Shown: positions 1-64,000 of the stretch, piece by piece
Position numbering within the stretch: the stretch's first letter is position 1
Layout: the number at the start of each line of letters is the position of its first letter
Source of the DNA: Pseudomonadota bacterium
GTDB taxonomy: Bacteria > Desulfobacterota > Binatia > Binatales > Binataceae
Length of the DNA: 64,000 nucleotides
Reading direction: 5' to 3'
NCBI GenBank assembly: GCA_021324855.1
Contig: JAJPIG010000018.1
Span: forward strand, 186,001-250,000
Notes under the pieces: model-generated
Database searches by the model: none
The model's input: the letters and a program-made list of their open reading frames with translations, nothing else
What the model was told of the DNA's origin: nothing
Program-made: the position numbers and the translations under genes

Positions 1-242
1 AGGGATTGCAAGCGATACATCGCGATGTCGCAGGCGAGCCGGTTGAGAACCGCCGGCGGATCGGTCAGCGGCAGCGCGAAGCGGCCTTCCAGGTAACCGT
101 CGATCTCGGCCGCGGCGTCGTCGAGCGCCTGCTGCAGCGGCGCAATGTTTACCGTGGTTGCGGTCGGATCCTCGTTGGTGAGCTGGACGAGATCGCGGTT
201 GGGGTAACGGGCGATCATATCGTCGGGAGTCGCGTATCCCAT
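1..242 (-). CDS. Mu gp36-like protein (DUF1320), C-terminus outside window
   Basis: This is the N-terminal 80 residues of a small phage head-tail protein. The start MGYATPDDMIARYP, followed by a block of the type RDLVQLTNED and later AAAEIDGYLEGRFALPL, is characteristic of the DUF1320 family, which corresponds to Mu gp36 and lies just after the major head gene T in Mu-like phages. Its position directly downstream of a gpT homologue, same strand and 19 bp away, agrees. Family members are thought to act in head completion or tail connection. The gene continues leftwards past the window edge, so its full length cannot be judged. Confidence 0.8.
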   Translation of the reverse strand, partial: MGYATPDDMIARYPNRDLVQLTNEDPTATTVNIAPLQQALDDAAAEIDGYLEGRFALPLTDPPAVLNRLACDIAMYRLQS

Positions 243-261
243 GGTGGTGTCGGCCGGCCGC

Positions 262-1212
262 CTAGGCGAGGTACTCGCTGACGATCAGGTCTGCGCTGTT
301 GCGCCAGATGTTGCTGGTCGGCACGCCCGCGCTCGCGCCGGCGCCGACCATGAATTCCGAATTGAGCAGTTGCCGCGCGACCTCTTCGAGCGCGGGCGGC
401 ACCACGAGGTACACGCCGTTGCGGCTCGACAATGCGCCGAAGGGTGCGCCGCCGTCGGTCTTGATCGAGCGCATCGCGGCGCGCGCCGCGCCGTAGTTGG
501 CGGGATTGCTCAGGTCCTGGTTGCTGGCGTAGGCAAGCTGCCAGAGCCCGACGCCGGTATTGGCGCGGCCGTCGACGCCGTAACGGAACTCGCGCCGGTT
601 GAAGACGCCCTCATCGCTGAGCGTGTTCATCCTGGTGATCGCGTATTCGCGGCGCAGTTGAAAGATGAACGGCCGAATCGCCCGCGAGGCATCGATCAAA
701 AACCAGTAAGGTCCGCTGCCGCTCGAGTTGATGTTCGACACGGTCGTGTCGCGCGTCGCATCGCCCATCGGGCCGACCGGATGAGTGGTCGAAAAAAACG
801 GCTGACCGTCGTAGCCGATTACCGCCGACGGCGTCGAGACCGCCTGCTTGATCATCTGGAACAGCAGCATGTCGGGATGAACCTTGGTGTCCCATCCGAG
901 CTGCTCGATAATCGGCTCGTAGACGCCGTAGTTGTCGTCCTCGATGTCGTTGCGATCGATTGCGACGGTGTCCTCGAAATTGCGATTGACGATCGTGTAG
1001 GTGTGCGTCTCGAGCGCCTGCACCACGCGATCGCCGAGCCATTCGCGAAACGTGGTGGTCCGCCCCAGCCACGGATAGGTCGTTTGCCGGCTCGTGGAGC
1101 GCACGATGGTCGCGATCTGCTCGTAGTAGCTCGGCGGTTTTTCGAAGCCGCGCTGAAAGACGACGTCGAAGCCGGTGAAGAGTGAAACCAGGTTCGCCTG
1201 CGTGATTTCCAT
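262..1212 (-). CDS. Mu-like major head protein gpT
   Basis: The 316-residue product matches the Mu major head subunit gpT family in length, start and internal sequence: MEITQANLVSLFTGF, FREWLGDR, and a central block with NRNFEDTVAIDRNDIEDD followed by YGVYEP. It would form the icosahedral capsid shell after processing of the scaffold. It sits between a probable head accessory protein and the gp36 homologue, the normal Mu order T-35-36. The ATG at 1212 is preceded by a modest AGAGG ribosome binding site. No frameshift or missing segment is visible, so the head module appears intact here. Confidence 0.92.
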   Translation of the reverse strand: MEITQANLVSLFTGFDVVFQRGFEKPPSYYEQIATIVRSTSRQTTYPWLGRTTTFREWLGDRVVQALETHTYTIVNRNFEDTVAIDRNDIEDDNYGVYEPIIEQLGWDTKVHPDMLLFQMIKQAVSTPSAVIGYDGQPFFSTTHPVGPMGDATRDTTVSNINSSGSGPYWFLIDASRAIRPFIFQLRREYAITRMNTLSDEGVFNRREFRYGVDGRANTGVGLWQLAYASNQDLSNPANYGAARAAMRSIKTDGGAPFGALSSRNGVYLVVPPALEEVARQLLNSEFMVGAGASAGVPTSNIWRNSADLIVSEYLA

Positions 1213-1243
1213 AAGTTAGCCTCTGATCGAATTGAAGAGATGG

Positions 1244-1939
1244 TCAGACGGAGAGCGGCGACTGATGCCAGAAATCGATCCATACCTCGCCGCTTGGATC
1301 GAGATTGACTATGCGGCCGGCGACGCTGCGGGTTGGAGCGCCCCAGTTATAGGAGATCAGCACCGAGGCGCCCACGGCAAAGCTGCTCGACGGCGTGCGA
1401 ATCACCAAACCGGCCTGGTAATCAACGACGTAGTCTGTGCCTTCAACGTAGGTGGTGCCGGCCGGTGAACTGGTGACGACGACCTTGGAGACCGATTCAT
1501 GGCCGAGCACGACGATCTGCGGCGCGCCCGACGCGGGAAAGGTGAACGCCGCCGCGGTAACGACCGCCGCGCCGCTGCCATCGCTTGCCGAGACGGAATT
1601 GTCATCGACGGCGAACGCGAGCGCGCCGGCCTGCGCCTGCGCGATCGAGTTGTCGTTGTCGGCGTACATGAAAACGCCGCGCCGGCAGACGACGGAGATC
1701 GCGCCGGCGGCGCCGCCGGTATTATCGGCGTTCTGACCGGGGATGCCGTTATGGACGCGTTCGGCGCGGCCGACGATGCGCAGCCCGGGCGTCGAATTCG
1801 CCGGAATCGCATTGCCGTTCGCATTCAGCGCGACCATTGAGCCGAGGTACACGATCGTGTTCGCCTCGACCGGATAGACCTGGACCCGGCCGAAGTCAGC
1901 CATCTCCGGGGTGTTGCGAGCGCTGGTCAAAGCCGCCAT
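1244..1939 (-). CDS. Phage head accessory/decoration-type protein, unassigned
   Basis: This 231-residue protein starts MAALTSARNTPEMAD and is rich in Ala, Val, Gly and Ser with alternating hydrophobic residues, as expected for a beta-rich capsid decoration or stabilisation protein. The C-terminal part (about residues 130-215) contains a YVEGTDYVVDYQAGLV segment that resembles repeats of phage structural proteins. It lies between the I (protease/scaffold) and T genes, the slot of Mu gp33 or a small decoration protein. A strong AAGGAG site lies before its ATG. The family was not recognised with certainty; the role is inferred from composition and position. Confidence 0.6.
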   Translation of the reverse strand: MAALTSARNTPEMADFGRVQVYPVEANTIVYLGSMVALNANGNAIPANSTPGLRIVGRAERVHNGIPGQNADNTGGAAGAISVVCRRGVFMYADNDNSIAQAQAGALAFAVDDNSVSASDGSGAAVVTAAAFTFPASGAPQIVVLGHESVSKVVVTSSPAGTTYVEGTDYVVDYQAGLVIRTPSSSFAVGASVLISYNWGAPTRSVAGRIVNLDPSGEVWIDFWHQSPLSV

Positions 1940-1952
1940 TGGTCTGCTCCTT

Positions 1953-3053
1953 CTATTCGGAAAACTTGTTGAGACGCAGGAAATCGCCGGCCGCCGTTTT
2001 GCGCTTCAGGTACGCTTCGGCCGTGATACCGAGTTGCGTGCAGATCGCGGTCTCGTTCGAGGTCAGGAACTCGCTGTGCCCACGCCGCGCGCGGGCGTCG
2101 CGGCCGAAGTTCTCGCCCGTCTGCAGGATCGCCGGCTGCCGCGCGATGAAATCGTTGAAGCCCTTCGCATCGGCCTGGCAGTACGAGATCGCCCATTCGC
2201 GCTGCGCAGGAATCAGCCTGCCCGCGCGCAGCGCCTCATCGACGGTGCGCTCCGCGCGTTCGCGTCTGCGCTCGGCGCGGAGCTGATTGAGCTCGGTGAG
2301 CGTGCGCTGAAACTGCGCCATCGCAACGAACCGGGCGGGATCGGGCGACTGGTCCGGATCGCTGCCGGGATCGTCAAGATCGTCATCGTCATCGACACTC
2401 GCATCGGCGAGCGCGCGCACGCGCGCAATGACCTGGTCGGCATCGGCGTCGTCGTCGAGACCCAGAACTTCGCGCAATTTTTCGAGCAGATCGTCCATAG
2501 CGATATCCTCGTGTTCGGCCGCCGAGATTGCGGTCAGATAGAGATTCGGATTGTTGGTGAGGCCGGCGCGGAGAATGCGCACCACCTCGCCGTCACTTGC
2601 GAACTGGAAGACCGGTGAAAGATAGCGATACTCGCGGGTGCGGATCGCGTCCGCGCCGTGCGCGGTCCATTCGACGCGACCCCAGATCGATGCGCCGCGG
2701 ACGGCCAGCTCGCGAATCCATCCGGCGGCCGGAGCAGGCGCGCCCTGCGGCGCGCCGAAATCGATCGCGTGGTCGTAATCGATGGGGATGCCGCCGTCCA
2801 TCTTGAGCGCGCGCGTCGCCGCGATCACCGCCGCCGGATCGCTCACGCGGAAGGGCCCGCGGCCGTCGCGTCCCTGGAACTCTCCGAGTGGAAGCAGTTC
2901 AACCCATTGCGGAGGATTTTCGGGAGCGCCAGGGGACGGCGTCTCGGTCGCGGACAACGAGACCGAGAGCGGGCCGCGGGCCCGCGCGCGCCAGGCCCGG
3001 AGGTGGGGAGTTGCCGAGCCTGAGGTTTTCGATGGCGTGATTGAATTGGCCAT
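1953..3053 (-). CDS. Mu I-like protease/scaffold protein
   Basis: The 366-residue product is recognisable as the Mu I protein family, which carries an N-terminal head-maturation protease and a C-terminal scaffold part that in Mu is also made separately as Z. The protease half shows WVELLPLGEFQGRDGR, then IPIDYDHAID with the conserved Asp/His cluster, then GWIRELAVRGASIWGRVEWT and YRYLSPVFQF. The C-terminal half is acidic and helical (LLEKLREVLGLDDDADAD, DDDDLDDPGSD) as in scaffold regions. An internal ATG at MDDLLEK (about residue 190) could give a Z-like product. It begins the second structural transcription unit, with a palindromic site about 150 bp upstream. Confidence 0.88.
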   Translation of the reverse strand: MANSITPSKTSGSATPHLRAWRARARGPLSVSLSATETPSPGAPENPPQWVELLPLGEFQGRDGRGPFRVSDPAAVIAATRALKMDGGIPIDYDHAIDFGAPQGAPAPAAGWIRELAVRGASIWGRVEWTAHGADAIRTREYRYLSPVFQFASDGEVVRILRAGLTNNPNLYLTAISAAEHEDIAMDDLLEKLREVLGLDDDADADQVIARVRALADASVDDDDDLDDPGSDPDQSPDPARFVAMAQFQRTLTELNQLRAERRRERAERTVDEALRAGRLIPAQREWAISYCQADAKGFNDFIARQPAILQTGENFGRDARARRGHSEFLTSNETAICTQLGITAEAYLKRKTAAGDFLRLNKFSE

Positions 3054-3173
3054 TAGTCGCAGAAATGCCCAGTACTATGCTTGGGAGACCGGCGAAGTGA
3101 GTAACCAGTTTGGTTTCAGATTAAATAGCAAGTTGATATCGAGGTGGGCTGCGAGGTGATTCAAGATTGGCGC

Positions 3174-3219
3174 ATTCTGAACTCGCGCCGCCGATCCCGA
3201 AAGGGTGAAATATTTCACC
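3174..3219 (-). promoter_or_regulatory. Candidate late promoter of the I operon (PI-like)
   Basis: A perfect 16-bp palindrome GGTGAAATATTTCACC lies at 3204-3219. Reading leftwards, a weak -10 candidate CAGAAT (3174-3179) is centred 35 bp beyond the palindrome centre, so the palindrome would be centred near -45, and no -35 box is evident. In Mu, the late activator C binds a dyad at this position in promoters PI, Plys, PP and Pmom. The same TGAAATATTTCA core recurs before the endolysin gene. The palindrome and its recurrence are seen; its function as an activator site is inferred. Confidence 0.55.
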
Positions 3220-3288
3220 AGCGCGGCGTTGCGCGCCGGAGGCACTGCGCGGTCAGGCCGCGCGGGGCGAAACGCAGGCGGGCGACTA

Positions 3289-4098
3289 CTAGCGCGGACG
3301 GCGCCGCAATCGCGATTTCAGTTGATTGCGCTGCGCACGCCAGTTGTGACGCGCGCGCAAAAACACATCGTCCCACAGAAAGCGCCGCACTCGATAACCG
3401 AGCGTGACGCCGTTCGGAAGCGCGAAGTCGGCAGGTCGCCGAAAGCGAAAGAGCTGGATGCCGTTCCACCAGGTCGGTGAGTGATTGCGCGGCGTGCGGA
3501 GGTCGAGCACGGGCTCGAAGCCCTCGATCTCCCTGGCGAACAGCCGGTTCGCCGAACGCACGTTGCGCTTGTTGGTGTCGTCGACGATCACCAGCGCGCC
3601 ATCGGCGAGGCTCGGCAGAGCATAGCGCAGCCCGTCGTACTGATCGGCAAACGAATGGCCGCCATCATAGAAGTAGACGCCGATTTTTGCGGGTCGCCAC
3701 GGCGCGTCGATCAGGAATTTACGAAACTCGAGATCGAAAAAATGGACCTGGCCGGGCGGCGTATGCTCCGCGAGCGCCCGGCGCAGTTGATCGGCGCTCG
3801 ATTTGAATTGCGAGAAATTGTCGCAGGCGTAAATTTGCGCCGCCGGATTTCCCGCCGCCGCCGACACCAGGCTAAGCCCGCGATAGCATCCGACTTCGAC
3901 GTACACCTCATTAGCGCCCAGCCGCGCGACGGCAAGGTTCAGCAGCATCAGCTTGTTCTCGGTCGCCATCCCGGGAATTTTCCCGGGCCAGCCCGCGAGA
4001 CGCCGATCGGCAGGGTGCGTCGAGCGCGCCAGCGCGGGCGGATCGTCGAACTCGGGCCATTGAACGCGGCAATCGGACAGGAACGCGGCGAAATCCAT
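3289..4098 (-). CDS. Class I SAM-dependent methyltransferase (Methyltransf_24-like)
   Basis: The 269-residue product has a SAM-binding first motif at EVYVEVGCYRGLSLVSAAAGN, an acidic second motif at IYACDNFSQF, and the later block YFYDGGHSFADQYDGLRYALPSLADGALVIVDD, typical of the Methyltransf_24 group whose members include sugar and antibiotic O-methyltransferases. The Arg-rich C-terminus (about 40 residues) is beyond the catalytic fold. It is not a known Mu head gene, yet it lies on the same strand between the portal and I genes. Substrate is unknown. It is either phage cargo or host DNA inserted into the prophage. Confidence 0.75.
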   Translation of the reverse strand: MDFAAFLSDCRVQWPEFDDPPALARSTHPADRRLAGWPGKIPGMATENKLMLLNLAVARLGANEVYVEVGCYRGLSLVSAAAGNPAAQIYACDNFSQFKSSADQLRRALAEHTPPGQVHFFDLEFRKFLIDAPWRPAKIGVYFYDGGHSFADQYDGLRYALPSLADGALVIVDDTNKRNVRSANRLFAREIEGFEPVLDLRTPRNHSPTWWNGIQLFRFRRPADFALPNGVTLGYRVRRFLWDDVFLRARHNWRAQRNQLKSRLRRRPR

Positions 4099-4162
4099 CG
4101 AGTCTGCGCAACTCTATAGAGCAGCGGCGCAACTGCGCAACTTCGGAGCGAATAACAATTGA

Positions 4163-4738
4163 TCAGAAGATGACGCCGAAGCCGGGGCCGCCCATGCCGA
4201 AGCCGAACGGGCTAACGCCCATCGGCATACCCATCGGACCCATCGGTCCCATCGGACCAAACGGACCCACGCTCTGATATTGCTGCATCTGGTACTGCTG
4301 CATTTGCATCTGCTGCTGAACCTGAAGCTGCTGCTCGGCCTGGAGCTGCTGGTTTTGGAGCCGCAGATTTTCGTAGCGCTGATAGGCGCCGGCGTCGCCA
4401 ACGTATAGGCAATGACAATAATCGGGATCGGCGTACCAGTAGCGCTGCTGGCCGTCAGAGGTGGTGTAATAATTGAGCTTCAGGGCCGGCAGCGATGCGA
4501 GCTGCTGCTGATGCTCGGGCTGTTGCGGCGCGAGCGTCTGAAAGCCGGCCGCAGTGAGCATCGGTTCGATCTCCATCGCGCGCTGCTGCGGCGTCTTGTC
4601 GGTCGATCCGAACAGACCCGAGCTGCCGGTTCCGCCCATGCCGCCCATGCCCGGGAGGCCGCCCAGCCCGGTGGGACCCATGCAGGCGCCGAGCATCAGG
4701 CCGCAGGCCGACACGACAATGATGATCGCACGCCGCAT
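4163..4738 (-). CDS. Gln/Met-rich lipoprotein, function unknown
   Basis: Starting at the ATG at 4738, the 191-residue product has a short hydrophobic signal and a lipobox LMLGAC with Cys19. It then has a Gly-Met-Pro-rich stretch, a folded-looking middle (residues about 45-115, with YYTTSDGQQRYWYADPDYCHC), a Gln-rich probable coiled coil of about 50 residues, and a C-terminal Gly-Pro-Met repeat region. A longer start at 4774 is possible but would push the signal peptide inwards. It diverges from the kelch-like lipoprotein gene at 4914 across a 175-bp gap. No family was recognised. Confidence 0.65.
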   Translation of the reverse strand: MRRAIIIVVSACGLMLGACMGPTGLGGLPGMGGMGGTGSSGLFGSTDKTPQQRAMEIEPMLTAAGFQTLAPQQPEHQQQLASLPALKLNYYTTSDGQQRYWYADPDYCHCLYVGDAGAYQRYENLRLQNQQLQAEQQLQVQQQMQMQQYQMQQYQSVGPFGPMGPMGPMGMPMGVSPFGFGMGGPGFGVIF

Positions 4739-4913
4739 CGCTCCGAACCCGACCTCGATGCCGTGCCTGCTCATCGCAATGCTCCCGAACCCTGCTTCAG
4801 GTTACCGCAGCGCGGCTCGATTTGCCACGATCGTGTTTCGCCGCTCACGATCCTGTGTTATTACCGAGAATCGTCGCCAAAAGGGGGCCGTGCCGACCAC
4901 CAGGGAAATCGCG

Positions 4914-6179
4914 ATGCGCAGGTCGTTGCCGAATCTGCCGGCTTTGGCATTGGCCGCGGTCACCGCGATGCTGTTTGGATGGATCGCGACGCTCGGCAGC
5001 GGATGCGGCCCCGGGCTCTTCGCGGTCGAGGTAACCGCTACGCCCACCGGCAGCGGCGTTCCGACCGGCACGCCCACGCCGGGCATCCTCTCGGGCGACG
5101 TCCTGATCGCGGGCGGCATCGATGCGTCGAATAATGCCGTTGCGACCGCCGAGCTCTACGATCCCAATACGCAGACCTTCGCCAACACCGGCGTGATGAA
5201 CACCGCGCGCGCGTTCCATACCGCGACTCAACTGGATAACGGCACGATTCTGATTGCAGGCGGACAGACGCCCGGTGGCGCGCCGCTCAACACGGCCGAA
5301 ATCTACAACGAATCGACCGAGGCGTTTCATCTCGTGGCGAGCAAGATGGTTGCGGCACGGACGCTCCATACTGCGACCCTGCTCAACAACGGCCAAGTGC
5401 TGATTACCGGAGGCGCCGGCGCTAACAACGTCCCGCTCGCCACCGCCGAGCTTTACAATCCGTCGACCGGCACATTCACCGCGACCAGGGGCAACATGAA
5501 TTTCAAGCGCGCGGCGCATACCGCGACCCTGCTCGGCAGCGGCCAGGTGTTGATCGCGGGCGGTTACTCGAACGCCAGCCAGACCACGGTGCAGAACACC
5601 GCCGAGCTTTACGATCCGTCCACGCAGACCTTCACGAACATCACCAGCCTGATGCGCAATGCGCGCTACTTCGATCAGATGCAGATCTTCCCGGGCGGCG
5701 CGCCGCTCAGCGGTCAGGTCCTGCTCGCCGGCGGCGGCGGTAACAGCGGTATCGTGACCGCGACCGCCGAGCTTTACAATCCGATTTCGAACGCGTTTTC
5801 GAGTGTCAGCACGATGGTGAGTACGCGGATGCAGTTCGCGTCCGCGATCGTGCAGATCGCCGGCAACACGATGGTCCTGCTGTGCGGCGGGATGACTAAT
5901 GCGGGCACCGTCACTTCTACCGCCGAGTTGTTCAATCCCGCATCGTTGACCTTCGGCCCGACCGGCAACATGACGGATTCGCGGCGTTTCGAGACCGCGA
6001 CCGCGTTCATCAGCGGACCGCTCGCCGGCGAGGTGCTCGTCACCGGCGGTCAGGATGCGATCGGGGTCCCCAACACGGTCAATACCGCCGAACTTTACAG
6101 CTCGACCTTCCTCACTTTCTCGGCGACCGGTCCGATGGCCAACGCACGCTACGGCCATACCGCAACAATTTTGCCCTAG
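4914..6179 (+). CDS. Kelch-repeat lipoprotein, beta-propeller
   Basis: The 421-residue protein has a signal peptide ending in a lipobox (Cys31, LGSGC), then a Thr/Pro/Gly linker and six to seven copies of a roughly 55-residue repeat. Each repeat carries the pattern TAELYDPxTQTF, then R.xHTATxL and GQVLIxGG, which is the kelch/galactose-oxidase-type propeller signature. A closed propeller anchored in the outer membrane or facing the periplasm is expected; such proteins usually bind ligands or other proteins. The start at 4914 has AGGGA upstream; longer reading into the opposite lipoprotein gene is not plausible. No catalytic residues of galactose oxidase were seen. Confidence 0.82.
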   Translation: MRRSLPNLPALALAAVTAMLFGWIATLGSGCGPGLFAVEVTATPTGSGVPTGTPTPGILSGDVLIAGGIDASNNAVATAELYDPNTQTFANTGVMNTARAFHTATQLDNGTILIAGGQTPGGAPLNTAEIYNESTEAFHLVASKMVAARTLHTATLLNNGQVLITGGAGANNVPLATAELYNPSTGTFTATRGNMNFKRAAHTATLLGSGQVLIAGGYSNASQTTVQNTAELYDPSTQTFTNITSLMRNARYFDQMQIFPGGAPLSGQVLLAGGGGNSGIVTATAELYNPISNAFSSVSTMVSTRMQFASAIVQIAGNTMVLLCGGMTNAGTVTSTAELFNPASLTFGPTGNMTDSRRFETATAFISGPLAGEVLVTGGQDAIGVPNTVNTAELYSSTFLTFSATGPMANARYGHTATILP

Positions 6180-6348
6180 CTCTTTTTTACAAGAAGTAAC
6201 TCGCTTTTTTTGTCTGGTGATGCTTGAAATGTCGCATCGCGCATGGCAGAGTCTACCCGCACTTAAACTCTCTTACTTTTGCACAGCTTGATTCATAATG
6301 AGTCAGCTCGGCCAGTAGCACTCAAGATGGTCTTACTTGGGAGGAAGC

Positions 6349-7677
6349 GTGGACAGCAGCTTAAAGAAGGTTGGGAGTCTGATCGGACTGATCGGGGGCG
6401 TGGGCATCGCGATTCTGCTGACCATCGCGGGATGCGGTGACAGCGGCGGTTCTCACAACACCTTCCATCCCACCGCCAGGCCGACGCCACCACCATCTGC
6501 CTGCTCCGGCCAGGGATTGATCGCGATCGATCCGGTGCATAATGCCGCTTACGCTCCGCTTCATACGCTCGATCAGTCGGGCAACGCCCAGATCGCAGTG
6601 GTTGATTTGGGAACCGTATCGCTTACCACGGCAGCCACCGTCAGTACGATTTCGCTGACCGGCGCGACTAACACGCTGGCTTCGGCCTACAATCCAAAAA
6701 ATAAGAGCGTGCTGGTTGAAACTATCCTCGGGGCCGGCGGCATCGGCATCTTCGAAATCGATACCAACACCAACACGGTGGTAGGCGGCGCGGTGACCGC
6801 GACCGGCCTCACCGCCGAAGTCACCCGCGGCGGCATCCTGATGGATCTCGCCAAGAACCGGGCGTTCGTCGAGGGCGCCGAGGAAATCGGTATTCTCGAT
6901 ACCTCAACCAGCCCGCCGACCTGGAATTCGGGCTCGGTGGTCAGTATCGTCTCGCCCGATTCATCGGCCTTCAACCTGAAGACCAATCTGCTTTTCATTA
7001 CCGCCGACGGCTCTAACCAGATCATCGATACGACCAAGTCGCCGCTGACGCCCGTATCGTTCGACAGCAGCTTCGGCATCACCGATGGAGTCGCTTTCGA
7101 TATCACCACCAACATCATGGTGCTCAGCCAGGAAGTCGGCGCGGATGACATTTACGCGTTCAATTTCGCCACGCTCGATACCAAGAACAATCCGGCGACG
7201 GCGGACAACGTGACTGTACCGGGTATCCCGAGCGAGCTGCCGCCGGTAGGCGAAGGCCCGGGCGGGATGGCCGTGATCAATTGCAACACGCACCAGGCGA
7301 TCGTGGCCGATGAAGGCTTCTTCAGCGATGTCGGGACCAATATCAAGGCAATTCATCTGCCGACCAAGCCGGTCTCCGGCCCGCTCAATAACAACGGCCA
7401 GCCCGGCTCGAACACCACGGCCGATGCGGCGTCGGTCTACACGATCGCGACCGCACAGCTTCCGAAGGGCCCCGAAGGCATAACCATCGGGATGGACGGC
7501 GATCCGAACTCGGCGACCATCGATCCGGCGCACAACTTCTTTTATGCGCTCGGTAATCAGGGGGCCTATCTGATCCGCGTCGATGTCTCCAACCCGGTGT
7601 TCGGTGCTAGCCCGACCGGCGGTGTCAACGGCACCACTTTCTGGAATCCGCCGACGGTCTACGTACCGCTGCCGTAA
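6349..7677 (+). CDS. Lipoprotein, probable beta-propeller, function unknown
   Basis: The GTG at 6349 follows a good GGGAGGAAG site and gives a 442-residue lipoprotein (lipobox TIAGC, Cys29). The mature part begins with a His/Thr/Pro-rich linker and then repeated beta-strand blocks of the kind IAIDPVHNAAYAPL, IAVVDLGT, GILDTSTSPP and SATIDPAHNFFYALGNQ, resembling YncE/SMP-30-type six- or seven-bladed propellers. It is codirectional with the kelch lipoprotein, 169 bp downstream, and is followed by a hairpin at 7781-7821. Substrate and partner are unknown. It belongs to the non-phage block inside the prophage. Confidence 0.65.
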   Translation: MDSSLKKVGSLIGLIGGVGIAILLTIAGCGDSGGSHNTFHPTARPTPPPSACSGQGLIAIDPVHNAAYAPLHTLDQSGNAQIAVVDLGTVSLTTAATVSTISLTGATNTLASAYNPKNKSVLVETILGAGGIGIFEIDTNTNTVVGGAVTATGLTAEVTRGGILMDLAKNRAFVEGAEEIGILDTSTSPPTWNSGSVVSIVSPDSSAFNLKTNLLFITADGSNQIIDTTKSPLTPVSFDSSFGITDGVAFDITTNIMVLSQEVGADDIYAFNFATLDTKNNPATADNVTVPGIPSELPPVGEGPGGMAVINCNTHQAIVADEGFFSDVGTNIKAIHLPTKPVSGPLNNNGQPGSNTTADAASVYTIATAQLPKGPEGITIGMDGDPNSATIDPAHNFFYALGNQGAYLIRVDVSNPVFGASPTGGVNGTTFWNPPTVYVPLP

Positions 7678-7780
7678 TCAGGATGCGGGCGGCAAAAAAT
7701 CCGGTCCATTGCCGAGTGCGTCGGGATGTAGACAGCGAAACTGCCATAAGGTTCTGAATTTTGGGGATGTAGACGGTGAG

Positions 7781-7821
7781 AAGAACGCGGCGCGTCCAGC
7801 GAGCGGGAGCGCCGCGTTCTT
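7781..7821. terminator. Strong 13-bp hairpin after the propeller gene
   Basis: A perfect inverted repeat (AAGAACGCGGCGC at 7781-7793 and its complement at 7809-7821) with a 15-nt loop lies about 100 bp after the propeller lipoprotein stop and 50 bp before the end of the portal gene, which reads the other way. The T run is short, so it may serve as a bidirectional terminator between the two converging genes. The structure is seen; termination is inferred. Confidence 0.6.
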
Positions 7822-7872
7822 TGGGGGGTGGGATGAAGGAGGATGCGCGGAAGAATGAGTCCGGAACATCGC

Positions 7873-9258
7873 TCATCCTCGGCCGGCATGAGCGATGGTT
7901 CCGGATGCGGGCGTACTACGCGCGGGGGCCAGAATTGGCTCTCCTTCCTGCGGCTCGGGCAAGCCGAGCTTGTCGAGCACCGTCTTCTGGCTGACGCGCA
8001 GCCCGCGGTCGGCGAGCTCTGAAATCGTGTCGGCGAAAACCTTGACGTCCTGATCGTCGGGCAGTCCCAAAACGAATTGCGGGTAGCGGGCCTGCGGCCC
8101 GAAATTCAGATCGACCAGCGGCTTCACCAGGTCCTGCGTGATGGTCGCGGACAGACGGCGCGCGTCGGAGCCCATGATGTCGCGGCGGACCGTCTGATGG
8201 ACCTGCGCGGCGGCGCGCGAGCCGCCGCCTTCGCGCGGCATCTCGGTGGTCAGCGTCTGTCCGAGCACCGCCTTGGAGACCTGGCGATCGAGATAATCGC
8301 AAAAGCGTTCGTAGAGATCGGCGCTGCCGCTCTGCCGCGCCTCGGTGAATTCGATCACCATCGAGTCCGGGATCACCGCGCCCGCATCGGTGCCGATATT
8401 CGTCACCGCGTTGAGCAGCACGCGCTTGTCGTTTTCGGTCGCGCCCGGACCATACTTGCCGACCCGCAGCGGCTGTCCGAAAACCTCGGTGAAGGTGACC
8501 CAGTCCTTGAGCACGTAGTTCTTGAACAGGTAGGCCCATCCGGCGGCGCGCGCGAGTCCGCCGCGGATCGGCAGGCCAGCCTTGGCGCGCGCGACGTGCA
8601 CGATGAACTTGAAGGGCCAGAGCGGCGCGGTAAACGGTTGCGGCGCGGAACGCGCAAACAGCCCGCGGCCTTTGAAATGACTCGTGCCGTTCGCCTCCGG
8701 CGCCGCGCCATGCTCGGTTGCGCCGCCCATCGTGCGCAGCAGCAGCGTCTCGCCGTTAACCCAGTCGAACAGGAACCAGCGTGGATCGCGCCATACCAGG
8801 CGCTCTGGAAACCAGGTGCGCCCGGCCGTGTTCCAGATGATCTCGACGGCCGAGAAGCCCTTGCCGATCGCGTCCAGGATGTCGAACAGCACGCTCTCCA
8901 GCGGCAGCGTGCCTTCGAGCAGCACCTCGCGCACCAGCGCCGCGATCTTCTGATCCTCGGGCGAGCTCGACGCCGCCCGGATGATCATGTCGAGCTGCGC
9001 GACCGATTGTTTGCGCGTCGACAGCACGGCGAGGTAGTGCAGGTCCTTCTCCTCCATCTCTTCAGCCAGCTCGAGATAGAGGTACGGGTCGCCGGCCTCG
9101 GCATCGCGCAGGATCGCCGTCAATCGCTCGGGAGTGAGGCCGGCCGAGGGATGCATGACCGAGTAGATGTTGCGGATGCCGGCGAAGGTCGGCGCGGCCT
9201 GCTCCTCGCGCAAATGTGCCGTCTCAACCTCGCGCCCGTACGCATCGTAGAGTTTCAT
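7873..9258 (-). CDS. Mu gp29-like portal protein (DUF935)
   Basis: The 461-residue product carries the DUF935 hallmarks of Mu gp29: an early block with LELAEEMEEKDLHYLAVL followed by STRKQSV, then ILDAIGKGFSAVEIIW, RLVWRDPRWF and a C-terminal region ending in LGLPEPQEGEPI. It would form the dodecameric portal through which DNA enters the head. It follows TerL as in Mu. In Mu the next gene is F (gp30), followed by G; here the reading stops and 4.6 kb of non-phage genes intervene before the I gene. The C-terminal tail is Pro/Ala-rich and may be altered at the junction. Confidence 0.92.
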   Translation of the reverse strand: MKLYDAYGREVETAHLREEQAAPTFAGIRNIYSVMHPSAGLTPERLTAILRDAEAGDPYLYLELAEEMEEKDLHYLAVLSTRKQSVAQLDMIIRAASSSPEDQKIAALVREVLLEGTLPLESVLFDILDAIGKGFSAVEIIWNTAGRTWFPERLVWRDPRWFLFDWVNGETLLLRTMGGATEHGAAPEANGTSHFKGRGLFARSAPQPFTAPLWPFKFIVHVARAKAGLPIRGGLARAAGWAYLFKNYVLKDWVTFTEVFGQPLRVGKYGPGATENDKRVLLNAVTNIGTDAGAVIPDSMVIEFTEARQSGSADLYERFCDYLDRQVSKAVLGQTLTTEMPREGGGSRAAAQVHQTVRRDIMGSDARRLSATITQDLVKPLVDLNFGPQARYPQFVLGLPDDQDVKVFADTISELADRGLRVSQKTVLDKLGLPEPQEGEPILAPARSTPASGTIAHAGRG

Positions 9259-9286
9259 GGCTTGTCTCCGGTCATCGCTGTCGCGA

Positions 9287-9326
9287 TGTCATTCAGACCG
9301 CAGGTTGCCCGGAGCGAAGAATGACA
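9287..9326. repeat. Degenerate CATTCTGAG-type inverted repeat
   Basis: An 8-bp inverted repeat TGTCATTC...GAATGACA, with GAGCGAAG before the right arm, lies between the TerL and portal genes. It resembles a shortened and decayed copy of the elements at 12601-12673 and 13712-13808. Confidence 0.45.
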
Positions 9327-9356
9327 ATCAGAAATCATTGGATTCCTTCCGCCCCC

Positions 9357-10886
9357 TCACCAGGCGCCGGTGCTGAAGCGATGCGAGCGGCGCGCCGGCG
9401 CGTCTTCGGCCATCGGATCGATCCGCTGCGCCATCGTCATCGCGCCCGCGCCGTTGATGACGCGCGGTATCGATAGATAGTCGTACTCGACGACGTCCTG
9501 ATGGCTCGCGAAGTAGGCAAGCGCGCCGGCGATCGCGGAATCGCCATGCCGCTCGCGGCCCGCCGCATCGCGTTCGCGCCGCTCGGGCGCCTTCACGATG
9601 CCCTTGTCCATCACGAGCGAGCGATGGTCGGCGAGAATCGCGGCGTCCTTGGGCAACTCGATGGCGCCGTCTTCAAACGCGGCCTTGTAGCGCGGCATGT
9701 TGTCGCGGTACCACTCTGGCGACAGCATCACCTGCCGAATCCGTTCGCCGTAGCGCTGCATCGCGGTCTCGGCGAGATACTGGCCGTTGCCGCGCGCGTC
9801 CATCGCGCCGGCGAAAAATCGCGGCAGCCGGTCGACGATGTAGAACAAAATCTGCTCCTGCTGGCGGAACGGGATGTTGCGCAGCTCGACCACGAACGGC
9901 GTGCGGCGCGTGAGCCGCGCCTCGATCTGCAGCGGCCAGATCACGGTCAGATCGCCGCTGCGGCCGAAGTCTTCGCCGAAGCAGCTCATCAGGCCGGGGT
10001 CGAGCAGCGCCATCACGGGGTCGAGCTGCTCGCGGCAGAAGTCGAGTGCGATCCGGTTACGCGTCTCCTCGGGTTGCGCGGCGAAGCTCGCCGGCATCTC
10101 CCATCGCACCACCTGGCTCGCCGTGCGCATACGGCTTTCAATCAGCGGGGTCGACAGGAAGGCGCCGACGTTAGCGCGCGGGATGCAGAAAAGCTCCTCA
10201 TCGGCATTGTCGCCGTAAAACTCGACGATCTCCTGGCGCCAAGCGCGCTCGCCCTCGGCGCTCCATTCGACCTTTCGACGTTCGCAGATCTTGCGATACA
10301 GCCCCTCGCCGACGGCTTCGTCGAAGGTGATGCGATGGAGCGAGTAGTTGAGGCGGCCGGCGCGGATATCGGTAATCAGCTCGTTGAACGCGCTGGCCGC
10401 GCCGTTATGGGTCGAGATGACGCGCACCTTCCCGCCCCACATGGTGAAGGCGAGCGCCGCCTTGAGCAGGCCGGGCAGATCGTCGTGGAAGGCGGCCTCA
10501 TCGATCACCGCACGGCCGTCCTTGCCGCGCAGATTCGACGGCCGCGACGAGAGCGCGACGATCTTGCGGCCCGAGGCGAAGCGCACGCGGTACGCGAGGA
10601 TGTCGCGATTTTCATCGTTGACCGCGATCTCCTCGACCTCGCGCGCGGCGCGGTTGAACCGCCGCGCCCATTCGGCGGCGGTCCACACGAACTCCAGCGC
10701 CATGTCCTTGTTGTAGCCGATGTACCAGGTGTCGAGGCCGCGCTGGCTCGCGGCCGAGAGCGCGGCGTCGGCGGCCTCGGTCCAGGTCAGACCGACGCGG
10801 CGCGATTTCTCGCAAACCTTGACCTGGGCCTGATCGGCGATCCATCGGCGTTGATACGGCAGCAATACGGAAAGTTTCTCGGCCAT
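9357..10886 (-). CDS. Mu gp28-like terminase large subunit
   Basis: The packaging ATPase/nuclease of 509 residues begins at the ATG at 10886, after GGGGGAGACC; a longer reading that overlaps the TerS gene is a shadow. The ATPase part shows an atypical Walker A at KSRRVGLTWTEAA (about residues 27-39) and the Walker B-like AVIDEAAFHD (about 150), then STHNG as coupling motif. The nuclease part shows CFGEDFGRSGDLTVIW with paired Asp residues. This matches Mu gp28. It lies 20 bp after the TerS gene and before the portal gene, as in Mu. Confidence 0.92.
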   Translation of the reverse strand: MAEKLSVLLPYQRRWIADQAQVKVCEKSRRVGLTWTEAADAALSAASQRGLDTWYIGYNKDMALEFVWTAAEWARRFNRAAREVEEIAVNDENRDILAYRVRFASGRKIVALSSRPSNLRGKDGRAVIDEAAFHDDLPGLLKAALAFTMWGGKVRVISTHNGAASAFNELITDIRAGRLNYSLHRITFDEAVGEGLYRKICERRKVEWSAEGERAWRQEIVEFYGDNADEELFCIPRANVGAFLSTPLIESRMRTASQVVRWEMPASFAAQPEETRNRIALDFCREQLDPVMALLDPGLMSCFGEDFGRSGDLTVIWPLQIEARLTRRTPFVVELRNIPFRQQEQILFYIVDRLPRFFAGAMDARGNGQYLAETAMQRYGERIRQVMLSPEWYRDNMPRYKAAFEDGAIELPKDAAILADHRSLVMDKGIVKAPERRERDAAGRERHGDSAIAGALAYFASHQDVVEYDYLSIPRVINGAGAMTMAQRIDPMAEDAPARRSHRFSTGAW

Positions 10887-10906
10887 GGTCTCCCCCACGC
10901 TTTGCG

Positions 10907-11443
10907 TTACACCTGGATCTCGAGCAGCGCGCGCCGGATCCGCTCCTCGGTTTCGGGCGTGATGCCGCCGGTGCGCGCGACCTCGCTGACCTTCGCGCTG
11001 GCGGCGTTCACCTTCAGGGCGAGCCGCGCGCGCGTCTCCTCCAGCCATTTTTTCTGCGTCACCCAGGCGCGCCCGAGCTCGCCGACGATGCGGGCCAGCG
11101 CGCCCAGATTGACGTCTTTAATCTGCTTCGCTTCGACCGCGGTGAGAATTTCAAGCAGGCGCTGCTGGATCAGACGCAGCAGCGCCTCATTCACCTTGTT
11201 GTTGTCATCGGGCGCGGCCTCGACGATCGCGCGCGCCTGTTCGGTCGCGAGCTTGATCTGCTGGAGCCGCTGCTCGAAGCGCCGCCCGTAACTGGACAGC
11301 CCCTGCGGTGTGATCGAACAGCCCTGCGAGGCGAGCCACTTTGAAAGCTCGGCATAGCCGGAGAAGCCGTTCGCGAGCAGCCGCCGGTCCAGCTCCTTGC
11401 GGACCTCGGCCGGCAATTGCGTGAGTTTCGAGCGCGGCGGCAT
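10907..11443 (-). CDS. Mu gp27-like terminase small subunit (DUF3486)
   Basis: The 178-residue product starts MPPRSKLTQLPAEVRKELDR, followed by GFSGYAELSKWLASQG, an N-terminal DNA-binding helix-turn-helix typical of DUF3486. The rest is a long helical oligomerisation region. It would recognise phage DNA ends for packaging with TerL. It lies between gp26-like and TerL genes with short spacers, preserving the Mu order 25-26-27-28-29. Confidence 0.9.
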   Translation of the reverse strand: MPPRSKLTQLPAEVRKELDRRLLANGFSGYAELSKWLASQGCSITPQGLSSYGRRFEQRLQQIKLATEQARAIVEAAPDDNNKVNEALLRLIQQRLLEILTAVEAKQIKDVNLGALARIVGELGRAWVTQKKWLEETRARLALKVNAASAKVSEVARTGGITPETEERIRRALLEIQV

Positions 11444-11449
11444 CGCGGG

Positions 11450-11761
11450 TTACCAGCGCCGCCTCGGCCGCGCGATTCCGGCCGGCGCCGGCGCGGTGTA
11501 TTCGATTACGTCGACGCCGCGCGCGGTCAGCTTGCCGAACCAGCTCTCGGTTTGCTCGCCCTCGATCTCGATCAGCCCGAGGTCGCGAAGATAGCTGAGT
11601 TCGCGCCGCACGCCGTTGGGCGAAAGCACCAGATGGGTTTCGCTCAGCACGCGCCACACGATCGCCTCCGAGACCGGAATCGGACGGCCCGCATCGAGCA
11701 CGCGCATGATGCGCCAGCGCGCCTCTTCGCGCTGCTTCTGTTCCAGATCACGAGTGTCCAT
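11450..11761 (-). CDS. Mu gp26-like small winged-helix protein
   Basis: The 103-residue product has a predicted winged-helix layout: an N-terminal helix (RDLEQKQREEARWRIMRVLDA), a helix-turn-helix around IPVSEAIVWRVLSE, a recognition-like helix SPNGVRRELSYLRDLGLI and a wing IEIEGEQTESWFGKLTARGVDVI. This matches gp26 of Mu-like phages, of unknown function, by size, fold and position. It overlaps the DUF2730 gene by 14 bp. Confidence 0.7.
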   Translation of the reverse strand: MDTRDLEQKQREEARWRIMRVLDAGRPIPVSEAIVWRVLSETHLVLSPNGVRRELSYLRDLGLIEIEGEQTESWFGKLTARGVDVIEYTAPAPAGIARPRRRW

Positions 11762-12056
11762 AAAGCTTCTCTCTCACCGACTCCGCCTCGCGGCGCAGCG
11801 TCTCCAGCCGGGCGTCGATCACCGCGCCGAACCTGATCCAGTCTTCGCGCCGCACATAGTCGGCCAGCTCGGCCTCGAGCGCCGCGAGCCGATGCTCCAC
11901 GGCATGCGAAAAATCGCTGCCCTCGCGGCGCAACGCCTCGAAGCGCGCGCATTCGTCGCTTTCCCGCTGCCTGAACAGGACCGACACCGCGGCGAGATTA
12001 AGCCCGCCCAGCGCGAGGAACAGGACCAGGAAAATACCGGCCGATTCCCAGCTCAT
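11748..12056 (-). CDS. Mu gp25-like membrane protein (DUF2730)
   Basis: The 102-residue protein has one N-terminal membrane helix (about residues 5-27) and a long charged helix with heptad spacing (about 35-100), the arrangement of DUF2730 proteins (Mu gp25). These small membrane proteins lie in the lysis-to-packaging interval of Mu-like genomes; a role as spanin-like or lysis accessory factor is possible but not shown. Confidence 0.72.
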   Translation of the reverse strand: MSWESAGIFLVLFLALGGLNLAAVSVLFRQRESDECARFEALRREGSDFSHAVEHRLAALEAELADYVRREDWIRFGAVIDARLETLRREAESVREKLYGHS

Positions 12057-12078
12057 CGATCCGCAGAACCTCGGGCTC

Positions 12079-12321
12079 TCACTTTGCCTCCGGCTCGGTC
12101 TCGCGCTTGAGCTTCACCGCGCCCGCCATCGCAACCAGTACGAAACCCAGCCCGGTGCCGTACGCGGCGGCATCGGTGGCCGTGAAGGCGCCGACATGGA
12201 ACACCGCCGCCGACCAAAAGATGATGTAAGCGCCAGCGCCGGCGACGCCGACCACCCGCGCGGCGTCGAACGTCAGGTTGTCCTTGCCGGTCAAAATGTC
12301 GTTGAAAAATTTCATCGCCAT
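12079..12321 (-). CDS. Small two-helix membrane protein, holin-like
   Basis: The start at 12321 gives 80 residues with two membrane segments (about 25-42 and 52-70) separated by a short loop and a charged C-terminus KLKRETEPEAK. Size, topology and place in the lysis region fit a holin, but no family was recognised. A longer reading from 12435 overlaps the neighbouring gene and is less likely. Confidence 0.6.
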   Translation of the reverse strand: MAMKFFNDILTGKDNLTFDAARVVGVAGAGAYIIFWSAAVFHVGAFTATDAAAYGTGLGFVLVAMAGAVKLKRETEPEAK

Positions 12322-12346
12322 GATCGATTTCCGCTGGCGCCGCCCC

Positions 12347-12583
12347 TTACGCGTCGGCGGTCTCGTTGATGTCGAGGCCCATCCCGACTCCGCGTTCGAT
12401 GAGCGCGCAGGCGGTAAGGTCGTCGAGGTTCTCATCGATACGCACCAGCAGATGCGTCGGATAGTCCTCGTAGCCGCCGGTCATAATCCGCACCTTGTTG
12501 GTGGTCGGCGGATCGCCGTCGAACTGCAGCAGCACGCCGACCGCGAATTCGAGCGCCCGCGCTCCGTTAATTTCGAATGTCAT
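12347..12583 (-). CDS. Small phage protein, unknown
   Basis: A very strong site (AAAAGGAGGCGG) precedes the ATG at 12583. The 78-residue acidic, soluble product (MTFEINGARALEFAVGVLLQ..., then VRIMTGGYEDYPTHLLVRIDENLDDLTACALIERGVG) was not recognised. It lies in the lysis module directly before the first CATTCTGAG repeat. The good ribosome site and clean frame make it a likely real gene. Confidence 0.6.
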   Translation of the reverse strand: MTFEINGARALEFAVGVLLQFDGDPPTTNKVRIMTGGYEDYPTHLLVRIDENLDDLTACALIERGVGMGLDINETADA

Positions 12584-12600
12584 CAAGCCGCCTCCTTTTC

Positions 12601-12673
12601 TGTCATTCTGAGCGGAGGCCGCCGTAGCGAAGAATCCCAGATCGGGATTCTTCGGCTTCGCCTCAGAATGACA
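12601..12673. repeat. CATTCTGAG inverted-repeat element, copy A
   Basis: Twelve-base perfect terminal inverted repeats (TGTCATTCTGAG and CTCAGAATGACA) enclose an inner hairpin made of GCGAAGAATCCC and its near complement. The element is 73 bp, codes for nothing and fills the gap between two phage genes. A related 97-bp copy is at 13712-13808. Elements with this core are widespread in environmental bacterial genomes; mobility by a transposase in trans is possible but not shown. Confidence 0.8.
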
Positions 12674-12686
12674 GCCAACAATTCCC

Positions 12687-13436
12687 TCATCTGCTGACCG
12701 CGCCCACGTCGGCTTCGAGAGCCTTGAGGTCAAATCCCGATGGCGCCGTTCCCAGGTCGTCGATCCATTTGAAGAACAGCGGCGCGTGAGCTTCGTCGCA
12801 TCGCGCGGCGAACCACTCCCAGGTGAACGGCTGGACGCGTCCCCAGGTGACGCAGTTGCCGCCCGCGGCATTGAAATCGACGATCGGAATTGCATGGCCG
12901 CCCAGCACCGTGCCGTCGTCGTCGGAACTCACCTCCCACGGCGAGCCGGCCTCGAACTGCGCCATATCGAAGCGGGTGATCTGCACGCCGATATACGCCG
13001 AACCGAAAAGCTGGACCGCGAGCTTCACGTGATCGAGATTGGCGGGATCGATGTCGGCGAACGCGTCGAGCGTGACGCCGGCAAGCCCCGTCCGGCGCAT
13101 GAAATTGAGCGCGTCGAGTTCGGTCGCGCCGTTGTCGGTGCTTTCGTCGCCCGGCCGGTAGCCGCCGACCGCTTCATACATCGCGAGGATTTCCCGGTCG
13201 CTCGGCACCGCGATGTTCCCGGCGTTGGCCGTGATGGTCATCACGATATGGCCGAAGCCGGCACAGGTGCAGTCGCCGAGCCGATCGTTGCCCATCATGC
13301 CCCACGGCGCCGAGACTGCATCGCTCCAGTTGACGGCCTCGAGCAGCGGCGGCAGCGCGGCGCGATCGAGATAGTCGGCGAGCTTCAGGGAACGCGCATC
13401 GATTTTGGGCGCCAGCTTTCCAAGTTTGTAATTCAT
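12687..13436 (-). CDS. Phage-encoded papain-like-fold protein (putative cysteine protease)
   Basis: The product from 13436 has 249 residues. A block WGMMGNDRLGDCTCAGFGH places Cys56 at the start of a helix after a polar turn. GGHAIPIVDFN gives His181, and CVTWGR (about 195-200) resembles the Asn-Ser-Trp-Gly end motif of papains. This Cys/His order and spacing suggest a papain-like fold. The MGNDRxGDC block recurs in uncharacterised proteins of many phages and bacteria. Activity, substrate and role (lysis, head maturation or host interaction) are unknown. It lies in the lysis module between a lipoprotein and a small protein. Confidence 0.55.
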   Translation of the reverse strand: MNYKLGKLAPKIDARSLKLADYLDRAALPPLLEAVNWSDAVSAPWGMMGNDRLGDCTCAGFGHIVMTITANAGNIAVPSDREILAMYEAVGGYRPGDESTDNGATELDALNFMRRTGLAGVTLDAFADIDPANLDHVKLAVQLFGSAYIGVQITRFDMAQFEAGSPWEVSSDDDGTVLGGHAIPIVDFNAAGGNCVTWGRVQPFTWEWFAARCDEAHAPLFFKWIDDLGTAPSGFDLKALEADVGAVSR

Positions 13437-13438
13437 CC

Positions 13439-13717
13439 TCACTGCACCTTCGTGGCTTCGTTCACGGTCGTCGTGGTTTGCGTGATTTGTGCGGGCGGTC
13501 CGGCGACGACGCTTGATTCGGCGTCGCAGAGCGACTTGCCGATGGTCGATGATGAAAACGCGACGAACGGAGAGGCGCTGAACAGGATCGCGACTGCGGG
13601 ACCGAGCGTCGCGCAGGTCGCCGGGTTCATCGCGAACGCCGGATGCTGCGTGGTGAAGCCGGGCCTCGTCGCGCAACCCATCGAGGCGAGCGCGAGCAGG
13701 ATTCCGAATGCTGTCAT
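13439..13717 (-). CDS. Small lipoprotein with start codon inside a repeat
   Basis: The ATG at 13717 gives 92 residues with signal MTAFGILLALASMGC (lipobox Cys15), followed by a short mature part with a second hydrophobic stretch (about 38-55) and a Thr-rich tail. The start codon is provided by the CAGAATGACA arm of repeat copy B. It ends 3 bp before the next gene starts. An Rz1-like spanin role is conceivable in this lysis module, but the sequence is not proline-rich and was not recognised. Confidence 0.55.
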   Translation of the reverse strand: MTAFGILLALASMGCATRPGFTTQHPAFAMNPATCATLGPAVAILFSASPFVAFSSSTIGKSLCDAESSVVAGPPAQITQTTTTVNEATKVQ

Positions 13718-13808
13718 TCTGAGCGAAGGCCGCCGCAGCGAGGAATCCCGGTCCGGGATTCTTCGGCGGAATTTCCCGTTAGCGAAGCCGAAAGGCCTCA
13801 GAATGACA
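13712..13808. repeat. CATTCTGAG inverted-repeat element, copy B
   Basis: This 97-bp element has the same 12-bp terminal arms as copy A (TGTCATTCTGAG / CTCAGAATGACA) and an inner AATCCCGGTCCGGGATT hairpin, plus about 24 bp of extra sequence in its right half. It overlaps the first codons of the lipoprotein gene and ends 14 bp from the patatin stop. Confidence 0.8.
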
Positions 13809-13821
13809 GACAAATACCCCG

Positions 13822-14709
13822 TCATATAATCTCCTTTTGCGGTGACGTAGACGGCGAATACTCATTCGCAGCCAGCCATTGAACCGCCGCCGCGAGATCC
13901 ATCGCATCGGCCGGCGCGATCAGCCGCGCTTCGAGGCCGCACGTCTCATCCATCGCGCAATCGACGTCGCCGTCGAGGCGCAGGTAGCGGCCGCCGAGCA
14001 GTTCGCGGCATTGCTCATCGACGCATTGCGCCGGTCCTTCCAGCAGCAGATCGATGAGTCCATGATCGAGCCATTGGATGCCGCCCCATGCGCCGGGTTT
14101 GATCGGCGGCGGATGGGCGTTGCCGGTTCCGACCGAAAGCAACTGGATCTCGTTGAGCCGGCGGCCGTGTCCGATCGCCCACGCGAGCGCGACCATCGCC
14201 GGATCGTTGGCCGCGACACCGCCATCGATCAGCGAGCCGACGGGTTTGAAAAAGACCGGCGGCGCGCTCCCCGCCATTGCGGCCGCCACCGCCGTGACGT
14301 CGGGCGTTTCGCGGCTGAAGCGGACCGGCGCGCGTGAGAGACAATCGTAGGCGATCACCAGCACGTCGCGTTCGAGACTGCCGAGGCGCAGCGAACCGAA
14401 CGCCTCGCGCAATGCTTCGAAGCGCCCGTTGCTCTGGTACCTGGGACCGCTGAGCGCGCCGAGCGAGATCACTTCCTCGGCGAGACTGGAATGGAAAATC
14501 CGGCTGGCATCGCGCAGGTAAAGGTCGACAATGCGCGAGGGCGGAAAACCGGCGGCGAGCGCGAGCGCGAGAATTCCGCCGGTCGAGGTGCCGGCAAAAA
14601 GCGCGACGCGCGAAAGAAAGGGCGAGGCGGCCTCAAGCCGCTGAATCAGGCGGGCGCTGAATGCGCCGCGAATTCCGCCGCCGTCGAAACTCAGGATGAG
14701 ATAACTCAT
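13822..14709 (-). CDS. Patatin-like phospholipase in the phage lysis module
   Basis: The 295-residue product is a patatin-family acyl hydrolase. The oxyanion loop is GGGIRG (10-15), the nucleophile elbow is GTSTG with Ser42, and the catalytic Asp162 is in IDGGVAANDP. It lacks a signal peptide. A strong GGGAGG site precedes the ATG at 14709, and it directly follows the endolysin gene, on the same strand. Phage position suggests attack on the host membrane during lysis; patatins also serve as anti-phage effectors, but no nucleotide cyclase gene is nearby. Catalytic residues look intact. Confidence 0.85.
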   Translation of the reverse strand: MSYLILSFDGGGIRGAFSARLIQRLEAASPFLSRVALFAGTSTGGILALALAAGFPPSRIVDLYLRDASRIFHSSLAEEVISLGALSGPRYQSNGRFEALREAFGSLRLGSLERDVLVIAYDCLSRAPVRFSRETPDVTAVAAAMAGSAPPVFFKPVGSLIDGGVAANDPAMVALAWAIGHGRRLNEIQLLSVGTGNAHPPPIKPGAWGGIQWLDHGLIDLLLEGPAQCVDEQCRELLGGRYLRLDGDVDCAMDETCGLEARLIAPADAMDLAAAVQWLAANEYSPSTSPQKEII

Positions 14710-14726
14710 GGCCTCCCTTTCCTTGG

Positions 14727-15278
14727 TTACTCGTAAGCGCGCTTGAGCCAGCCTTCGAGGAAGCGCTCCGGCTGACGGTCGCCGTGAGCGGCGCTCACGG
14801 CGACCGTCAGCCGGTAGTAACCGGCGGCCTCCGAACGCAGCGCCGCCATCAGCGCCGCGCCATCGGCGCGGGCGATGGCGGCGCGGGTCTGCGCGCCCAG
14901 CGCGCCATCTTCACTCACCGCGTGCCGGCACGCGCGGAGCGCGCGCTGAATGCAAAGCACCGCCTCGTGCGGGCCCATGTTGACGGCCAGGTTGAAAAGC
15001 TTCGCGCCGATCGCTTCGGGGAGCGAGCCGAAATCGAAGCGCTGCCACCAGTCGCGATAGTAAATGGCGGCTGCTTCAGCAATCGTCAGTTGCGCAATAT
15101 CCAGGTTAGGATACTGGCGCGCGGAGATTCCGAATTTGGTCGGGCCGCCCGGATCGCCGGCGCAGGTCGCGTAGCTGCCTTCGTCGCGTAAAAGAAGTTC
15201 GAGCGCCTTCAAAAATGCGTGCGAATATAATTTCGACAGAGTAATCAGTTGATCAATAGAGTCAGGCATCCGATTCAC
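14727..15278 (-). CDS. Endolysin, GH108-type N-acetylmuramidase
   Basis: The 183-residue product has the GH108 catalytic block LLLRDEGSYATCAGDPGG, with Glu33 counted from the GTG at 15278, followed by TKFGIS and YYRDWWQRFDF. The C-terminal peptidoglycan-binding part has LFNLAVNMG and DGALGAQTRAAI. A second start, ATG at 15269 (MPDSIDQ), is about as likely. It would cleave host peptidoglycan at lysis; there is no signal peptide, so it needs a holin. Near the C-terminus the coding sequence contains a 22-bp perfect inverted repeat that seems to add several residues relative to the usual family end. Confidence 0.9.
   Translation of the reverse strand: MNRMPDSIDQLITLSKLYSHAFLKALELLLRDEGSYATCAGDPGGPTKFGISARQYPNLDIAQLTIAEAAAIYYRDWWQRFDFGSLPEAIGAKLFNLAVNMGPHEAVLCIQRALRACRHAVSEDGALGAQTRAAIARADGAALMAALRSEAAGYYRLTVAVSAAHGDRQPERFLEGWLKRAYE
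14768..14814. repeat. 22-bp perfect inverted repeat with 3-nt loop inside endolysin gene
   Basis: Bases 14768-14789 are exactly complementary to 14793-14814, leaving a GGC loop. The arms lie in the reading frame and encode the stretch around RLTVAVSAAHGDRQP. A hairpin of this length would be very stable in mRNA and could extrude as a cruciform. Confidence 0.9.
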
Positions 15279-15309
15279 GCACGCCGGTTCCGATACACAT
15301 CATTCGCGC

Positions 15310-15354
15310 AGAGTAGAAAAGCGCGATGGGTGACAACAGGCTGAAATATTTCAG
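15310..15354 (-). promoter_or_regulatory. Candidate late promoter of the lysis operon (Plys-like)
   Basis: The palindrome CTGAAATATTTCAG (15341-15354) shares the 12-bp core TGAAATATTTCA with the site before the I gene. Its centre is 35 bp from a weak -10 candidate TACTCT (15310-15315, read leftwards), the same spacing as at the I site. The endolysin start is about 35-45 bp further on. The surrounding 15279-15621 holds no supported gene and is more AT-rich than its neighbours. By analogy with Mu, the Mor/C-like protein encoded at 15622 would bind here. Confidence 0.55.
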
Positions 15355-15621
15355 GCGCGTGAACTGCGTAGAATTAGCTAGTCGAAAAAACGTTGAAAGT
15401 GACTGCTCAATGCGATTGAGTAGTCAATCGAGAAATCACCGAATGTTTGGGCGATAGAGTTTCAAGTCTAAAAATAACAAAACTGGCCAACGCCTGACTC
15501 TGGTGTAGTATAGTCATTTCGCAGCTTCAAATCATACTATGAACCTCAGTTAGTATTGTCCACCTCGCGGTGTGCCGCGAAAATTAGTCAACGGCAAAAG
15601 TTGCGCGCGCAGAGATCGAAT

Positions 15622-15948
15622 TTAAAGGGCGCGGCGGCGGTCGGCGAGCACCTGGTAAACCCGCCGCGCGGTGCAATGCAATTCGCGGGCGATGGCCTCG
15701 ATTGTGAAGCCTTCCGCGCGCATCCGCAGAATTCGCGCCCGGCGGGAGGTTGGATTCGGAATGTCCATCCGGTCGCCGCCGTAGATTCGCGAAAGCTTCT
15801 GCGCCGCGGAAAGTCCGATCGAGCGCGCGATCGGATCCTCGGGCTCGGGCGTGTGCGGAACATACAAGCGCGTGCCGGCGAAGTCAGCGACCAGTTTTTG
15901 GGTGGCGTCATCGCCGATCGCTTGCGCGATCTCTCGTATCATTGACAT
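15622..15948 (-). CDS. Mor/C-like transcription activator
   Basis: The 108-residue product matches the Mu Mor/C family: an N-terminal helical dimerisation region (IREIAQAIGDDATQKLVADFAGTRLYVP), then RSIGLSAAQKLSRIYGGDRMDIP, with the characteristic YGG turn and Val/Ile-Pro beta strand. A C-terminal helix-turn-helix follows (ILRMRAEGFTIEAIARELHCTARRVYQVL). Such proteins bind imperfect dyads near -45 and replace the -35 contact of RNA polymerase. It lies directly upstream of the lysis operon as C does in Mu. Only one Mor/C gene is present, so it may do both jobs. Confidence 0.85.
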   Translation of the reverse strand: MSMIREIAQAIGDDATQKLVADFAGTRLYVPHTPEPEDPIARSIGLSAAQKLSRIYGGDRMDIPNPTSRRARILRMRAEGFTIEAIARELHCTARRVYQVLADRRRAL

Positions 15949-16591
15949 AACCTCTTACCGTTCACTCGCTGCGCGCCGCGGCCACCAGCGCCGGGCTGCA
16001 CCGGCGAGATCAAGAGAGAGGGCGGCCGTGCCCTTTCTCGGAGTTGCGAAATGCTGAAGCGGAGCATCAGAGAGGGGGTGAAACCGCCGCCGGACGGACT
16101 CGTAGGTCCTGACGTGCTGCGACTGGAGTTTGTTTGGCGTGTCACAGGATGATTTACCGAGCCCCCTCCCTGGATCGGTTTCCCGTGCGAGCGCGAGTCC
16201 TACGACGGGTTAATGATGATCGAGTCTGCTTACCTCACTTTTTGCCGGTCGGACTCATTTCGACATCGACAAGCTTGCTGTCGTCCGTCGCCTACTGCGG
16301 CCGATAATGTGTTTTTCGACCAGCGCGGATGCAATCGCAGCGAAGATTTGATATTCGACGGCGACTCATTCTTCGTGACCCTTGAAACCTCGTGCCAACG
16401 TGCCGCTGGACGGGGTTACCTGCCACCCGGCGGCGCTGGTAGCCGGACAATAGCCCCGGCAGATCGAATGAAAAGCAAAAGCGGCTCGAAGTCGCAGCAC
16501 CCGAGGAAGCTGGATCGTGATACGCGAAACTGAACGAAAAAGACGACCGGTGGCAAACTTAGACAGCATAAGCCTATCCTCTATTCCACAT
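15949..16591. other. Interval without a supported gene; place of missing Mu early region
   Basis: These 640 bp lie between the Mor/C-like gene and the divergent repressor, where a Mu-like phage would carry ner, transposase A and B, and other early genes. Open frames here are short and have no recognisable sequence or ribosome sites. Nothing matches a DDE transposase or an AAA transposition helper. The stretch may be a remnant left by deletion of the early region, or a different phage type's control region. Confidence 0.5.
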
Positions 16592-16612
16592 TTGTAGACA
16601 AGTTGTCAACAA
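16592..16612. promoter_or_regulatory. Dyad operator at the repressor gene start
   Basis: An 11-bp palindrome GACAAGTTGTC (16597-16607) is flanked on each side, after one unpaired base, by TTGT and ACAA, giving an interrupted 21-bp dyad. It overlaps the TTG start candidate of the repressor and lies just before its GTG candidate. This position suits autoregulation by the repressor. Confidence 0.55.
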
Positions 16613-17265
16613 CTGTGGGAGAGGAGCGCGCGCGCCTGGCATTGATCGCCCGCCGGTTCGGCGGCGTAGGCGAGTTGGCGCGCGCGGTGGGCCTCTCGGA
16701 CAACGCCATCTACAAATGGCTGGCGGGACGCGGCCAGCCGAGCCTCGCGAGTGCCATAGCGATCGCGCGCGCGGCCGGCGTCTCGCTCGAATGGCTGGCT
16801 GGCGGTCGCGCGCGAACTGCCGAAGGATTGCGCGGCCAGCCTCCGTCCGATGCCGATCACATAAAGTTGCCGCGCGGCGAAGTGCGTCTCGGTTCCAAAC
16901 GCGGAGGACGCCTGCGCACGCCGCAAATCGTCGATGTGATTTCGTTCGCGCCGCGGTGGCTGCAAAGTCGGCTGACCGTCGATCCCGAGCGGCTGATACT
17001 GATGGAGGTGAGCGGCGACGCGATGGAGCCGACTCTCCGTCACGGTGACCTCGCGCTCGCGGACTTGCGTGAAAACCACGCCAGCGTAGACGGCCTTTAC
17101 GTGTTACGCCAGAATGGCGCCCTCGCGGTCAAACGCCTGCAACGCAGCGGCGTGGGCGCCAGGCTCATCGTTCGGAGCGACAACTCCGCCTACCCGCCGA
17201 TCGAGATCCCGGCCGCACAAATCAAGATCGTTGGACGGGTAATCTGGATGGGCAAGGCTCTCTAG
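16603..17265 (+). CDS. S24-type phage repressor with Ser-to-Ala change at the protease site
   Basis: The product (220 residues from TTG 16603, 216 from GTG 16615) has an N-terminal helix-turn-helix (VGELARAVGLSDNAIYKWLAGRGQPS) and a C-terminal LexA/S24 fold. The usual GDSMEPTL motif reads GDAMEPTL, so nucleophile Ser is Ala140, whereas the general-base Lys177 in LAVKRL is kept. Self-cleavage should therefore be lost while dimerisation could remain. No ribosome site lies before either start, and the operator overlaps the start, suggesting a leaderless message as for many phage repressors. It diverges from the phage genes and marks the right side of the prophage. Confidence 0.8.
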   Translation: MSTTVGEERARLALIARRFGGVGELARAVGLSDNAIYKWLAGRGQPSLASAIAIARAAGVSLEWLAGGRARTAEGLRGQPPSDADHIKLPRGEVRLGSKRGGRLRTPQIVDVISFAPRWLQSRLTVDPERLILMEVSGDAMEPTLRHGDLALADLRENHASVDGLYVLRQNGALAVKRLQRSGVGARLIVRSDNSAYPPIEIPAAQIKIVGRVIWMGKAL

Positions 17266-17392
17266 CCTCCGCAGTAGACCAGCGTTCACCCTCGTGCAAT
17301 TGTGGAGTCCAACGATGCGCTGCAAATCACAATCGTTGCCGATGGGACTCTGAAGCGTGGCGAACAGATTCTCAAGGTGGAAGCTTGTGGAG

Positions 17393-17905
17393 ATGATGAC
17401 AATTAGTCATCGCAGAGCCTCGATGCTGCCGTTTGCGCCCATCGCGATGCTTTTGTGCGCGGCCGCATTCGCGGGCTGCGCGGCTTCCTCACCGCCGCCC
17501 AGCGCTGCGGCTCCGGCGCCGCGCCCGATGCTTGACTTCAGCGGAGTGTGGGAAGGGCAGTCGGTTGCGAGCTGCACGCAGTTCAATCCTTTCGCGATCA
17601 ACACGCGCTGCAACGCGATCAACAAGATCGCGATCACGATGGTCCAGGAGAACACCAAGATCACCGGCTTCTACAAGTGCGCTATCGGCAACATGATTTG
17701 CCGCAACGAGAACGACAGCGGCACCATCTCGAACGGCTCAATCCGAAACGGACGCGTGGCGCTGCGCATCGGGATGATCGATGGTTCGAGCTGCATCTTC
17801 AACGGCGTGCCGACCGGCGCCAACCAGCTCACGGGCAACTACACCTGCTACCAGGGAGGCGGCCTTGTCGAGCAGGGAAGCTTCCGGATCGCGCGCGGGT
17901 ACTGA
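17393..17905 (+). CDS. Small lipoprotein, function unknown
   Basis: Several starts are possible (GTG 17357, ATG 17393, 17396, 17423); the one at 17393 gives 170 residues with a signal peptide and lipobox FAGC (Cys29). After an Ala/Pro/Ser linker comes a compact domain beginning DFSGVWEGQS and containing six Cys, with ITMVQENTKITGFYKC and LTGNYTCYQGG, a layout like small beta-barrel lipoproteins. It lies between the prophage repressor and the lasso locus, 108 bp before lasso B1; there is no evidence that it takes part in either. Confidence 0.6.
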   Translation: MMTISHRRASMLPFAPIAMLLCAAAFAGCAASSPPPSAAAPAPRPMLDFSGVWEGQSVASCTQFNPFAINTRCNAINKIAITMVQENTKITGFYKCAIGNMICRNENDSGTISNGSIRNGRVALRIGMIDGSSCIFNGVPTGANQLTGNYTCYQGGGLVEQGSFRIARGY

Positions 17906-18012
17906 GGCGGCGCTTGCCTCTGCAAGCCGGCGTCCTGTAGGCTTCAGCCGAAGTTTGAGCCGTTCGCCACGCATGGCATTTCGATTCGCCGTCGATACGC
18001 GAGGAACGCCGC

Positions 18013-18315
18013 ATGAGTGCGCCGATTGAAAAGATCGCGCTCGCGCCGTCCTCGATCGTCTGCGCCTCGGCCGACCAGGTTTCATGCGACCTTGATGGCG
18101 AGGCCGCGATTCTCGACCTCAAGCAAGGAGTCTATTACGGACTCAATACGGTCGGCGCGGCGGTGTGGGCGCTGATCGCCGAGCCGCGCCGCGTCGATGA
18201 AATCGAACGCGCGGTGCTCGCCGAGTTCGATGTCACCCCCGAACAGTGCCATCGCGATCTGTACGAGCTGCTGAACGAACTTGCCGCCCGCGGCCTGCTC
18301 CGGATCGAGCCATGA
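18013..18315 (+). CDS. Lasso peptide B1 protein (PqqD-like leader-binding protein)
   Basis: The 100-residue product has the PqqD/RRE fold signature: a beta hairpin VSCDLDGEAAILDLKQGVYYGLNTVG, then AAVWALIAEPRRVDEIERAVLAEFDV and a C-terminal helix LYELLNELAARGLL. This is the lasso B1 form, which binds the precursor leader and delivers it to the B2 protease. It overlaps the B2 gene by 4 bp (ATGA), so the two are translationally coupled. It is not the PqqD of PQQ synthesis, which is separately encoded at 45073 in this window. Confidence 0.9.
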   Translation: MSAPIEKIALAPSSIVCASADQVSCDLDGEAAILDLKQGVYYGLNTVGAAVWALIAEPRRVDEIERAVLAEFDVTPEQCHRDLYELLNELAARGLLRIEP

Positions 18316-18764
18316 ACCTGATAGCCAGGATGGCGCGTCTGCCGGCGAGCGACCGCCGGCTCATCGTACGCGCCGCGTTCAGCCTGATCATCGCGCGAGC
18401 GGCGCTGATGCTCTTTGGATTGCCGCGGCTGCGGAGAGCGCTCGATCGTCGGGCGCGCCTGGAGGCAATCTCCGCGACCCGGCCTGAGCTCTCGAAAATC
18501 GCCTGGGCCATAGCAGCGGCGAATCGACCGTTCCGATACGAGTGTCTGCCGATTGCGCTCGCGGCCAGGTCGATGCTGCTGCATTACGGCTATCCGGCCG
18601 AATTGAAGCTCGGCGCGGGGCGCGACGCGGCGGGCGCTTTCATCGCGCATGCGTGGGTCGAGAGCGAAGGACGAATCGTGGTCGGCGGCTTCGAGCCGGG
18701 CGCCTATGTCGAACTGGCCCGCGATGGCGATTCCGCCGCGACCGCGCTGGCTGGTCGCTTTTAA
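18312..18764 (+). CDS. Lasso peptide B2 leader peptidase (transglutaminase-like)
   Basis: The ATG at 18312 overlaps the B1 stop and gives 150 residues. The B2 family blocks are clear: FRYECLPIALAARSMLLHYGYPAELKLG with catalytic Cys78, and FIAHAWVES with His113. B2 cleaves the leader from the precursor so the new N-terminus can be cyclised. Separate B1 and B2 genes are usual outside Proteobacteria, where most described loci encode a fused B. The N-terminal 45 residues are basic and amphipathic. Confidence 0.92.
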   Translation: MNLIARMARLPASDRRLIVRAAFSLIIARAALMLFGLPRLRRALDRRARLEAISATRPELSKIAWAIAAANRPFRYECLPIALAARSMLLHYGYPAELKLGAGRDAAGAFIAHAWVESEGRIVVGGFEPGAYVELARDGDSAATALAGRF

Positions 18765-18813
18765 GAAGATATATGGGGGATGATCGCGCTCTCGCGCCGC
18801 TGAAAACATAGCG

Positions 18814-19968
18814 ATGCCGTTTCTCGAAACCTGTCAGACCCTCGAAGAACACAAGGACTACCTTTCCGATCCCGTGCGTCTGGAGGCCTACAGCCGCGCG
18901 ATCGCGGAAGTGGTGAAACCGGGCGACGTGGTGCTCGATCTCGGCGCCGGCACCGCGATCTTCGCGATGCTGGCGTGCCGGGCCGGCGCGGCGCGCGTTT
19001 ATGCGGTGGACGATGGCGGGATTATCGAGATCGGCCGGGCCGCGGCCGCCGCCAACGGCTTTGCCGATCGGATCCATTTTATATGCGGCCATTCGACGCG
19101 CATCGATCTGCCCGAGCGCTGCGATGTGGCCGTAACCGAGCAGATGGGCGGTTTCGGCTACGAAGCCGGGGTGGTCGAGTTCTTCAACGATGCGCGCCGG
19201 CGGCTGCTCAAGCCCGGCGCGATCACGATCCCGCGGCGCATCGAAACCTTTCTCGCTCCTGTCGAAAGTCCCGAGGCCTGGGCGCCGATCGAATTCTGGG
19301 AGCAGCCGCGCGCCGGGTTCGATTTCAGCGCCGCGCGATCGTTCGTCGCGAACGACGAGGACTTCGGCTATTACGAGGCGCGCCATCTGATCGGCGAACC
19401 GCGCCGCGCCGTGATTTTCGATCTCGACCAAATCTGTCCCGCGGAAATCCCGGTCGAGGTCGAACTTGAGGTCGCGCGCGCCGGCACGTTGCACGGCCTC
19501 GGGGGATGGTTCGCGGCTCATCTTTCAGAAAACGTGGTGCTCAGTAATTCTCCGCTCGCGGCGCAGGCGATGGATCGCGCGACCGCGTTCTTTCCGCTCG
19601 AGCGCCCGGTCGCGGTCGCGGCCGGCGATCGCATTGCGGTCACGATGCGCCTGGCGCCTGAAGAAGAGATCGTGGAATGGCGAGTGCGTGTGATCGGCGC
19701 GGACGGCAGGCTCGCGGCCGACTTCGATCAGAGCAGTCTGCGCGGCGATCTGATCGCCCGCGAGGCCCGTGCGCGGCTCGCGCCGGATTACGCGCCGCGG
19801 CTCAGCCGGCACGCCCAGGCGCGCCGGCTCGCGCTCAACCTGTGCGATGGCGTCGCCACCGTGGAGCGCATCGAGCGCGAGGTGATGCGGCAGTTTCCGG
19901 GGCTGTTTGCCTCGCCCGCCGCCGCTCATCGCTTCGTCATGGAAACCATCCAGGAGCACGCCGAGTAG
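18814..19968 (+). CDS. PRMT-like methyltransferase with C-terminal leader-binding-like domain
   Basis: The 384-residue protein starts with a protein-arginine-methyltransferase layout: LSDPVRLEAYSRAI, SAM motif I VVLDLGAGTAIFAM (39-52), acidic motif VYAVDD, and a double-Glu loop VTEQMGGFGYEAG with Glu109 and Glu117, as PRMTs have. The beta-barrel half shows GLGGWFAAHLSENVVLSNSP, like the PRMT barrel. The last 60 residues (about 325-384, with ALNLCDGVATVERIEREVMRQFPG) resemble a PqqD/RRE winged helix. The fusion suggests that a leader peptide is recognised. The neighbouring precursor core has one Arg. Arginine methylation is inferred; ribosomal or other targets are possible. Confidence 0.75.
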   Translation: MPFLETCQTLEEHKDYLSDPVRLEAYSRAIAEVVKPGDVVLDLGAGTAIFAMLACRAGAARVYAVDDGGIIEIGRAAAAANGFADRIHFICGHSTRIDLPERCDVAVTEQMGGFGYEAGVVEFFNDARRRLLKPGAITIPRRIETFLAPVESPEAWAPIEFWEQPRAGFDFSAARSFVANDEDFGYYEARHLIGEPRRAVIFDLDQICPAEIPVEVELEVARAGTLHGLGGWFAAHLSENVVLSNSPLAAQAMDRATAFFPLERPVAVAAGDRIAVTMRLAPEEEIVEWRVRVIGADGRLAADFDQSSLRGDLIAREARARLAPDYAPRLSRHAQARRLALNLCDGVATVERIEREVMRQFPGLFASPAAAHRFVMETIQEHAE

Positions 19969-20004
19969 CGCGCCGGACATTTCGATGCTCCCCAGGGCCG
20001 GGCG

Positions 20005-21903
20005 ATGAGCGGCATCGCCGCCATCTTCAACCGCGACGGCGCGCCGGTTGAGCACGCCGGGATCGATCGGATGCTGACCGCGATGGCCTATCGCGGCCCC
20101 GACGGCTTCGGCGCGTGGCGCGAAGGCAACGTCGCGCTCGGTTTTGCCGCGCTCCACGACACGCCGGAATCGATCGACGAGCATCAGCCGCTCTCCGACG
20201 AAACCGGCGAGTTCCATCTGGTTTTCGACGGACGCATCGACAATCGCGCGGAGCTCGAAGCGTTACTGCGCGGGCAGGATTGCGCCCCCCGGGAGGCCGG
20301 CGATGCGGCGCTGATGCTCGCGGCCTATCGATGCTGGGGCGAAGAAGCGCCGCTGCGAATCCTGGGCGATTTCGCATTCGCGCTCTGGGACGCTCGCCGC
20401 AGACGGATCTTTTGCGCGCGCGATTGCATCGGACTCAAGCCGTTCTTCTACTATTGCGACGATCGCCGGTTCATCTGCGCCTCGGATATAGGCGCGCTGC
20501 TCGGCGATCCGCGCGCGCCGCATGAGCCGAACGAAGCGGTGGTTGCGGATTACCTGCTCGACCGGCATCGCAACCGCGTCGAGACGCTCTACAGGAAAAT
20601 CATGCGGCTCGAGCCGGCGCACTTTATGGTCATCGATGCGGCCGGCGTCACGCTGCGCCGATATTACGACCTTCCGTACAGCGCCGAGCTGCGTTACCGG
20701 AGCGATGACGAGTACGCGGAGCATTTCAAGGCGATCTTCAGGGAGGCGGTGCGGGCCCGGCTGCGCTCGACCGGAGCGGTGGGAGCCTATCTGAGCGGCG
20801 GGCTCGATTCGTCGTCGATCGTCTCGATGGCGCAGGCGATCTATCGCGAGGGCGGCGCGCCGCCGACTCGTTTCGAGACCTATTCGCTGATCCTGCCGCC
20901 GCCGGCCGACGAGCGCGAGTTCATCGACGCGGTGGTCGAGAGGTGGAATCTCAGCTCGAACCGGCCCAAACCATATGTTCCTGATTTGGCGTTCCTGACG
21001 GACCAGGTGCGGCGCTTCCGAGCGCCTCCCGACTATCCGAATGCGCTCCTCTTCTTTTCACTCAAGGATCTGGCTCGAGCACAGGGGGTTCGGGTGATGC
21101 TGGATGGCCAGGGCGGCGACGAATGGCTGGAGGGGGCGCGCGCTCATCTCGCCGATCTACTCTGTCGGCTCCGGCTGATTGCCGTTGCTAAACGCCTGCA
21201 GGTTCAGATCGCGCAGGCGCGCATTTACGGTTTCCCCTTTAGCCCATGGCGCGAGCTGATGGGCAACGGCATCCGGCCGCTGTTGCCGCCGCCGCTGGTT
21301 GCGATGCTCCAGCGCGTCAGCGGCAGGAAAGATCTACAGCCGCCGTGGATTGAGGAGAGTCTGTTGCGGCGCGCAGGTGGGCTCGAGCCGAGGAAGCGGT
21401 GGGATGTCGCAGAAAGCTTTGCCCGGAATGAGCTGCGCGAGACCTTCCTGGATGCTCACCTGACTACTATGCATGAATTCGAAGAGCGCTCCATGGCGTG
21501 GTTCGGCTTCGCACGCAGGATGCCGTTCGTTGATCGACGGATAGTCGAGTTCTGTTACGCGCTCCCGGAGGATCAGCGGCGCAGGTCGCGCACGAAGCTC
21601 GTATTGCGCAATGCGATGCGCGGGCTGCTGCCGGAACCCGTGCGGCAGCGCACCAGCAAGGCTGAGTTCTCAGCCGCCTTCTTCGAAGCGTTGCGCGCGC
21701 CCGGCCTGATCGAACTGTTCGAGAAAAGCCGGTTGGCGGAAAACGGCTGGGTTGGCTCGAAACAACTAATCGAGCACTATGCCGAGACTTTGCGATCCTA
21801 CGCGACCGATGGCATCGGGTACGGCGCTTCAGGCAACGCTCGATATCTGTGGCATCTATGGAACGCGGTTGGCCTTGAGTTATGGTTGAGAGCTGAGTTC
21901 TAA
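20005..21903 (+). CDS. Lasso peptide cyclase C (asparagine synthetase-like)
   Basis: The 632-residue product has an N-terminal class II amidotransferase domain (residues 1-190, with AMAYRGPDGFG and GDFAFALWD) and a C-terminal synthetase domain with the pyrophosphate loop LSGGLDSSSIVSMA. In lasso loci this enzyme adenylates the Asp/Glu side chain and closes the macrolactam. The N-terminal Cys2 nucleophile of glutamine-using synthetases is replaced: the protein begins MSGIAAIF. Loss of glutaminase activity fits a cyclase that needs no ammonia. The residue is seen; the functional consequence is family-based inference. Confidence 0.9.
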   Translation: MSGIAAIFNRDGAPVEHAGIDRMLTAMAYRGPDGFGAWREGNVALGFAALHDTPESIDEHQPLSDETGEFHLVFDGRIDNRAELEALLRGQDCAPREAGDAALMLAAYRCWGEEAPLRILGDFAFALWDARRRRIFCARDCIGLKPFFYYCDDRRFICASDIGALLGDPRAPHEPNEAVVADYLLDRHRNRVETLYRKIMRLEPAHFMVIDAAGVTLRRYYDLPYSAELRYRSDDEYAEHFKAIFREAVRARLRSTGAVGAYLSGGLDSSSIVSMAQAIYREGGAPPTRFETYSLILPPPADEREFIDAVVERWNLSSNRPKPYVPDLAFLTDQVRRFRAPPDYPNALLFFSLKDLARAQGVRVMLDGQGGDEWLEGARAHLADLLCRLRLIAVAKRLQVQIAQARIYGFPFSPWRELMGNGIRPLLPPPLVAMLQRVSGRKDLQPPWIEESLLRRAGGLEPRKRWDVAESFARNELRETFLDAHLTTMHEFEERSMAWFGFARRMPFVDRRIVEFCYALPEDQRRRSRTKLVLRNAMRGLLPEPVRQRTSKAEFSAAFFEALRAPGLIELFEKSRLAENGWVGSKQLIEHYAETLRSYATDGIGYGASGNARYLWHLWNAVGLELWLRAEF

Positions 21904-22128
21904 AGCGCGCCATTTTATGATTTTTTTGATTCAAGGCATTTTCTTTAGCTCTTGACTGGGCAGATTTTGTCAATTAGGCTGATCTTGTCTTGTCGGAGCT
22001 TGAATGCGCGAGATTTGGTTTGTGATGAGGCGAAGTTTGATACTTGTGATTACGCTTGCTTCTAATGTGCCACTGTGCGAAGCTCCGCTCATTGGCGCTA
22101 AAATCCAACCCTTTGGAGGGGGTTTAAG

Positions 22129-22890
22129 ATGCGACTCAAGAATAAACTGTTAGGACTGATGGTTGGGGGGACAATGATCGGTCTGCTCGCGATGTCCGGC
22201 ATCGGACGCGCGCAGTCGTCGGGACCCGTACCTGATACCTTCTTCTCTCCGCTGCCGCTCGAGGAGGGCAACTCTCTGAAAGGCGAGCCCGGCAATGTCG
22301 AGGTGATACTCGGCAATCCCTGCAACTCCGCGAAGGGGAAGGAGGGTTGCGCCTCGAAGAAAAGCAAGAACTCGGTGAGCACGTTCAACGATCAGATCCG
22401 CATTCGCGGGATCTTCACGAACTTCGATCCGATCATGGAAGGTACGACCTGCGACAGCGAGGAAGAGGCCGACGACAACTTCCTCAACAGCGGCGGCTCG
22501 ACCTTCTTTATAGGCGTAGGCAATGGCGGTGTCGGTGCGCTCTGCGCTCCGACCACCAAGACCGGCATCCTTTTCAGCTTGGTTTGGACTCCCTCAAAAA
22601 AGAGCAACGTGGCGGTTCCACTTAACGGCACTGCGACTTGGATGGATAGCAACAACAACAGCGGCACGGCCAATGTCAAAGGCACGATGACGTTGCTGTA
22701 CACGGGTCTGGGTGATTGCGGCACCTGGGCGATGGATCTCACCTTCTCGAACGTGAGCGCCGCGTCGCTGGGACCTGACAAGTCGACGGTTAACATCCAG
22801 ATGGATTACGGCAGCGAGCCACCCGATGGCGCCACCAGCTTTGGCTGCCTCGTCACGCCTTTGGATGTCGAGAAGAATTCGTTTGATTAA
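22129..22890 (+). CDS. Secreted protein of unknown function within the lasso locus
   Basis: After a strong GGAGGGGG site, the ATG at 22129 gives 253 residues with a signal peptide (cleavage near GRAQSS). The mature part is beta-rich with six Cys, probably paired (NPCNSAKGKEGCAS, TTCDSEE, GALCAP, GDCGTW, FGCLV), as expected for a periplasmic or extracellular protein. No family was recognised. It sits between the cyclase and precursor genes, but a 225-bp AT-richer gap before it suggests separate transcription. It could be an immunity, receptor or carrier function, or be unrelated. Confidence 0.65.
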   Translation: MRLKNKLLGLMVGGTMIGLLAMSGIGRAQSSGPVPDTFFSPLPLEEGNSLKGEPGNVEVILGNPCNSAKGKEGCASKKSKNSVSTFNDQIRIRGIFTNFDPIMEGTTCDSEEEADDNFLNSGGSTFFIGVGNGGVGALCAPTTKTGILFSLVWTPSKKSNVAVPLNGTATWMDSNNNSGTANVKGTMTLLYTGLGDCGTWAMDLTFSNVSAASLGPDKSTVNIQMDYGSEPPDGATSFGCLVTPLDVEKNSFD

Positions 22891-22910
22891 TCGACCCGAC
22901 AAGGTATAAT
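22883..22910 (+). promoter_or_regulatory. Promoter of the lasso precursor gene
   Basis: A consensus -10 TATAAT (22905-22910) lies 16 bp after TTGATT (22883-22888). Transcription would start near 22917, giving a leader of about 30 nt before the ATG at 22947. This excludes the upstream TTG at 22920 as a start. It is among the best sigma-70-type matches in the window and points to high, independent expression of the precursor. Confidence 0.7.
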
Positions 22911-22946
22911 TCCGCCGCCTTGATAAAGTTGGCGATGGAGGGCGAA

Positions 22947-23102
22947 ATGAAGGGAAGCATGGAGCAAAACGAAAAAGGCAAAACGGCGGAAAAGAAGCCG
23001 TATGCGAAGCCCGAACTGATCCGCTATGGCTCTGTTGCAGAGCTCACGAAGGGCGGCGGAAACTCGACCAACGATACACTCTCAAAGCGTAAAGGTGGTT
23101 GA
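22947..23102 (+). CDS. Lasso precursor peptide
   Basis: The ATG at 22947, with GGAGGG 4 nt upstream, gives 51 residues. The leader carries the lasso pattern KPYAKPELIRYGSVAELT (Tyr-x2-Pro-x-Leu, Gly, Leu-Thr). With Thr at the usual -2 position, the core is GGGNSTNDTLSKRKGG: Gly1 as N-terminus and Asp8 as ring-closing side chain, giving an eight-residue ring and an eight-residue basic tail. The tail holds Arg13 and has no bulky aromatic residue to act as a plug, which is unusual. Cleavage site and ring are predicted from family rules. Alternative starts 22920 and 22935 add only a few leader residues. Confidence 0.85.
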   Translation: MKGSMEQNEKGKTAEKKPYAKPELIRYGSVAELTKGGGNSTNDTLSKRKGG

Positions 23103-23136
23103 CCCTCAGTTCTGAGACATTGGGACCGTATTTACG

Positions 23137-23177
23137 ATACCCGGGCATTGCGATGACGCGGTGCCCGGGTATTTTTT
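23137..23177 (+). terminator. Rho-independent terminator after the lasso precursor
   Basis: An 11-bp perfect stem ATACCCGGGCA / TGCCCGGGTAT (23137-23147 and 23162-23172) with a 14-nt loop is followed by a T run (23172-23177). It lies 35 bp after the precursor stop and before the kinase gene, so the precursor can be made as a short separate transcript with limited read-through into the downstream genes. Confidence 0.9.
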
Positions 23178-23233
23178 GCCTTGGAGCAGGCTGAGGCCTC
23201 CAATCATCGCGCCGGCCGTCCACTCACCTCATC

Positions 23234-24235
23234 GTGCCGCTCTATCGCGTTTACGGAATCCTGATCGCGTCAGATGTTCCGCTGCCGGAGCTGACGCCGG
23301 TAAAACTTGCCGTATCCGAGCACGAGCCTCAAGTCTCCGTCGCCCTCCAAGCGCCGCTGCGTTTACCTCCCGCTCATCTCTCCTGGTCGATGCTTTACGA
23401 GGCGGGCGATGGTTCCGTTTGGACGCTCTGGGCGAAGGACGAGGATGGCTACTACCTGCGCTTTCCGGAAATCGCGGATTTCCGGGTCTCTCCTGGCGGA
23501 GACGAAATCGAATGCATCGGCCGCGCCGGCGCGACTTCACACGCCACGCTCCGTCATCTGCTGCTTGATCTGATTCTCCCCGCCGTCCTGAATCTCCGCG
23601 GCGGCGAGGCGCTCCATGCAACCGCAGTTGTCACGCCCCACGGCCTGTGTGCTTTCACCGGTCCGAGCGGCGCCGGAAAATCGACGCTGGCGGCAAGCTT
23701 CATGCTCGCCGGATACCCGGGATTCGGCGATGACTGTCTCGCGGTGAGCGAGGCGGACGGCCGAATCGTCGGCGCACCCGCTTATCCCGGCGTGCGGCTA
23801 TGGGACGATTCTTTGCGCTCGCTGACCAATGGACGCAAGCAAGCCGGAGCGGAACGGCTCGCCCGCGTCGCCCATTACACGACCAAACATCGCGCCTTCG
23901 AACGTGAATCGGCCGATCGCTTCGCTGCCGATCCGCGTCCGCTAGCCGCGATCTATCGGCTGATACGCGAACCTGCGGCCGGCGACGGCTGCGCGCCCGC
24001 GATTGAGCCGCTTTCGCCGCGCAACGCGATGATTGAGCTCCTCAATGCCTCGTATCGGCTCGATCTCGCCAATCGCGATCTGCTGGCGCGCGAGTTCAGA
24101 TGCCTTGAGCGCATCGCGCGGCTGGTTCCGATGCGCCGGCTGCGCATCCCCGAAGACTTCGCCGCATTGCCGGCGGTGCGAGAGGCCGTGCTGAGCGACC
24201 TCGCCGGCCTCGAACTTCCGCCGTCCAGACGATAG
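23234..24235 (+). CDS. HPr-kinase-like protein of the lasso locus
   Basis: The GTG at 23234 begins a 333-residue protein with a C-terminal P-loop kinase of HprK type: GGEALHATAVV, Walker A GPSGAGKST (143-151) and the acidic pair GFGDDCLAV. HprK-like proteins are recurrent in lasso loci; in one described group they phosphorylate the C-terminal Ser of the peptide. Here the predicted core ends in Gly-Gly and its Ser residues are internal (Ser5, Ser11), so the target is uncertain. It lies 57 bp beyond the terminator and 25 bp before the nucleotidyltransferase gene, forming an operon with it. Confidence 0.85.
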   Translation: MPLYRVYGILIASDVPLPELTPVKLAVSEHEPQVSVALQAPLRLPPAHLSWSMLYEAGDGSVWTLWAKDEDGYYLRFPEIADFRVSPGGDEIECIGRAGATSHATLRHLLLDLILPAVLNLRGGEALHATAVVTPHGLCAFTGPSGAGKSTLAASFMLAGYPGFGDDCLAVSEADGRIVGAPAYPGVRLWDDSLRSLTNGRKQAGAERLARVAHYTTKHRAFERESADRFAADPRPLAAIYRLIREPAAGDGCAPAIEPLSPRNAMIELLNASYRLDLANRDLLAREFRCLERIARLVPMRRLRIPEDFAALPAVREAVLSDLAGLELPPSRR

Positions 24236-24260
24236 CCGCGCTCACAGCGGCCCCATTACA

Positions 24261-25454
24261 ATGACGCGCGTGAAGGCTCTTTCCGCCGAAGCGCGCCTGA
24301 TTCTCGCCTGCTGCAGCGCCGGCTCCGGCGAGCCGGCGATCCCCGACCCATCGCTCGATTGGCGGCGCGTCATCGACCTCGCTCTTCTTGAGGGCGTGAT
24401 GCCGCTCGTCTATCGGCATCTTTCGGCGAACTATTTGGACGCGGCGCCGGAGTCCGCGATGCGCGAGTTGCGGTTCCATTTTCAGGGCAATGCGCTCAGA
24501 AATCGGATGCTGACGCGCGAGCTGGTCCGGCTCGTCGCGCTGCTCGAAAGCCGCGGCATCGCGCCGATCGCGTTGAAAGGTCCGACGCTCGCGCAAGCCG
24601 CGTTCGGCGACATCGCGATGCGCCAGTTTGCCGACCTCGATTTGCTGGTTCGCCGCGACGAGATGCCCGGCGCGATTGCGGCGCTCGCCGGCGACGGCTT
24701 CCGCCCGCAATCGTCGAGTCCCGAAATCATGCTCGATGAATTCTTCCAGGCCTCCGAGGATGCCTTCATCAAGCCGGAAGCGATGGCGGTGCTCGATGTG
24801 CACTGGGACCTGATGCCGCGCTACTTTCCATTCGCGCCCGACGGCGAACAGGTCCGCCGGCGCGCCGTCCGCATGCGGCTCGACGGCGGCGAGGTTACAA
24901 CTCTCGCGCCGCAGGACCATCTGATGCTCGCGTGCGTGCACGGGACGAAACATGGCTGGCCGTCGCTCGCCGCGATCACCGACATTGCGGCGTTGATGCA
25001 GCGCGAACCGGAGTGGGACTGGGCGGCGCTGTGCGAAGAGGCCGCGCAGCGGGGCAGCCTCACGATGCTGCTGCTGGGCGCAAGACTGGCGCATGACGCC
25101 CTCGCGGCGCCGCTTCCCGATTCGATGGTGGAGGAGACGCGCCGCGATCCGGTGGTCGAAGCGCTGGTTCCGCGCCTGCTCGATTCGCTGTTTTCGGGTC
25201 GCGAAGGAGCGCGCGTTCCGTTTTTCAACGGCTGGATGGTCCCGTTGCGGGCGATTGGATCGAATCGCGCGCGGCTTGCCTACATGCTCGATCGCGCGCT
25301 GGCTCCGACCTTCGATGATTGGAAGTTCGTCCGGCTGCCATCGGCGCTCTTCCCGCTCTATTACCTGGTCCGTCCGGCGCGGATCGCGATGCAGAAAATC
25401 GCGCCGCTGCGCTCGAGGTTGATCAGAGGGGCGAGCGCAGTGTCCCGTAAGTAA
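24261..25454 (+). CDS. Nucleotidyltransferase family protein (NTP_transf_5-like)
   Basis: The 397-residue protein has the nucleotidyltransferase pattern in GIAPIALKGPTLAQAAFGD followed by QFADLDLLVRRDE, whose Asp pair would bind metal, and QDHLMLACVHGTKHGW further on. This family (PF14907 type) accompanies HprK-like genes and asparagine-synthetase-like genes in many lasso loci, where its function is not established; transfer of a nucleotidyl group to the peptide or to a partner is one idea. It ends the locus; a weak 6-bp hairpin (25445-25462) overlaps its stop. Confidence 0.82.
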   Translation: MTRVKALSAEARLILACCSAGSGEPAIPDPSLDWRRVIDLALLEGVMPLVYRHLSANYLDAAPESAMRELRFHFQGNALRNRMLTRELVRLVALLESRGIAPIALKGPTLAQAAFGDIAMRQFADLDLLVRRDEMPGAIAALAGDGFRPQSSSPEIMLDEFFQASEDAFIKPEAMAVLDVHWDLMPRYFPFAPDGEQVRRRAVRMRLDGGEVTTLAPQDHLMLACVHGTKHGWPSLAAITDIAALMQREPEWDWAALCEEAAQRGSLTMLLLGARLAHDALAAPLPDSMVEETRRDPVVEALVPRLLDSLFSGREGARVPFFNGWMVPLRAIGSNRARLAYMLDRALAPTFDDWKFVRLPSALFPLYYLVRPARIAMQKIAPLRSRLIRGASAVSRK

Positions 25455-25509
25455 CTTTACGGCCGGTACCGGTCTCTGCGATCGCGAAGCGCTCCGCTTG
25501 GCGCTTCAG

Positions 25510-25545
25510 TTGACGTAGTCACGAGCGTGCGGCTATTGTGACTAC
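25510..25545 (+). promoter_or_regulatory. Promoter/operator of the Phd-PIN toxin-antitoxin pair
   Basis: A perfect 8-bp inverted repeat GTAGTCAC / GTGACTAC (25515-25522 and 25538-25545) ends directly at the antitoxin ATG. It overlaps a promoter candidate TTGACG (25510-25515) and TATTGT (25534-25539, 18-bp spacer). Transcription would begin at or next to the ATG, so the message is probably leaderless, and antitoxin binding would block the promoter. Confidence 0.6.
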
Positions 25546-25830
25546 ATGACAAAAGGTGCCGTCGTTGGAGTTCGCGAGCTTCGCGCGCATCTCAGCGCAT
25601 ATCTGCGCCGCGTCGCGCGGGGAGAAAGCGTAACGGTAGGTGACCGCCAACGAAACCCCATCGCCCGCCTGGTTCCGGCACGACGCGGGAAAGAAGATGA
25701 ATGGCTCGAGCGGTTGGCGGCGCATGGCGCCGCGGTTCCTCCCGCCGCACCTTTTGTGTTCCCCAAATCGATTCGGCTCAAGGGTAAAGGGAAGCTCGCC
25801 GCTGACCTGGTCCTGGAAGATCGCCGTTGA
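25546..25830 (+). CDS. Phd/YefM-family antitoxin
   Basis: The 94-residue product shows the Phd/YefM DNA-binding domain: VGVRELRAHLSAYLRRVARGESVTVGDRQRNPIARLVP. The C-terminal 45 residues, rich in Pro, Lys and Arg, would wrap the toxin. Its stop overlaps the toxin's TTG start, the usual coupling for a type II pair. A dyad lies directly upstream, fitting autoregulation. Confidence 0.88.
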   Translation: MTKGAVVGVRELRAHLSAYLRRVARGESVTVGDRQRNPIARLVPARRGKEDEWLERLAAHGAAVPPAAPFVFPKSIRLKGKGKLAADLVLEDRR

Positions 25831-26261
25831 TCGCGTATCTGGACACCAGCGCGCTTATCAAGCTTTACGTCGCCGAGTCGGGACAGGAACTTGTTATCGA
25901 GCGGCTGCGTGCTGCAAACCAGGTTGCAACCGCGCTGATTACCTACGTCGAGATGTTCGGCGTGTTCACACGCCTCGAAAAAGAGCGCCGAATCAGCGCT
26001 GCCGAATGCCGCATGCTCAGCGAGCAGTTTGACGGGAATTGGTCGAGCTACTGGGTCGTGGACTTAACCCGCTCCGTCGTCCGGAGGGCGGCCCGTTTGG
26101 CGCACCGTTACGCCTTGCGCGGGTACGATGCCGTTCAGTTATCTTCCGCGCTCGAACTGCGCGGGAATGACGCCAAGGTGGAGTTCCTGTGTTTCGACCG
26201 CCGCCTCGCCGCCAGCGCCCAGCGCGAGAGACTTTTGATATCGGGCAATCCCGCACGATGA
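25827..26261 (+). CDS. PIN-domain toxin (VapC family)
   Basis: The 144-residue product begins at TTG 25827 (MIAYLDTSALIKLYVAE) and has the PIN acidic residues: Asp in LDTSALIK, Glu in YVEMFGVF, and Asp residues in RGYDAVQLSSAL and CFDRRLA. VapC toxins are Mg-dependent RNases acting on tRNA or rRNA. All four acidic positions appear present, so it should be active and kept in check by the antitoxin. The pair lies directly upstream of a converging tRNA-Leu gene, a common landing place for such modules. Confidence 0.88.
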   Translation: MIAYLDTSALIKLYVAESGQELVIERLRAANQVATALITYVEMFGVFTRLEKERRISAAECRMLSEQFDGNWSSYWVVDLTRSVVRRAARLAHRYALRGYDAVQLSSALELRGNDAKVEFLCFDRRLAASAQRERLLISGNPAR

Positions 26262-26345
26262 TGGTGCGAGAGGAGGGACTTGAACCCTCACGGGTTGCCC
26301 CACCGGATCCTAAGTCCGGCGCGTCTGCCGTTCCGCCACTCTCGC
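26262..26345 (-). tRNA. tRNA-Leu (anticodon UAG)
   Basis: On the minus strand, the acceptor stem GCGAGAG pairs with CTCTCGC, followed by A and an encoded CCA (26262-26264). The anticodon stem CCGGA/TCCGG holds loop CTTAGGA with anticodon TAG. A short variable arm and the T loop GTTCAAGTC are present. The tRNA is 84 nt with CCA. Confidence 0.95.
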
Positions 26346-26498
26346 GGAAATCCTGAGCTTATAAACAACGAGTGAGCATCATAGCAAAGGCGCGGCGGCG
26401 ATTCAGCGCGCTCGCGCGCCGCGGCCGGCCGATCGGAGAACTTGCAGACGGGACGGCTTTGTCCTATGGCTCATCTAAATTCCGAGGAGCATTCCACA

Positions 26499-27806
26499 AT
26501 GAAGCGATCGCGGGTCGCGTTAGTGGCCGTGGTTTTGATCGCGGGTCTCTCTGCGCCGATGGCGTGCGCCTTCGCCGCAGCAAACAACGAAACGGCGATT
26601 CCGCCCGGCACCGTCATCTCCAGCAGCAACTGGCAGCAGTACCGGCAGTTCATGACCGACGGGATGCAGGCGCTCTTCGCCGGTACTTACACCTGGAAGC
26701 TACCACCCCAGTTCCAGATTGTCGTCGCTCCGACCCAGCATTACGAGCCCACGCCGACCTATATTGCGCAAACCGAGAAATATGCCAGCCAGGTCAAAAT
26801 CGTCACTCTGCCCGATGGCCGCCATACGATCACCGGTTACGTGGGCGGGTCGCCCTTCCCAAATCCGCAGGAGCCGATGAAGGGTTGGAAAATCCTGGTC
26901 GATGATTGGTACGCCTATGCGCCATACGTGTTATGTGCGGATACCAACACGCTGGCATTCGAAGATCGCTTCGGCAACATCAGCCATCTGACGCAGTTCT
27001 TCGTGCAGCATCTGTACGATCATATCGGCGACGCCGGGATGCCGGTGACGGACAATAGCTCGCCCGGGGTTTATTACACCGAGATTATTTCGGTCGAGGA
27101 ACCCGAGCAGGCTCGTTACACTGCGGTCCTGACGCTGTACTATGCCGACCTCACCAAGTCGGAAGATACCTACATCTTCGTGCCGGCGCTGCGCCGCTCG
27201 CTCAGGCTTTCGTCAGCGGCCCGATGCAGCCCGGCGATCGGCTCCGACTACGCCAATGACGACACCCGTCATGGCGCATTTAACGGCAATCCTACGCGCT
27301 TCGATGCGACGTTTCTCGGCGAGCGCAAGGTCCTCGAGATGCCGCAGCCGGACCCTGATTTGTTCCCGAAGGAAGAGTACTACTTCAAGCCGCTGTACTT
27401 TCCCAAGCCGGAAGTCGGCAAATGGGAGGTGCGCGATTCCAACGTGATCGACGTGCGACGCGTCCCATCGCAACGCGCGGGCTATTGCTACGGCAAGCGC
27501 ATCCTCTATTGCGACAAGGAAATCTATCAATCGGTCTGGGCCGACCTCTACGATGAAAATATGAAGCTCTGGAAGATCGACTACGATCCCCAGGGCCTGA
27601 TCGATGTGCCCGGAGAGGGACGCCGGTGGACCAACGACGGCTGGGGCATGATGTTCGACGTGCAGAACATGCATCTGACCTGGGTGGTGCTGTCAGGACA
27701 GCATCATGCGGTTCGGGCCAACGCTGACTGCAAAAACCTGGGCGGACTCGACTACACCGATGATCGCTATTCGAGCGTGCGAGGCCTTGCCGAGATCATG
27801 AGGTAG
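26499..27806 (+). CDS. DUF1329 outer-membrane lipid-transport-like protein
   Basis: Starting at the ATG at 26499 (GAGGAG upstream), the 435-residue product has a signal peptide ending near CAFAAANN and the DUF1329 pattern: GTVISSSNWQQYRQFMTDGMQALFAGTY, GGSPFPNP followed by QEPMKGWKIL, RRSLRLSSAARC and WADLYDENMKLWKI. DUF1329 proteins have a LolA/LolB-like fold and usually accompany RND exporters or hydrophobic-substrate pathways. No exporter gene lies next to it here. It converges with a paralogue at 27811, with only four bases between the stops. Confidence 0.85.
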   Translation: MKRSRVALVAVVLIAGLSAPMACAFAAANNETAIPPGTVISSSNWQQYRQFMTDGMQALFAGTYTWKLPPQFQIVVAPTQHYEPTPTYIAQTEKYASQVKIVTLPDGRHTITGYVGGSPFPNPQEPMKGWKILVDDWYAYAPYVLCADTNTLAFEDRFGNISHLTQFFVQHLYDHIGDAGMPVTDNSSPGVYYTEIISVEEPEQARYTAVLTLYYADLTKSEDTYIFVPALRRSLRLSSAARCSPAIGSDYANDDTRHGAFNGNPTRFDATFLGERKVLEMPQPDPDLFPKEEYYFKPLYFPKPEVGKWEVRDSNVIDVRRVPSQRAGYCYGKRILYCDKEIYQSVWADLYDENMKLWKIDYDPQGLIDVPGEGRRWTNDGWGMMFDVQNMHLTWVVLSGQHHAVRANADCKNLGGLDYTDDRYSSVRGLAEIMR

Positions 27807-27810
27807 GGCG

Positions 27811-29127
27811 CTATCGCATAATCTCGTTCAGGCCGGAGAGTCCGCTGTAGCGCTTCACGTCATCGTACTGCTTCGGCACCTGTTCATTCAGTGCGAAATC
27901 GGCCCCGGCGGGAGTGATCGTCGAAAGGAAGCTCATGTGGCCGCTCTTGAGGTTCCAGAGTTGCGTCACCCGCGATGCCGAACTGTCCTGGATGCCCGCG
28001 CCGGGCACCTCGCGCGCCCGCGTGCCGACACGAAACACCTTCCACAGTCGCATCTGCGGGTCGTAAAGATCCTCCCATAGCGGGACCTGGCTGTTGGCGT
28101 CGGCATACATGACTCGCCTGCCGTAACAGTAACCGCCGGCATAAGCCGGCAGCGGGCGGATGTCGATCACGTTGGTGTCGCGCAACTCCCACGTAGCCCA
28201 GTTCGGCCGCGGCCACAGCACGGGAAAATAGTAGTTCTGCTGCGAGAGATTGCCGGCCTGAACGCCGTAGTTGATCAGCGCGAGCATCGGCTTGCGGGCG
28301 AGGAACTGCGCCTGAAATTTCCAGATATCGCCGCTGAAGCCGTTGCGCCAGTCGTCCTCCATGAAGTCGCTGCCGCTGCTCTCGGAGCATCGCGCACCCG
28401 CATTGATCCGGATCGCGCGGCGCAGCTTGGGCGTGAAGAGATAATCGTCCTGCGGCCGCGAGTCGTAATACATCGTCAATCCCGAGGTATACTTCTGATC
28501 CTCGGGCGTCTCGACCATCCAGAACTCCGTGAAGGTCGGCCCCGCGGCATCATCGTTTTCCGCGGTGGATGTCGTCCCGGCGTCGGCGAGATGCTTCAAC
28601 TGGCGATAGACGGCGAACTCAGTGATGCAGGAAAGGTTTGAAAAGCGATCTTCACGGCATAGCGTCTCGTAGCTGGAGCTGCCGGTCGAGACGAGATGCG
28701 GAAAATAGCGGTACCAGAGATTCGCGAGAATCTTCCATCCCTTGTGCGGCTCTTCAGGGTTCGGGAACGGCATCCCCGCCACATAATCGCGGATCATCAG
28801 GCCGCCATCCGGCGTCGTGACGAGCTTGACTTGCGAAGCGTAGCGTTCGGTCGCCTGGCGATATGAAAGCGGCAGCGGATGATTGACGGTCGGACCGACC
28901 ACCAGCTCAACATCCGCCGGCAGCTTCCAATAGTACTTGCCTTCGAACAGCGCCTGCATCCCGTCCGGCATGTACGCCGCATATTGATGCCAGTTCTGCA
29001 TCGTGATCTTCGTCCCCGGCGCGATTTCGGCGGTGGCCGGCGCGCCTCCGCCCGCTTGCGCAATGCGGCATGCCCCAAGCATCAGGAACGTCATACTCAA
29101 ACCAATCAGCAGACCCATCCGCTTCAT
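27811..29127 (-). CDS. DUF1329 protein, paralogue of the converging gene
   Basis: The 438-residue product has a signal peptide (MKRMGLLIGLSMTFLMLGACR; the Cys may be lipidated) and the same blocks as its neighbour: ITMQNWHQYAAYMPDGMQALFEGKYYWKLP, MPFPNPEEPHKGWKIL, RRAIRINAGARC and WEDLYDPQMRLWKV. Both proteins end in (L/A)xEIMR. The two genes are head-to-tail inverted paralogues, so the pair arose by duplication with inversion or by separate arrival. Lipid or hydrophobic substrate handling in the periplasm is inferred from the fold. Confidence 0.85.
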   Translation of the reverse strand: MKRMGLLIGLSMTFLMLGACRIAQAGGGAPATAEIAPGTKITMQNWHQYAAYMPDGMQALFEGKYYWKLPADVELVVGPTVNHPLPLSYRQATERYASQVKLVTTPDGGLMIRDYVAGMPFPNPEEPHKGWKILANLWYRYFPHLVSTGSSSYETLCREDRFSNLSCITEFAVYRQLKHLADAGTTSTAENDDAAGPTFTEFWMVETPEDQKYTSGLTMYYDSRPQDDYLFTPKLRRAIRINAGARCSESSGSDFMEDDWRNGFSGDIWKFQAQFLARKPMLALINYGVQAGNLSQQNYYFPVLWPRPNWATWELRDTNVIDIRPLPAYAGGYCYGRRVMYADANSQVPLWEDLYDPQMRLWKVFRVGTRAREVPGAGIQDSSASRVTQLWNLKSGHMSFLSTITPAGADFALNEQVPKQYDDVKRYSGLSGLNEIMR

Positions 29128-29345
29128 TACTTTTCGTCCTCGAGTGTCGATGGAGAAATTTATTCATAGTCCGCCGGCGCGCGGATCGACAAGCGAGCGC
29201 TCGAGGTTTCGGCGCACACGAGCTGGTGCATCGATTGATCACGGATTGGATCGCGGCCTCGACACGGCGTTAAGATGAAATCGACCTTTGCTTCCTTGAC
29301 CCAGCGCGCAACCACAGGATGAACGCGCAGTGATGAGGTGTGGTC

Positions 29346-29720
29346 ATGAGCGAACCAGCCAACCGGCAAGCGCTTCGTCCCGCCGAGGGCGGGATGCTCT
29401 GCTTCAACATCATGGAGGAAGCTACCCGTCTCAAATCCAAGCCCGGGTGGGCATCCGCCGATCGTCTGTCGACGAGTCTGGTCAAGGATGGCGCTCTCAA
29501 TGTCCTGCTGATGGTGCTGAAGAAGGGCGTGCGCCTTCCGGAGCATCGGACCAGGGGGCCGATCGCGGTTCACGTGATCTCCGGGGCAATCAGGTTTGAA
29601 GCCGGAAACCGACATGTGCAGCTTTCTCCCGGCAACATCGTCGCACTCGACCGCGAGGTCGCGCACGATCTCGAAGCACTCGAAGAAAGCGTGGTGCTGT
29701 TGATCACCGCGATCGGTTGA
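29346..29720 (+). CDS. Cupin-domain protein
   Basis: The 124-residue product is a single small cupin. The barrel motifs are degenerate: VLKKGVRLPEHRTRGPIAVHVISGAIRFEAG for motif 1 and LSPGNIVALDREVAHDLEALEES for motif 2, which keeps His residues at the usual places (PEHR, VAHDL). Such proteins act as metal-binding sensors or small dioxygenase-like domains. It lies one base before the DUF488 gene, so the two are co-transcribed. Confidence 0.78.
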   Translation: MSEPANRQALRPAEGGMLCFNIMEEATRLKSKPGWASADRLSTSLVKDGALNVLLMVLKKGVRLPEHRTRGPIAVHVISGAIRFEAGNRHVQLSPGNIVALDREVAHDLEALEESVVLLITAIG

Positions 29721-29721
29721 G

Positions 29722-30096
29722 ATGATCGAGATTGCGCGCGCCTACGATCCTCCGCGGCGCACCGACGGCACCCGGGTGCTGGTCGATCGGCTGTGGCCGC
29801 GCGGCGTGAGCAGACGCGATGCGCGCATCGCGGCCTGGATGCGCGAACTTGGTCCGAGCGACGAGCTGCGGCGTTTTTTCGGCCACGACCCCGCTCGATG
29901 GCGCGAATTCCGCCGACGTTACCTGCTCGAGCTGAAACGTCCACAAGCCCAAACCCTGCTTGCCGATCTGCTGAAGTTCGCGGAGACCGGGACATTGACG
30001 CTCGTCTATGGCGCGAAGGACCGGGAGCACAATCAGGCGGTCGTATTGAAGGAGTTGCTCGAAAGAAAATTGCGAAGCCGTCGATCAAACCCATGA
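29722..30096 (+). CDS. DUF488 family protein
   Basis: The 124-residue product has the family signature RVLVDRLWPRGVSRRDARIAAWMRELGPSDELRRFFGHDP and later LTLVYGAKDREHNQAVVL. DUF488 proteins are widespread and of unknown function. It follows the cupin gene directly and precedes the copper nitrite reductase gene by 16 bp, so the three may form one unit. Confidence 0.85.
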   Translation: MIEIARAYDPPRRTDGTRVLVDRLWPRGVSRRDARIAAWMRELGPSDELRRFFGHDPARWREFRRRYLLELKRPQAQTLLADLLKFAETGTLTLVYGAKDREHNQAVVLKELLERKLRSRRSNP

Positions 30097-30112
30097 AACG
30101 CAAGAGGTGAAG

Positions 30113-31195
30113 ATGACGTTCAGAATGTCCCGGCGGGAGCTTTTTCGTGCGATGGGCACCGGAGCGGCGTTGCTCCGGATCGGCGCGACCGGCGCAATCG
30201 CCGCTTCCACCGATGAGTCGCCTGCAAGCGCGCCATCGACGATTGACGCGGGTGCGTCGCCGGCGCGGGGCGTGGTTGCCGAACCGACGCAGATTCCTCC
30301 GCCCATCAGGCGCGACCACGCGGTGCATCACAAAATCACCCTCGAAGCCCGCGAAGTCGATGGCGAGATCGAGCCGGGCGCGAAATTCTCCTATATGACC
30401 TTCAACGGGCAGGTTCCGGGTCCGATGTTGCGTGTGCGGCGCGGCGACACCGTTACGCTGACGTTAAATAACAACGTGCACAGCAAGACCTGGCACTCGA
30501 TCGATCTTCACGCGGTCTACGGTCCGGGCGGCGGCGCCGACATCCTCACCGTGCTTCCCAACCAGAGCAAAAGCGTCAGCTTCAAGACGGTCTATCCCGG
30601 CGCATTCATCTACCATTGCGCAGTGCCGGGCGAGATGGACATGCACATCGCGCGCGGGATGTACGGAATGATCGTGGTCGAGCCGGAGCATGGGCTGCCC
30701 CGCGTCGATCGCGAGTTCTACCTGGGCCAGAACGAAACCTACACCAAACAGATGCCGGGGACGCCCGGGCCGCGCGATTTCGATCCGGAACGAATGCTGC
30801 GCGAGCAGGCGACCTACGTCACCTTCAATGGTGCCTTCAACGCGCTGACCGCCAAGCGCTTCGGCGCGATGAAAGCGAAGGTCGGCGAGATAGTGCGCGT
30901 ATTCGTGGTTAATGGCGGACCGAACCTGTTGTCCAGTCTGCATCCGATCGGAAACATCTGGTCACGCGTCTGGTTCATGGGCGGATTTGCAGATCCGCCG
31001 ATGCGCTTCCTGCAAAGCGTACCGGTGCCGCCCGGCAATGCGATCGTTGCCGATATGGAATTGCCGGTGCCGCAAAACCTCAAGATCGTCGATCACGCAA
31101 TGACGCGTGCGCTTCACAAGGGCGCGATGGCTGAGATCGAGGTGACTGGTCCGGAGAACCCGGAAATATTTAATCCGAAGCCCACGGCCGATTGA
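30113..31195 (+). CDS. nirK: AniA-like copper nitrite reductase
   Basis: From the ATG at 30113 the product has 360 residues, with a twin-arginine-type leader (SRRELFRAMGTGAALL). Copper ligands are in place: TWHSIDLHA gives type 1 His128, catalytic Asp131 and type 2 His133. FIYHCAVPGEMDMHIARGM gives type 2 His168 and type 1 Cys169, His178 and Met183. SSLHPIG gives the catalytic His277, and IVDHAMTRALHKGA the last type 2 ligand His329. The C-terminal block ends ENPEIF as in Neisseria AniA. It should reduce nitrite to NO in the periplasm. No NO reductase is visible, and it stands before oxidative catabolism genes. Confidence 0.85.
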   Translation: MTFRMSRRELFRAMGTGAALLRIGATGAIAASTDESPASAPSTIDAGASPARGVVAEPTQIPPPIRRDHAVHHKITLEAREVDGEIEPGAKFSYMTFNGQVPGPMLRVRRGDTVTLTLNNNVHSKTWHSIDLHAVYGPGGGADILTVLPNQSKSVSFKTVYPGAFIYHCAVPGEMDMHIARGMYGMIVVEPEHGLPRVDREFYLGQNETYTKQMPGTPGPRDFDPERMLREQATYVTFNGAFNALTAKRFGAMKAKVGEIVRVFVVNGGPNLLSSLHPIGNIWSRVWFMGGFADPPMRFLQSVPVPPGNAIVADMELPVPQNLKIVDHAMTRALHKGAMAEIEVTGPENPEIFNPKPTAD

Positions 31196-31293
31196 TGATT
31201 CGGCAAACTTGCGCGCCATCGCAACATTGTTGCTCGCGATCCGATCTGCTAAGACCCGACTATTCCGATCGGTCTAAAAAGGAATTCGCATAT

Positions 31294-32193
31294 ATGGCAA
31301 ACGATCATGCGGCGGGCCGACTGGCCGGAAAAGTCGCCCTGATTTTCGGAGCCGGCCCGAACATCGGCGGCACCTGCGCGCATTTCATGGCGCGCGAAGG
31401 CGCGAAAATCGCTCTCGTCAGCACCAGGCCCGAGACCGCCGCCGATGCGGCGAAATTTCTGAACGCGCGCCATTTTGAGGCGCTCGCGCTCACCGGCGAT
31501 GCCGGCCATGAACCCGACGTCGAGAGGGTGGTCGCCGCGACCGTCGCGCGCTTCGGGCGTCTCGACTCGATGGTCTACGTGGCCGGACGCCAGTATCGCC
31601 AGGAGATCATGGATTTCGATCTCGCGGTCTGGGATCTCGAGATGAAGGGATATTTGACCGGCGCGATGCTGGCGACGAAACATAGCGCACGTGCGATGAC
31701 CAAGGCCGGACGGCCGGGCTCGATCGTCTACGTGCTCTCAGACGCCGCGCATCAGGGCGAGCCGGGCAACTCCTGCTATTGCGCGGCCAAAGCGGGTCTT
31801 CTGAACTTCGCGCGCGCCGCCGCGATGGAGTTCGCGCGTTACAATATACGCGTTAATTCGGTTAGCCCCACTTTCATGGAGCAGAACTTCTGGATGTTCC
31901 CGCCGGAGTTCATGAACCCGGAGCGCAAGCCATACAACTTGAGCGCCGATGATTTTCTGCAGGGCATCCCGCTCGCACGCTTCTGCACCACCGCCGATGT
32001 TGCGAACGCGATCGTCTTTCTCGCTTCCGACGAAGCCTCGTATCTCACCGCGGTTGATATTCCGCTCGACGGCGGCGCGCGCGCGAAGTATTGGCCCTGG
32101 ACGCCCGGCAAATACACCGGCATCACCAGCGAGCGCTATGCGAAGATGAAGCCGAACCGGTACGGCGTGCCCAGCGACGAAGAGAATCCGTAA
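31294..32193 (+). CDS. Short-chain dehydrogenase/reductase
   Basis: The 299-residue product from the ATG at 31294 has the SDR cofactor motif ALIFGAGPNIGG, Asp in LTGDAGHEPDVE, catalytic Ser in YVLSDAAHQ and the YxxxK motif YCAAK, then the C-terminal VDIPLDGGARA. NAD(P)-dependent oxidation or reduction of a hydroxyl/keto group is expected; the substrate is unknown. A C-terminal extension of about 40 residues ends in GVPSDEENP. It is followed 25 bp later by a Rieske oxygenase gene, suggesting a shared degradative pathway. Confidence 0.85.
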   Translation: MANDHAAGRLAGKVALIFGAGPNIGGTCAHFMAREGAKIALVSTRPETAADAAKFLNARHFEALALTGDAGHEPDVERVVAATVARFGRLDSMVYVAGRQYRQEIMDFDLAVWDLEMKGYLTGAMLATKHSARAMTKAGRPGSIVYVLSDAAHQGEPGNSCYCAAKAGLLNFARAAAMEFARYNIRVNSVSPTFMEQNFWMFPPEFMNPERKPYNLSADDFLQGIPLARFCTTADVANAIVFLASDEASYLTAVDIPLDGGARAKYWPWTPGKYTGITSERYAKMKPNRYGVPSDEENP

Positions 32194-32218
32194 GGAAGGA
32201 CGAACAGGAGAAGCTGCG

Positions 32219-33415
32219 ATGGCAGTTAGCGCGCGCCAGGTGGGATCGAAATCATTGTCACCGACTCGCGAATATGAGCCGTACCTGGAAGCCGTCTGGG
32301 GGCTTAAGAACCATTGGTATCCGGCGGCGTTCAGCCACGAATTGCCGGATCGGCAGGTGAAAGGCGTGATGATCGCCGGACACGAGATTGCGCTGCGCCG
32401 GGCGAAAGGCAAAGTCTATGCGCTCGCCGATCGCTGCGCGCATCGCGGCGTGCGCATGTCGAAAAAATCGATGTGCTTCACCGACGAGCATCTGACCTGC
32501 TGGTATCACGGCTTTACCTACGGTCTCGACGACGGTGTGCTCAAGACCATCCTGGCGTCGCCGGATGATGCGCAGATCGGAAAAATCAAAATTCGCACTT
32601 ATCCGACCTTCGAGAAGAACGGGATGATCTGGGTGTTCGTCGGCGACGAGGATTACAAGCCGGCCCCGATTGAGGCCGACCTGCCGATGCGCATCACGTC
32701 TGAGCGCGACCCGAACCCGATCGCCTATCTGCTCGATGACCATACGTTCGTGCGCGGAATTCATCAGACCGGCAACTCCAACTGGCGTTTGGCGGTCGAG
32801 AATGCCTTCGATCCGGGACACATCCTGATCCACTATGACAATCCGCTGATCGTCGCGACCGATCGCAAGCTGGCGCTCGGATGGCAACCGACCGCGCCCG
32901 AAGCGATCGAGGTGATCGATGTCCCCGACGGTCCGAAGGGCATCATGAACCGCTACGACACCGGTCTGTACAACTACATAATGGAAAACCAGGTAACCGG
33001 GATGAAGGTGTACGGCAAGCAGGATCATTACCTGCGCACCTCGATGTGGGTTCCGGGCGTCATCCTGGTCGAACACTGGCCGATTACTCACTTCGCGCAA
33101 TATGAGTGGTTCGTGCCGGTCGACGACACGCATCACGAATACTGGGAAGTGATCGTCGGGCGTTGCAATACTGAAGAAGAGTATCGGGAGGCGGAATTCA
33201 AATATATTAACTTCTTCGAGCCGCTCGGCCTGCGCGATTTCAATGGCAATGATCTGTTTGCGCGCGAGGCGATGCAGGATTTCTACGCCGAAATGGACGG
33301 ATGGAATCGCGAGGAACTCTGCAAGCTCGATTCGGTCGTGGTCGGATGGCGAAAGCTCGCAACGCGATATAATCGCGGCATCCAGGAACCGCCGACCGGC
33401 GCGCGCCGCGCCTGA
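32219..33415 (+). CDS. Rieske non-heme iron oxygenase, large subunit
   Basis: The 398-residue product carries a Rieske [2Fe-2S] site CAHRG and CWYHG (Cys73, His75, Cys94, His97). Its catalytic-domain block is ENAFDPGHILIHY, whose His pair and a later Asp would bind mononuclear iron. This is the alpha-subunit type of aromatic-ring or O-demethylating oxygenases. No ferredoxin or reductase gene lies next to it; electrons may come from an unlinked reductase. Genes on both sides (SDR and nitroreductase) run in the same direction with 24-25 bp gaps. Confidence 0.88.
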   Translation: MAVSARQVGSKSLSPTREYEPYLEAVWGLKNHWYPAAFSHELPDRQVKGVMIAGHEIALRRAKGKVYALADRCAHRGVRMSKKSMCFTDEHLTCWYHGFTYGLDDGVLKTILASPDDAQIGKIKIRTYPTFEKNGMIWVFVGDEDYKPAPIEADLPMRITSERDPNPIAYLLDDHTFVRGIHQTGNSNWRLAVENAFDPGHILIHYDNPLIVATDRKLALGWQPTAPEAIEVIDVPDGPKGIMNRYDTGLYNYIMENQVTGMKVYGKQDHYLRTSMWVPGVILVEHWPITHFAQYEWFVPVDDTHHEYWEVIVGRCNTEEEYREAEFKYINFFEPLGLRDFNGNDLFAREAMQDFYAEMDGWNREELCKLDSVVVGWRKLATRYNRGIQEPPTGARRA

Positions 33416-33439
33416 TAGTCAGTCAATGTTGGAAGAAAA

Positions 33440-34093
33440 ATGACTACTCATACCTCAGATGAAATCGGTCTGTTCGATGCGATCTTCACCACGCGCGCGA
33501 TGCGCCGGCTCAAACCCGATCCGGTGCCCGACGAACTTATTCGCAAGGTGCTCGAAGCAGGGCTGTGCGCGCCGAGCGGCGGCGACGTCCAGAACTGGCG
33601 CTTCATTGTCGTCAAGGACCCCGAGATTAAACGTCAATTGCAGATTCGCTACAAGCGCGCGCTGGACGACGTGATTGAGCGCTATCGGTCGAATCCGCCA
33701 CCGCCGGGCAAGACCGAGGAGCAGAAGGCGCGGATGCTCGCGGCGGTCGAGTACCTTACCGAGCATTTTCACGAAGCGCCGGTGTTGATCGTCTGCTGCC
33801 TGGTGGACGATTACGCCCGCAAGCTGGGCCTCGAGAAGATGTCGGGCGCGTCGATTTATCCTGCAGTGCAGAACATCCTGCTTGCGGCGCGCGCGCTCGG
33901 ACTTGGCGCCACGCTGACTACCCGCCATCTGATCTACGAAAAGGAAGTCGATCAGATCCTCGGTTTGCCGCCGAACGCGGAGACTTTTGCGATCATACCA
34001 ATTGGTTATCCGATGGGCCGCTTCGGTCCCGTGTCGCGTCAGCCGGTCGAAAAGGTCGCGTTCATCGATCGCTGGGGCAACCCCTACAAGTAA
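33440..34093 (+). CDS. Nitroreductase family flavoprotein
   Basis: The 217-residue product shows the FMN-binding nitroreductase start TTRAMRRLKPDPVPDELIRKVLEAGLCAPSGGDVQNWRF and the C-terminal part GLGATLTTRHL and IPIGYPMGRFGPVSR. Members reduce nitro groups, quinones or enones with NAD(P)H, or act in dehalogenation. It follows the Rieske gene by 24 bp in the same operon. Confidence 0.88.
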   Translation: MTTHTSDEIGLFDAIFTTRAMRRLKPDPVPDELIRKVLEAGLCAPSGGDVQNWRFIVVKDPEIKRQLQIRYKRALDDVIERYRSNPPPPGKTEEQKARMLAAVEYLTEHFHEAPVLIVCCLVDDYARKLGLEKMSGASIYPAVQNILLAARALGLGATLTTRHLIYEKEVDQILGLPPNAETFAIIPIGYPMGRFGPVSRQPVEKVAFIDRWGNPYK

Positions 34094-34256
34094 CGCGCGT
34101 CGCGGCTCCGGAAAGGAAAAGTCTGGTGAGAAAAAGCCCGAGGCGGTGGCCGGTGGCGATGTCCGTTACCCTCGCGCGGGCCATGCCCCTTTCGCACGAT
34201 GACATCCAGCAGTATTCGACGCCCGGCGGTCTCACGCAGGTGATGAGGTAGCATCG

Positions 34257-35606
34257 ATGGCGCGCTACGATTTCGATCTGTTCGTGCTCGGCGCGGGATC
34301 GGGCGGCGTACGCGCGTCGCGGGTGGCGGCGTCCTACGGCGCGCGCGTCGCGGTCGCGGAAGAGCGCTACCTGGGCGGCACCTGTGTCAACGTCGGATGC
34401 ATTCCGAAGAAGCTCTTTGTCTACGCCTCGGAAGTCGGCAGCGACTGCGACGATGGCGCCGGGTTCGGATGGACGGTCGGCGGGCGCCGCTTCGACTGGC
34501 GCACGCTCATCGCCAACAAAGATCGCGAGATCGGGCGGCTGAACGGAGTTTACCGCCGGATGCTCGAAGGCTCAGGCGTCACGATCATCGAAAAGCATGC
34601 GACGCTGATCGATGCGCATACGGTGGCGATCGGCGGCGACCGCTACACCGCCGAATACATACTGATCGCGACCGGAAGCTGGCCGACTGTTCCGGAGACG
34701 CCCGGCGCGCAGCATGCGATAACTTCGAACGAGGCGTTCCACCTCGAGCGTTTGCCCGGGCGGGTAATCGTGGTCGGCGGCGGTTATATCGCAGTCGAGT
34801 TCGCCGGCATCTTTCACGGACTCGGCGCAAGCGTCATCGAGCTTTATCATGGACCGCTTTTTCTGCGCGGTTTCGACGACGACGCGCGCCGCGCGGTGGC
34901 TGACGAAATGGTTCGTCATGGAATCGATCTCCGGTTCAATGCCGACGTGAAACGAATCGAAAAGACCCAGGCGGGAATCGTCGCGACGCTCAACGACGGC
35001 TCAACCCTCGAAGCCGACCTGATCATGTACGCGACCGGACGCCATCCGCATACGCGCGGAATCGGACTGGAAGCGGCGGGTGTGAAACTCGCGGCCGACG
35101 GAGCCGTGATCGTGGACGAGTATTCGCGCACCTCGACCCCCAACATCTATGCAATCGGCGATTGCACCAATCGCGTGATGCTGACGCCCATCGCGATCGC
35201 GGAGGGCAGGGCGTTCGCCGAGACGGTTTTCAATCACAACCCGATGAAGATCGATCACGAAGGCGTGCCGTCGTGCGTCTTCAGCCAACCGCCCCTCGGC
35301 GCCGTCGGCCTGACCGAGACGCGTGCGCGCGAGCGTTATCAGACTGTCGACGTTTATCGCAGCAGCTTCCGGCCGCTGAAACATACGCTGTCGGGACGCG
35401 ACGAACGCGCGATGATGAAGCTGGTCGTCGATCAGGCGAGCCAGCGCGTGGTCGGATGCCACATGGTTGGCCCCGAGGCCGGCGAGATCATTCAGGGATT
35501 TGCGGTGGCGCTGAAATGCGGCGCGACCAAAGCACAATTCGACGCCACCATCGCCATCCATCCGACCGCGGCGGAAGAGTTCGTCACGATGCGCGAGAAG
35601 GTCTAG
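34257..35606 (+). CDS. gor: Glutathione-disulfide reductase
   Basis: The 449-residue product has FAD motif FVLGAGSGGVRASRVAA, redox-active GGTCVNVGC (Cys43 and Cys48), NAD(P) motif VVVGGGYIAVEFAG, and the dimer-interface end GATKAQFDATIAIHPTAAEE with the catalytic His-Glu pair. SSFRPLKHTLSG is typical of plant/bacterial glutathione reductases. It keeps glutathione reduced using NADPH. A 163-bp gap separates it from the nitroreductase gene, so it may have its own promoter. Confidence 0.92.
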   Translation: MARYDFDLFVLGAGSGGVRASRVAASYGARVAVAEERYLGGTCVNVGCIPKKLFVYASEVGSDCDDGAGFGWTVGGRRFDWRTLIANKDREIGRLNGVYRRMLEGSGVTIIEKHATLIDAHTVAIGGDRYTAEYILIATGSWPTVPETPGAQHAITSNEAFHLERLPGRVIVVGGGYIAVEFAGIFHGLGASVIELYHGPLFLRGFDDDARRAVADEMVRHGIDLRFNADVKRIEKTQAGIVATLNDGSTLEADLIMYATGRHPHTRGIGLEAAGVKLAADGAVIVDEYSRTSTPNIYAIGDCTNRVMLTPIAIAEGRAFAETVFNHNPMKIDHEGVPSCVFSQPPLGAVGLTETRARERYQTVDVYRSSFRPLKHTLSGRDERAMMKLVVDQASQRVVGCHMVGPEAGEIIQGFAVALKCGATKAQFDATIAIHPTAAEEFVTMREKV

Positions 35607-35608
35607 CC

Positions 35609-36124
35609 TCAGGCGCCGTCGGGTTCGCGCGGCGTGAGATGCGGATTAGGCGGCAGGTTCAGCACTTCATGGCCGAAGTGCTCGCATAGATACTCGATAA
35701 TGTCGCGCATCGAGACCACGCCGATTGGCCGTCCGCCATCGACGATCGGAATGTGCCGGAAGCCCTCGATCACCATGTGATTGAGCGCGAAAGCGACGCC
35801 GGCGCTGCCCGGCAGCGTCACCGGATCGCGCGTCATGTAGCCCGAGACCGGCGTGCGTTCGATGTTGAGCGGATTGCCCGCCACCTTCATCAGCACGTCG
35901 CGCTCGGTGAAGATTCCGAGGAGCCGACCGTCGCCGACGATCAGCACGTAACCGCGCCGCTGCTCGCGCATCAGGCGCAGCGCATCCGCCAGCGTCGCGT
36001 CGGGCCCCACGATCAACGGCGGGTCGCGCAGCACCATCGCGAGCGTCTCTTCGCTGAGCGCGGATTCGAGGTCAGGCCCGGGCCGTTCCTCGCTTAAAAC
36101 CCGATCGAGTTCCGTGTCGTCCAT
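35609..36124 (-). CDS. Two-CBS-domain protein
   Basis: The 171-residue protein is made of two CBS domains: MVLRDPPLIVGPDATLADALRLM with LLGIFTERDVLMKVAG, and MTRDPVTLPGSAGVAFALNHM with PIGVVSMRDIIEYL. The pair would form a Bateman module binding adenosine nucleotides. It has no catalytic domain and may regulate a partner. It converges with gor, only two bases apart, and lies just after the molybdopterin enzyme gene. Confidence 0.9.
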   Translation of the reverse strand: MDDTELDRVLSEERPGPDLESALSEETLAMVLRDPPLIVGPDATLADALRLMREQRRGYVLIVGDGRLLGIFTERDVLMKVAGNPLNIERTPVSGYMTRDPVTLPGSAGVAFALNHMVIEGFRHIPIVDGGRPIGVVSMRDIIEYLCEHFGHEVLNLPPNPHLTPREPDGA

Positions 36125-36193
36125 CTCGAACCCTCCGACGGACAGGCAATACCGCGAACCTAGACCCGCTGCCGGCCGGATGGCAAGCGGCGG

Positions 36194-38437
36194 CTACTTG
36201 TTGGCCTGCGGCGGCGGACCGCTTAGCGGCGCGATGCGGCATGGAAACGCGCGCAGCGGCCATGCGCCCATCACCGGATCGCAGGCGTTGGGGTCGTTGT
36301 CGATACACGCGTTGATGCTGGTTTCGAGCACACCGTAAAACGACGGCGCGGCCGCCTCGCCCTCCGGATACCACCATCGATCGGCCTGCACGACCCGCGC
36401 ATGGACCACGTCGGTCAGATGCGCGCGATGAGCCACACGGCCGACCGGCGTTTCGATCGCAATCCAGTCACCATCGCAAATGCCGGCGGCGGCGGCCGTC
36501 TCGGGATGAACCTGTGCGATCGGGTCCGGGAAGCGCTTGCGGAACGCGGCGGCCTGCTGAGCGTTTTGATGGAAGCCTTCGATCACGCGTCCGCCGGTCG
36601 TCAGCACCAGCGGGAACTCGCGCGCGTGATCGCGAAACAGTTGCGATTCCTCGTAAGCCGGCAGCGAATCGACGCCGAAGCGATCGAGCAGCTCGGACCG
36701 CAGTTCGATCTTGCCGCTGACCGTGCCGTACGGCCGCTGGCCGTCGCCGAAGCTCAGGTTCGGATCGCGCCACGGTCCGCGCCGCGACGCCAGTTCATCG
36801 AAGCTAATGCCGGCCGGCTTGAGCCATTGATCCCATAGCTGCTCGACGCGCTCCGGCCATTCCGCGGCCTGATCGAGCCGCCGTCCGAGATCGCGCCAGA
36901 GTTCGTAGTCCGCGCGATGACCGAATTCAGCGGGGATGGCCGCTTCGTTCGCCTCGGCGAAGTCGCCGATCATCCCGAGGAACGCGAAGCCCTGTGAGAA
37001 AAACGGCTTCTCGAGCCAATGGGCGGCGGGCAGCAGGTAGTCAGCGAGCACCGCGGCGGGACTCTTGAACAGATCGTGCGCGACGAACAGCTCGAGATTC
37101 GGATGCCTCAGCGCGGCGGCGACCTTGTGCGCATTGGGGCTCCCGCCGAACGGATTGTGATACTGCGTGATCAACGCCTTCACCGGATAAGGCTTCTGCT
37201 CCGTGATCGCATCCCACAACAGCGGCTCATGGGCGGACGTGAAGATGCTGAACACGTGGCGTTGGCCGAACCAGGCGCGGCCCAGCGCATCGGCGAACTG
37301 GCGATAGCCCTCGCCATTCAGCAGCGTGAAGCGATCGCCGCCAAGACGCTTGTCGCGCTGACTATCCGGCAATCGATCCATCAGGATGGCGTCGCCGTTG
37401 GCGACGATCTTGCGCGGCGGACCGATCACCATGTGCCCGCCGCGCCGGTTCAGATTGCCCGTGATCGCGACGATCGAGGCGAGCGCGCGCGCCGCCTGCA
37501 CCGACGTCGCACCGATCTGGCATAACCCGTTGCCCGGCCCGAGGATCGCAGGCCCGGACTTCGCGAAGGTTCGCGCCGATTCGACGATCAGCGACTCCGG
37601 CACCCAGGTGAGCTCGGCAACGCGCGCCGGCGGGTATTCGGCCGCGCGCTCGCGCAGCGCTTCGAAGCCGATGGTCTCGCCGGCCACGAATTCGCGATCG
37701 TAGAGACCTTCGCTGATGATCACGTTGAGCCATCCGAGCGCCAGCGCGCAGTCGCTGCCCGGGCGCAACTGTACGAAGAGATCGGCCTGGCGCGCTTCGA
37801 GCGTGCGAATCGGATCGACCACGATCAGCTTCGTGCCCGACCGCATCGCCGCCACGATCTGCCGCCATGCCAGCGGCTTGCCGGCCGAGGGACGAAATCC
37901 CCACAGCACCACGCATCCGGTGACGCCGGGAATCGGCGGCGTGAAGCCGCTCGGACCCCATCCGGAGGTCAGCGCCTCGCCGATCGCGATCGGTCCGGTG
38001 CAGACCTTATCCTGCCCGACCATGTTGGGGCTGCCGAGCAGGTTGAGGAACCGCTCGCCCATCCCCCAGTCCGCGCCGTGGAGCGTGCCGGTCGAAACCG
38101 CGATGGACTCCGGGCCGTAGGTGTCGCGCAACTCGCGGAGCTTGCCCGCGATCTCATCGAGCGCCTGGTCCCATTCAATCCGCTGCCATCGATCTTGGCC
38201 GCGCGCGCCCACGCGCTTGAGCGGCCAATGGATGCGGTCGGGACGATAGTGGAACTCAGCAGCGTGCGTGCCTTTGACGCAGATGAAGCCCCGGCTGACG
38301 GGATGCTCCTTGTCGCCGGCAATCTCGACCACGCGTCCGTTCTCGACCCGCACGATCACGCCGCATTGCTGGCTGCACGCGACGCATACGACCGGCTTCA
38401 CCGCCGCGCCATTGCGCGCCTGGTTCGCGAGAGACAT
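36194..38437 (-). CDS. Molybdopterin oxidoreductase (formate dehydrogenase/DMSO reductase family)
   Basis: The 747-residue catalytic subunit has an N-terminal [4Fe-4S] site CVACSQQC with a fourth Cys in GFICVKG. It then has GSPNMVGQDKVCTGP, the region that carries the metal ligand, here Cys. The C-terminal dinucleotide-binding domain has PLVLTTGGRVIEGFHQNAQ and HPETAAAAGICDGDWIAIETPVG. No Tat signal is seen, so it is probably cytoplasmic. No small or membrane subunit is adjacent. A formate dehydrogenase-like role would suit the methanol-oxidising neighbourhood, but substrate is not decided by sequence. An AGGAGG site precedes the ATG. Confidence 0.85.
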   Translation of the reverse strand: MSLANQARNGAAVKPVVCVACSQQCGVIVRVENGRVVEIAGDKEHPVSRGFICVKGTHAAEFHYRPDRIHWPLKRVGARGQDRWQRIEWDQALDEIAGKLRELRDTYGPESIAVSTGTLHGADWGMGERFLNLLGSPNMVGQDKVCTGPIAIGEALTSGWGPSGFTPPIPGVTGCVVLWGFRPSAGKPLAWRQIVAAMRSGTKLIVVDPIRTLEARQADLFVQLRPGSDCALALGWLNVIISEGLYDREFVAGETIGFEALRERAAEYPPARVAELTWVPESLIVESARTFAKSGPAILGPGNGLCQIGATSVQAARALASIVAITGNLNRRGGHMVIGPPRKIVANGDAILMDRLPDSQRDKRLGGDRFTLLNGEGYRQFADALGRAWFGQRHVFSIFTSAHEPLLWDAITEQKPYPVKALITQYHNPFGGSPNAHKVAAALRHPNLELFVAHDLFKSPAAVLADYLLPAAHWLEKPFFSQGFAFLGMIGDFAEANEAAIPAEFGHRADYELWRDLGRRLDQAAEWPERVEQLWDQWLKPAGISFDELASRRGPWRDPNLSFGDGQRPYGTVSGKIELRSELLDRFGVDSLPAYEESQLFRDHAREFPLVLTTGGRVIEGFHQNAQQAAAFRKRFPDPIAQVHPETAAAAGICDGDWIAIETPVGRVAHRAHLTDVVHARVVQADRWWYPEGEAAAPSFYGVLETSINACIDNDPNACDPVMGAWPLRAFPCRIAPLSGPPPQANK

Positions 38438-38692
38438 AAGGCCTCCTTTCGCCGCCGATCACGATTCTCGGCCATCGCGAGGGTCTCAAGCAACCGGCAA
38501 AATTCGCCGATCCTCGCATCGAACGGAACCGTGGCGTGCCATCGTTCAGGAAGACATCATCGCTAGGCGAAAAATCGGCGCACTTTAACGGCTTCAAACT
38601 CCCCATCACCGGAAGCTGGCATGCAGACATCCCTGCGTCGCCATGATAATCTTCAATGCTTGCCGTTATTTAACGGCCCGAGGGAGCATTCG

Positions 38693-39814
38693 ATGAGCCA
38701 GAAGCGCGTGGGTCGCGTCGTCAGCAGGGTTGCGCAGTCGAAATGGCGGGGGATTTTGGCCGTGAGCGGAACTGTGGCCGCGATACTCGCGCTAATCGTC
38801 GCCATCCCTGGAGCGCCACGCGCCCAGGAGACCGCCGACTCCAATCCCAACAAGGTCCTCGCCACCGTCGGCAATCATAAGATCACCGAGGGCGAAGTCG
38901 ATCAGGAGATCAAGCCGCAGCTCGCCTCGATCCAGAACCAGATCTACCAGGCGCGCCGCGAGGCTATCGACAAGCTCGCTGACAAGTACCTGGTCGATCA
39001 GGCCGCCAAAAAGGCGCACATGACGCCTGACGAGTACATGAAGAAGCAGCTCGCCGGCAAGTCACAGACCGTCACCGATAAAGAGGCGAAAGCGTTCTAC
39101 GATCAGTACAAAAGCCGTATCCAGCAGCCCTACGACCAGATCAAGACGCGGCTGATCGCAGCACTGCAGCGGCGCAACGATCAGCAGGCGCGCCAGCAGA
39201 TTCTCGCCAACCTTCGCGAGCAGAACAAACTCAAGGTGATGATCGAGCCGCCGCGGATGAAGATCGCGACCGCGGGCTATCCGTCGGTCGGCCCCAACGA
39301 CGCGCCCGTGACGGTGGTCGAGTTCGCCGATTTCCAATGCCCTTATTGCAAGCGTTCCGAGGACACCATCAAGGAACTGCAGAAGGAATACGGCGACAAG
39401 ATGCGCCTGGTGTTCGTGGATTTCCCGCTGAGCTTCCATCAGTATGCCTTTCAGGCCGCAGAGGCATCGCATTGCGCGGCGGAGCAGGGCAAGTTCTGGC
39501 AATATCACGATGAGCTGTTCAAGGATCAGTCGAAGCTCGATACCAAGGATCTGAAGGCCGCGGCGGCTCGGCTCGGGCTCAACACGAAACAGTTCGATGC
39601 CTGCCTCGACCAGCACAAGTACGCCGACCAGGTGCGTAAGGAGCAGAGCGAAGGCGCGGCGGCGGGGGTCGATGGCACGCCGGGGTTCTTCATCAACGGC
39701 CGCTCTCTGACCGGCGCGCAGCCGACCCAGGCGTTCGAAACCATGATCAACGAGGAGCTGGCCAACGGCGGGCAACAGCGCACCGCCTCCGCGAAAAAGG
39801 GCGACGCCGGCTAA
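38693..39814 (+). CDS. Secreted DsbA-like thiol oxidoreductase with SurA-like N-domain
   Basis: The ATG at 38693 gives 373 residues. A membrane/signal segment (about 20-45) precedes a helical SurA/trigger-like region (about 55-185; VLATVGNHKITEGEVDQEIKP, DKLADKYLVDQAAKK). A DsbA-type thioredoxin fold follows, with FADFQCPYC (Cys216, Cys219) and the cis-Pro in GVDGTPGFFINGR. It probably acts in the periplasm as an oxidase or isomerase with chaperone activity. It diverges from the molybdopterin gene and ends at a strong terminator. Confidence 0.85.
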   Translation: MSQKRVGRVVSRVAQSKWRGILAVSGTVAAILALIVAIPGAPRAQETADSNPNKVLATVGNHKITEGEVDQEIKPQLASIQNQIYQARREAIDKLADKYLVDQAAKKAHMTPDEYMKKQLAGKSQTVTDKEAKAFYDQYKSRIQQPYDQIKTRLIAALQRRNDQQARQQILANLREQNKLKVMIEPPRMKIATAGYPSVGPNDAPVTVVEFADFQCPYCKRSEDTIKELQKEYGDKMRLVFVDFPLSFHQYAFQAAEASHCAAEQGKFWQYHDELFKDQSKLDTKDLKAAAARLGLNTKQFDACLDQHKYADQVRKEQSEGAAAGVDGTPGFFINGRSLTGAQPTQAFETMINEELANGGQQRTASAKKGDAG

Positions 39815-39842
39815 GAAGCCGGGTTTGGATGCTGCGTTCGAT

Positions 39843-39873
39843 ACGGGCGGCCGATTCGGCCGCCCGTTTTTTT
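39843..39873. terminator. Bidirectional rho-independent terminator
   Basis: A near-continuous palindrome ACGGGCGGCCGA / TCGGCCGCCCGT (39843-39854, 39856-39867) is followed by seven T. It lies 29 bp after the DsbA-like stop and reaches the end of the converging DUF486 gene. Confidence 0.9.
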
Positions 39874-40204
39874 ACAGACGTCCCCAGAAAGCGAAGGCGA
39901 CCGCGGCCATGATACAGACGAACGCCATCGCGTAGTTCCATTTGACGGATTCGCCGAGATACAAATACGCAAATACCGCGAAGACCACGAGCGTAACGCA
40001 TTCCTGGATTATCTTCAGTTGGTAGCCGCTGAACTCGCCGAAGCCGATCCGGTTCGCCGGCACTTGGAAGCAGTATTCGAAAAAAGCGATGCCCCAGCTA
40101 ACGAGGATCACCTTGTAAAGCGGCGCCGAGCGGTACCGCAGATGGCCGTACCAGGCGACAGTCATGAAAGTATTGGAGACGGTGAGCAGCAGCACGGTAA
40201 GCAT
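39872..40204 (-). CDS. DUF486 family membrane protein
   Basis: The 110-residue protein has four membrane helices (about 2-20, 30-48, 62-82, 88-108), starting MLTVLLLTVSNTFMTVAWYGHL and containing VSWGIAFFEYCFQVPANRIG, the DUF486 signature. These resemble small drug/metabolite transporters, but the substrate is unknown. Its stop overlaps the terminator stem, and it follows the decayed PEP-mutase gene by 14 bp. Confidence 0.9.
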   Translation of the reverse strand: MLTVLLLTVSNTFMTVAWYGHLRYRSAPLYKVILVSWGIAFFEYCFQVPANRIGFGEFSGYQLKIIQECVTLVVFAVFAYLYLGESVKWNYAMAFVCIMAAVAFAFWGRL

Positions 40205-40218
40205 GACCGTCGATGGTA

Positions 40219-40796
40219 TCAGCGGCCGCCGCGATTAGTCATCAACTGGTTCGCCTCGATGTGCGAGATCAGGCCGCGCGTGAACGCGGCGTAGCTGCCT
40301 TTTTTGATCAGCTCTTCGGCAACGCGGCGCGTCGTGGTCATCGCGGCGCGCGCGGGACCCGAGGCGGTGCTGGCGCGGCGCACTTCGAGCTTTTCGAGCA
40401 CGTTTGGCGGCGGCATCCCTTCCCAGATCATCACGCTCAGCGGACCGTCGAGCGCCTTGAGCTCGTTGAGGGTGCGGCCGTAGCCGCCCTCGATATCCGC
40501 GCTGAGGGGACCTGGACGGCGCGGGCGATGCGATGGGTGGCGTCGATCATCTCGTTGCGTGGCGCCGCTTCGCCATCGGGATAACCGAGCGAGACGGCGC
40601 CGCCGCCGCTGGTGGTCGCGATGGCGGGAAAGCCGGCGTCTTCGAAAATTCGCGCGCTCGCGGCATCCCAGGCATTGGGGAGAATCAGAATACGAGGTCC
40701 GTTATGGAGTCGCCGAAACTTTGCCGCTTTTTCGTTTTGCGCTCCCGAGATCGCCGTTTGATCGCCTCTTTTGTCGAGCAGATAACCATTTGACAA
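40219..40796 (-). pseudogene. Isocitrate lyase/PEP mutase family gene, deleted and frameshifted
   Basis: The N-terminal part (40796 to about 40500) reads KFRRLHNGPRILILPNAWDAASARIFEDAGFPAIATTSGG, typical of PEP mutase/isocitrate lyase family enzymes. After AVQVP the frame shifts by one base: the correct continuation SADIEGGYGRTLNELKALDGPL, then SVMIWEGMPPPNVLEKLEV and STASGPARAA, is in another frame. In addition, roughly 100 residues that should lie between IEGGYG and the RTLNELKALD part, carrying most of the active site, are missing. Frameshift and deletion together make it non-functional. Confidence 0.85.
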
Positions 40797-42110
40797 CTAT
40801 CGATACGGATAGAAAACAAAAAACCCCACTGAAAGTATGAACAGCACCCACAGGCCGGGGCGGACTTCGCGGGCGCGGCCGGTCACCAGCTTGAACATCG
40901 GATGAAGCACGAAGCCGGCGGTGATGCCGACCCCGATGTTGTAGCTGAAGCTCATGAGCGCGATCACAACGAACGCCGGGATCAACTCGGTCGGATCGTT
41001 GAAATCGATCCGCACGACCGGCGCGACCATCATCGTGCCGACCACCACCAGCGCCGGACCGAACGCCTGCGGTGGAATCGCGGTCACGAGTGGCGCAAAA
41101 AAGAGCGATGCCGCGAAAAGCATCGCGACGACCACCGCCGTCAGCCCGCTCCGTCCGCCGACGCTTACCCCCGCCGCCGATTCGACGTATGCGCCCGCGG
41201 TGGTCGTGCCGACGAGTGCGGCGAATGTCGTCGCGAGTGCATCGGCCATCATCGGCCGCTCGATGCCCGGTAAATTACCGGCAGCATCGAGCAGTCCCGC
41301 GCGTTCGGACACGCCCACCAGCGTGCCCATCGTGTCGATCAACGCCATCACGAAAATCGTCAGCAGCACGCCGAAGAAGCCCCACGTCAGCGCGGCGCTC
41401 AAATCGAGCTTCATCATGATCGGCGCGGGATTCGGCGGTATCCCGAGGATCGAAGCCGGTGCCCGCGCGACGCCAGTCTCGAAGGCGACCATCGAGGTGC
41501 CGAGAATTCCGAGCAGGATGGCACCCGGAACGCGCCGCAGGATGAGAATCGCGATCAGCGCGAAGCCGAATACGGCGACCGCCACCGGCGTCGAGGTGAT
41601 GGCGCCGATCCTGACCGGCGCGCCGGGCACGCCGAGCGCGATGATGCCCGATTCGTTGAGTCCGACGAAAGTGAGGAAGAGCCCGATTCCGACCGCGAAG
41701 CTGAAACGCAGGCTGGGCGGCACCGCTTCGACCATCCACTCCCGCACGCGCGCGATCGTAAGCGCTGCGAAGAGAACGCCCGCGATGAACACGGCGCCGA
41801 GCGCAGTCTCCCATCGATAGCCGAGTTGACGCACGACGGTGTAGGCGACAAACGCATTCTCGCCCATGTAGGGGGCAATCGCGAACGGACGGTTCGCGTA
41901 GAGACCCATGATCAGCGTGCCGACGATCGCGGTGAGGATAGTCGCGACCATCGAAGGACCTTCGGGGATGCCCGCGGCTTTCAGCACCGCCGGATTCACC
42001 GCGATGATGTAAGACATCGTGACGAAAGTGGTCACGCCCGCCATCAGCTCGCGTTCGGGCGTGGTGCCGAGCACATCAAGGTCGAAGAAATGCGTTAGCG
42101 CGCGCCTCAT
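40797..42110 (-). CDS. NCS2-family purine permease (AzgA type)
   Basis: The start at 42110 gives a 437-residue protein with about 12 membrane segments. The AzgA-type start is FDLDVLGTTPERELMAGVTTFVTMSYIIAVNP; the family blocks APYMGENAFVAYTVV and DTMGTLVGVSERAGLLD and a TTTAGAYVESAAG segment follow. It probably imports hypoxanthine, guanine or adenine with protons. Its stop is directly next to the PEP-mutase pseudogene. A longer reading from 42272 lacks a reasonable ribosome site and has no membrane character. Confidence 0.9.
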   Translation of the reverse strand: MRRALTHFFDLDVLGTTPERELMAGVTTFVTMSYIIAVNPAVLKAAGIPEGPSMVATILTAIVGTLIMGLYANRPFAIAPYMGENAFVAYTVVRQLGYRWETALGAVFIAGVLFAALTIARVREWMVEAVPPSLRFSFAVGIGLFLTFVGLNESGIIALGVPGAPVRIGAITSTPVAVAVFGFALIAILILRRVPGAILLGILGTSMVAFETGVARAPASILGIPPNPAPIMMKLDLSAALTWGFFGVLLTIFVMALIDTMGTLVGVSERAGLLDAAGNLPGIERPMMADALATTFAALVGTTTAGAYVESAAGVSVGGRSGLTAVVVAMLFAASLFFAPLVTAIPPQAFGPALVVVGTMMVAPVVRIDFNDPTELIPAFVVIALMSFSYNIGVGITAGFVLHPMFKLVTGRAREVRPGLWVLFILSVGFFVFYPYR

Positions 42111-42289
42111 CCTGAGCCCCTGGGAACGGTATGCGACGCCTGAGTAACACGGTGGGCGATGGCATCGCCAGAGATCGTTTACGGCCTTAACGAAATCTTC
42201 TGTCCTTATCCCGCGAGCGGGCGCGGCGATTTGCGCCGATGCGTCGGGTGAATCAGAATGATTCGAATTCAACCAAATTGCAGGTCAAG

Positions 42290-43174
42290 ATGGCGGAACC
42301 GGCAGAGAAGACCAAAAACGCCCGTGGCTTGCCGCAGAGGCAAATCACGCTCGCAGTCGATATCGGCGGTACGGGCACCAAAGCGCAAATCCTCGACGGC
42401 GACGGCAAGCCGATGGGCGAACGCCTCCGAGTCCCGACGCCTCATCCCGCGACGCCGCGCGCGCTTCTGAAAGCGATCCGCAAGCTCGCGAATGAGGCGG
42501 GCGAGTTCGATCGCGTCTCGGTTGGATTTCCCGGCGTGGTAAAAAACGGACGCATCTATACCGCACCGAACCTCAGCAAAAAGTGGAAAAATGTGCGCCT
42601 CGATAAGCTGCTCGAGCGCAAGCTCGATCGGCCGGTGCGGGTCGCCAATGATGCGGACGTCCAGGGGCTCGGCGCGATCGTCGGCAAAGGCATCGAACTG
42701 GTCATCACGCTAGGCACCGGCTTCGGCTCGGTCATCTTTGCAAACGGCACGCGAATTCATCTGGAGCTCGGGCACGCGCCGTTCCACAAAGGCAAGACCT
42801 ACGAAGAGGAACTGGGGATTAAGGCGCTCAAGAAAAAGGGCAAGCGCAAATGGAACAAGCTGCTGCGCGAGGCGATCGATGATCTTGCGACCACCTTCAA
42901 CTACGATCGGCTCTACATCGGGGGCGGCAACGCGCGGCATATCAGCTTCGCGCTGCCGAAGAACGTCAGGATCGTGAGCAACGAGGATGGGCTGCTGGGC
43001 GGAATCAAGCTGTGGGAGGAAAATCTTCCGTTTGTTCAACCGGAACCGCCGATTGCCACGATCGCAAATACGCGCCGCCGCAAAGCATCCGCGAAAGCGG
43101 CCGAGGGCCAACCTCAACCGATCCGGCCGTCAGGCTTTGACAAGCGCGCGGCCGACGGAGCACAATCCATCTAA
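42290..43174 (+). CDS. ROK-family kinase, polyphosphate glucokinase-like
   Basis: From the ATG at 42290 the product has 294 residues (311 from an upstream ATG at 42239). It has the sugar-kinase phosphate motif LAVDIGGTGTKAQIL, VSVGFPGVV, VANDADVQGLGAI with the catalytic Asp, and LGTGFGSVIFANG. These blocks and ELGHAPF follow polyphosphate/ATP glucokinases more than other ROK members, and the Zn-binding Cys motif of ROK repressors is absent. It should make glucose 6-phosphate. The C-terminal 45 residues are an Ala/Arg/Pro tail. It ends 24 bp before pqqA, so it may share a transcript with the PQQ genes. Confidence 0.82.
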   Translation: MAEPAEKTKNARGLPQRQITLAVDIGGTGTKAQILDGDGKPMGERLRVPTPHPATPRALLKAIRKLANEAGEFDRVSVGFPGVVKNGRIYTAPNLSKKWKNVRLDKLLERKLDRPVRVANDADVQGLGAIVGKGIELVITLGTGFGSVIFANGTRIHLELGHAPFHKGKTYEEELGIKALKKKGKRKWNKLLREAIDDLATTFNYDRLYIGGGNARHISFALPKNVRIVSNEDGLLGGIKLWEENLPFVQPEPPIATIANTRRRKASAKAAEGQPQPIRPSGFDKRAADGAQSI

Positions 43175-43198
43175 AGGGCCCCTGCCAAGGAGAGAACG

Positions 43199-43273
43199 AT
43201 GATTTGGACGAAACCCGAATTTGTCGAGCTCAGGTTTGGTTTCGAAGTCACGATGTACATCTGGAACCGCTGA
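43199..43273 (+). CDS. pqqA: PQQ precursor peptide PqqA
   Basis: A 24-residue peptide beginning MIWTKPEFVELRFGFEVTMY carries the crosslinked pair Glu16 and Tyr20 in the required E-x3-Y spacing. PqqE joins these side chains, and the resulting dipeptide is the source of PQQ. AGGAGA lies just before the ATG. The gene is followed by a 123-bp gap before pqqB. Confidence 0.95.
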   Translation: MIWTKPEFVELRFGFEVTMYIWNR

Positions 43274-43396
43274 GCAAGCCGACCTCCGGGCGCGGAGCGC
43301 TTCGCTTCGCGCCTGAACTTCTCTCCGAATCTCTGGTATCGAGATCGGCGGCCTCTGAATCGCATCATCTCATCGCAATACGGCGGTGAGTATTTC

Positions 43397-44314
43397 GTGA
43401 AAATCCTGGTTTTGGGATCGGCTGCGGGCGGCGGCTTTCCGCAATGGAACTGTAATTGCCGCAACTGCCGCGGCGTGCGCGATGGAAGCATACGGGCGCG
43501 GCCGCGGACGCAATCTTCGATCGCGGTCAGCGCCGACTCGATCAACTGGGTCCTGATCAACGCCTCGCCCGATATCCTGACGCAGATTCGCTCGCTTCCG
43601 CAGCTTCATCCGAGGCGCCGGCCGCGCGACGCCCGATTTCGCGGGGTCATCCTCGTTGACAGCCAGATCGATCACACGACGGGCTTGCTGATGCTCCGTG
43701 AAGGCGAGCCGCTCAAAATTTACAGCACGGCAAACGTACGCGAAGATCTCGCGACCGCCAATCCGATCTTGCGCGTGCTGGAAAGCTACTGCGGCGTCGA
43801 ATGGCGCCCCGTGCCGATCGAGCCGGGACGCGGCTTCGACATCGAGGATGTCGACGATTTGCATTTCACCGCGCTGCCCGTTGCCGGCAAGGCGCCGCCC
43901 TATTCGCCGCATCGCGAGTCGCCGGAGCCGGGCGACAATATCGCGCTGGTGATCACGGATCGGCGCAGCGGAAAATCCGCATTCTACGCGCCGGGCCTCG
44001 CCGAAGTGGACGATCGGATCGCGGCAGCGATGAGCCGCGCGGACTGCGTATTGGTCGATGGCACGTTTTGGACGGACGATGAAATGATCCGCCAGAGCGT
44101 CGGGCGCAAACGCGCCGCCGAGATCGGCCATCTGGCTCAATCGGGAAGCGACGGAATGCTGGCGCATCTGGCGCGGCTCGAAAATCCGCGCAAGGTGCTA
44201 ATCCACATCAACAATACAAATCCGATTTTGGATGAAGACTCGGCCGAGCGCCGCGCCGTGGCCGAGGCGGGCATCGAAGTCGCCTTTGACGGAATGGAAA
44301 TTGATCTGGTCTGA
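43397..44314 (+). CDS. pqqB: PQQ biosynthesis hydroxylase PqqB
   Basis: The 305-residue protein has the metallo-beta-lactamase-like fold of PqqB: start MKILVLGSAAGGGFPQWNCNCRNC with the CxCxxC zinc site, then VLVDSQIDHTTGLLMLREG, and the end VLIHINNTNPILDEDS. It hydroxylates the Tyr ring of the freed Glu-Tyr intermediate. The usual metal ligands His and Asp in SQIDH are kept. It is in the standard pqqABCDE order. Confidence 0.95.
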   Translation: MKILVLGSAAGGGFPQWNCNCRNCRGVRDGSIRARPRTQSSIAVSADSINWVLINASPDILTQIRSLPQLHPRRRPRDARFRGVILVDSQIDHTTGLLMLREGEPLKIYSTANVREDLATANPILRVLESYCGVEWRPVPIEPGRGFDIEDVDDLHFTALPVAGKAPPYSPHRESPEPGDNIALVITDRRSGKSAFYAPGLAEVDDRIAAAMSRADCVLVDGTFWTDDEMIRQSVGRKRAAEIGHLAQSGSDGMLAHLARLENPRKVLIHINNTNPILDEDSAERRAVAEAGIEVAFDGMEIDLV

Positions 44315-44368
44315 TCCGCTGCCCGGCGCGGGACGATTGGCGCTATCATGAAGACGAGGATCTGAGCG

Positions 44369-45073
44369 ATGTCGGATGCGGAACGCGACGCGTGGAGCCG
44401 CGATGAATTCGAGCGGCAACTGCGCGCTAAAGAGCGCGGCTACCACGTTCATCATCCGTTTCACATTTTGATGAACGAGGGGAAGCTCACGCCCGATCAG
44501 ATTCGCGGATGGGTTGCGAACCGGTTCTATTATCAGGCAAACATCCCGCTGAAGGACGGCGCGATTTTGTCGAATTGTCCGGACCGCGAAGTTCGGCGCG
44601 CGTGGATTCAACGAATCATCGATCAGGACGGAACGGCGGGCGAGGAGGGCGGCATCGAAGCATGGATTCGGCTGGGCGAGGCTTGCGGAATCGATCGCGC
44701 GGAGCTGGTGAGCTTTCGCCGCGTGCTGCCGGGGGTCCGCTTCGCCGTCGATGCGTACGTGAATTTCGCGCGCACACGCCCGTGGCAGGAAGCGGTTTGC
44801 TCGTCACTCACGGAACTCTTCGCCCCGCAAGCGCATCGGGATCGCCTCGCGAACTGGCCCGTCCATTATAAATGGATCAAGCCCGAAGGGCTTCAATATT
44901 TTCAGATGCGGCTGTCACAGGCGCGCCGCGACGTCGAGCACGGGTTGGAGATAACGCTGAAACATTTCACGACGCGCGCGCTGCAGGAGCGGGCGCTCGA
45001 GATCCTTCAGTTCAAACTCGACGTGCTCTGGTCGCTGCTCGACGCCGTGCATCGGGAATACTGCGGAACGTGA
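44369..45073 (+). CDS. pqqC: PQQ synthase PqqC
   Basis: The 234-residue product is a heme-oxygenase-fold enzyme that performs the last ring closure and oxidation to PQQ. Family blocks are [52 protein letters not shown] and [13 protein letters not shown]. Active-site His, Arg and Tyr residues are present in these blocks. Its stop overlaps the pqqD start (TGATG). Confidence 0.95.
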
Positions 45074-45366
45074 TGATGGCCGCGCGCGAGCAAGTGCGTC
45101 CCGACGATGTGCCGATGCTCTCGGCCGGCACGCGCATCCAGTGGGAGCCCGCGCAGAATGCGCACGTACTGCTCTATCCGGAGGGGATGGTGAAGCTCTC
45201 GCAGAGCGCGGCCGAGATTTTGAAGCGCGTTGACGGGGCGTCAACCGTTGACGGCATCGTGGCGAGCCTGCAGCAGGCTTTTCCCGGCGCGGAACTCCGG
45301 GCCGACGTTTTGGAATTCATCGCGATCGCGCGCGCGCGAGGCTGGATTGGAATCAAAGATCGATAA
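45073..45366 (+). CDS. pqqD: PQQ peptide chaperone PqqD
   Basis: The 97-residue product ([10 protein letters not shown]...) has the PqqD winged helix: TRIQWEPAQNAHVLLYPEGMVKLSQSAAEILKRVDG, then TVDGIVASLQQAFPG and a closing helix. It binds PqqA and presents it to PqqE. It overlaps pqqC by one base and pqqE by 20 bp, so the three are coupled in translation. Confidence 0.93.
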   Translation: MMAAREQVRPDDVPMLSAGTRIQWEPAQNAHVLLYPEGMVKLSQSAAEILKRVDGASTVDGIVASLQQAFPGAELRADVLEFIAIARARGWIGIKDR

Positions 45367-46462
45367 TCCGCTGTGGCTGCTCGCAGAGCTGACCTATCGA
45401 TGTCCGCTGCATTGCGTCTTCTGCTCGAACCCGATCGACTACGCCCGCTCCGGCCCCGAACTTACTACCGACGCCTGGCTCCGCGTGCTGCGCGAGGGGC
45501 GCGAGCTGGGCGCGGTGCAACTCGGCTTTTCGGGTGGCGAACCGCTGGTGCGCGATGATCTCGAGATACTGGTGCGCGAAGCTCACGCGCTCGGCTATTA
45601 CGTCAATCTCGTCACCTCGGGCATCGGTCTCGACGAGCGTCGAATCGCGGCGCTTCGCGAAGCCGGGCTTGATCATATCCAACTGAGCTTCCAGGACTCG
45701 ACCCGCGAGCTGAACGATTTTCTTAGCCACACCCGCACCTTCGACCTCAAGCATCGCATCGCGCGCCTCATCAAAGATCAAGGCTACCCGATGGTGCTGA
45801 ACGTGGTGCTGCATCGGTACAACCTCGATCACATTGAAACAATCCTCGAGATGGCCGAGCGCCTCGAAGCTGAATACCTGGAGCTTGCGAACACGCAGTA
45901 TTACGGCTGGGCCTTTCTGAATCGACGATTCCTGCTGCCGAGGCGCGCTCAGATCGAGCATGCCGAAGTGGTCGTGAATCGGTTTCGGGCGCGAGTCGGA
46001 GGGAGGATGCGGGTTTACTTCGTCGTGCCCGACTATCTGGAGAAACGTCCGAAGCCCTGCATGAACGGATGGGGCAGCGTGTTCCTCGCCATCACCGCCG
46101 ACGGCCGTGCGTTGCCGTGTCACGCGGCGCGGATGATCCCGGGCCTCGACTTTCCGAGTGTCCGCGAATCCGACCTGAGATCGATCTGGTATGAATCGGC
46201 GGCTTTCAACGCGTTTCGCGGTTTCGACTGGATGAAAGAGCCATGCCGTTCGTGTCCGGAGCGGCTCAAGGATTTCGGCGGATGTCGATGCCAGGCGTAT
46301 CTGTTGAGCGGGGACGCGTCGAATGCCGATCCGGTCTGTGATCTCTCTCCGCATCATGACAAGGTCCTCGCCGCGCTCGATGAAGCTGCGCGCGCTTCCG
46401 CCGGCGGGCCGGAGCCGTACTTTCGCGACGATCGGAACTCGCGCTCTTTGAGCGCGAAATAA
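45347..46462 (+). CDS. pqqE: PqqA peptide cyclase PqqE (radical SAM)
   Basis: The best start is TTG at 45347, inside the pqqD end, giving 371 residues beginning with KIDNPLWLLAELTYRC after three residues. The radical SAM cluster motif is CPLHCVFC, followed by FSGGEPLVRDDLE. The SPASM-type auxiliary-cluster Cys residues follow (KPCMNGWGS, PCHAAR, EPCRSCPERLKDFGGCRCQAY). It forms the Glu-Tyr carbon-carbon bond in PqqA. Reading from further upstream would only add sequence out of pqqD's shadow frame. The M16 peptidase gene follows after one base. Confidence 0.93.
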   Translation: MESKIDNPLWLLAELTYRCPLHCVFCSNPIDYARSGPELTTDAWLRVLREGRELGAVQLGFSGGEPLVRDDLEILVREAHALGYYVNLVTSGIGLDERRIAALREAGLDHIQLSFQDSTRELNDFLSHTRTFDLKHRIARLIKDQGYPMVLNVVLHRYNLDHIETILEMAERLEAEYLELANTQYYGWAFLNRRFLLPRRAQIEHAEVVVNRFRARVGGRMRVYFVVPDYLEKRPKPCMNGWGSVFLAITADGRALPCHAARMIPGLDFPSVRESDLRSIWYESAAFNAFRGFDWMKEPCRSCPERLKDFGGCRCQAYLLSGDASNADPVCDLSPHHDKVLAALDEAARASAGGPEPYFRDDRNSRSLSAK

Positions 46463-46463
46463 G

Positions 46464-49109
46464 GTGGCGCTGTCCTTCGATCCGGCTACGCTCCGCATCC
46501 CCGTCGAGGCCGCGACGCTCGACAACGGCCTCCGCGTCGTAGCGCATCGCGATCGCAAATCGCCGATTGTCGCGGTGCATATCGCCTACCGTGCGGGCTC
46601 GCGCGAAGAGCCGCCGGGCAAACACGGACTCGCGCATCTCTTTGAGCATCTGATGTTCTCGGGCAGCGAGCATTTGCCGGAGAATTTTTTCATCCCGATG
46701 GAACGTATCGGCGCCGCCTCGATCAACGCACACGCCGCGGACGATTACGCCGCCTACTTCGCAACCGTTCCGGTGGCTGCGCTCGATTATGCGCTCTGGA
46801 TGGAGGCCGAGCGGATGAGCTGTCTTGCGGCCGCTTTGAACCAGGCCGCGCTCGATCGGCAGCGCGAGATTGTCGGCAACGAACTGCTTCAACGCGCGGC
46901 GGAACCGTACGGGCGGGCCGCGAGCCTGATTCGCCGTGACAGCTACCCGCCTGGTCATCCGTACGCTCATCATCCGTATGGAGTGCTTGAGGACCTCGAC
47001 AACATCTCTCTCGATGATGTGCTCCGGTGGTACGAGACGCACTACCATCCGGCGAACGCGACGCTCGTGATCGCCGGCGATATCGAGCCGCGCGATGCGA
47101 TCGAAAATGCGCGCCGCCGCTTCGGGCCGCTCGCGAGCGGCCCCGTCGATTCGCAAAACGTGACCGGGGCCGCGCCTGCGAGCGAAGCTCGATTGACGCT
47201 TTACGATGAGCATGCCCCACCACGGCTCTATCGCATCTGGAACGCGCCCGGCATCGCGTCGATGGAGTGTGCGGAGATGGAGCTGGCGTGTGAGATTTTT
47301 GCCGGCGAATCGTCCTCACTGCGGAAGTGGATGATCGAGGAGACCGGCCTGGCCATTAATGTCTCAATCGAGTTCCAGAAGCGGGAACTTGGATCGCAGG
47401 TCATCCTGAGCGCGATTGCCGCGCCGGTTTCGCGTCTTTCCGATCTGGAATCGGAGTTGGATGCCGCGCTGTCGCGGTTTCTCGGCGAGATCGCCTCGGA
47501 ACAGGATTGCGCTTCGGCCAAGGCGCGGATCGTGACGCGCTTTCTCAGGGACATGGAGCGGGTTGGCGGCCGGTCCGGCAAAGCCGATCGGATTGCGACG
47601 TTGGATCTCGCGACTGGCGATCCAAATTTCGTCGGTGCGCATCTGGAGCGCTTGGCATCGCTCGATTCACGCCAGGTAGTTGAAAGCGCGGCACGATGGC
47701 TCGGGGGCGGCGGCTCTTCCGAAATTTCTTTGCGGCAGCGCGACGAACCTCGATTGCGAGCGGGCCGATCAAGAGACACGATTCCGCCGGCGGCGCCGAG
47801 CGCGCCGGCGTTTCGATGGCCTCATGTCGCACACGCCGAACTGGACAACGGCCTGCGCGTCATCGCCGGCCAACGCCCGGGCACGCGAATGGTCGAGTTG
47901 CGGCTCGTCATAGGGCACGGCGCGGCGTCGGATGATCTTAATGAATCTGGATTGGCCGGCGTTGCGATGCGTCTGTTGGGCCGCATTCGCATGGAAGAGA
48001 ACGAGGGCGACCTCGCGAATGCTTTGGCGCGTGACGGTTCGACCTTTCGAGCGCGAGCGACCCTTGATGGCTCGAGCATCGAAATTTCAACATTGCCGGA
48101 CCGTCTCGCCGACGTCTTTGCTTTTCTGAAGCGCGCGGTGACGACGCGTGAATTCGATGAGTCGGATCTCGCTCGCGCGAAGTCCGATGCCATCGCCTCC
48201 ATCCGCGACGAAGCCGCACGGCCATCTGATCTGGCGCTACGAGTGTTCCCCCGGCTCGCCTATCCTGACAATCATCCCTACGCTCAACCATTCAGCGGTT
48301 CCGGTACCGAAGAAGGCGTTGCGCGCGTGACGGTTGAGCGAGTGAAGGACTTTTACTCGCGTGCGATGTGCGCGAATCGTGCGACGGTGATCGCGATCGG
48401 CCCGTTCGAGGCGAGCGAGATGGTTGCACAGATCAAGCGAGTTCTCGGAGACTGGCGGCCCTCGTCAGAGTCGTCGACGCAGCCGCCGCCGATTCCGAAG
48501 TTCGAGCGGCGTCGCTCCGAAGCAATTTCCTTGATTGACCGCCGCGGGATGCCGCAGGCCGCGATTTTCGCCGCTCTCGCCTTGCCGCCGCATCGGGATC
48601 CGGACATCGACGGGCTCGTCGTAGCCGATGCGATCCTCGGCGGGACCTTCAACTCGCGGCTGAATCTGGCGTTTCGTGAACAGTCGGGATGGTCGTACGG
48701 CGCGTATTCTCGAATGTTTCACGCACGGCACGGCGGGCTATGGATCGCCTACAGCTTCGTTCGTCGCGATCGCGTCCCGGCGGCGATCGAGGAGATGCGG
48801 CGGCAGCTTCCCATCGCTACGCAAGGCCATCCTATCGACGACCTGGAATTCGCGTCCGCCCGCGATCATCTCATCGCGACTCTACCCGCAAGGTACGAGA
48901 CAAATGCCCAGCTTGCCGATGCATTGCAGGAGGCGGTCCTGCACGATTTGCCGGATGATTACCATGCCAACTTCGCGTCCCGGGTGGCGCGCTTGCACCC
49001 GCATGATTTCAGGGCCGAATGTGCGCGTTGGATCAATGAAGCCAACATCACGTGGATCGTCATCGGCGAGGCCGAGCGGCTGCGGGCCGAGATGCTCGAT
49101 CGGCTTTAA
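46464..49109 (+). CDS. M16-family zinc peptidase of the PQQ operon (PqqF/G-like fusion)
   Basis: The GTG at 46464 begins an 881-residue protein made of two M16 halves (about 1-430 and 450-881). The first has the inverted zinc motif HGLAHLFEH and downstream Glu in REIVGNELL; the second, from HAELDNGLRVIAG, lacks this motif, as in inactive partner domains. No signal peptide is seen. Such peptidases release the crosslinked peptide from PqqA. Fusing active and inactive halves in one chain mirrors the PqqF/PqqG heterodimer of methylotrophs. It is directly coupled to pqqE. Confidence 0.88.
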   Translation: MALSFDPATLRIPVEAATLDNGLRVVAHRDRKSPIVAVHIAYRAGSREEPPGKHGLAHLFEHLMFSGSEHLPENFFIPMERIGAASINAHAADDYAAYFATVPVAALDYALWMEAERMSCLAAALNQAALDRQREIVGNELLQRAAEPYGRAASLIRRDSYPPGHPYAHHPYGVLEDLDNISLDDVLRWYETHYHPANATLVIAGDIEPRDAIENARRRFGPLASGPVDSQNVTGAAPASEARLTLYDEHAPPRLYRIWNAPGIASMECAEMELACEIFAGESSSLRKWMIEETGLAINVSIEFQKRELGSQVILSAIAAPVSRLSDLESELDAALSRFLGEIASEQDCASAKARIVTRFLRDMERVGGRSGKADRIATLDLATGDPNFVGAHLERLASLDSRQVVESAARWLGGGGSSEISLRQRDEPRLRAGRSRDTIPPAAPSAPAFRWPHVAHAELDNGLRVIAGQRPGTRMVELRLVIGHGAASDDLNESGLAGVAMRLLGRIRMEENEGDLANALARDGSTFRARATLDGSSIEISTLPDRLADVFAFLKRAVTTREFDESDLARAKSDAIASIRDEAARPSDLALRVFPRLAYPDNHPYAQPFSGSGTEEGVARVTVERVKDFYSRAMCANRATVIAIGPFEASEMVAQIKRVLGDWRPSSESSTQPPPIPKFERRRSEAISLIDRRGMPQAAIFAALALPPHRDPDIDGLVVADAILGGTFNSRLNLAFREQSGWSYGAYSRMFHARHGGLWIAYSFVRRDRVPAAIEEMRRQLPIATQGHPIDDLEFASARDHLIATLPARYETNAQLADALQEAVLHDLPDDYHANFASRVARLHPHDFRAECARWINEANITWIVIGEAERLRAEMLDRL

Positions 49110-49314
49110 CACGCGGCGCCCAATCTCACCGCTTCAGTCAGGATTCCTTGACGTCGTCGGCGGCTTTGTACTAGTCCGAGTCATGCGGACAAGGTGATGC
49201 GGGACGTGAGGCATTGCCGCCGGGCCCGCCCCGCGCATTCGATCGAAATTGCATAGCGGTAATGACAATCGGCAGCGATTGAGAACGCCTTTGCAATTGA
49301 CTGATGGGGGAGCG

Positions 49315-51111
49315 ATGAAAGCCAACAACATCCATCGTGGTTCGATCGTTTCGATCATCGTCGCCTGCCTGCTCTCCATTTCCACCCTGGCTCTCGCCGA
49401 TCCGACGCTGGAGCAGATGTCGACTGACGCGAAGCAATGGGTGATGCCTGGCGGGAACTACTCCGTCACGCGCTTCAGCAAGCTGAATCAGATAACGTCG
49501 GCGAACGCGAAAAACCTGCAAGTTGCGTGGACGATGTCAACCGGTACGCTGCGCGGTCATGAGGGCCAGCCGGTGGTTATCGGCAACATGATGTACTTCG
49601 AGAGCGCCTATCCCAATTACGTCTTCGCCGTCGATCTCGACGATGTCGGGCGGATGGTATGGAAGTTCGAGCCGCCGAAAAATCCCGATGCGCCGCCGGT
49701 CGCATGCTGCGATGTCGTCAACCGCGGCGTCGCCTACGCCGACGGCAAGGTGATTGCGAGCATCCTCGACGGGCATATCTACGCGCTCGACGCAAAAACC
49801 GGGAAAGTGATCTGGTCGGCGGTTAACGCCGATCCGCTGAAGGGACAGACGGTTACCGCCGCGCCCCTGGTCGTCAAGGACAAGGTGATCATCGGCGTTT
49901 CAGGGGGCGAGTTTGGCGTCCTCGGCTACCTGAGCGCGTTCGATCTGAACACCGGAAAACTCGTATGGCGCGCGTACAGCGCCGGTCCGGACGAAGGGAT
50001 GCTCTTCGATCCGCAAAAGACGATTAACGGTAATCTGCAAAAGCCGGTCGGCAAGGATTCGAGTGTCAGCACGTGGCAGGGCGATGAGTGGAAACTCGGC
50101 GGCGGCACGACCTGGGGATGGTATTCATACGATCCCAAGCTCGACCTGCTCTACTATGGCACCGGAAATCCGGGCAGTTGGAATCCGACTCAGCGGCCGG
50201 GCGACAACCGCTGGTCGATGAGCATCATTGCGCGCAATCCCGATACGGGCGTGGCAGCATGGGCATTCCAGATGACGCCGCACGACGGATGGGACTACGA
50301 CGGCGTCAATGAAAACATCATCGTTGACCTCAATGTGAAGGGGAAGACGGTCCCCTGCATAGTGCACTTCGACCGCAATGGCTACTGCTGGGTGTTGGAT
50401 CGCCGCAATGGCAAGCTGGTTGCCGTTCACAAATACGATCCGACGGTCAACTGGGCCAAAAGTATAGATCCTGAAACCGGAAAGCCGGAAGTCGATCCTT
50501 CGAAAATGACGAAGGCGGGCGTCAACGTGAAAAACATCTGTCCCGCGGCGGAAGGCGACAAGGACGAGCAGCCTGCATCGTACGATCCAATTACACGGCT
50601 GTTTTACGTGCCGACTAATCATATTTGCATGGATTACCAGGCGTTCGACGTGAAGTATAAGGCTGGGTTTCCTTTCGTCGGCGCGATTCTGAATATGTAT
50701 GCCGCCTCGCCCGACGTGCGCGGCCGCTTCATCGCCTTCGACGCGATCACCGGCGATACCAGGTGGGCGATCAATGATCGGTTCCAGGATTGGTCCGGAG
50801 TGCTCACGACCGCCGGCGGTGTCGCATTTTATGGCACGCTCGACGGCTGGTTTCGCGCGGTCGATCTGAAAAGCGGTAAAATTCTGTATCAATTCAAATG
50901 CCCTTCCGGCATCATCGGTAATCCGATTACCTATATGCACAAGGGCAAGCAGTACGTGGCCGTGCTGACCGGTGTCGGAGGATGGGCGGCGATTGGCTTG
51001 GCCGCCGGCCTGACCAAGGGCAGCGAAGGTCTCGGCGCCGTTGGTCTGACGGCATCGCTCGGCGACTACACGAACCTCGGCGGTACCCTGATGGTATTTG
51101 CCGTCAGATGA
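49315..51111 (+). CDS. xoxF: Lanthanide-type PQQ methanol dehydrogenase XoxF
   Basis: The 598-residue quinoprotein has a signal peptide (cleavage near TLALADP) and eight-bladed propeller W-motifs. The vicinal disulfide is Cys131-Cys132 (VACCDVV). The metal site has Glu199 (SGGEFG), Asn285 (GTGNPG), catalytic Asp327 and, two residues on, Asp329 (GWDYDGVNE). Asp at this last place is the lanthanide mark that separates XoxF from Ca-dependent MxaF, which has Ala. It oxidises methanol in the periplasm, passing electrons to cytochrome c. GGGGGAG precedes the ATG at 49315, which lies 205 bp after the peptidase gene. Confidence 0.93.
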   Translation: MKANNIHRGSIVSIIVACLLSISTLALADPTLEQMSTDAKQWVMPGGNYSVTRFSKLNQITSANAKNLQVAWTMSTGTLRGHEGQPVVIGNMMYFESAYPNYVFAVDLDDVGRMVWKFEPPKNPDAPPVACCDVVNRGVAYADGKVIASILDGHIYALDAKTGKVIWSAVNADPLKGQTVTAAPLVVKDKVIIGVSGGEFGVLGYLSAFDLNTGKLVWRAYSAGPDEGMLFDPQKTINGNLQKPVGKDSSVSTWQGDEWKLGGGTTWGWYSYDPKLDLLYYGTGNPGSWNPTQRPGDNRWSMSIIARNPDTGVAAWAFQMTPHDGWDYDGVNENIIVDLNVKGKTVPCIVHFDRNGYCWVLDRRNGKLVAVHKYDPTVNWAKSIDPETGKPEVDPSKMTKAGVNVKNICPAAEGDKDEQPASYDPITRLFYVPTNHICMDYQAFDVKYKAGFPFVGAILNMYAASPDVRGRFIAFDAITGDTRWAINDRFQDWSGVLTTAGGVAFYGTLDGWFRAVDLKSGKILYQFKCPSGIIGNPITYMHKGKQYVAVLTGVGGWAAIGLAAGLTKGSEGLGAVGLTASLGDYTNLGGTLMVFAVR

Positions 51112-51151
51112 CTCAGGTGATCGCGATTTGGCTCGAGTTCTGCGATCGGCG

Positions 51152-51979
51152 GTGTCGCCCGTGCGGCATTTGAGGTTGATCAACTGTTTCGTTTTGAGCT
51201 TTGCGCTCGGACTGATCTCCATCAACGGCATAGCGTGGGCCGCAACCCTCAAAGTCTGCGCCGATCCGGACTACATGCCTTACTCGGATAAAGCGGGCGA
51301 AGGCTTCGAGAACAAGATCGCAGAACTTGTCGCGAAGTCCCTGAACTCGCAACTTGCCTACGATTGGGCGAGTTATCGCGGCAATGGCGGCTTTAGTGAG
51401 TTCCTTTCCAGGACGCTGGATGCCGGCAAGTGCGACGTCGTGATCGGCATTCCGTACGGCAGCCAGGAGGAGCTTACGACTGACCCGTACTACGCCTCTT
51501 CCTATGTTTTCATTTTCAAGAAGGGACGCGGTTACGATGTCGAGAACATGGACTCCGCGATCCTCAGGAAGGTGAAGCTGGGCTTCGAAGAAGGCACGCC
51601 GCCTCAGGACGGACTCAAGATTCGCGATCTGATCTTCGATGCCGAGGCTTTTCACGTAGGCGACGATGCGGGTATCTCGCCGGGCTCGATGCTGGAGGCG
51701 GTGCAAAACGGCCGCATCGACGTCATGATCACCTGGGAGCCTGCAATTGGCTATTTTTTGAAGAATTATTCCGATCTGCGGGTGGTGCGGGTGCCCAACA
51801 CGCGAGCGATGGGTTCGCCGGAGCAGTACATGTTTTCGATCGCGATGGGCGTCAGAAAAAACGATGAGCCGCTATGCGCGAAGCTCAACCGCGTGATCGC
51901 TGCGCATAAAGCGGAAATCCGGGATATACTCGACCGGTTCAACGTTCGGTTGTACCCGGCTGCCACCGATAACCCCTGA
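51152..51979 (+). CDS. xoxJ: XoxJ-like periplasmic substrate-binding protein
   Basis: The product (275 residues from the GTG at 51152; a longer start at 51098 overlaps xoxF) has a signal peptide ending near IAWAATL and an extracellular solute-binding fold: LKVCADPDYMPYSDKAGEGFENKIAELVAK, CDVVIGIPYGSQEEL, then LGFEEGTPPQDGL and VMITWEPAIGYFL. XoxJ proteins accompany XoxF and are thought to help activate it. The gene follows xoxF directly and precedes the cytochrome, as in xoxFJG loci. The exact start is uncertain. Confidence 0.87.
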   Translation: MSPVRHLRLINCFVLSFALGLISINGIAWAATLKVCADPDYMPYSDKAGEGFENKIAELVAKSLNSQLAYDWASYRGNGGFSEFLSRTLDAGKCDVVIGIPYGSQEELTTDPYYASSYVFIFKKGRGYDVENMDSAILRKVKLGFEEGTPPQDGLKIRDLIFDAEAFHVGDDAGISPGSMLEAVQNGRIDVMITWEPAIGYFLKNYSDLRVVRVPNTRAMGSPEQYMFSIAMGVRKNDEPLCAKLNRVIAAHKAEIRDILDRFNVRLYPAATDNP

Positions 51980-51996
51980 AAGAGTGCTGCCGATTT

Positions 51997-52767
51997 TTGC
52001 TTCGAGCGAACCTTTCCCGTTGTACGAATGGAACTCGAAGTAACGGATCTCTTCCGTTGCTCATCGGCCTGCTTTTCGGTTTGCCGCTCGCTCTTCTGGC
52101 GGGGGCGTCGCCCGGGGCGGAGAGCGCGCCGAGCGCGCTGCAACTTGCACAGCAGCAGGACTGCTTCTCGTGTCACGCGATCGACCACGACGTGGTTGGT
52201 CCGGCGTGGCTGAAGATCGCGCAGACCTACGACGGCCAGCCGCAGGCCGCCACGATTCTGACTTTCAAGGTGCTCAATGGCGGCGCGGGACATTGGGGTT
52301 CTGTTCCGATGCCGGCGCATCCGAAGCTGAGCGAGGCGGATGCAAAGCAAATCGTCAAATGGATACTCTCGCTGAAGGGCAATCTCCGAAAAGAACCAAC
52401 GACTACCTACACCTACAAGGACGAAAGCGGCAAACCTGTAACGGTGGATTTCAAGATATTCAACGATAAGCATCAGGTGACTGACAATGTATTTTCAGGC
52501 TACGAAAAGTACGATTCCTACTGCTATCGTTGCCACGGTCCCGACGCCGTAGGCGGCGAGTATGCTCCCGATTTACGGAAATCGATCGCCAACGGAATGA
52601 ACCGGCGCGATTTTTTCATCGTTGCGATGGAAGGTAGAAAGGACAAAGGGATGCCGGACTGGGCAGGCTTCTTTACCGCCGACGAAATGGAGCAGATCTA
52701 CGAATACGTGAAGGCGCGACAGCTCGGAGTCATCGGTCCGGGCCGGCCGCGGTCGGCCGGAGACTGA
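51997..52767 (+). CDS. Diheme cytochrome c, XoxG-like electron acceptor
   Basis: The 256-residue protein (from TTG 51997) has an N-terminal hydrophobic signal (about 18-45) and two c-type heme sites. The first is CFSCH (56-60) with likely Met105 in SVPMP, in a c551-like domain ending IVKWILSLKG. The second is CYRCH (176-180) with likely Met219 in KGMPDW, a XoxG-like domain. Usual XoxG proteins carry one heme. The fused form would take electrons from XoxF and pass them internally to the next carrier. It directly follows the XoxJ-like gene. Confidence 0.87.
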   Translation: MLRANLSRCTNGTRSNGSLPLLIGLLFGLPLALLAGASPGAESAPSALQLAQQQDCFSCHAIDHDVVGPAWLKIAQTYDGQPQAATILTFKVLNGGAGHWGSVPMPAHPKLSEADAKQIVKWILSLKGNLRKEPTTTYTYKDESGKPVTVDFKIFNDKHQVTDNVFSGYEKYDSYCYRCHGPDAVGGEYAPDLRKSIANGMNRRDFFIVAMEGRKDKGMPDWAGFFTADEMEQIYEYVKARQLGVIGPGRPRSAGD

Positions 52768-52783
52768 GTTTCGGAGGAAATCG

Positions 52784-53680
52784 ATGCCACATTCAGACGC
52801 TGTAACGGTCGCGATTGTCGGCACCGGTGAAATGGGCACGGCCATCGGCCGCCGCCTGCGAGAGTACGGCGCGCACGTGCGAACCTCGCTCGCCGGAAGG
52901 AGCGCGGCAAGCGCGGGACGCGTCGAGCGCGCCGGAATCGAGGTCAGGAACAACGACCGCGAATTGATCGCGGGCGCCGACTTTCTCCTTTCGATAGTCC
53001 CCCCATCGCAGGCCTTCGCGGTTGCCGAGCGATTTGTCAAACCTCTCACTGAGGCGTACGCGAAACCCGTGTTTGTAGAGTGCAATGCGGTTTCGCCGGC
53101 CACGCTCGATCGGATTGCAAAAGTGTTGGAAACCACCGGATGCCGCTTCATCGATGCCGGCATTATCGGCGGTCCGCCGCCGGCCCGACGCGACCCGGAC
53201 ACCCGAAGGACCGTGATCTATGCATCGGGCAAGGACGCCGCCCTGCTAACGCAACTTGGTTCTCACGGTCTCGAGATTGCGTTGCTGGATGAAAGGATCG
53301 GATCGGCCTCAGCATTTAAGATGTGCTACGCGGGGATCACAAAAGGGCTAACGGCGCTCAGTTCAGTCATGATTCGAGCGGCTGCCCGAAACGATCTCGC
53401 AAACGCACTCTATTCAGAATTGCTCCAGAGCCAGCCCGAGATCCTGAAACTGCTCTCTCGACGAGTTCCCGACATGCTGCCCAAGGCTTATCGATGGATC
53501 GGCGAGATGCAGGAGATAGCCCGATTTCTTTACGACGATCCGGCGGGCGTCAACATCTTCAACGGCGCAGAACAGGTCTACAAGCTGATCGCCGCAGAGA
53601 TGGAGCGGGCTGAAGGTGAAAAGGGCGGCGAGATCCCAACCCTTCTGAAATTTTTCGAGAACCCCGACTCGAAAAGGTAA
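52784..53680 (+). CDS. NAD(P)-binding dehydrogenase with DUF1932 domain
   Basis: The 298-residue product has a 6-phosphogluconate-dehydrogenase-like Rossmann domain (VAIVGTGEMGTAIGRRL, LLSIVPPSQA, FVECNAVSPAT, FIDAGIIGGPP). A C-terminal helical DUF1932 domain follows (KMCYAGITKGLTALSSVM, MQEIARFLYDDP). Members reduce or oxidise small hydroxy acids; substrate is unknown. It lies 16 bp after the diheme cytochrome gene and could be the last gene of that transcript. Confidence 0.82.
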   Translation: MPHSDAVTVAIVGTGEMGTAIGRRLREYGAHVRTSLAGRSAASAGRVERAGIEVRNNDRELIAGADFLLSIVPPSQAFAVAERFVKPLTEAYAKPVFVECNAVSPATLDRIAKVLETTGCRFIDAGIIGGPPPARRDPDTRRTVIYASGKDAALLTQLGSHGLEIALLDERIGSASAFKMCYAGITKGLTALSSVMIRAAARNDLANALYSELLQSQPEILKLLSRRVPDMLPKAYRWIGEMQEIARFLYDDPAGVNIFNGAEQVYKLIAAEMERAEGEKGGEIPTLLKFFENPDSKR

Positions 53681-53697
53681 ATATCTCGGCGAACCCG

Positions 53698-53807
53698 TCG
53701 GGTTTCTCACCTCGTCGGCATTCAATATACTTAATGTCTCGTGCATCGATTCGGAGCCTCAGTACCGGAGGGGTGGCCGAGCGGTTGAAGGCGCCGGTCT
53801 TGAAAAC
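53698..53807 (+). repeat. Left copy of a 110-bp direct repeat with truncated tRNA-Ser (53767-53807)
   Basis: Bases 53698-53807 match 54638-54747 with three mismatches. The last 41 bases are the 5' half of tRNA-Ser from the first base through the anticodon loop; the sequence diverges right after TGAAAAC, so no 3' half follows. The upstream 69 bp, carrying the tRNA promoter region, are also duplicated. The truncated tRNA cannot fold and is a pseudogene fragment. At its end an 8-bp inverted repeat CTTGAAAA / TTTTCAAG spans the break. Confidence 0.9.
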
Positions 53808-53939
53808 TTGCCCGCGAGATTTTCAAGGATTATCGAAGACTTTTCTGACGAACGAGATCATGCCGGAACCTGTAGACAAATTCCAAAGTGGGCGCTGAAA
53901 ACGTCTCGTTCGTGATTGACCAATGGCTGTACAACGGTC

Positions 53940-53953
53940 CATACTTAAGTATG
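53940..53953. promoter_or_regulatory. Palindromic operator candidate before brnT
   Basis: The perfect 14-bp palindrome CATACTTAAGTATG lies 19 bp before the toxin start. Toxin-antitoxin pairs of this type are autoregulated by the antitoxin's ribbon-helix-helix binding to such dyads. Confidence 0.55.
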
Positions 53954-53972
53954 CCGGTCGGCGGACACCGCG

Positions 53973-54281
53973 ATGGAGCTAGCCGGATTTGATTGGGACC
54001 ATGGCAACCGGTCCAAATGCCAAGGGCATGGCATTTCTCAGGCCGCGATCGAGTCCATGTTCCGCCGTTCAGTCTGTGTGCTGCCCGACCCCCAGCACTC
54101 GTAGTCCGAGGAACGGTTCAAGGCCATCGGCAGGAGCGATGACGGTCGCTGGATCTTCGTCGTCTTCACTCTGCGCACGCGGCGAGGCAAGACACTCGTC
54201 CGGCCAATCAGCGCGCGCTACATGCACGAAAAGGAGGTTGAGCACTATGAAAAAGAAACTGCCGCGCTTCAAAAGCGATAA
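53973..54281 (+). pseudogene. brnT: BrnT toxin gene with an in-frame amber stop
   Basis: The frame from ATG 53973 reads MELAGFDWDHGNRSKC and GISQAAIESMF, then HS, a TAG stop at 54102-54104, and continues SEERFKAIGRSDDGRWIFVVFTLRTRRGK to a TAA at 54279-54281. This is a full-length BrnT RNase toxin (102 codons) except for the amber codon 44. The family commonly has Gln here (HSQxEERF), so CAG to TAG is the likely change. Both flanks are intact in one frame. The last 35 bp overlap the antitoxin gene, as usual. The toxin is probably inactive unless the stop is read through. Confidence 0.85.
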
Positions 54282-54504
54282 AGAAGCCGAAGAGTTCGTC
54301 GACAAGGCCGACCTGACCGAGTACGACCTGTCCGGCATGCGGCCGATTCGTTTTGAGTTTCAGCCCAAGAGCGAGCGGGTCAACATGCGCCTGCCGCGCC
54401 AACTTCTCGAGGCCGTGCGCTTGTCGGCAGCCAAGGCAGGAGTTCCCTATCAGCGCTTCATCCGCCAGGCGTTGGAGGACGCCGTACAGCGCAAACGAGC
54501 GTGA
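54247..54504 (+). CDS. brnA: BrnT-associated antitoxin (CopG/BrnA type)
   Basis: The 85-residue product (MKKKLPRFKSDKEAEEFVDKADLTEYDL...) ends in a ribbon-helix-helix domain, VNMRLPRQLLEAVRLSAAKAGVPYQRFIRQALEDAV. This matches the CopG-like antitoxin found with BrnT. AAGGAGG lies just upstream within the toxin frame. The antitoxin appears intact although its toxin is broken, and it could still bind the dyad at 53940. Confidence 0.88.
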   Translation: MKKKLPRFKSDKEAEEFVDKADLTEYDLSGMRPIRFEFQPKSERVNMRLPRQLLEAVRLSAAKAGVPYQRFIRQALEDAVQRKRA

Positions 54505-54637
54505 CATCGGAAACTGCTTCAGACGCTGGCTTCTTCGCTGGCAAAATCTCGAAATTATCTTTCGGGAGTACCGAAAAGGAGCGAAGCGCCGCGGCGGCCG
54601 GGCTGTTGCTCCTCTCACCCGTTCTTACCTTCGGGCT

Positions 54638-54747
54638 TCGGTTTTCTCACCTCGTCGGCATTCAATATACTTAATGTCTCGTGCATCGATTAGGAGCCTC
54701 AGTACCGGAGGGGTGGCCGAGCGGTTGAAGGCACCGGTCTTGAAAAC
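54638..54747 (+). repeat. Right copy of the 110-bp direct repeat
   Basis: This copy contains the upstream region and 5' half of the intact tRNA-Ser. Differences from the left copy are at 54642, 54692 and 54733. The 830 bp between the copies (53808-54637) hold the BrnTA pair. No integrase or transposase gene is included. Confidence 0.9.
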
Positions 54748-54796
54748 CGGCAGCGGCGTAAGTCGCTCGTGGGTTCGAATCCCACCCCCTCCGCCA
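54707..54796 (+). tRNA. tRNA-Ser (anticodon UGA)
   Basis: The acceptor stem GGAGGGG pairs with CCCCTCC, followed by G and an encoded CCA (54794-54796). The anticodon loop between CCGGT and ACCGG carries TGA; a long variable arm (GCAGCGGCGTAAGTCGCTC) and the T loop GTTCGAATC are typical for serine tRNAs. Total 90 nt. Confidence 0.95.
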
Positions 54797-54964
54797 GGCA
54801 GTTAGGAATTTTCGAATCGGATCATCTTTAGGCGGGATTTTGATGATGATCCGGCGCTTGAAATCACGGTCAAGCGGCTCGATCGCTCTCTTTGATTTCT
54901 GCGAATACTCGGTAGAATCCGGTACAAAGACAATCTTTCGACTGAAAAAGGGCGCGACCGCACG

Positions 54965-55597
54965 ATGACGGTTACCAAAGCGTGGATTTTTTGTTTGCTC
55001 ACCGCGGGTCTGATTACCCTGACACTTTTTGCTTCGGTTAGTATTGCGCACCCCGCTCTTTCTCCCACGGTCAAAGTCAAGACTGAACTCAGCGAAGCGT
55101 TGTCCATTTTGCACGACCGCAAGATGCCCGAGGTGCAGCGGCGACTGGCTCTCAAGCGACTCGCCGAAAGCGATCTCGACCTCAGTTGGATGGCACAGGC
55201 GGCGCTGGGCGAGCATTGGCGGGAGATCGACGATGCCGAACGAAAAGAATTCGTCGCACTCTTTACCGCCTTCATTGAAGAGGCCTATCTCAGCCAGATT
55301 CAGGATTACGCCGAATTGAACATCAAGATCGAAGGGACGCGACAGCCCCGACCCGATTATGCCGACGTCGACGGCATCGTGATTCAGCCCCATGAAGAGG
55401 ACATGCCGATCACCTTTAAGCTCGAGCGTCGAGGAAATGACTGGCTTGTTTACGACATTGAGGTGGAAGGCGTCAGTATGGTGCACAACTATGGTGAGCA
55501 GTTTGACCGCGTGATCAGGCAGCAGGGCATGCCGCAGCTTTTAAAAGATCTTCGCGCCAAACAAAAAGAGCTGGCCAGGCTGATCGGCAAATCTTGA
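54965..55597 (+). CDS. MlaC-like phospholipid-binding protein
   Basis: The 210-residue product has a signal peptide (cleavage near SIAHPALS) and the MlaC/Ttg2D pattern: LALKRLAESDLDLSWMAQAALGEHWREIDDAERKEFVALFTAFIEEAYLSQI and VYDIEVEGVSMVHNYGEQFDRVI. It carries phospholipids across the periplasm between the outer-membrane Mla complex and the inner-membrane MlaFEDB transporter. No other mla gene is next to it, so it is an orphan copy here. It begins 169 bp after tRNA-Ser. Confidence 0.88.
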   Translation: MTVTKAWIFCLLTAGLITLTLFASVSIAHPALSPTVKVKTELSEALSILHDRKMPEVQRRLALKRLAESDLDLSWMAQAALGEHWREIDDAERKEFVALFTAFIEEAYLSQIQDYAELNIKIEGTRQPRPDYADVDGIVIQPHEEDMPITFKLERRGNDWLVYDIEVEGVSMVHNYGEQFDRVIRQQGMPQLLKDLRAKQKELARLIGKS

Positions 55598-55911
55598 GGG
55601 GCCAATAGAGATTCCGCGCCCGGGCGAATTGCCGCGCGGCTACTTTCCGATTCCACTAATCGGCGATACCGGCGTTGGCTCCGTCGTCTTCGGGATTGCT
55701 TTTTAACCCCGACCATGTCGAAACCAGCGATCGAACGAATGGCAGCCGTCTCCCACGTATCGAGAAAAAATTTCGGTAGTGTTATGTTTCGCGATGGTGT
55801 CCGGCCGCTCTGCGAGGCGGTCTCGCTGAGCCGATCGCGGGATCATGCCGGCCAGCCGTCGGAACACTACGTCGAGCTGAAAATTTTTTCAGCCGTAGAG
55901 GAGGAGTTCCG
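55598..55911 (+). promoter_or_regulatory. Intergenic region with a palindrome before the LLM oxidoreductase gene
   Basis: No gene is supported in these 314 bp. Near the end an 8-bp-arm palindrome GCTGAAAA...TTTTCAGC (55876-55893) lies 19 bp before the ATG and next to a strong AGGAGG site (about 55899-55906). It could be an operator or an mRNA hairpin near the ribosome site. A clear -10/-35 pair was not seen. Confidence 0.4.
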
Positions 55912-56964
55912 ATGGACGTGGGTGTCTGCACGTGGGTGCGAGTGCATCCCGACAAGCCGCAGCCGCTGACCGAGGTCTATCGCGAGTTTCTTGATCTCGG
56001 TGTTCTGGCCGAAGAGCTTGGCTTCGATGAGGTCTGGCTGTCCGAGCATCATTTCGCGGAAGATGCCTGGAATCCGTCGCAGTTCCCCAATCTTGCGGCT
56101 CTGGCCGCGCGCACCACGCGCATCCGCCTCGGCACCTACGTGCTCCTGCTGCCGCTGCACAATCCGATCAGGGTCGCCGAGGATGCGGCGACCGTCGACA
56201 TCATCTCCAACGGACGTCTCGATCTTGCCTGCGGCGGCACCGCGATGGAGGCCGAATGTGAAGGGTTCGGCATCAACCCGCGCGAGAGCTTTGGCCGCAG
56301 CTACGAGGCGCTCGCGATCCTCGAGAAATGCTTCACGGAAGATGAATTTAGTTTCGAGGGCAAGTACTTCAACCTGCGGAACATCCGGATGACGACCAAG
56401 CCGGTGCAAAAACCCGGCATCCCAATCTACGTCGCAGCGCTCGGCCCGCAAAGTCTCGAGCGCGCGGCGAAGCGCGGCTACAATCTCGCCTCTGCGTTTC
56501 ACAGTCCAATCTGGGGGAAGTACGGCGAGACGCAGCGCCAGCTCGGCCGCAAGCGCAGTTCGTATCGGATAGTTTCCGGGCCGCTGTTCGTGCACGTTTC
56601 CGACAGCCGCAAGCAGGCCTGGGATGAGGCGGAAGCGGGAATTCATTGGGCGATGAACTTTTATGGGCGGCGCAGACCCGGCAGCCATTATCCGATTCAT
56701 AGCGTGGCCAAACCGCTGCCTCCCGTAGGCAGCCTGCGCGATGAATCCGCGAACACCACCTATGGGCTCACGCCGGCGGTCGGCTCGCCCGACGATGTGC
56801 TGCGTATCTTGAGCGCCTATCGCGATGAGGACGTCGACGAATTGGTGCCCAACTTTCACTATCCCGGAATGAATTTCGAGTATTGCAAGCGTTCGATGCG
56901 GATGTTCGCGAAGGAGGTCATGCCTGAGATTCGCAAGTGGGGTAGAAAATCGGGCCCAGGGTAG
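55912..56964 (+). CDS. LLM-class flavin-dependent oxidoreductase
   Basis: The 350-residue product has the bacterial-luciferase-like TIM barrel pattern: EELGFDEVWLSEHHFAEDAWNPS, TRIRLGTYVLLLPLHNPIRVAEDAATVDIISNGRLDLACGG, and LEKCFTEDEFSFEGKYF. F420- or FMN-dependent monooxygenation is expected. The AGGAGGAG site upstream is strong. It is followed 40 bp later by an acyl-CoA-dehydrogenase-fold monooxygenase, suggesting a shared oxidative pathway for a hydrophobic substrate. Confidence 0.9.
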   Translation: MDVGVCTWVRVHPDKPQPLTEVYREFLDLGVLAEELGFDEVWLSEHHFAEDAWNPSQFPNLAALAARTTRIRLGTYVLLLPLHNPIRVAEDAATVDIISNGRLDLACGGTAMEAECEGFGINPRESFGRSYEALAILEKCFTEDEFSFEGKYFNLRNIRMTTKPVQKPGIPIYVAALGPQSLERAAKRGYNLASAFHSPIWGKYGETQRQLGRKRSSYRIVSGPLFVHVSDSRKQAWDEAEAGIHWAMNFYGRRRPGSHYPIHSVAKPLPPVGSLRDESANTTYGLTPAVGSPDDVLRILSAYRDEDVDELVPNFHYPGMNFEYCKRSMRMFAKEVMPEIRKWGRKSGPG

Positions 56965-57004
56965 TTTCCTCGGGCAAGCAGTGACAGCAAATTAGTCATA
57001 CGAA

Positions 57005-58243
57005 ATGATTGAAAACAGGCAGGTAGAAAGAAGGATGGAAGCAAAATCCAGGGCCTCGAACACACCATCTCGCGACGACTATATGAGCGCCGCGATCGAA
57101 CTGCTGCCGCTGGTCGAGGCGGAAGCCGATGAAGCGGAACGCGTCCGCCATCAGACCGACAAGGTGGTCGCCGCTCTCAAACGCGCCGGCATCTACCATA
57201 TGCTTTTACCGCGCGAACTCGGCGGCGGCGAACTATCGTTTGTCGATGCCATGAGGGTCGTCGAACGAATCGCGTACGCCGACGGTTCTGCAGGATGGTG
57301 CACGATGGTCGGCAATGTGATGTCCAGCACGCAGGCCCACACGCCCGAAAAAGGCGTGCGAATTATGTACGCAAATGGGCCGCATACGATGGTCGCAGGG
57401 CAGGGAATTCCGCGCGGCGAGGCGCGCGCGGTCGAAGGCGGCTACCTGGTGCGCGGAAACTGGAGTTACGGCAGTGGAATTTTCCACGCCGACTATGCAC
57501 ATTCGGGATGCATCGTGATGGACGGCGACAAGCCGGTGATGAATCCGGACGGCACGCCGTTGGTAATCATCACTCATATCGCACGGAAGGACCTCGATTT
57601 GCGCGACAACTGGAACGTGCTCGGATTGCGCGGCACCGGAAGCTTCGACTATGGCCTCAAAAGCGGTGAACTCTTCGTTCCCGAATACATGTGCTATCCA
57701 TTTTCTGCCGAAGAGCCGCTGCGCGGTGGCAATCAATACACGGTCGGTCTGATCGGCTTCACCGCTTGGGGACACACCTCATGGGCGCTGGGCGTTGGCC
57801 GCCGCGTGCTGGACGAAATCGCGAAGATTGCGCGCACCAAGGCCGGTCCGCTAGGCATCGTCGGCGACAGCGCGACCTTCAAGCATTCATTCGCGCAGGC
57901 CGAATCGAAGTACCGGGCCGCGCGGGCGTTTTGCTACGAGGTGTGGGGCGATCTGTGCGACACCCTGCAAAGCGGTAAGCGCGCGTCGCTGCAGCAAATC
58001 GCGCTCATCCGGATGGCAATGCGGCATATCCATGATGTGATGTCAGAGACTTCCACTTTCGCGCATCGCGCCGGGGGCGGCGTTGCCCTGCGCCCAAGCG
58101 TGCTCCAGCGATGCTATCGCGATATACACTCAGGCACACAGCATCTGCTGCTGTCGGATCAGATCTTCCAGGAATGCGCGCGCGTGATGCTCGGAATGAC
58201 GGGCGAGAACGCGCATTGGACGGTTCTCGGAGTGGCAGATTAG
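57005..58243 (+). CDS. Acyl-CoA dehydrogenase-fold flavin monooxygenase (HsaA/HpaH-like)
   Basis: The 412-residue product has the acyl-CoA dehydrogenase fold: AGIYHMLLPRELGGGELSFVDAMRVVERIAYADGSAGW, a middle domain WNVLGLRGTGSFDYGLKSGELFVPE, and a C-terminal helical domain with HRAGGGVALRPSVLQRCYRDIHSGTQHLLL. The pattern DIHSGTQH and lack of a catalytic Glu typical of dehydrogenases fit the two-component FMN/FADH2 monooxygenase group, e.g. HsaA. A reductase component is not adjacent. The start may instead be the ATG at 57035. Confidence 0.82.
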   Translation: MIENRQVERRMEAKSRASNTPSRDDYMSAAIELLPLVEAEADEAERVRHQTDKVVAALKRAGIYHMLLPRELGGGELSFVDAMRVVERIAYADGSAGWCTMVGNVMSSTQAHTPEKGVRIMYANGPHTMVAGQGIPRGEARAVEGGYLVRGNWSYGSGIFHADYAHSGCIVMDGDKPVMNPDGTPLVIITHIARKDLDLRDNWNVLGLRGTGSFDYGLKSGELFVPEYMCYPFSAEEPLRGGNQYTVGLIGFTAWGHTSWALGVGRRVLDEIAKIARTKAGPLGIVGDSATFKHSFAQAESKYRAARAFCYEVWGDLCDTLQSGKRASLQQIALIRMAMRHIHDVMSETSTFAHRAGGGVALRPSVLQRCYRDIHSGTQHLLLSDQIFQECARVMLGMTGENAHWTVLGVAD

Positions 58244-58400
58244 ACGGAACCTGTCTCTACAGAGGAAGGAGCGCTGATCATCCCGTTTTGCGAATCGGAA
58301 AGGAGGTAAACGTTTAAAGCGGACGGCGCGGAGTTTTGTGAAATCGGTGTTTCGGGGGACGCCCGATGGGTCTGCTGACTTTAAGTTTGGAGAGTCAAGC

Positions 58401-59291
58401 ATGCCATCAAAAAGGTTTTTGTTGAAAAAGTTGATGCACCAGCCGAGCGCGCGCACGCGCATCCTGAAAGAACGTCTCACGGAACCGCTTCACCTCAACG
58501 CTGCCGCCCTGGTAGTCGCCGCGTTTGGCAGCTTTCGGGCCAAGGTTGCCTGGGACCTAATGATGCGTCCGCATTATGCATATGGATTGCTGGAAGCTGC
58601 GGATCAGGCTCGTGAGGCCGGCCTCGACTCCTTCACCGCAATCGAATTCGGTGTGGCCGCGGGTGAAGGCTTGCTGAATCTTTGCAAGCTTGCAGATGAA
58701 GTCCGGGCCGAGACCGGGATAAAGGTCCGCATTGCCGGATTCGATGCCGGCCAGGGCATGCCGCCGCCGGTGGACTGGCGCGATCACCCCGAAACGTTTA
58801 GTGCCGGCGACTTTCCGATGGATGTGGACGGCCTGAAAGCGCGGTTGCCCAGCAACTGTCGGCTGATAATCGGACCGGTCAGCGAAACGGTGCCCGAGTT
58901 CCTTGCCAACGAGCTCAACGCGTCGGCGCCGATCGGGTTTGTGGCTTTCGACCTCGATTACTATTCATCCACCAAACAGGCATTGGCCATTTTTGACGAT
59001 GTGGATGCGGCAAAATATTTGTTTTTGCCGGTGCTCTACTTCGATGATATTGTGCTGCCCAACTACTCAAGTTGGGCAGGCGAACTGCTTGCGATTGACG
59101 AGTTCAATCAAGAACACGCGATGCGCAAGATTCAGCAATATCGCTTTCTGCGATCCCGCCGAATTTTTAAGAACGCCCGCTGGATTGATCAGATCTTCCT
59201 TCTTCACCTGTTCGACCATCCGCGACTGACCGTTCCCCATCAGCGGCGCCATATGCAGAACGTATACCTGAACCAATTGAATCCGTCATGA
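58401..59291 (+). CDS. Putative class I methyltransferase-fold protein
   Basis: The 296-residue product from the ATG at 58401 has a SAM-binding-like segment FTAIEFGVAAGEGLLNLCKLADEV, an acidic turn VRIAGFDAGQGMPPP, and APIGFVAFDLDYYSSTKQAL followed by VLYFDDIVLP. This resembles O-methyltransferases of the TylF/macrocin group, in which the DxDxY and DD residues bind metal and substrate. Substrate unknown. The C-terminal 50 residues are basic and may bind a membrane or nucleic acid. The genes on either side are not clearly related to it. Confidence 0.6.
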   Translation: MPSKRFLLKKLMHQPSARTRILKERLTEPLHLNAAALVVAAFGSFRAKVAWDLMMRPHYAYGLLEAADQAREAGLDSFTAIEFGVAAGEGLLNLCKLADEVRAETGIKVRIAGFDAGQGMPPPVDWRDHPETFSAGDFPMDVDGLKARLPSNCRLIIGPVSETVPEFLANELNASAPIGFVAFDLDYYSSTKQALAIFDDVDAAKYLFLPVLYFDDIVLPNYSSWAGELLAIDEFNQEHAMRKIQQYRFLRSRRIFKNARWIDQIFLLHLFDHPRLTVPHQRRHMQNVYLNQLNPS

Positions 59292-59343
59292 ACGATGCTG
59301 TTCCTGGGGGAGCATTCAAACCAAACCGGAGGCCGGCGGAGCG

Positions 59344-59622
59344 ATGAAGGTGTTGGGCTCGCTTGACCTGGTCAACAGCGGCACCGCGGAGGCGGGTGGT
59401 TTTACGATCAATTACTACCTGTCTGCGGACGCCACGCTGGATCCCGGCGATTCGTTGGTCGGTACCCGTCCGGCCCCGTTAGTTCCGCCAGACAAACGCC
59501 GCTCCGTGGACTTTTCGTTTTCGTCGTCGTCGCCTGTCAGCGGTATGTATCTGATCGCCAGCGTCACTTCGACGAATCCCGAAAATGGTCCTGATGTAGT
59601 CGTCGCCGGTCCCATACCATGA
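59344..59622 (+). CDS. Orphan CARDB-like domain, possibly a gene remnant
   Basis: The 92-residue product (LDLVNSGTAEAGGFTINYYLSADATLDPGDSLVGT...) is a single CARDB-type beta-sandwich, a module that normally occurs in tandem in large surface proteins. It has no signal peptide. A GGAGG-type site precedes the ATG, so it may be expressed, but a truncated remnant of a longer secreted protein is equally likely. Confidence 0.5.
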   Translation: MKVLGSLDLVNSGTAEAGGFTINYYLSADATLDPGDSLVGTRPAPLVPPDKRRSVDFSFSSSSPVSGMYLIASVTSTNPENGPDVVVAGPIP

Positions 59623-59687
59623 CAAACTCTTGCTTCTGAAACGTAGCTATCGTTCGACCGAAATCGTTTGACTGATGGAGAATCACA

Positions 59688-60221
59688 ATGCCGCGACTAG
59701 CCGTGATACCCCCTGAGCAGATGAACGCCGAGCAGCGCAAGGTATACGAGGAGTCGATCGCTCTCGGTACTCCCAACGGGACCTCCGGCGGGCCGTATAC
59801 TGCCTATATTCGCAATCCAGAGTACATGCGCCTCCATCGCGGCATCTCGCTTTACCTGCGCAATTGCGCCCTGCCGGGCCGCCTGCGGCAGATGCTGGTG
59901 CTCAGAACCATCAAGCATTGGGGCGCCAAATATCCGTGGGTGGTGCAGGTCCGCGCGTCGATTAAGGAGGGGCTCGAACGCTCGATCATCGACGCGATCG
60001 AAAAGGGACAGAGCCCGGCCTTGACCGCCGCGCAAGACGTTGCGGCGTTCAAGTTCTGCGAAGAACTGCTCGAAACCAAACAAGTGAGCGATGCGACTTA
60101 CAGGCGCGCGGTCGAAACGCTCGGCGAACCCGCCGTGGTCGATATCATCGCGGTTATCGGCCTGTTTACCACCACCTCGCTTACGGCGAACGCCTTCGAG
60201 ATCGCGCCGCCGAAAGAGTAA
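59688..60221 (+). CDS. Carboxymuconolactone decarboxylase family protein
   Basis: The 177-residue protein is a CMD/AhpD-fold helical protein: MPRLAVIPPEQMNAEQRKVYEESI, HRGISLYLRNCALPGRLRQMLVLRTIKHWGAKYPWVVQV, and VDIIAVIGLFTTTSLTANAFEI. The CxxC pair of AhpD peroxidases is absent, which fits the decarboxylase/lactonase branch. Substrate unknown. It is flanked by intergenic gaps and probably monocistronic. Confidence 0.85.
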   Translation: MPRLAVIPPEQMNAEQRKVYEESIALGTPNGTSGGPYTAYIRNPEYMRLHRGISLYLRNCALPGRLRQMLVLRTIKHWGAKYPWVVQVRASIKEGLERSIIDAIEKGQSPALTAAQDVAAFKFCEELLETKQVSDATYRRAVETLGEPAVVDIIAVIGLFTTTSLTANAFEIAPPKE

Positions 60222-60495
60222 CGGCCGGTCTGACGCGCGGCCACGGGGTCGGGATCAACCTTCTGCGCCGTAGCCCATCCTGACGCTTAACCCGGACTCG
60301 GGAAACTAAAGCGCGCGTTTGTGTAACATTTACATCGGCCTCCGCTTTCTCTGAGCAATTGCACGATAACCGCGCGATTTTCTCAGGCACGGGGTTTGCA
60401 CAATAAAGGCGTCCGAATCGATCCGCCCGTAGCAGGGCATCGGAGCGGTTTCTTTTCATTGCCGGCCAGAGGGGCCGAGGGGCGCTTAGCCTGAA

Positions 60496-62268
60496 ATGGG
60501 ACCTACAGCAAAACTCCTGACCGACGTAGGGCAGGTGGATGCGGTCGCGCACAACCTTGCCGCGCTTGCAGAGATCGCGGGGATGGACCTTGCGCTCCTT
60601 CCGATCACAAGCGACAGCGCGGTTGCCGATGCGTGGATTGCCGAACAGCTCAAGGCACCCGCGTTGATCGCGAGCGCCGACACGCTGGCGACATTGCTCA
60701 AAGGCGCGAATCTCGAGTCAATAACAAAACACGCGCGGTTCGTTCTGATCTACGGGCTCGACCGCGTGACGCCCGAATCGGCGAGACGATTATTCGGAGG
60801 TGGCGAAGCGAGCGGTGTTGTGCCGTCGCCGGCGCAAAGCGAGCGCGACCGTTATCATCTGCCCCGCGACGGCGCCACGGTTTCGCTTCAACTCGCGGGG
60901 ATGTCATTTGAATCGAACGCGCGGCCCGGTCGCGCTATTTCGATCTCCGGGAATTCAGCCGCCGGACTCGCTGGCGAGTCGATCACGCGTATTATCGATC
61001 GCAATGATCTGCCGTTTCTGGTTTCCTTGCGCCGCGGCGAGTGCGAGATCTTTCTGCTCGCATCGTCCGACGTCTGCGATCTCGACACGCCCGCGCCGAG
61101 CGGCGAATTGCCCGCAGATGCCTATGCGGCGCTGATCCCGTGGCTCGTCTTCATGCGCCGCGCGGCAGGCGCTCGATGCTGGCACAATCCGGCGCCGAAG
61201 GCCTGTTTGACGATCGACGATCCGCCGCTGCATCCGCGCTACGGCTTTCTCTCCTACGCAGCGCTGGTCGATTCGATGCGCCGCGCGGAGTTCACGACCA
61301 CCATCGCGTTCATTCCCTGGAACTATTCGCGCAGCATGAGAAGCGCGACGGAGTTGTTCCACAAGCACGGTTCGATGCTCTCGCTGTGCGTGCATGGATG
61401 CGATCACACTGGAGGCGAGTTCGGATCGATCGACCCCGACTTGTTGCGGCAGAAATCACGTACGGCGCTCGAACGGATGAGGCTGCATGAAGCCGCGACC
61501 GGAGTCGGATGGGATCCGGTGATGATTTTTCCGCAAGGCGTCTTTTCGAGCGCGAGCCTGTCGGCGCTCAGGGCCGAAGGCTACCTGGCGGCGGTCAACA
61601 GCGGCATCGCAAGCGTCGACCGTCCCGGCGCGAATCACGTCGCCGATTTCCTGACGCCGGCGTCGCTCGCCTACGGCGGCGTCCCGCTTTTCAAGCGGCA
61701 TTATCCGCGCGATCTTCTGCCCTTCGCGTTCGATCTTTTTATCGGGCGGCCGGTGCTCATCACCGAGCATCACACCTATTTTCGTTCGGGTTACGATGCC
61801 GTCTCCGCGTTTGCGTCGCGATTGAAGGCGATCGAGCCGCGCCTCTCCTGGGCTCCGCTGGGTCACACGTTGCGGACCGCGGTGCAGCAGAGGGTAACGT
61901 CCACCGGCGTCGAGTTGCGGGCCTACACCGATGAGATAATCATTGACGCCCCGGAGGCGCGCGGGCCTCGCACGTTGATTAAGCCTGAGACCGATGCCGA
62001 CTCGATTTGCGATGTCCGCGTGAACGGCCAGCCCGCCGCATACCGGATCAAGAGCGATTGCATAGAACTGCCGATCGATGCCGACGGTGAATGCCGCGTC
62101 GATGTGATCCGTCGCCAGCCCGCGCCTTCTCGATTGGCCCTCCCCAGTCTCGGATACCGGGCAAAGGTCGCCGCCCGCCGTTATCTTTCCGAACTCAGAG
62201 ACAACGCGCCGACCACCTTCGGGCGCCGTCTGCGGCCCGCGCGGCGTATCGGATCTCCGGCGCGCTGA
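60496..62268 (+). CDS. Polysaccharide deacetylase-like (NodB-fold) protein
   Basis: The 590-residue protein has an N-terminal region of unknown function (1-230) and a NodB-type barrel: ACLTIDDPPLHPRYG has the paired Asp, HGCDHTGGEFGS has the metal-binding His residues, and MIFPQGVFSSASLSAL contains the downstream motif. The C-terminal 130 residues are beta-rich. De-N-acetylation of a sugar or a related amide is plausible. The neighbouring FkbH-like gene starts 12 bp after its stop, so both may act in assembly of a modified glycan or lipid-linked product. Confidence 0.72.
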   Translation: MGPTAKLLTDVGQVDAVAHNLAALAEIAGMDLALLPITSDSAVADAWIAEQLKAPALIASADTLATLLKGANLESITKHARFVLIYGLDRVTPESARRLFGGGEASGVVPSPAQSERDRYHLPRDGATVSLQLAGMSFESNARPGRAISISGNSAAGLAGESITRIIDRNDLPFLVSLRRGECEIFLLASSDVCDLDTPAPSGELPADAYAALIPWLVFMRRAAGARCWHNPAPKACLTIDDPPLHPRYGFLSYAALVDSMRRAEFTTTIAFIPWNYSRSMRSATELFHKHGSMLSLCVHGCDHTGGEFGSIDPDLLRQKSRTALERMRLHEAATGVGWDPVMIFPQGVFSSASLSALRAEGYLAAVNSGIASVDRPGANHVADFLTPASLAYGGVPLFKRHYPRDLLPFAFDLFIGRPVLITEHHTYFRSGYDAVSAFASRLKAIEPRLSWAPLGHTLRTAVQQRVTSTGVELRAYTDEIIIDAPEARGPRTLIKPETDADSICDVRVNGQPAAYRIKSDCIELPIDADGECRVDVIRRQPAPSRLALPSLGYRAKVAARRYLSELRDNAPTTFGRRLRPARRIGSPAR

Positions 62269-62279
62269 AAGCAGGCAAC

Positions 62280-64000
62280 ATGATCGATTTTTTGATCGTT
62301 TCGGATTTCAACGTTCAAAACCTCGCGGCGATTTTGAACAATCGGCACAGCGTGGATGGAATCCATGCCGATGCCGCCGAATACGGGCAGGTGATGCAGA
62401 CGCTGCTCGGCCCCGATGCGTGGGGATCGCATAACGCGGCGATAGTATGGACCTCGCCGCGCGCGATTTCGAATGCTTATCGGCGTGCCGTCGAGGGCGA
62501 GTTGATTGACTCCGCGCAACTTTCCGCCGAGGTCGCGGAGTTTGCTGACGCGCTTCGCCGAATCCCGCCAAAGATTCATCACATCTTAATTTCCACCTGG
62601 ATTCCGATTCATCCTGATGAAGATCGGCGCGGCGCGCTCGACATGGATCGCGATTACGGTTTGGCGCGCGCGCTGATGCGGATGAATCTCGAATTGCAGG
62701 AGGCGCTTGAATCCGAACCGCGCGTTCGCCTGTTCAACTCAGCGCGATGGATCGCGAAGCTTGGCGCGGTCGCCTACTCGCAGAAACTCTGGTACCTATC
62801 GAAGACCCCCTTCACCGTCGACCTGTTCCGGGCGGCCGCAGCCGACTTCGCCGCGGCGGCGCGCGGACTCGGCGGGCGCGCGCGCAAGCTGGTTATCGTC
62901 GATCTGGATAACACGCTCTGGGGTGGCGTGGTGGGCGAGACCGGATGGCGCAGCCTGAAGCTCGGCGGTCACGACGCGATCGGCGAGGCGTATCGCGACT
63001 TTCAGCTTGCGCTGCTGGCGCTCAAGCGGCGCGGCGTGCTGATCGGCGTCGTCAGCAAGAACGAGGAGAGCATCGCGCTCGAAGCGATTCGCGAGCATCC
63101 CGAGATGGCGCTCCGGCTGAGCGACCTGGCCGGCTGGAAAATCAACTGGAATGACAAGGCGCAGAACGTCATCGATCTGATTGCGGAACTGAACCTCGGC
63201 CGCGATGCGGCCGTGTTCATCGACGATCATCCCGTGGAACGCGCCCGCGTGCGCGAGGCAATTCCCGGCCTGCTGGTTCCCGAATGGCCGAAGAGCCCGA
63301 TTGATTTCCCCGCGGCGCTCCGCAGCCTGGATTGTTTCGATGTCGCGACGGTGAGCGCGGAAGATCGCGAACGCACCTCCAGCTATGTGAGCGAGCGTCG
63401 CCGTCGAGCGGAGCAGAGCGTCGCGCCCTCTCTCGATGAATGGCTTAAGACGCTGGATCTGCGAGTCGAGGTCGAGCCGCTCACAGCGGCCAACCTCGAG
63501 CGCGTCGCGCAGCTTCTCAACAAGACCAACCAGATGAATTTGCGGACGCGGCGGATGTCGGCGCGCGAGCTTCAGAGTTGGAATGAGCGCCCGGGAAACC
63601 GCTTGCTCGGCTTTCGCCTGAGCGACAAGTTCGGCGACTACGGCCTGGTCGGCATCGCGAGTGTCGCGATCGACATCGATTCGCGTCGCGGGCATATCGA
63701 AGATTTCGTGCTGAGCTGCCGTGCGATGGGCCGTCGGGTCGAGGAGACGATGCTGTCGACGCTCAGCGCAATCGCCGCCGGTGCGGGGGCAATCGAACTG
63801 ACTGCGGAGTATCTCCCGACGCCGCGCAATCATCCGTGTCTCAGATTTTTTGAGAGCTGCACGATGCGCCGCGATGACGATGCCGATCGGATACGTTTCC
63901 ATCTCAACCTGAAGCAGCCGGTCGAATTTCCCGATGGCGTCGCCGTGATCGGCCTCGACAGGTTCGTGCCCGATCTGAATGACCAACGCATCATCACGCC
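62280..64000 (+). CDS. FkbH-like HAD-IIIC protein, 3' end outside window
   Basis: At least 573 residues are visible. The HAD phosphatase core KLVIVDLDNTLWGGVVGE (about residues 202-219) with the catalytic Asp pair, the following IGVVSKNEESIALEA, FIDDHPVERARVRE and the GNAT-like C-terminal region (LLNKTNQMNLRTRR, YGLVGIASV, DFVLSCRAMGRRVEETML) define FkbH-type proteins. FkbH proteins load glyceryl units from 1,3-bisphosphoglycerate onto acyl carrier proteins. An acyl carrier protein and ketosynthase genes may follow beyond 64000. Confidence 0.88.
   Translation, partial: MIDFLIVSDFNVQNLAAILNNRHSVDGIHADAAEYGQVMQTLLGPDAWGSHNAAIVWTSPRAISNAYRRAVEGELIDSAQLSAEVAEFADALRRIPPKIHHILISTWIPIHPDEDRRGALDMDRDYGLARALMRMNLELQEALESEPRVRLFNSARWIAKLGAVAYSQKLWYLSKTPFTVDLFRAAAADFAAAARGLGGRARKLVIVDLDNTLWGGVVGETGWRSLKLGGHDAIGEAYRDFQLALLALKRRGVLIGVVSKNEESIALEAIREHPEMALRLSDLAGWKINWNDKAQNVIDLIAELNLGRDAAVFIDDHPVERARVREAIPGLLVPEWPKSPIDFPAALRSLDCFDVATVSAEDRERTSSYVSERRRRAEQSVAPSLDEWLKTLDLRVEVEPLTAANLERVAQLLNKTNQMNLRTRRMSARELQSWNERPGNRLLGFRLSDKFGDYGLVGIASVAIDIDSRRGHIEDFVLSCRAMGRRVEETMLSTLSAIAAGAGAIELTAEYLPTPRNHPCLRFFESCTMRRDDDADRIRFHLNLKQPVEFPDGVAVIGLDRFVPDLNDQRIIT

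Follow-up and report, generated by a model that had tools for sequence, protein, structure and literature searches.

Results

Within the window (the whole stretch of DNA analysed here, 64,000 nucleotides long), all the genes named for positions 18013–25454 in a preliminary description were found, on one strand: B1, B2, a PRMT-fold methyltransferase, a cyclase, a precursor, an HprK-like kinase and a PF14907 nucleotidyltransferase. The description took them for a lasso peptide locus, and this was borne out, since both B2 (NF033537) and the precursor (NF033521) scored above the cut-offs of their lasso models and the gene set recurs in relatives. Because the same set returns there, the arrangement is far beyond chance.

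B1 (18013–18315, plus strand, as are all features below) is a discrete PqqD-type leader-binding protein (RRE), with 66.1 bits against PF05402 (cut-off 23.4) and 63.4 bits, below the cut-off of 80, against lasso_PqqD (NF033536). Its stop codon overlaps, in ATGA, the start of B2 (18312–18764), a transglutaminase-like leader peptidase. With 77.5 bits against NF033537 (cut-off 33), B2 falls inside the lasso family, and it scores 71.5 bits against PF13471 (cut-off 26), a profile with one match across the source genome. In an alignment of 55 B2 rows the Cys and His are kept in all 55, and a third acidic residue is not evident in the B2 of the window. The cyclase C (20005–21903) is of the asparagine-synthetase type, with an SGGLDSS motif and 147 bits against Asn_synthase PF00733 (cut-off 21); its top NCBIfam model is that of the lasso cyclase (NF033535), whose curated cut-off of 525 its 450 bits do not reach. 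Between C and the precursor lies a gene for a hypothetical protein of 253 residues (22129–22890), missing from the earlier gene list. The protein looks secreted by eye, has no Pfam or NCBIfam match and, when compared with the ORFs in 51 loci plus those of the window, matches only itself; its membership of the pathway is doubtful.

The precursor A (22947–23102, 51 residues), whose ATG is preceded by GGAGGG, scores 27 bits against the lasso leader model NF033521 (cut-off 19). Its leader is YAKPELIRYGSVAELTK and its predicted core, in the register set by Thr(-2), is GGGNSTNDTLSKRKGG (23052–23099). The core would form a Gly1–Asp8 ring, with the acceptor Asp8 within core positions 7–9, Ser5 and Thr6 in the ring, a tail TLSKRKGG and a single arginine, R13. 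The HprK-like precursor kinase (23234–24235) has only weak profile matches (26.9 bits against TIGR04352, cut-off 200). Its H128, the G143, G146, G148, K149 and S150 of GPSGAGKS (143–150), and D166 and D167 nevertheless have exactly the spacing of the BsfK residues H148-G163-G166-G168-K169-S170-D186-D187, as given in the accessible text of PMC10368454. The last gene (24261–25454) encodes an NTP_transf_5 nucleotidyltransferase (PF14907, 196 bits, cut-off 31.2), as PsmN and BsfN in known clusters.

The remaining gene (18814–19968) encodes the methyltransferase, a class I enzyme with the PRMT fold from a clade linked to lasso loci; it scores 38.9 bits against PRMT_C PF22528 (cut-off 27). The fold, a SAM domain plus a beta-barrel, is seen in its AlphaFold model (pLDDT 90), in the profile match and in the PDB matches of the model, which are all PRMTs among the 50 matches listed. 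Fold and SAM site are shared with the Type I PRMTs (PRMT6, PRMT2, PRMT1, CARM1); in contrast to these, the second glutamate of the double-E loop is Ala, QAMDR stands where PRMTs have the THW loop, and the model has an additional C-terminal extension of three helices (about residues 322–384). The extension bears a weak likeness to PqqD (hhalign probability 53% over 23 columns, P 1.3e-4, versus 0.24–0.48 for kinase, nucleotidyltransferase and cyclase controls), but none of nine C-terminal pieces scanned had a Pfam PqqD match, and we do not claim a formal RRE there despite the three helices.

In the methyltransferase tree the enzyme falls in a clade of 18 rows with strong support (100/100), whose loci we call class I. 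The two glutamates of the PRMT double-E loop grip the guanidinium of arginine. In all 20 class I methyltransferases (19 loci) the second is replaced by Ala; the first position is Asp in 18 and Glu in two (the window and L017), and Arg takes the place of the THW tryptophan in 18. The L017 methyltransferase is 79% identical to that of the window, and the L017 contig breaks off inside the cluster. A profile alignment to solved PRMT6 gave the same columns. The clade as a whole retains, with little variation, the SAM-binding motif: LDLGxGTG and, after the strand that follows, an acidic residue.

We counted these motifs in 67 rows. Among 20 PRMT-like methyltransferases without a lasso-type gene within 8 kb, several of them on short contigs (for example L013 and L041), both double-E positions are acidic in all 20 (Glu-Glu in 16) and the loop tryptophan is present in 19, versus 12 (Glu-Glu in 10) and 14, respectively, of the 47 found beside lasso-type genes. 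The genomes of L032, L033 and L041 do contain lasso-like cyclases, in other regions. The count omits second copies (L143, L241), five non-PRMT methyltransferases, an odd ORF of L185, and sequences truncated at contig ends or with too many gaps (L017, the second of L052, L054, L137, L250); L024, L025 and L035 (on the same contigs as L011, L010 and L012) and L016 (inside a 1025-residue ORF) had been left out before alignment.

All 19 class I loci contain at least one lasso-type gene. The kinase is present in 18, B1 and the cyclase in 14 each (the five without a cyclase have the methyltransferase at or near a contig end), the nucleotidyltransferase in 12 and B2 in nine. For L010, L011, L026 and L235 a B2 gene turned up in another part of the genome, but a search of the L030 genome gave no B2 match at all; the 66 B2 places in all include 60 taken as regions of their own, one inside L138 and one inside L241. 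The loci come from MAGs labelled Deltaproteobacteria, Acidobacteria, Nitrospira, Rokuibacteriota, Gammaproteobacteria, Thermoleophilaceae and others; no relatives were found on viral contigs. This recurrence beside lasso-type genes in many phyla, together with a C-terminal core motif common to most of the clade, supports the earlier assignment of the methyltransferase to the lasso pathway.

Every class I core (19 of 19) has Asp or Glu at position 7–9 and at least one Ser or Thr in the ring, and none has an acidic residue in the tail. Eighteen, that of the window included, have no acid beyond the ring acceptor; the exception, L029, has a second ring acid (Glu). Eight of the 19 lack Arg, among them that of L010, whose methyltransferase is 46% identical to that of the window, and five (L018, L019, L023, L029 and L038) lack both Arg and Lys. 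The earlier prediction of an Arg-modified lasso peptide was thus not borne out: with the double-E and THW elements lost and so many cores Arg-free, we reject the idea that the clade in general methylates Arg in the manner of PRMTs. Across the tree, covariation of the double-E residues with core Arg amounts to only two independent pairs on starred branches.

The shared motif is a Cys-Leu end. With locus classes assigned by hand, it is present in 13 of 17 class I loci, versus none of 13 loci with other PRMT-like methyltransferases (L012, L015, L037, L040, L044, L045, L046, L055, L157, L161, L162, L164, L240) and none of 14 lasso loci without one (L080, L085, L087, L138, L140, L148, L151, L170, L171, L173, L181, L182, L184, L193). 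Among the loci with other PRMT-like methyltransferases, L046 was retained despite Asp at position 10, and L137 and L052 (methyltransferase cut) and L146 (core register unclear) were omitted; L087 and L184 lie on short contigs, so the absence of a methyltransferase there is weak. Further precursors without a methyltransferase (three of L156, and those of L206, L257, L264 and L276), left uncounted, have no Cys-Leu end either. Fisher's test gives p about 2e-5 for each comparison, a value that presumes independence, which the methyltransferase tree does not support. On that tree Cys-Leu takes only three changes; few events thus underlie the association, which may be a trait of the cluster lineage as a whole (kinase, cyclase) instead of the methyltransferase. 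Two of the 13 Cys-Leu loci, L235 and L250, came from a later methyltransferase search blind to cores (the L250 enzyme, a fragment, shares 96% identity with the class I methyltransferase of L236 in the same genome); the third class I-like hit of that search, L237, had no readable precursor. In a precursor-led search, three of the 22 precursors read end in Cys-Leu, all beside a class I methyltransferase. All three (L026, L235 and L250) had, however, turned up before.

Discussion

Among the described systems nearest to the locus, the bsf cluster of Bradymonas sediminis shares the split B1 and B2, C, HprK-like kinase, nucleotidyltransferase and YxxPxL leader, but has an ABC transporter and Ile instead of Thr at -2, and the accessible text names no methyltransferase among its seven genes (PMC10368454). 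The paeninodin and pseudomycoidin clusters also have a tailoring kinase, and the latter a nucleotidyltransferase; their kinase, however, targets a C-terminal Ser, which is absent from all 19 class I cores, and no PRMT-like methyltransferase is described for them in the accessible part of PMC9266682. Soil metagenomic lasso clusters likewise have split B1 and B2, and phospho- or methyltransferase genes were amplified with them where present, the type of methyltransferase not being given in the part of the text available (PMC12670498). A literature search that covered few subscription papers and preprints returned no published account of a PRMT-like enzyme in a lasso pathway, no paper on a RiPP precursor peptide with a protein arginine methyltransferase and none on a lasso peptide in Binatota; for arginine methyltransferase with lasso peptide it returned only the saskemycin paper, with the lasso mention in its reference list.

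We propose, with a probability of about 0.5, that the window holds a split-B lasso operon of the kinase/nucleotidyltransferase type in which the PRMT-fold methyltransferase acts on the precursor at a site other than arginine, most likely the C-terminal carboxylate. In the order that we envisage, B1 would bind the YxxPxL...YG..LT leader, the BsfK-like kinase would phosphorylate a ring Ser or Thr (Ser5 or Thr6 in the window), and the nucleotidyltransferase may extend this phosphate. B2 would then cleave after the residue following Thr, and C would join Gly1 to Asp8. The methyltransferase would methylate the C-terminal region of the precursor, its carboxylate being the likeliest acceptor.

Since the arginine-gripping residues are lost and the peptides of some relatives have no arginine, the methyltransferase of the window probably modifies something else, most likely near the end of the tail. 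The change of the clamp (two acids and the THW Trp) to Asp/Ala and Arg would suit an anionic acceptor. As no core has a tail acid, the C-terminal carboxylate is the main free carboxylate, and in 18 of the 19 cores it would be the only one left after ring closure; nothing in the comparison of methyltransferase and core sequences singles it out. Methylation of this group has a precedent in lassomycin-like clusters, where StspM is a C-terminal carboxyl methyltransferase; StspM was modelled on mitomycin-7-O-methyltransferase, according to the accessible part of PMC9266682, whereas the enzyme of the window has the PRMT fold.

Alternatively, the acceptor might be a side chain near the C terminus: the Cys thiol of Cys-Leu cores, and Lys or Arg in the branch of the window. 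Thirteen of the 17 class I loci have Cys at -2, and the other four (the window, L010, L011 and L020) all have Lys and/or Arg in the tail, which makes an Arg or Lys target possible in that branch. These four cores, however, have no Cys, so that the acceptor chemistry would have to switch inside one clade, and we consider this explanation unlikely. Equally unlikely in our view is methylation of arginine itself, at Arg13 in the window, despite the PRMT fold and an Arg in the cores of the window, L011 and L020: it runs against the loss of double-E and THW and the Arg-free cores, and for the enzyme of the window an Arg or Lys target is accordingly improbable even with R13 in its core. Arginine methylation does fit well a separate lasso-linked group (L037, L157, L161, L162), which keeps both double-E glutamates and whose cores end in NRASR, NRVSR, SRASR and RNASR.

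Less probable still is transfer to the phosphate installed by the kinase on a ring Ser or Thr, giving a phosphate methyl ester. It would agree with the near-universal kinase and ring Ser/Thr of class I and with the replacement of the acidic clamp by Ala and Arg, but would not account for Cys-Leu at the opposite end of the core, and the kinase occurs commonly in loci that have no PRMT-like methyltransferase; moreover, we know of no PRMT-fold enzyme that methylates phosphate. Of similarly low probability is a catalytically dead PRMT serving as scaffold or activator in the manner of PRMT prozymes. The loss of catalytic acids points that way, as does a match to the trypanosome PRMT1 enzyme–prozyme (6dnz_A, rank 26 among the matches listed, TM-score 0.83 by target length), whereas the retained SAM-binding motif argues against it. 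Aspartimide formation, as by the PIMT-type enzymes that act on a conserved ring Asp in the lihuanodin and cellulonodin-2 clusters (which also pair a lasso cluster with a SAM methyltransferase, though from another enzyme family, according to the accessible text of PMC9266682 and PMC13352647), was rejected, 18 of 19 class I cores having no free acid.

If methylation at a non-arginine site is the true function, these enzymes are a new tailoring family for lasso peptides, with class I members under many MAG labels, and a natural experiment in the remodelling of a PRMT active site for a different substrate. PRMT family matches alone would then be poor ground for predicting Arg methylation. More tentatively, several lineages may have recruited the PRMT fold into lasso pathways, switching the guanidinium grip to an anionic acceptor (the C-terminal carboxylate or the kinase-installed phosphate) and yielding ring-phosphorylated, tail-methylated peptides that mostly end in Cys-Leu.

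As for export, none of the five flanking ORFs of the window that were scanned encodes an exporter, in agreement with the preliminary description. ABC_membrane genes above the cut-off are present elsewhere in the source genome (four outside the window, one on the same contig). Among other loci of the clade, L011 has an MFS gene alongside and L235, by eye, ABC-like ORFs.

Lasso genes of the window

The lasso gene set of the preliminary description was confirmed, with every named gene in its place on the forward strand (18013-25454), and its assignment to lasso families held in part. In profile searches B2 (NF033537, 77.5 bits against a cut-off of 33) and the precursor leader (NF033521, 27 bits against 19) fell within the lasso families, whereas for B1 and the cyclase the lasso model was the best NCBIfam match but scored below the curated cut-off (63.4 bits against 80, and 450 against 525, respectively). 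The precursor gene starts at ATG 22947 on the forward strand, has GGAGGG upstream and encodes 51 residues; the predicted core, in the register set by Thr at -2, is GGGNSTNDTLSKRKGG, in which closure at Asp8 would give a ring of eight residues. A hypothetical gene between cyclase and precursor (22129-22890, forward strand) has no counterpart among the 51 related loci searched.

The preliminary description saw no ABC exporter gene, and no transporter was recognised in the five flanking window ORFs scanned. Outside the window the genome carries four ABC_membrane genes above cut-off, one being on the window's contig. Closely upstream of the cluster lies an HTH and S24 peptidase (LexA/CI-like) repressor (16603-17265), and immediately 3' of the lasso genes a Phd/YefM-like antitoxin (below the Pfam cut-off) with a PIN-domain toxin (25546-26261). 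Two convergent genes (26442-27806 and 27811-29127) encode proteins similar by eye, the first a member of the DUF1329 family.

A methyltransferase clade linked to lasso genes

The PRMT-like methyltransferase (MT; 18814-19968) was modelled at pLDDT 90 from an alignment of 17 rows, and PRMTs made up all of the 50 matches listed in a structure search with this model. A sequence profile also found solved PRMTs, with PRMT6 at E 1.5e-46. Relatives were gathered from 297 genomes in the phylum (8 matched at E <= 1e-10, the window's own genome included), from a genome contig scan (41 loci) and from 347 genomes representing a second phylum group (matches at E <= 1e-40 in 23). A 42-row tree put the window MT in an 18-row clade (support 100/100), hereafter class I; the class I set, chosen by motif and including two finds later than the tree, comprises 20 MTs from 19 loci.

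Co-occurrence across loci, the comparison proposed in the preliminary description, was upheld, as all 19 class I loci carry at least one of B1, B2, cyclase, kinase and nucleotidyltransferase (kinase 18, B1 14, cyclase 14, nucleotidyltransferase 12, B2 9). At the five cyclase-free loci (L017, L021, L027, L028, L236) the MT sits at a contig end or close to one. Ten of the 19 loci lack B2, which lies outside the locus in the genomes of L010, L011, L026 and L235; a search of the L030 genome gave no match. In two genomes (G121, G221) the sole B2 found, with B1 adjoining, is on a different contig from the precursor, cyclase, MT and kinase genes, so parts of the pathway can be dispersed in such genomes. 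Lone B1-B2 pairs, with no further lasso-type matches within ~10 kb, were seen at L082, L083 and L084.

Two further kinds of MT are lasso-linked: class II (SDxRGxLP-like; L012, L040, L045, L046, L055, L164, L240, and the second MTs of L028 and L042), and a kind that keeps both active-site acids (L037, L157, L161, L162 and also L044). A second, non-PRMT SAM methyltransferase is close to the cluster at L026, L028, L030, L042, L052 and L235; at L235 it adjoins two ORFs that by eye are ABC permease- and ATPase-like. In the literature searched we found no description of a PRMT-fold tailoring enzyme of lasso loci; soil lasso clusters with methyltransferases are mentioned in PMC12670498, the text examined naming no type.

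Active site of the methyltransferase

Alignment of class I to solved PRMT6 places Asp at the first Glu of the double-E loop (18 of 20 MTs; Glu in the window and L017), Ala at the second (20 of 20) and Arg at the Trp of the THW loop (18 of 20). We compared 67 PRMT-like MTs, 20 without a lasso-type gene within 8 kb and 47 beside such genes; in these rows, which share descent and are not independent, acids occupy both double-E positions in 20/20 versus 12/47, Glu occupies both in 16/20 versus 10/47, Trp is found in the THW loop in 19/20 versus 14/47, and a C-terminal extension of at least 55 residues is found in 4/20 versus 38/47. In the window model this extension forms three helices, and it bears a weak likeness to PqqD.

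Precursor cores

Precursors were identified at 17 class I loci, giving 19 cores, 15 of which (13 loci) end in Cys-Leu. The exceptions are the window, L010, L011 and L020, L010 and L011 being from genomes of the same family as that of the window. Such ends occur at none of 13 loci with another PRMT-like MT and none of 14 lasso loci without one; p is ~2e-5 for each comparison, but this overstates the case, since three changes suffice to explain Cys-Leu on the MT tree, and the link may be a property of the whole cluster lineage. Two of the 13 loci, L235 and L250, came from a later MT search in which cores were not considered; only the first 104 residues of the L250 MT are available, and they share 96% identity with the class I enzyme at L236 in the same genome. 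L237, a class I-like find of that search, has no readable precursor. A precursor-led search of the 347 genomes (12 of 15 model rows ending Cys-Leu) yielded 27 matching places across 21 genomes, 22 with a convincing precursor and 5 without; three of the 22 end in Cys-Leu, each beside a class I MT, and these are the already known L026, L235 and L250.

At L031 three precursors lie in tandem (9331-9987); their rings are almost the same, their tails differ, and each precursor ends in Cys-Leu. L090 (11421-12760) and L089 (12234-13128) encode six and five very short peptides, respectively, whose leader is lasso-like (YxKPEL) and whose tails have ~9-11 residues. B1, B2 and kinase matches are adjacent, joined in L090 by a nucleotidyltransferase, but no cyclase was matched; these may represent a further kinase-RiPP system. 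At L010 the lasso genes lie between two genes for PhyH-like dioxygenases (4672-5640 and 9164-10150), which might hydroxylate the peptide, and similar ORFs occur at L020.

Kinase and nucleotidyltransferase

The HprK-like protein gave only weak profile matches, but its residues H128, G143, G146, G148, K149, S150, D166 and D167 have exactly the offsets of those of the lasso kinase BsfK, which is described as phosphorylating core Ser3 with strong help from B1 and whose cluster also encodes a nucleotidyltransferase (PMC10368454). The window thus shares both features with the BsfK cluster, and a lasso cluster type with kinase and nucleotidyltransferase is already known. PMC9266682 links PsmN of pseudomycoidin to hexose addition on phosphorylated Ser, and gives the C-terminal Ser as the target of earlier-described lasso kinases. 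In contrast, none of the 19 class I cores has a C-terminal Ser and all have Ser or Thr in the ring, making ring phosphorylation the better guess. A phosphate so placed would be a rival methyl acceptor for the class I MT.

Likely target of the methyltransferase

The preliminary description expected an Arg-modified peptide, which the evidence does not support. Arginine methylation by class I is unlikely, though still a rival reading, because the cation-gripping acids and Trp are replaced by Ala and Arg, and 8 of the 19 cores lack Arg, five of them Lys as well (L018, L019, L023, L029, L038). That most of class I share the same final two residues points to a target at the C-terminal end. No core has an acidic residue in its tail and one (L029) has a second ring acid; the C-terminal carboxylate is the sole free carboxylate after ring closure in 18 of 19 cores, and is also present at the four loci without Cys-Leu. 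Judged from these sequences, carboxyl methylation is therefore our first choice, in which the class I MT would methylate the C-terminal carboxylate. Such methylation is already known from StspM, a different enzyme. S-methylation of the Cys is a rival that would need Lys or Arg as the target in the window branch, where Cys-Leu is lacking; that the altered MT is a dead scaffold is another.

Arginine methylation may well be right for the separate lasso-linked group of L037, L157, L161 and L162, since its MTs retain both double-E glutamates and its cores have the ends NRASR, NRVSR, SRASR and RNASR, making this group a better candidate for a truly Arg-methylated lasso peptide.
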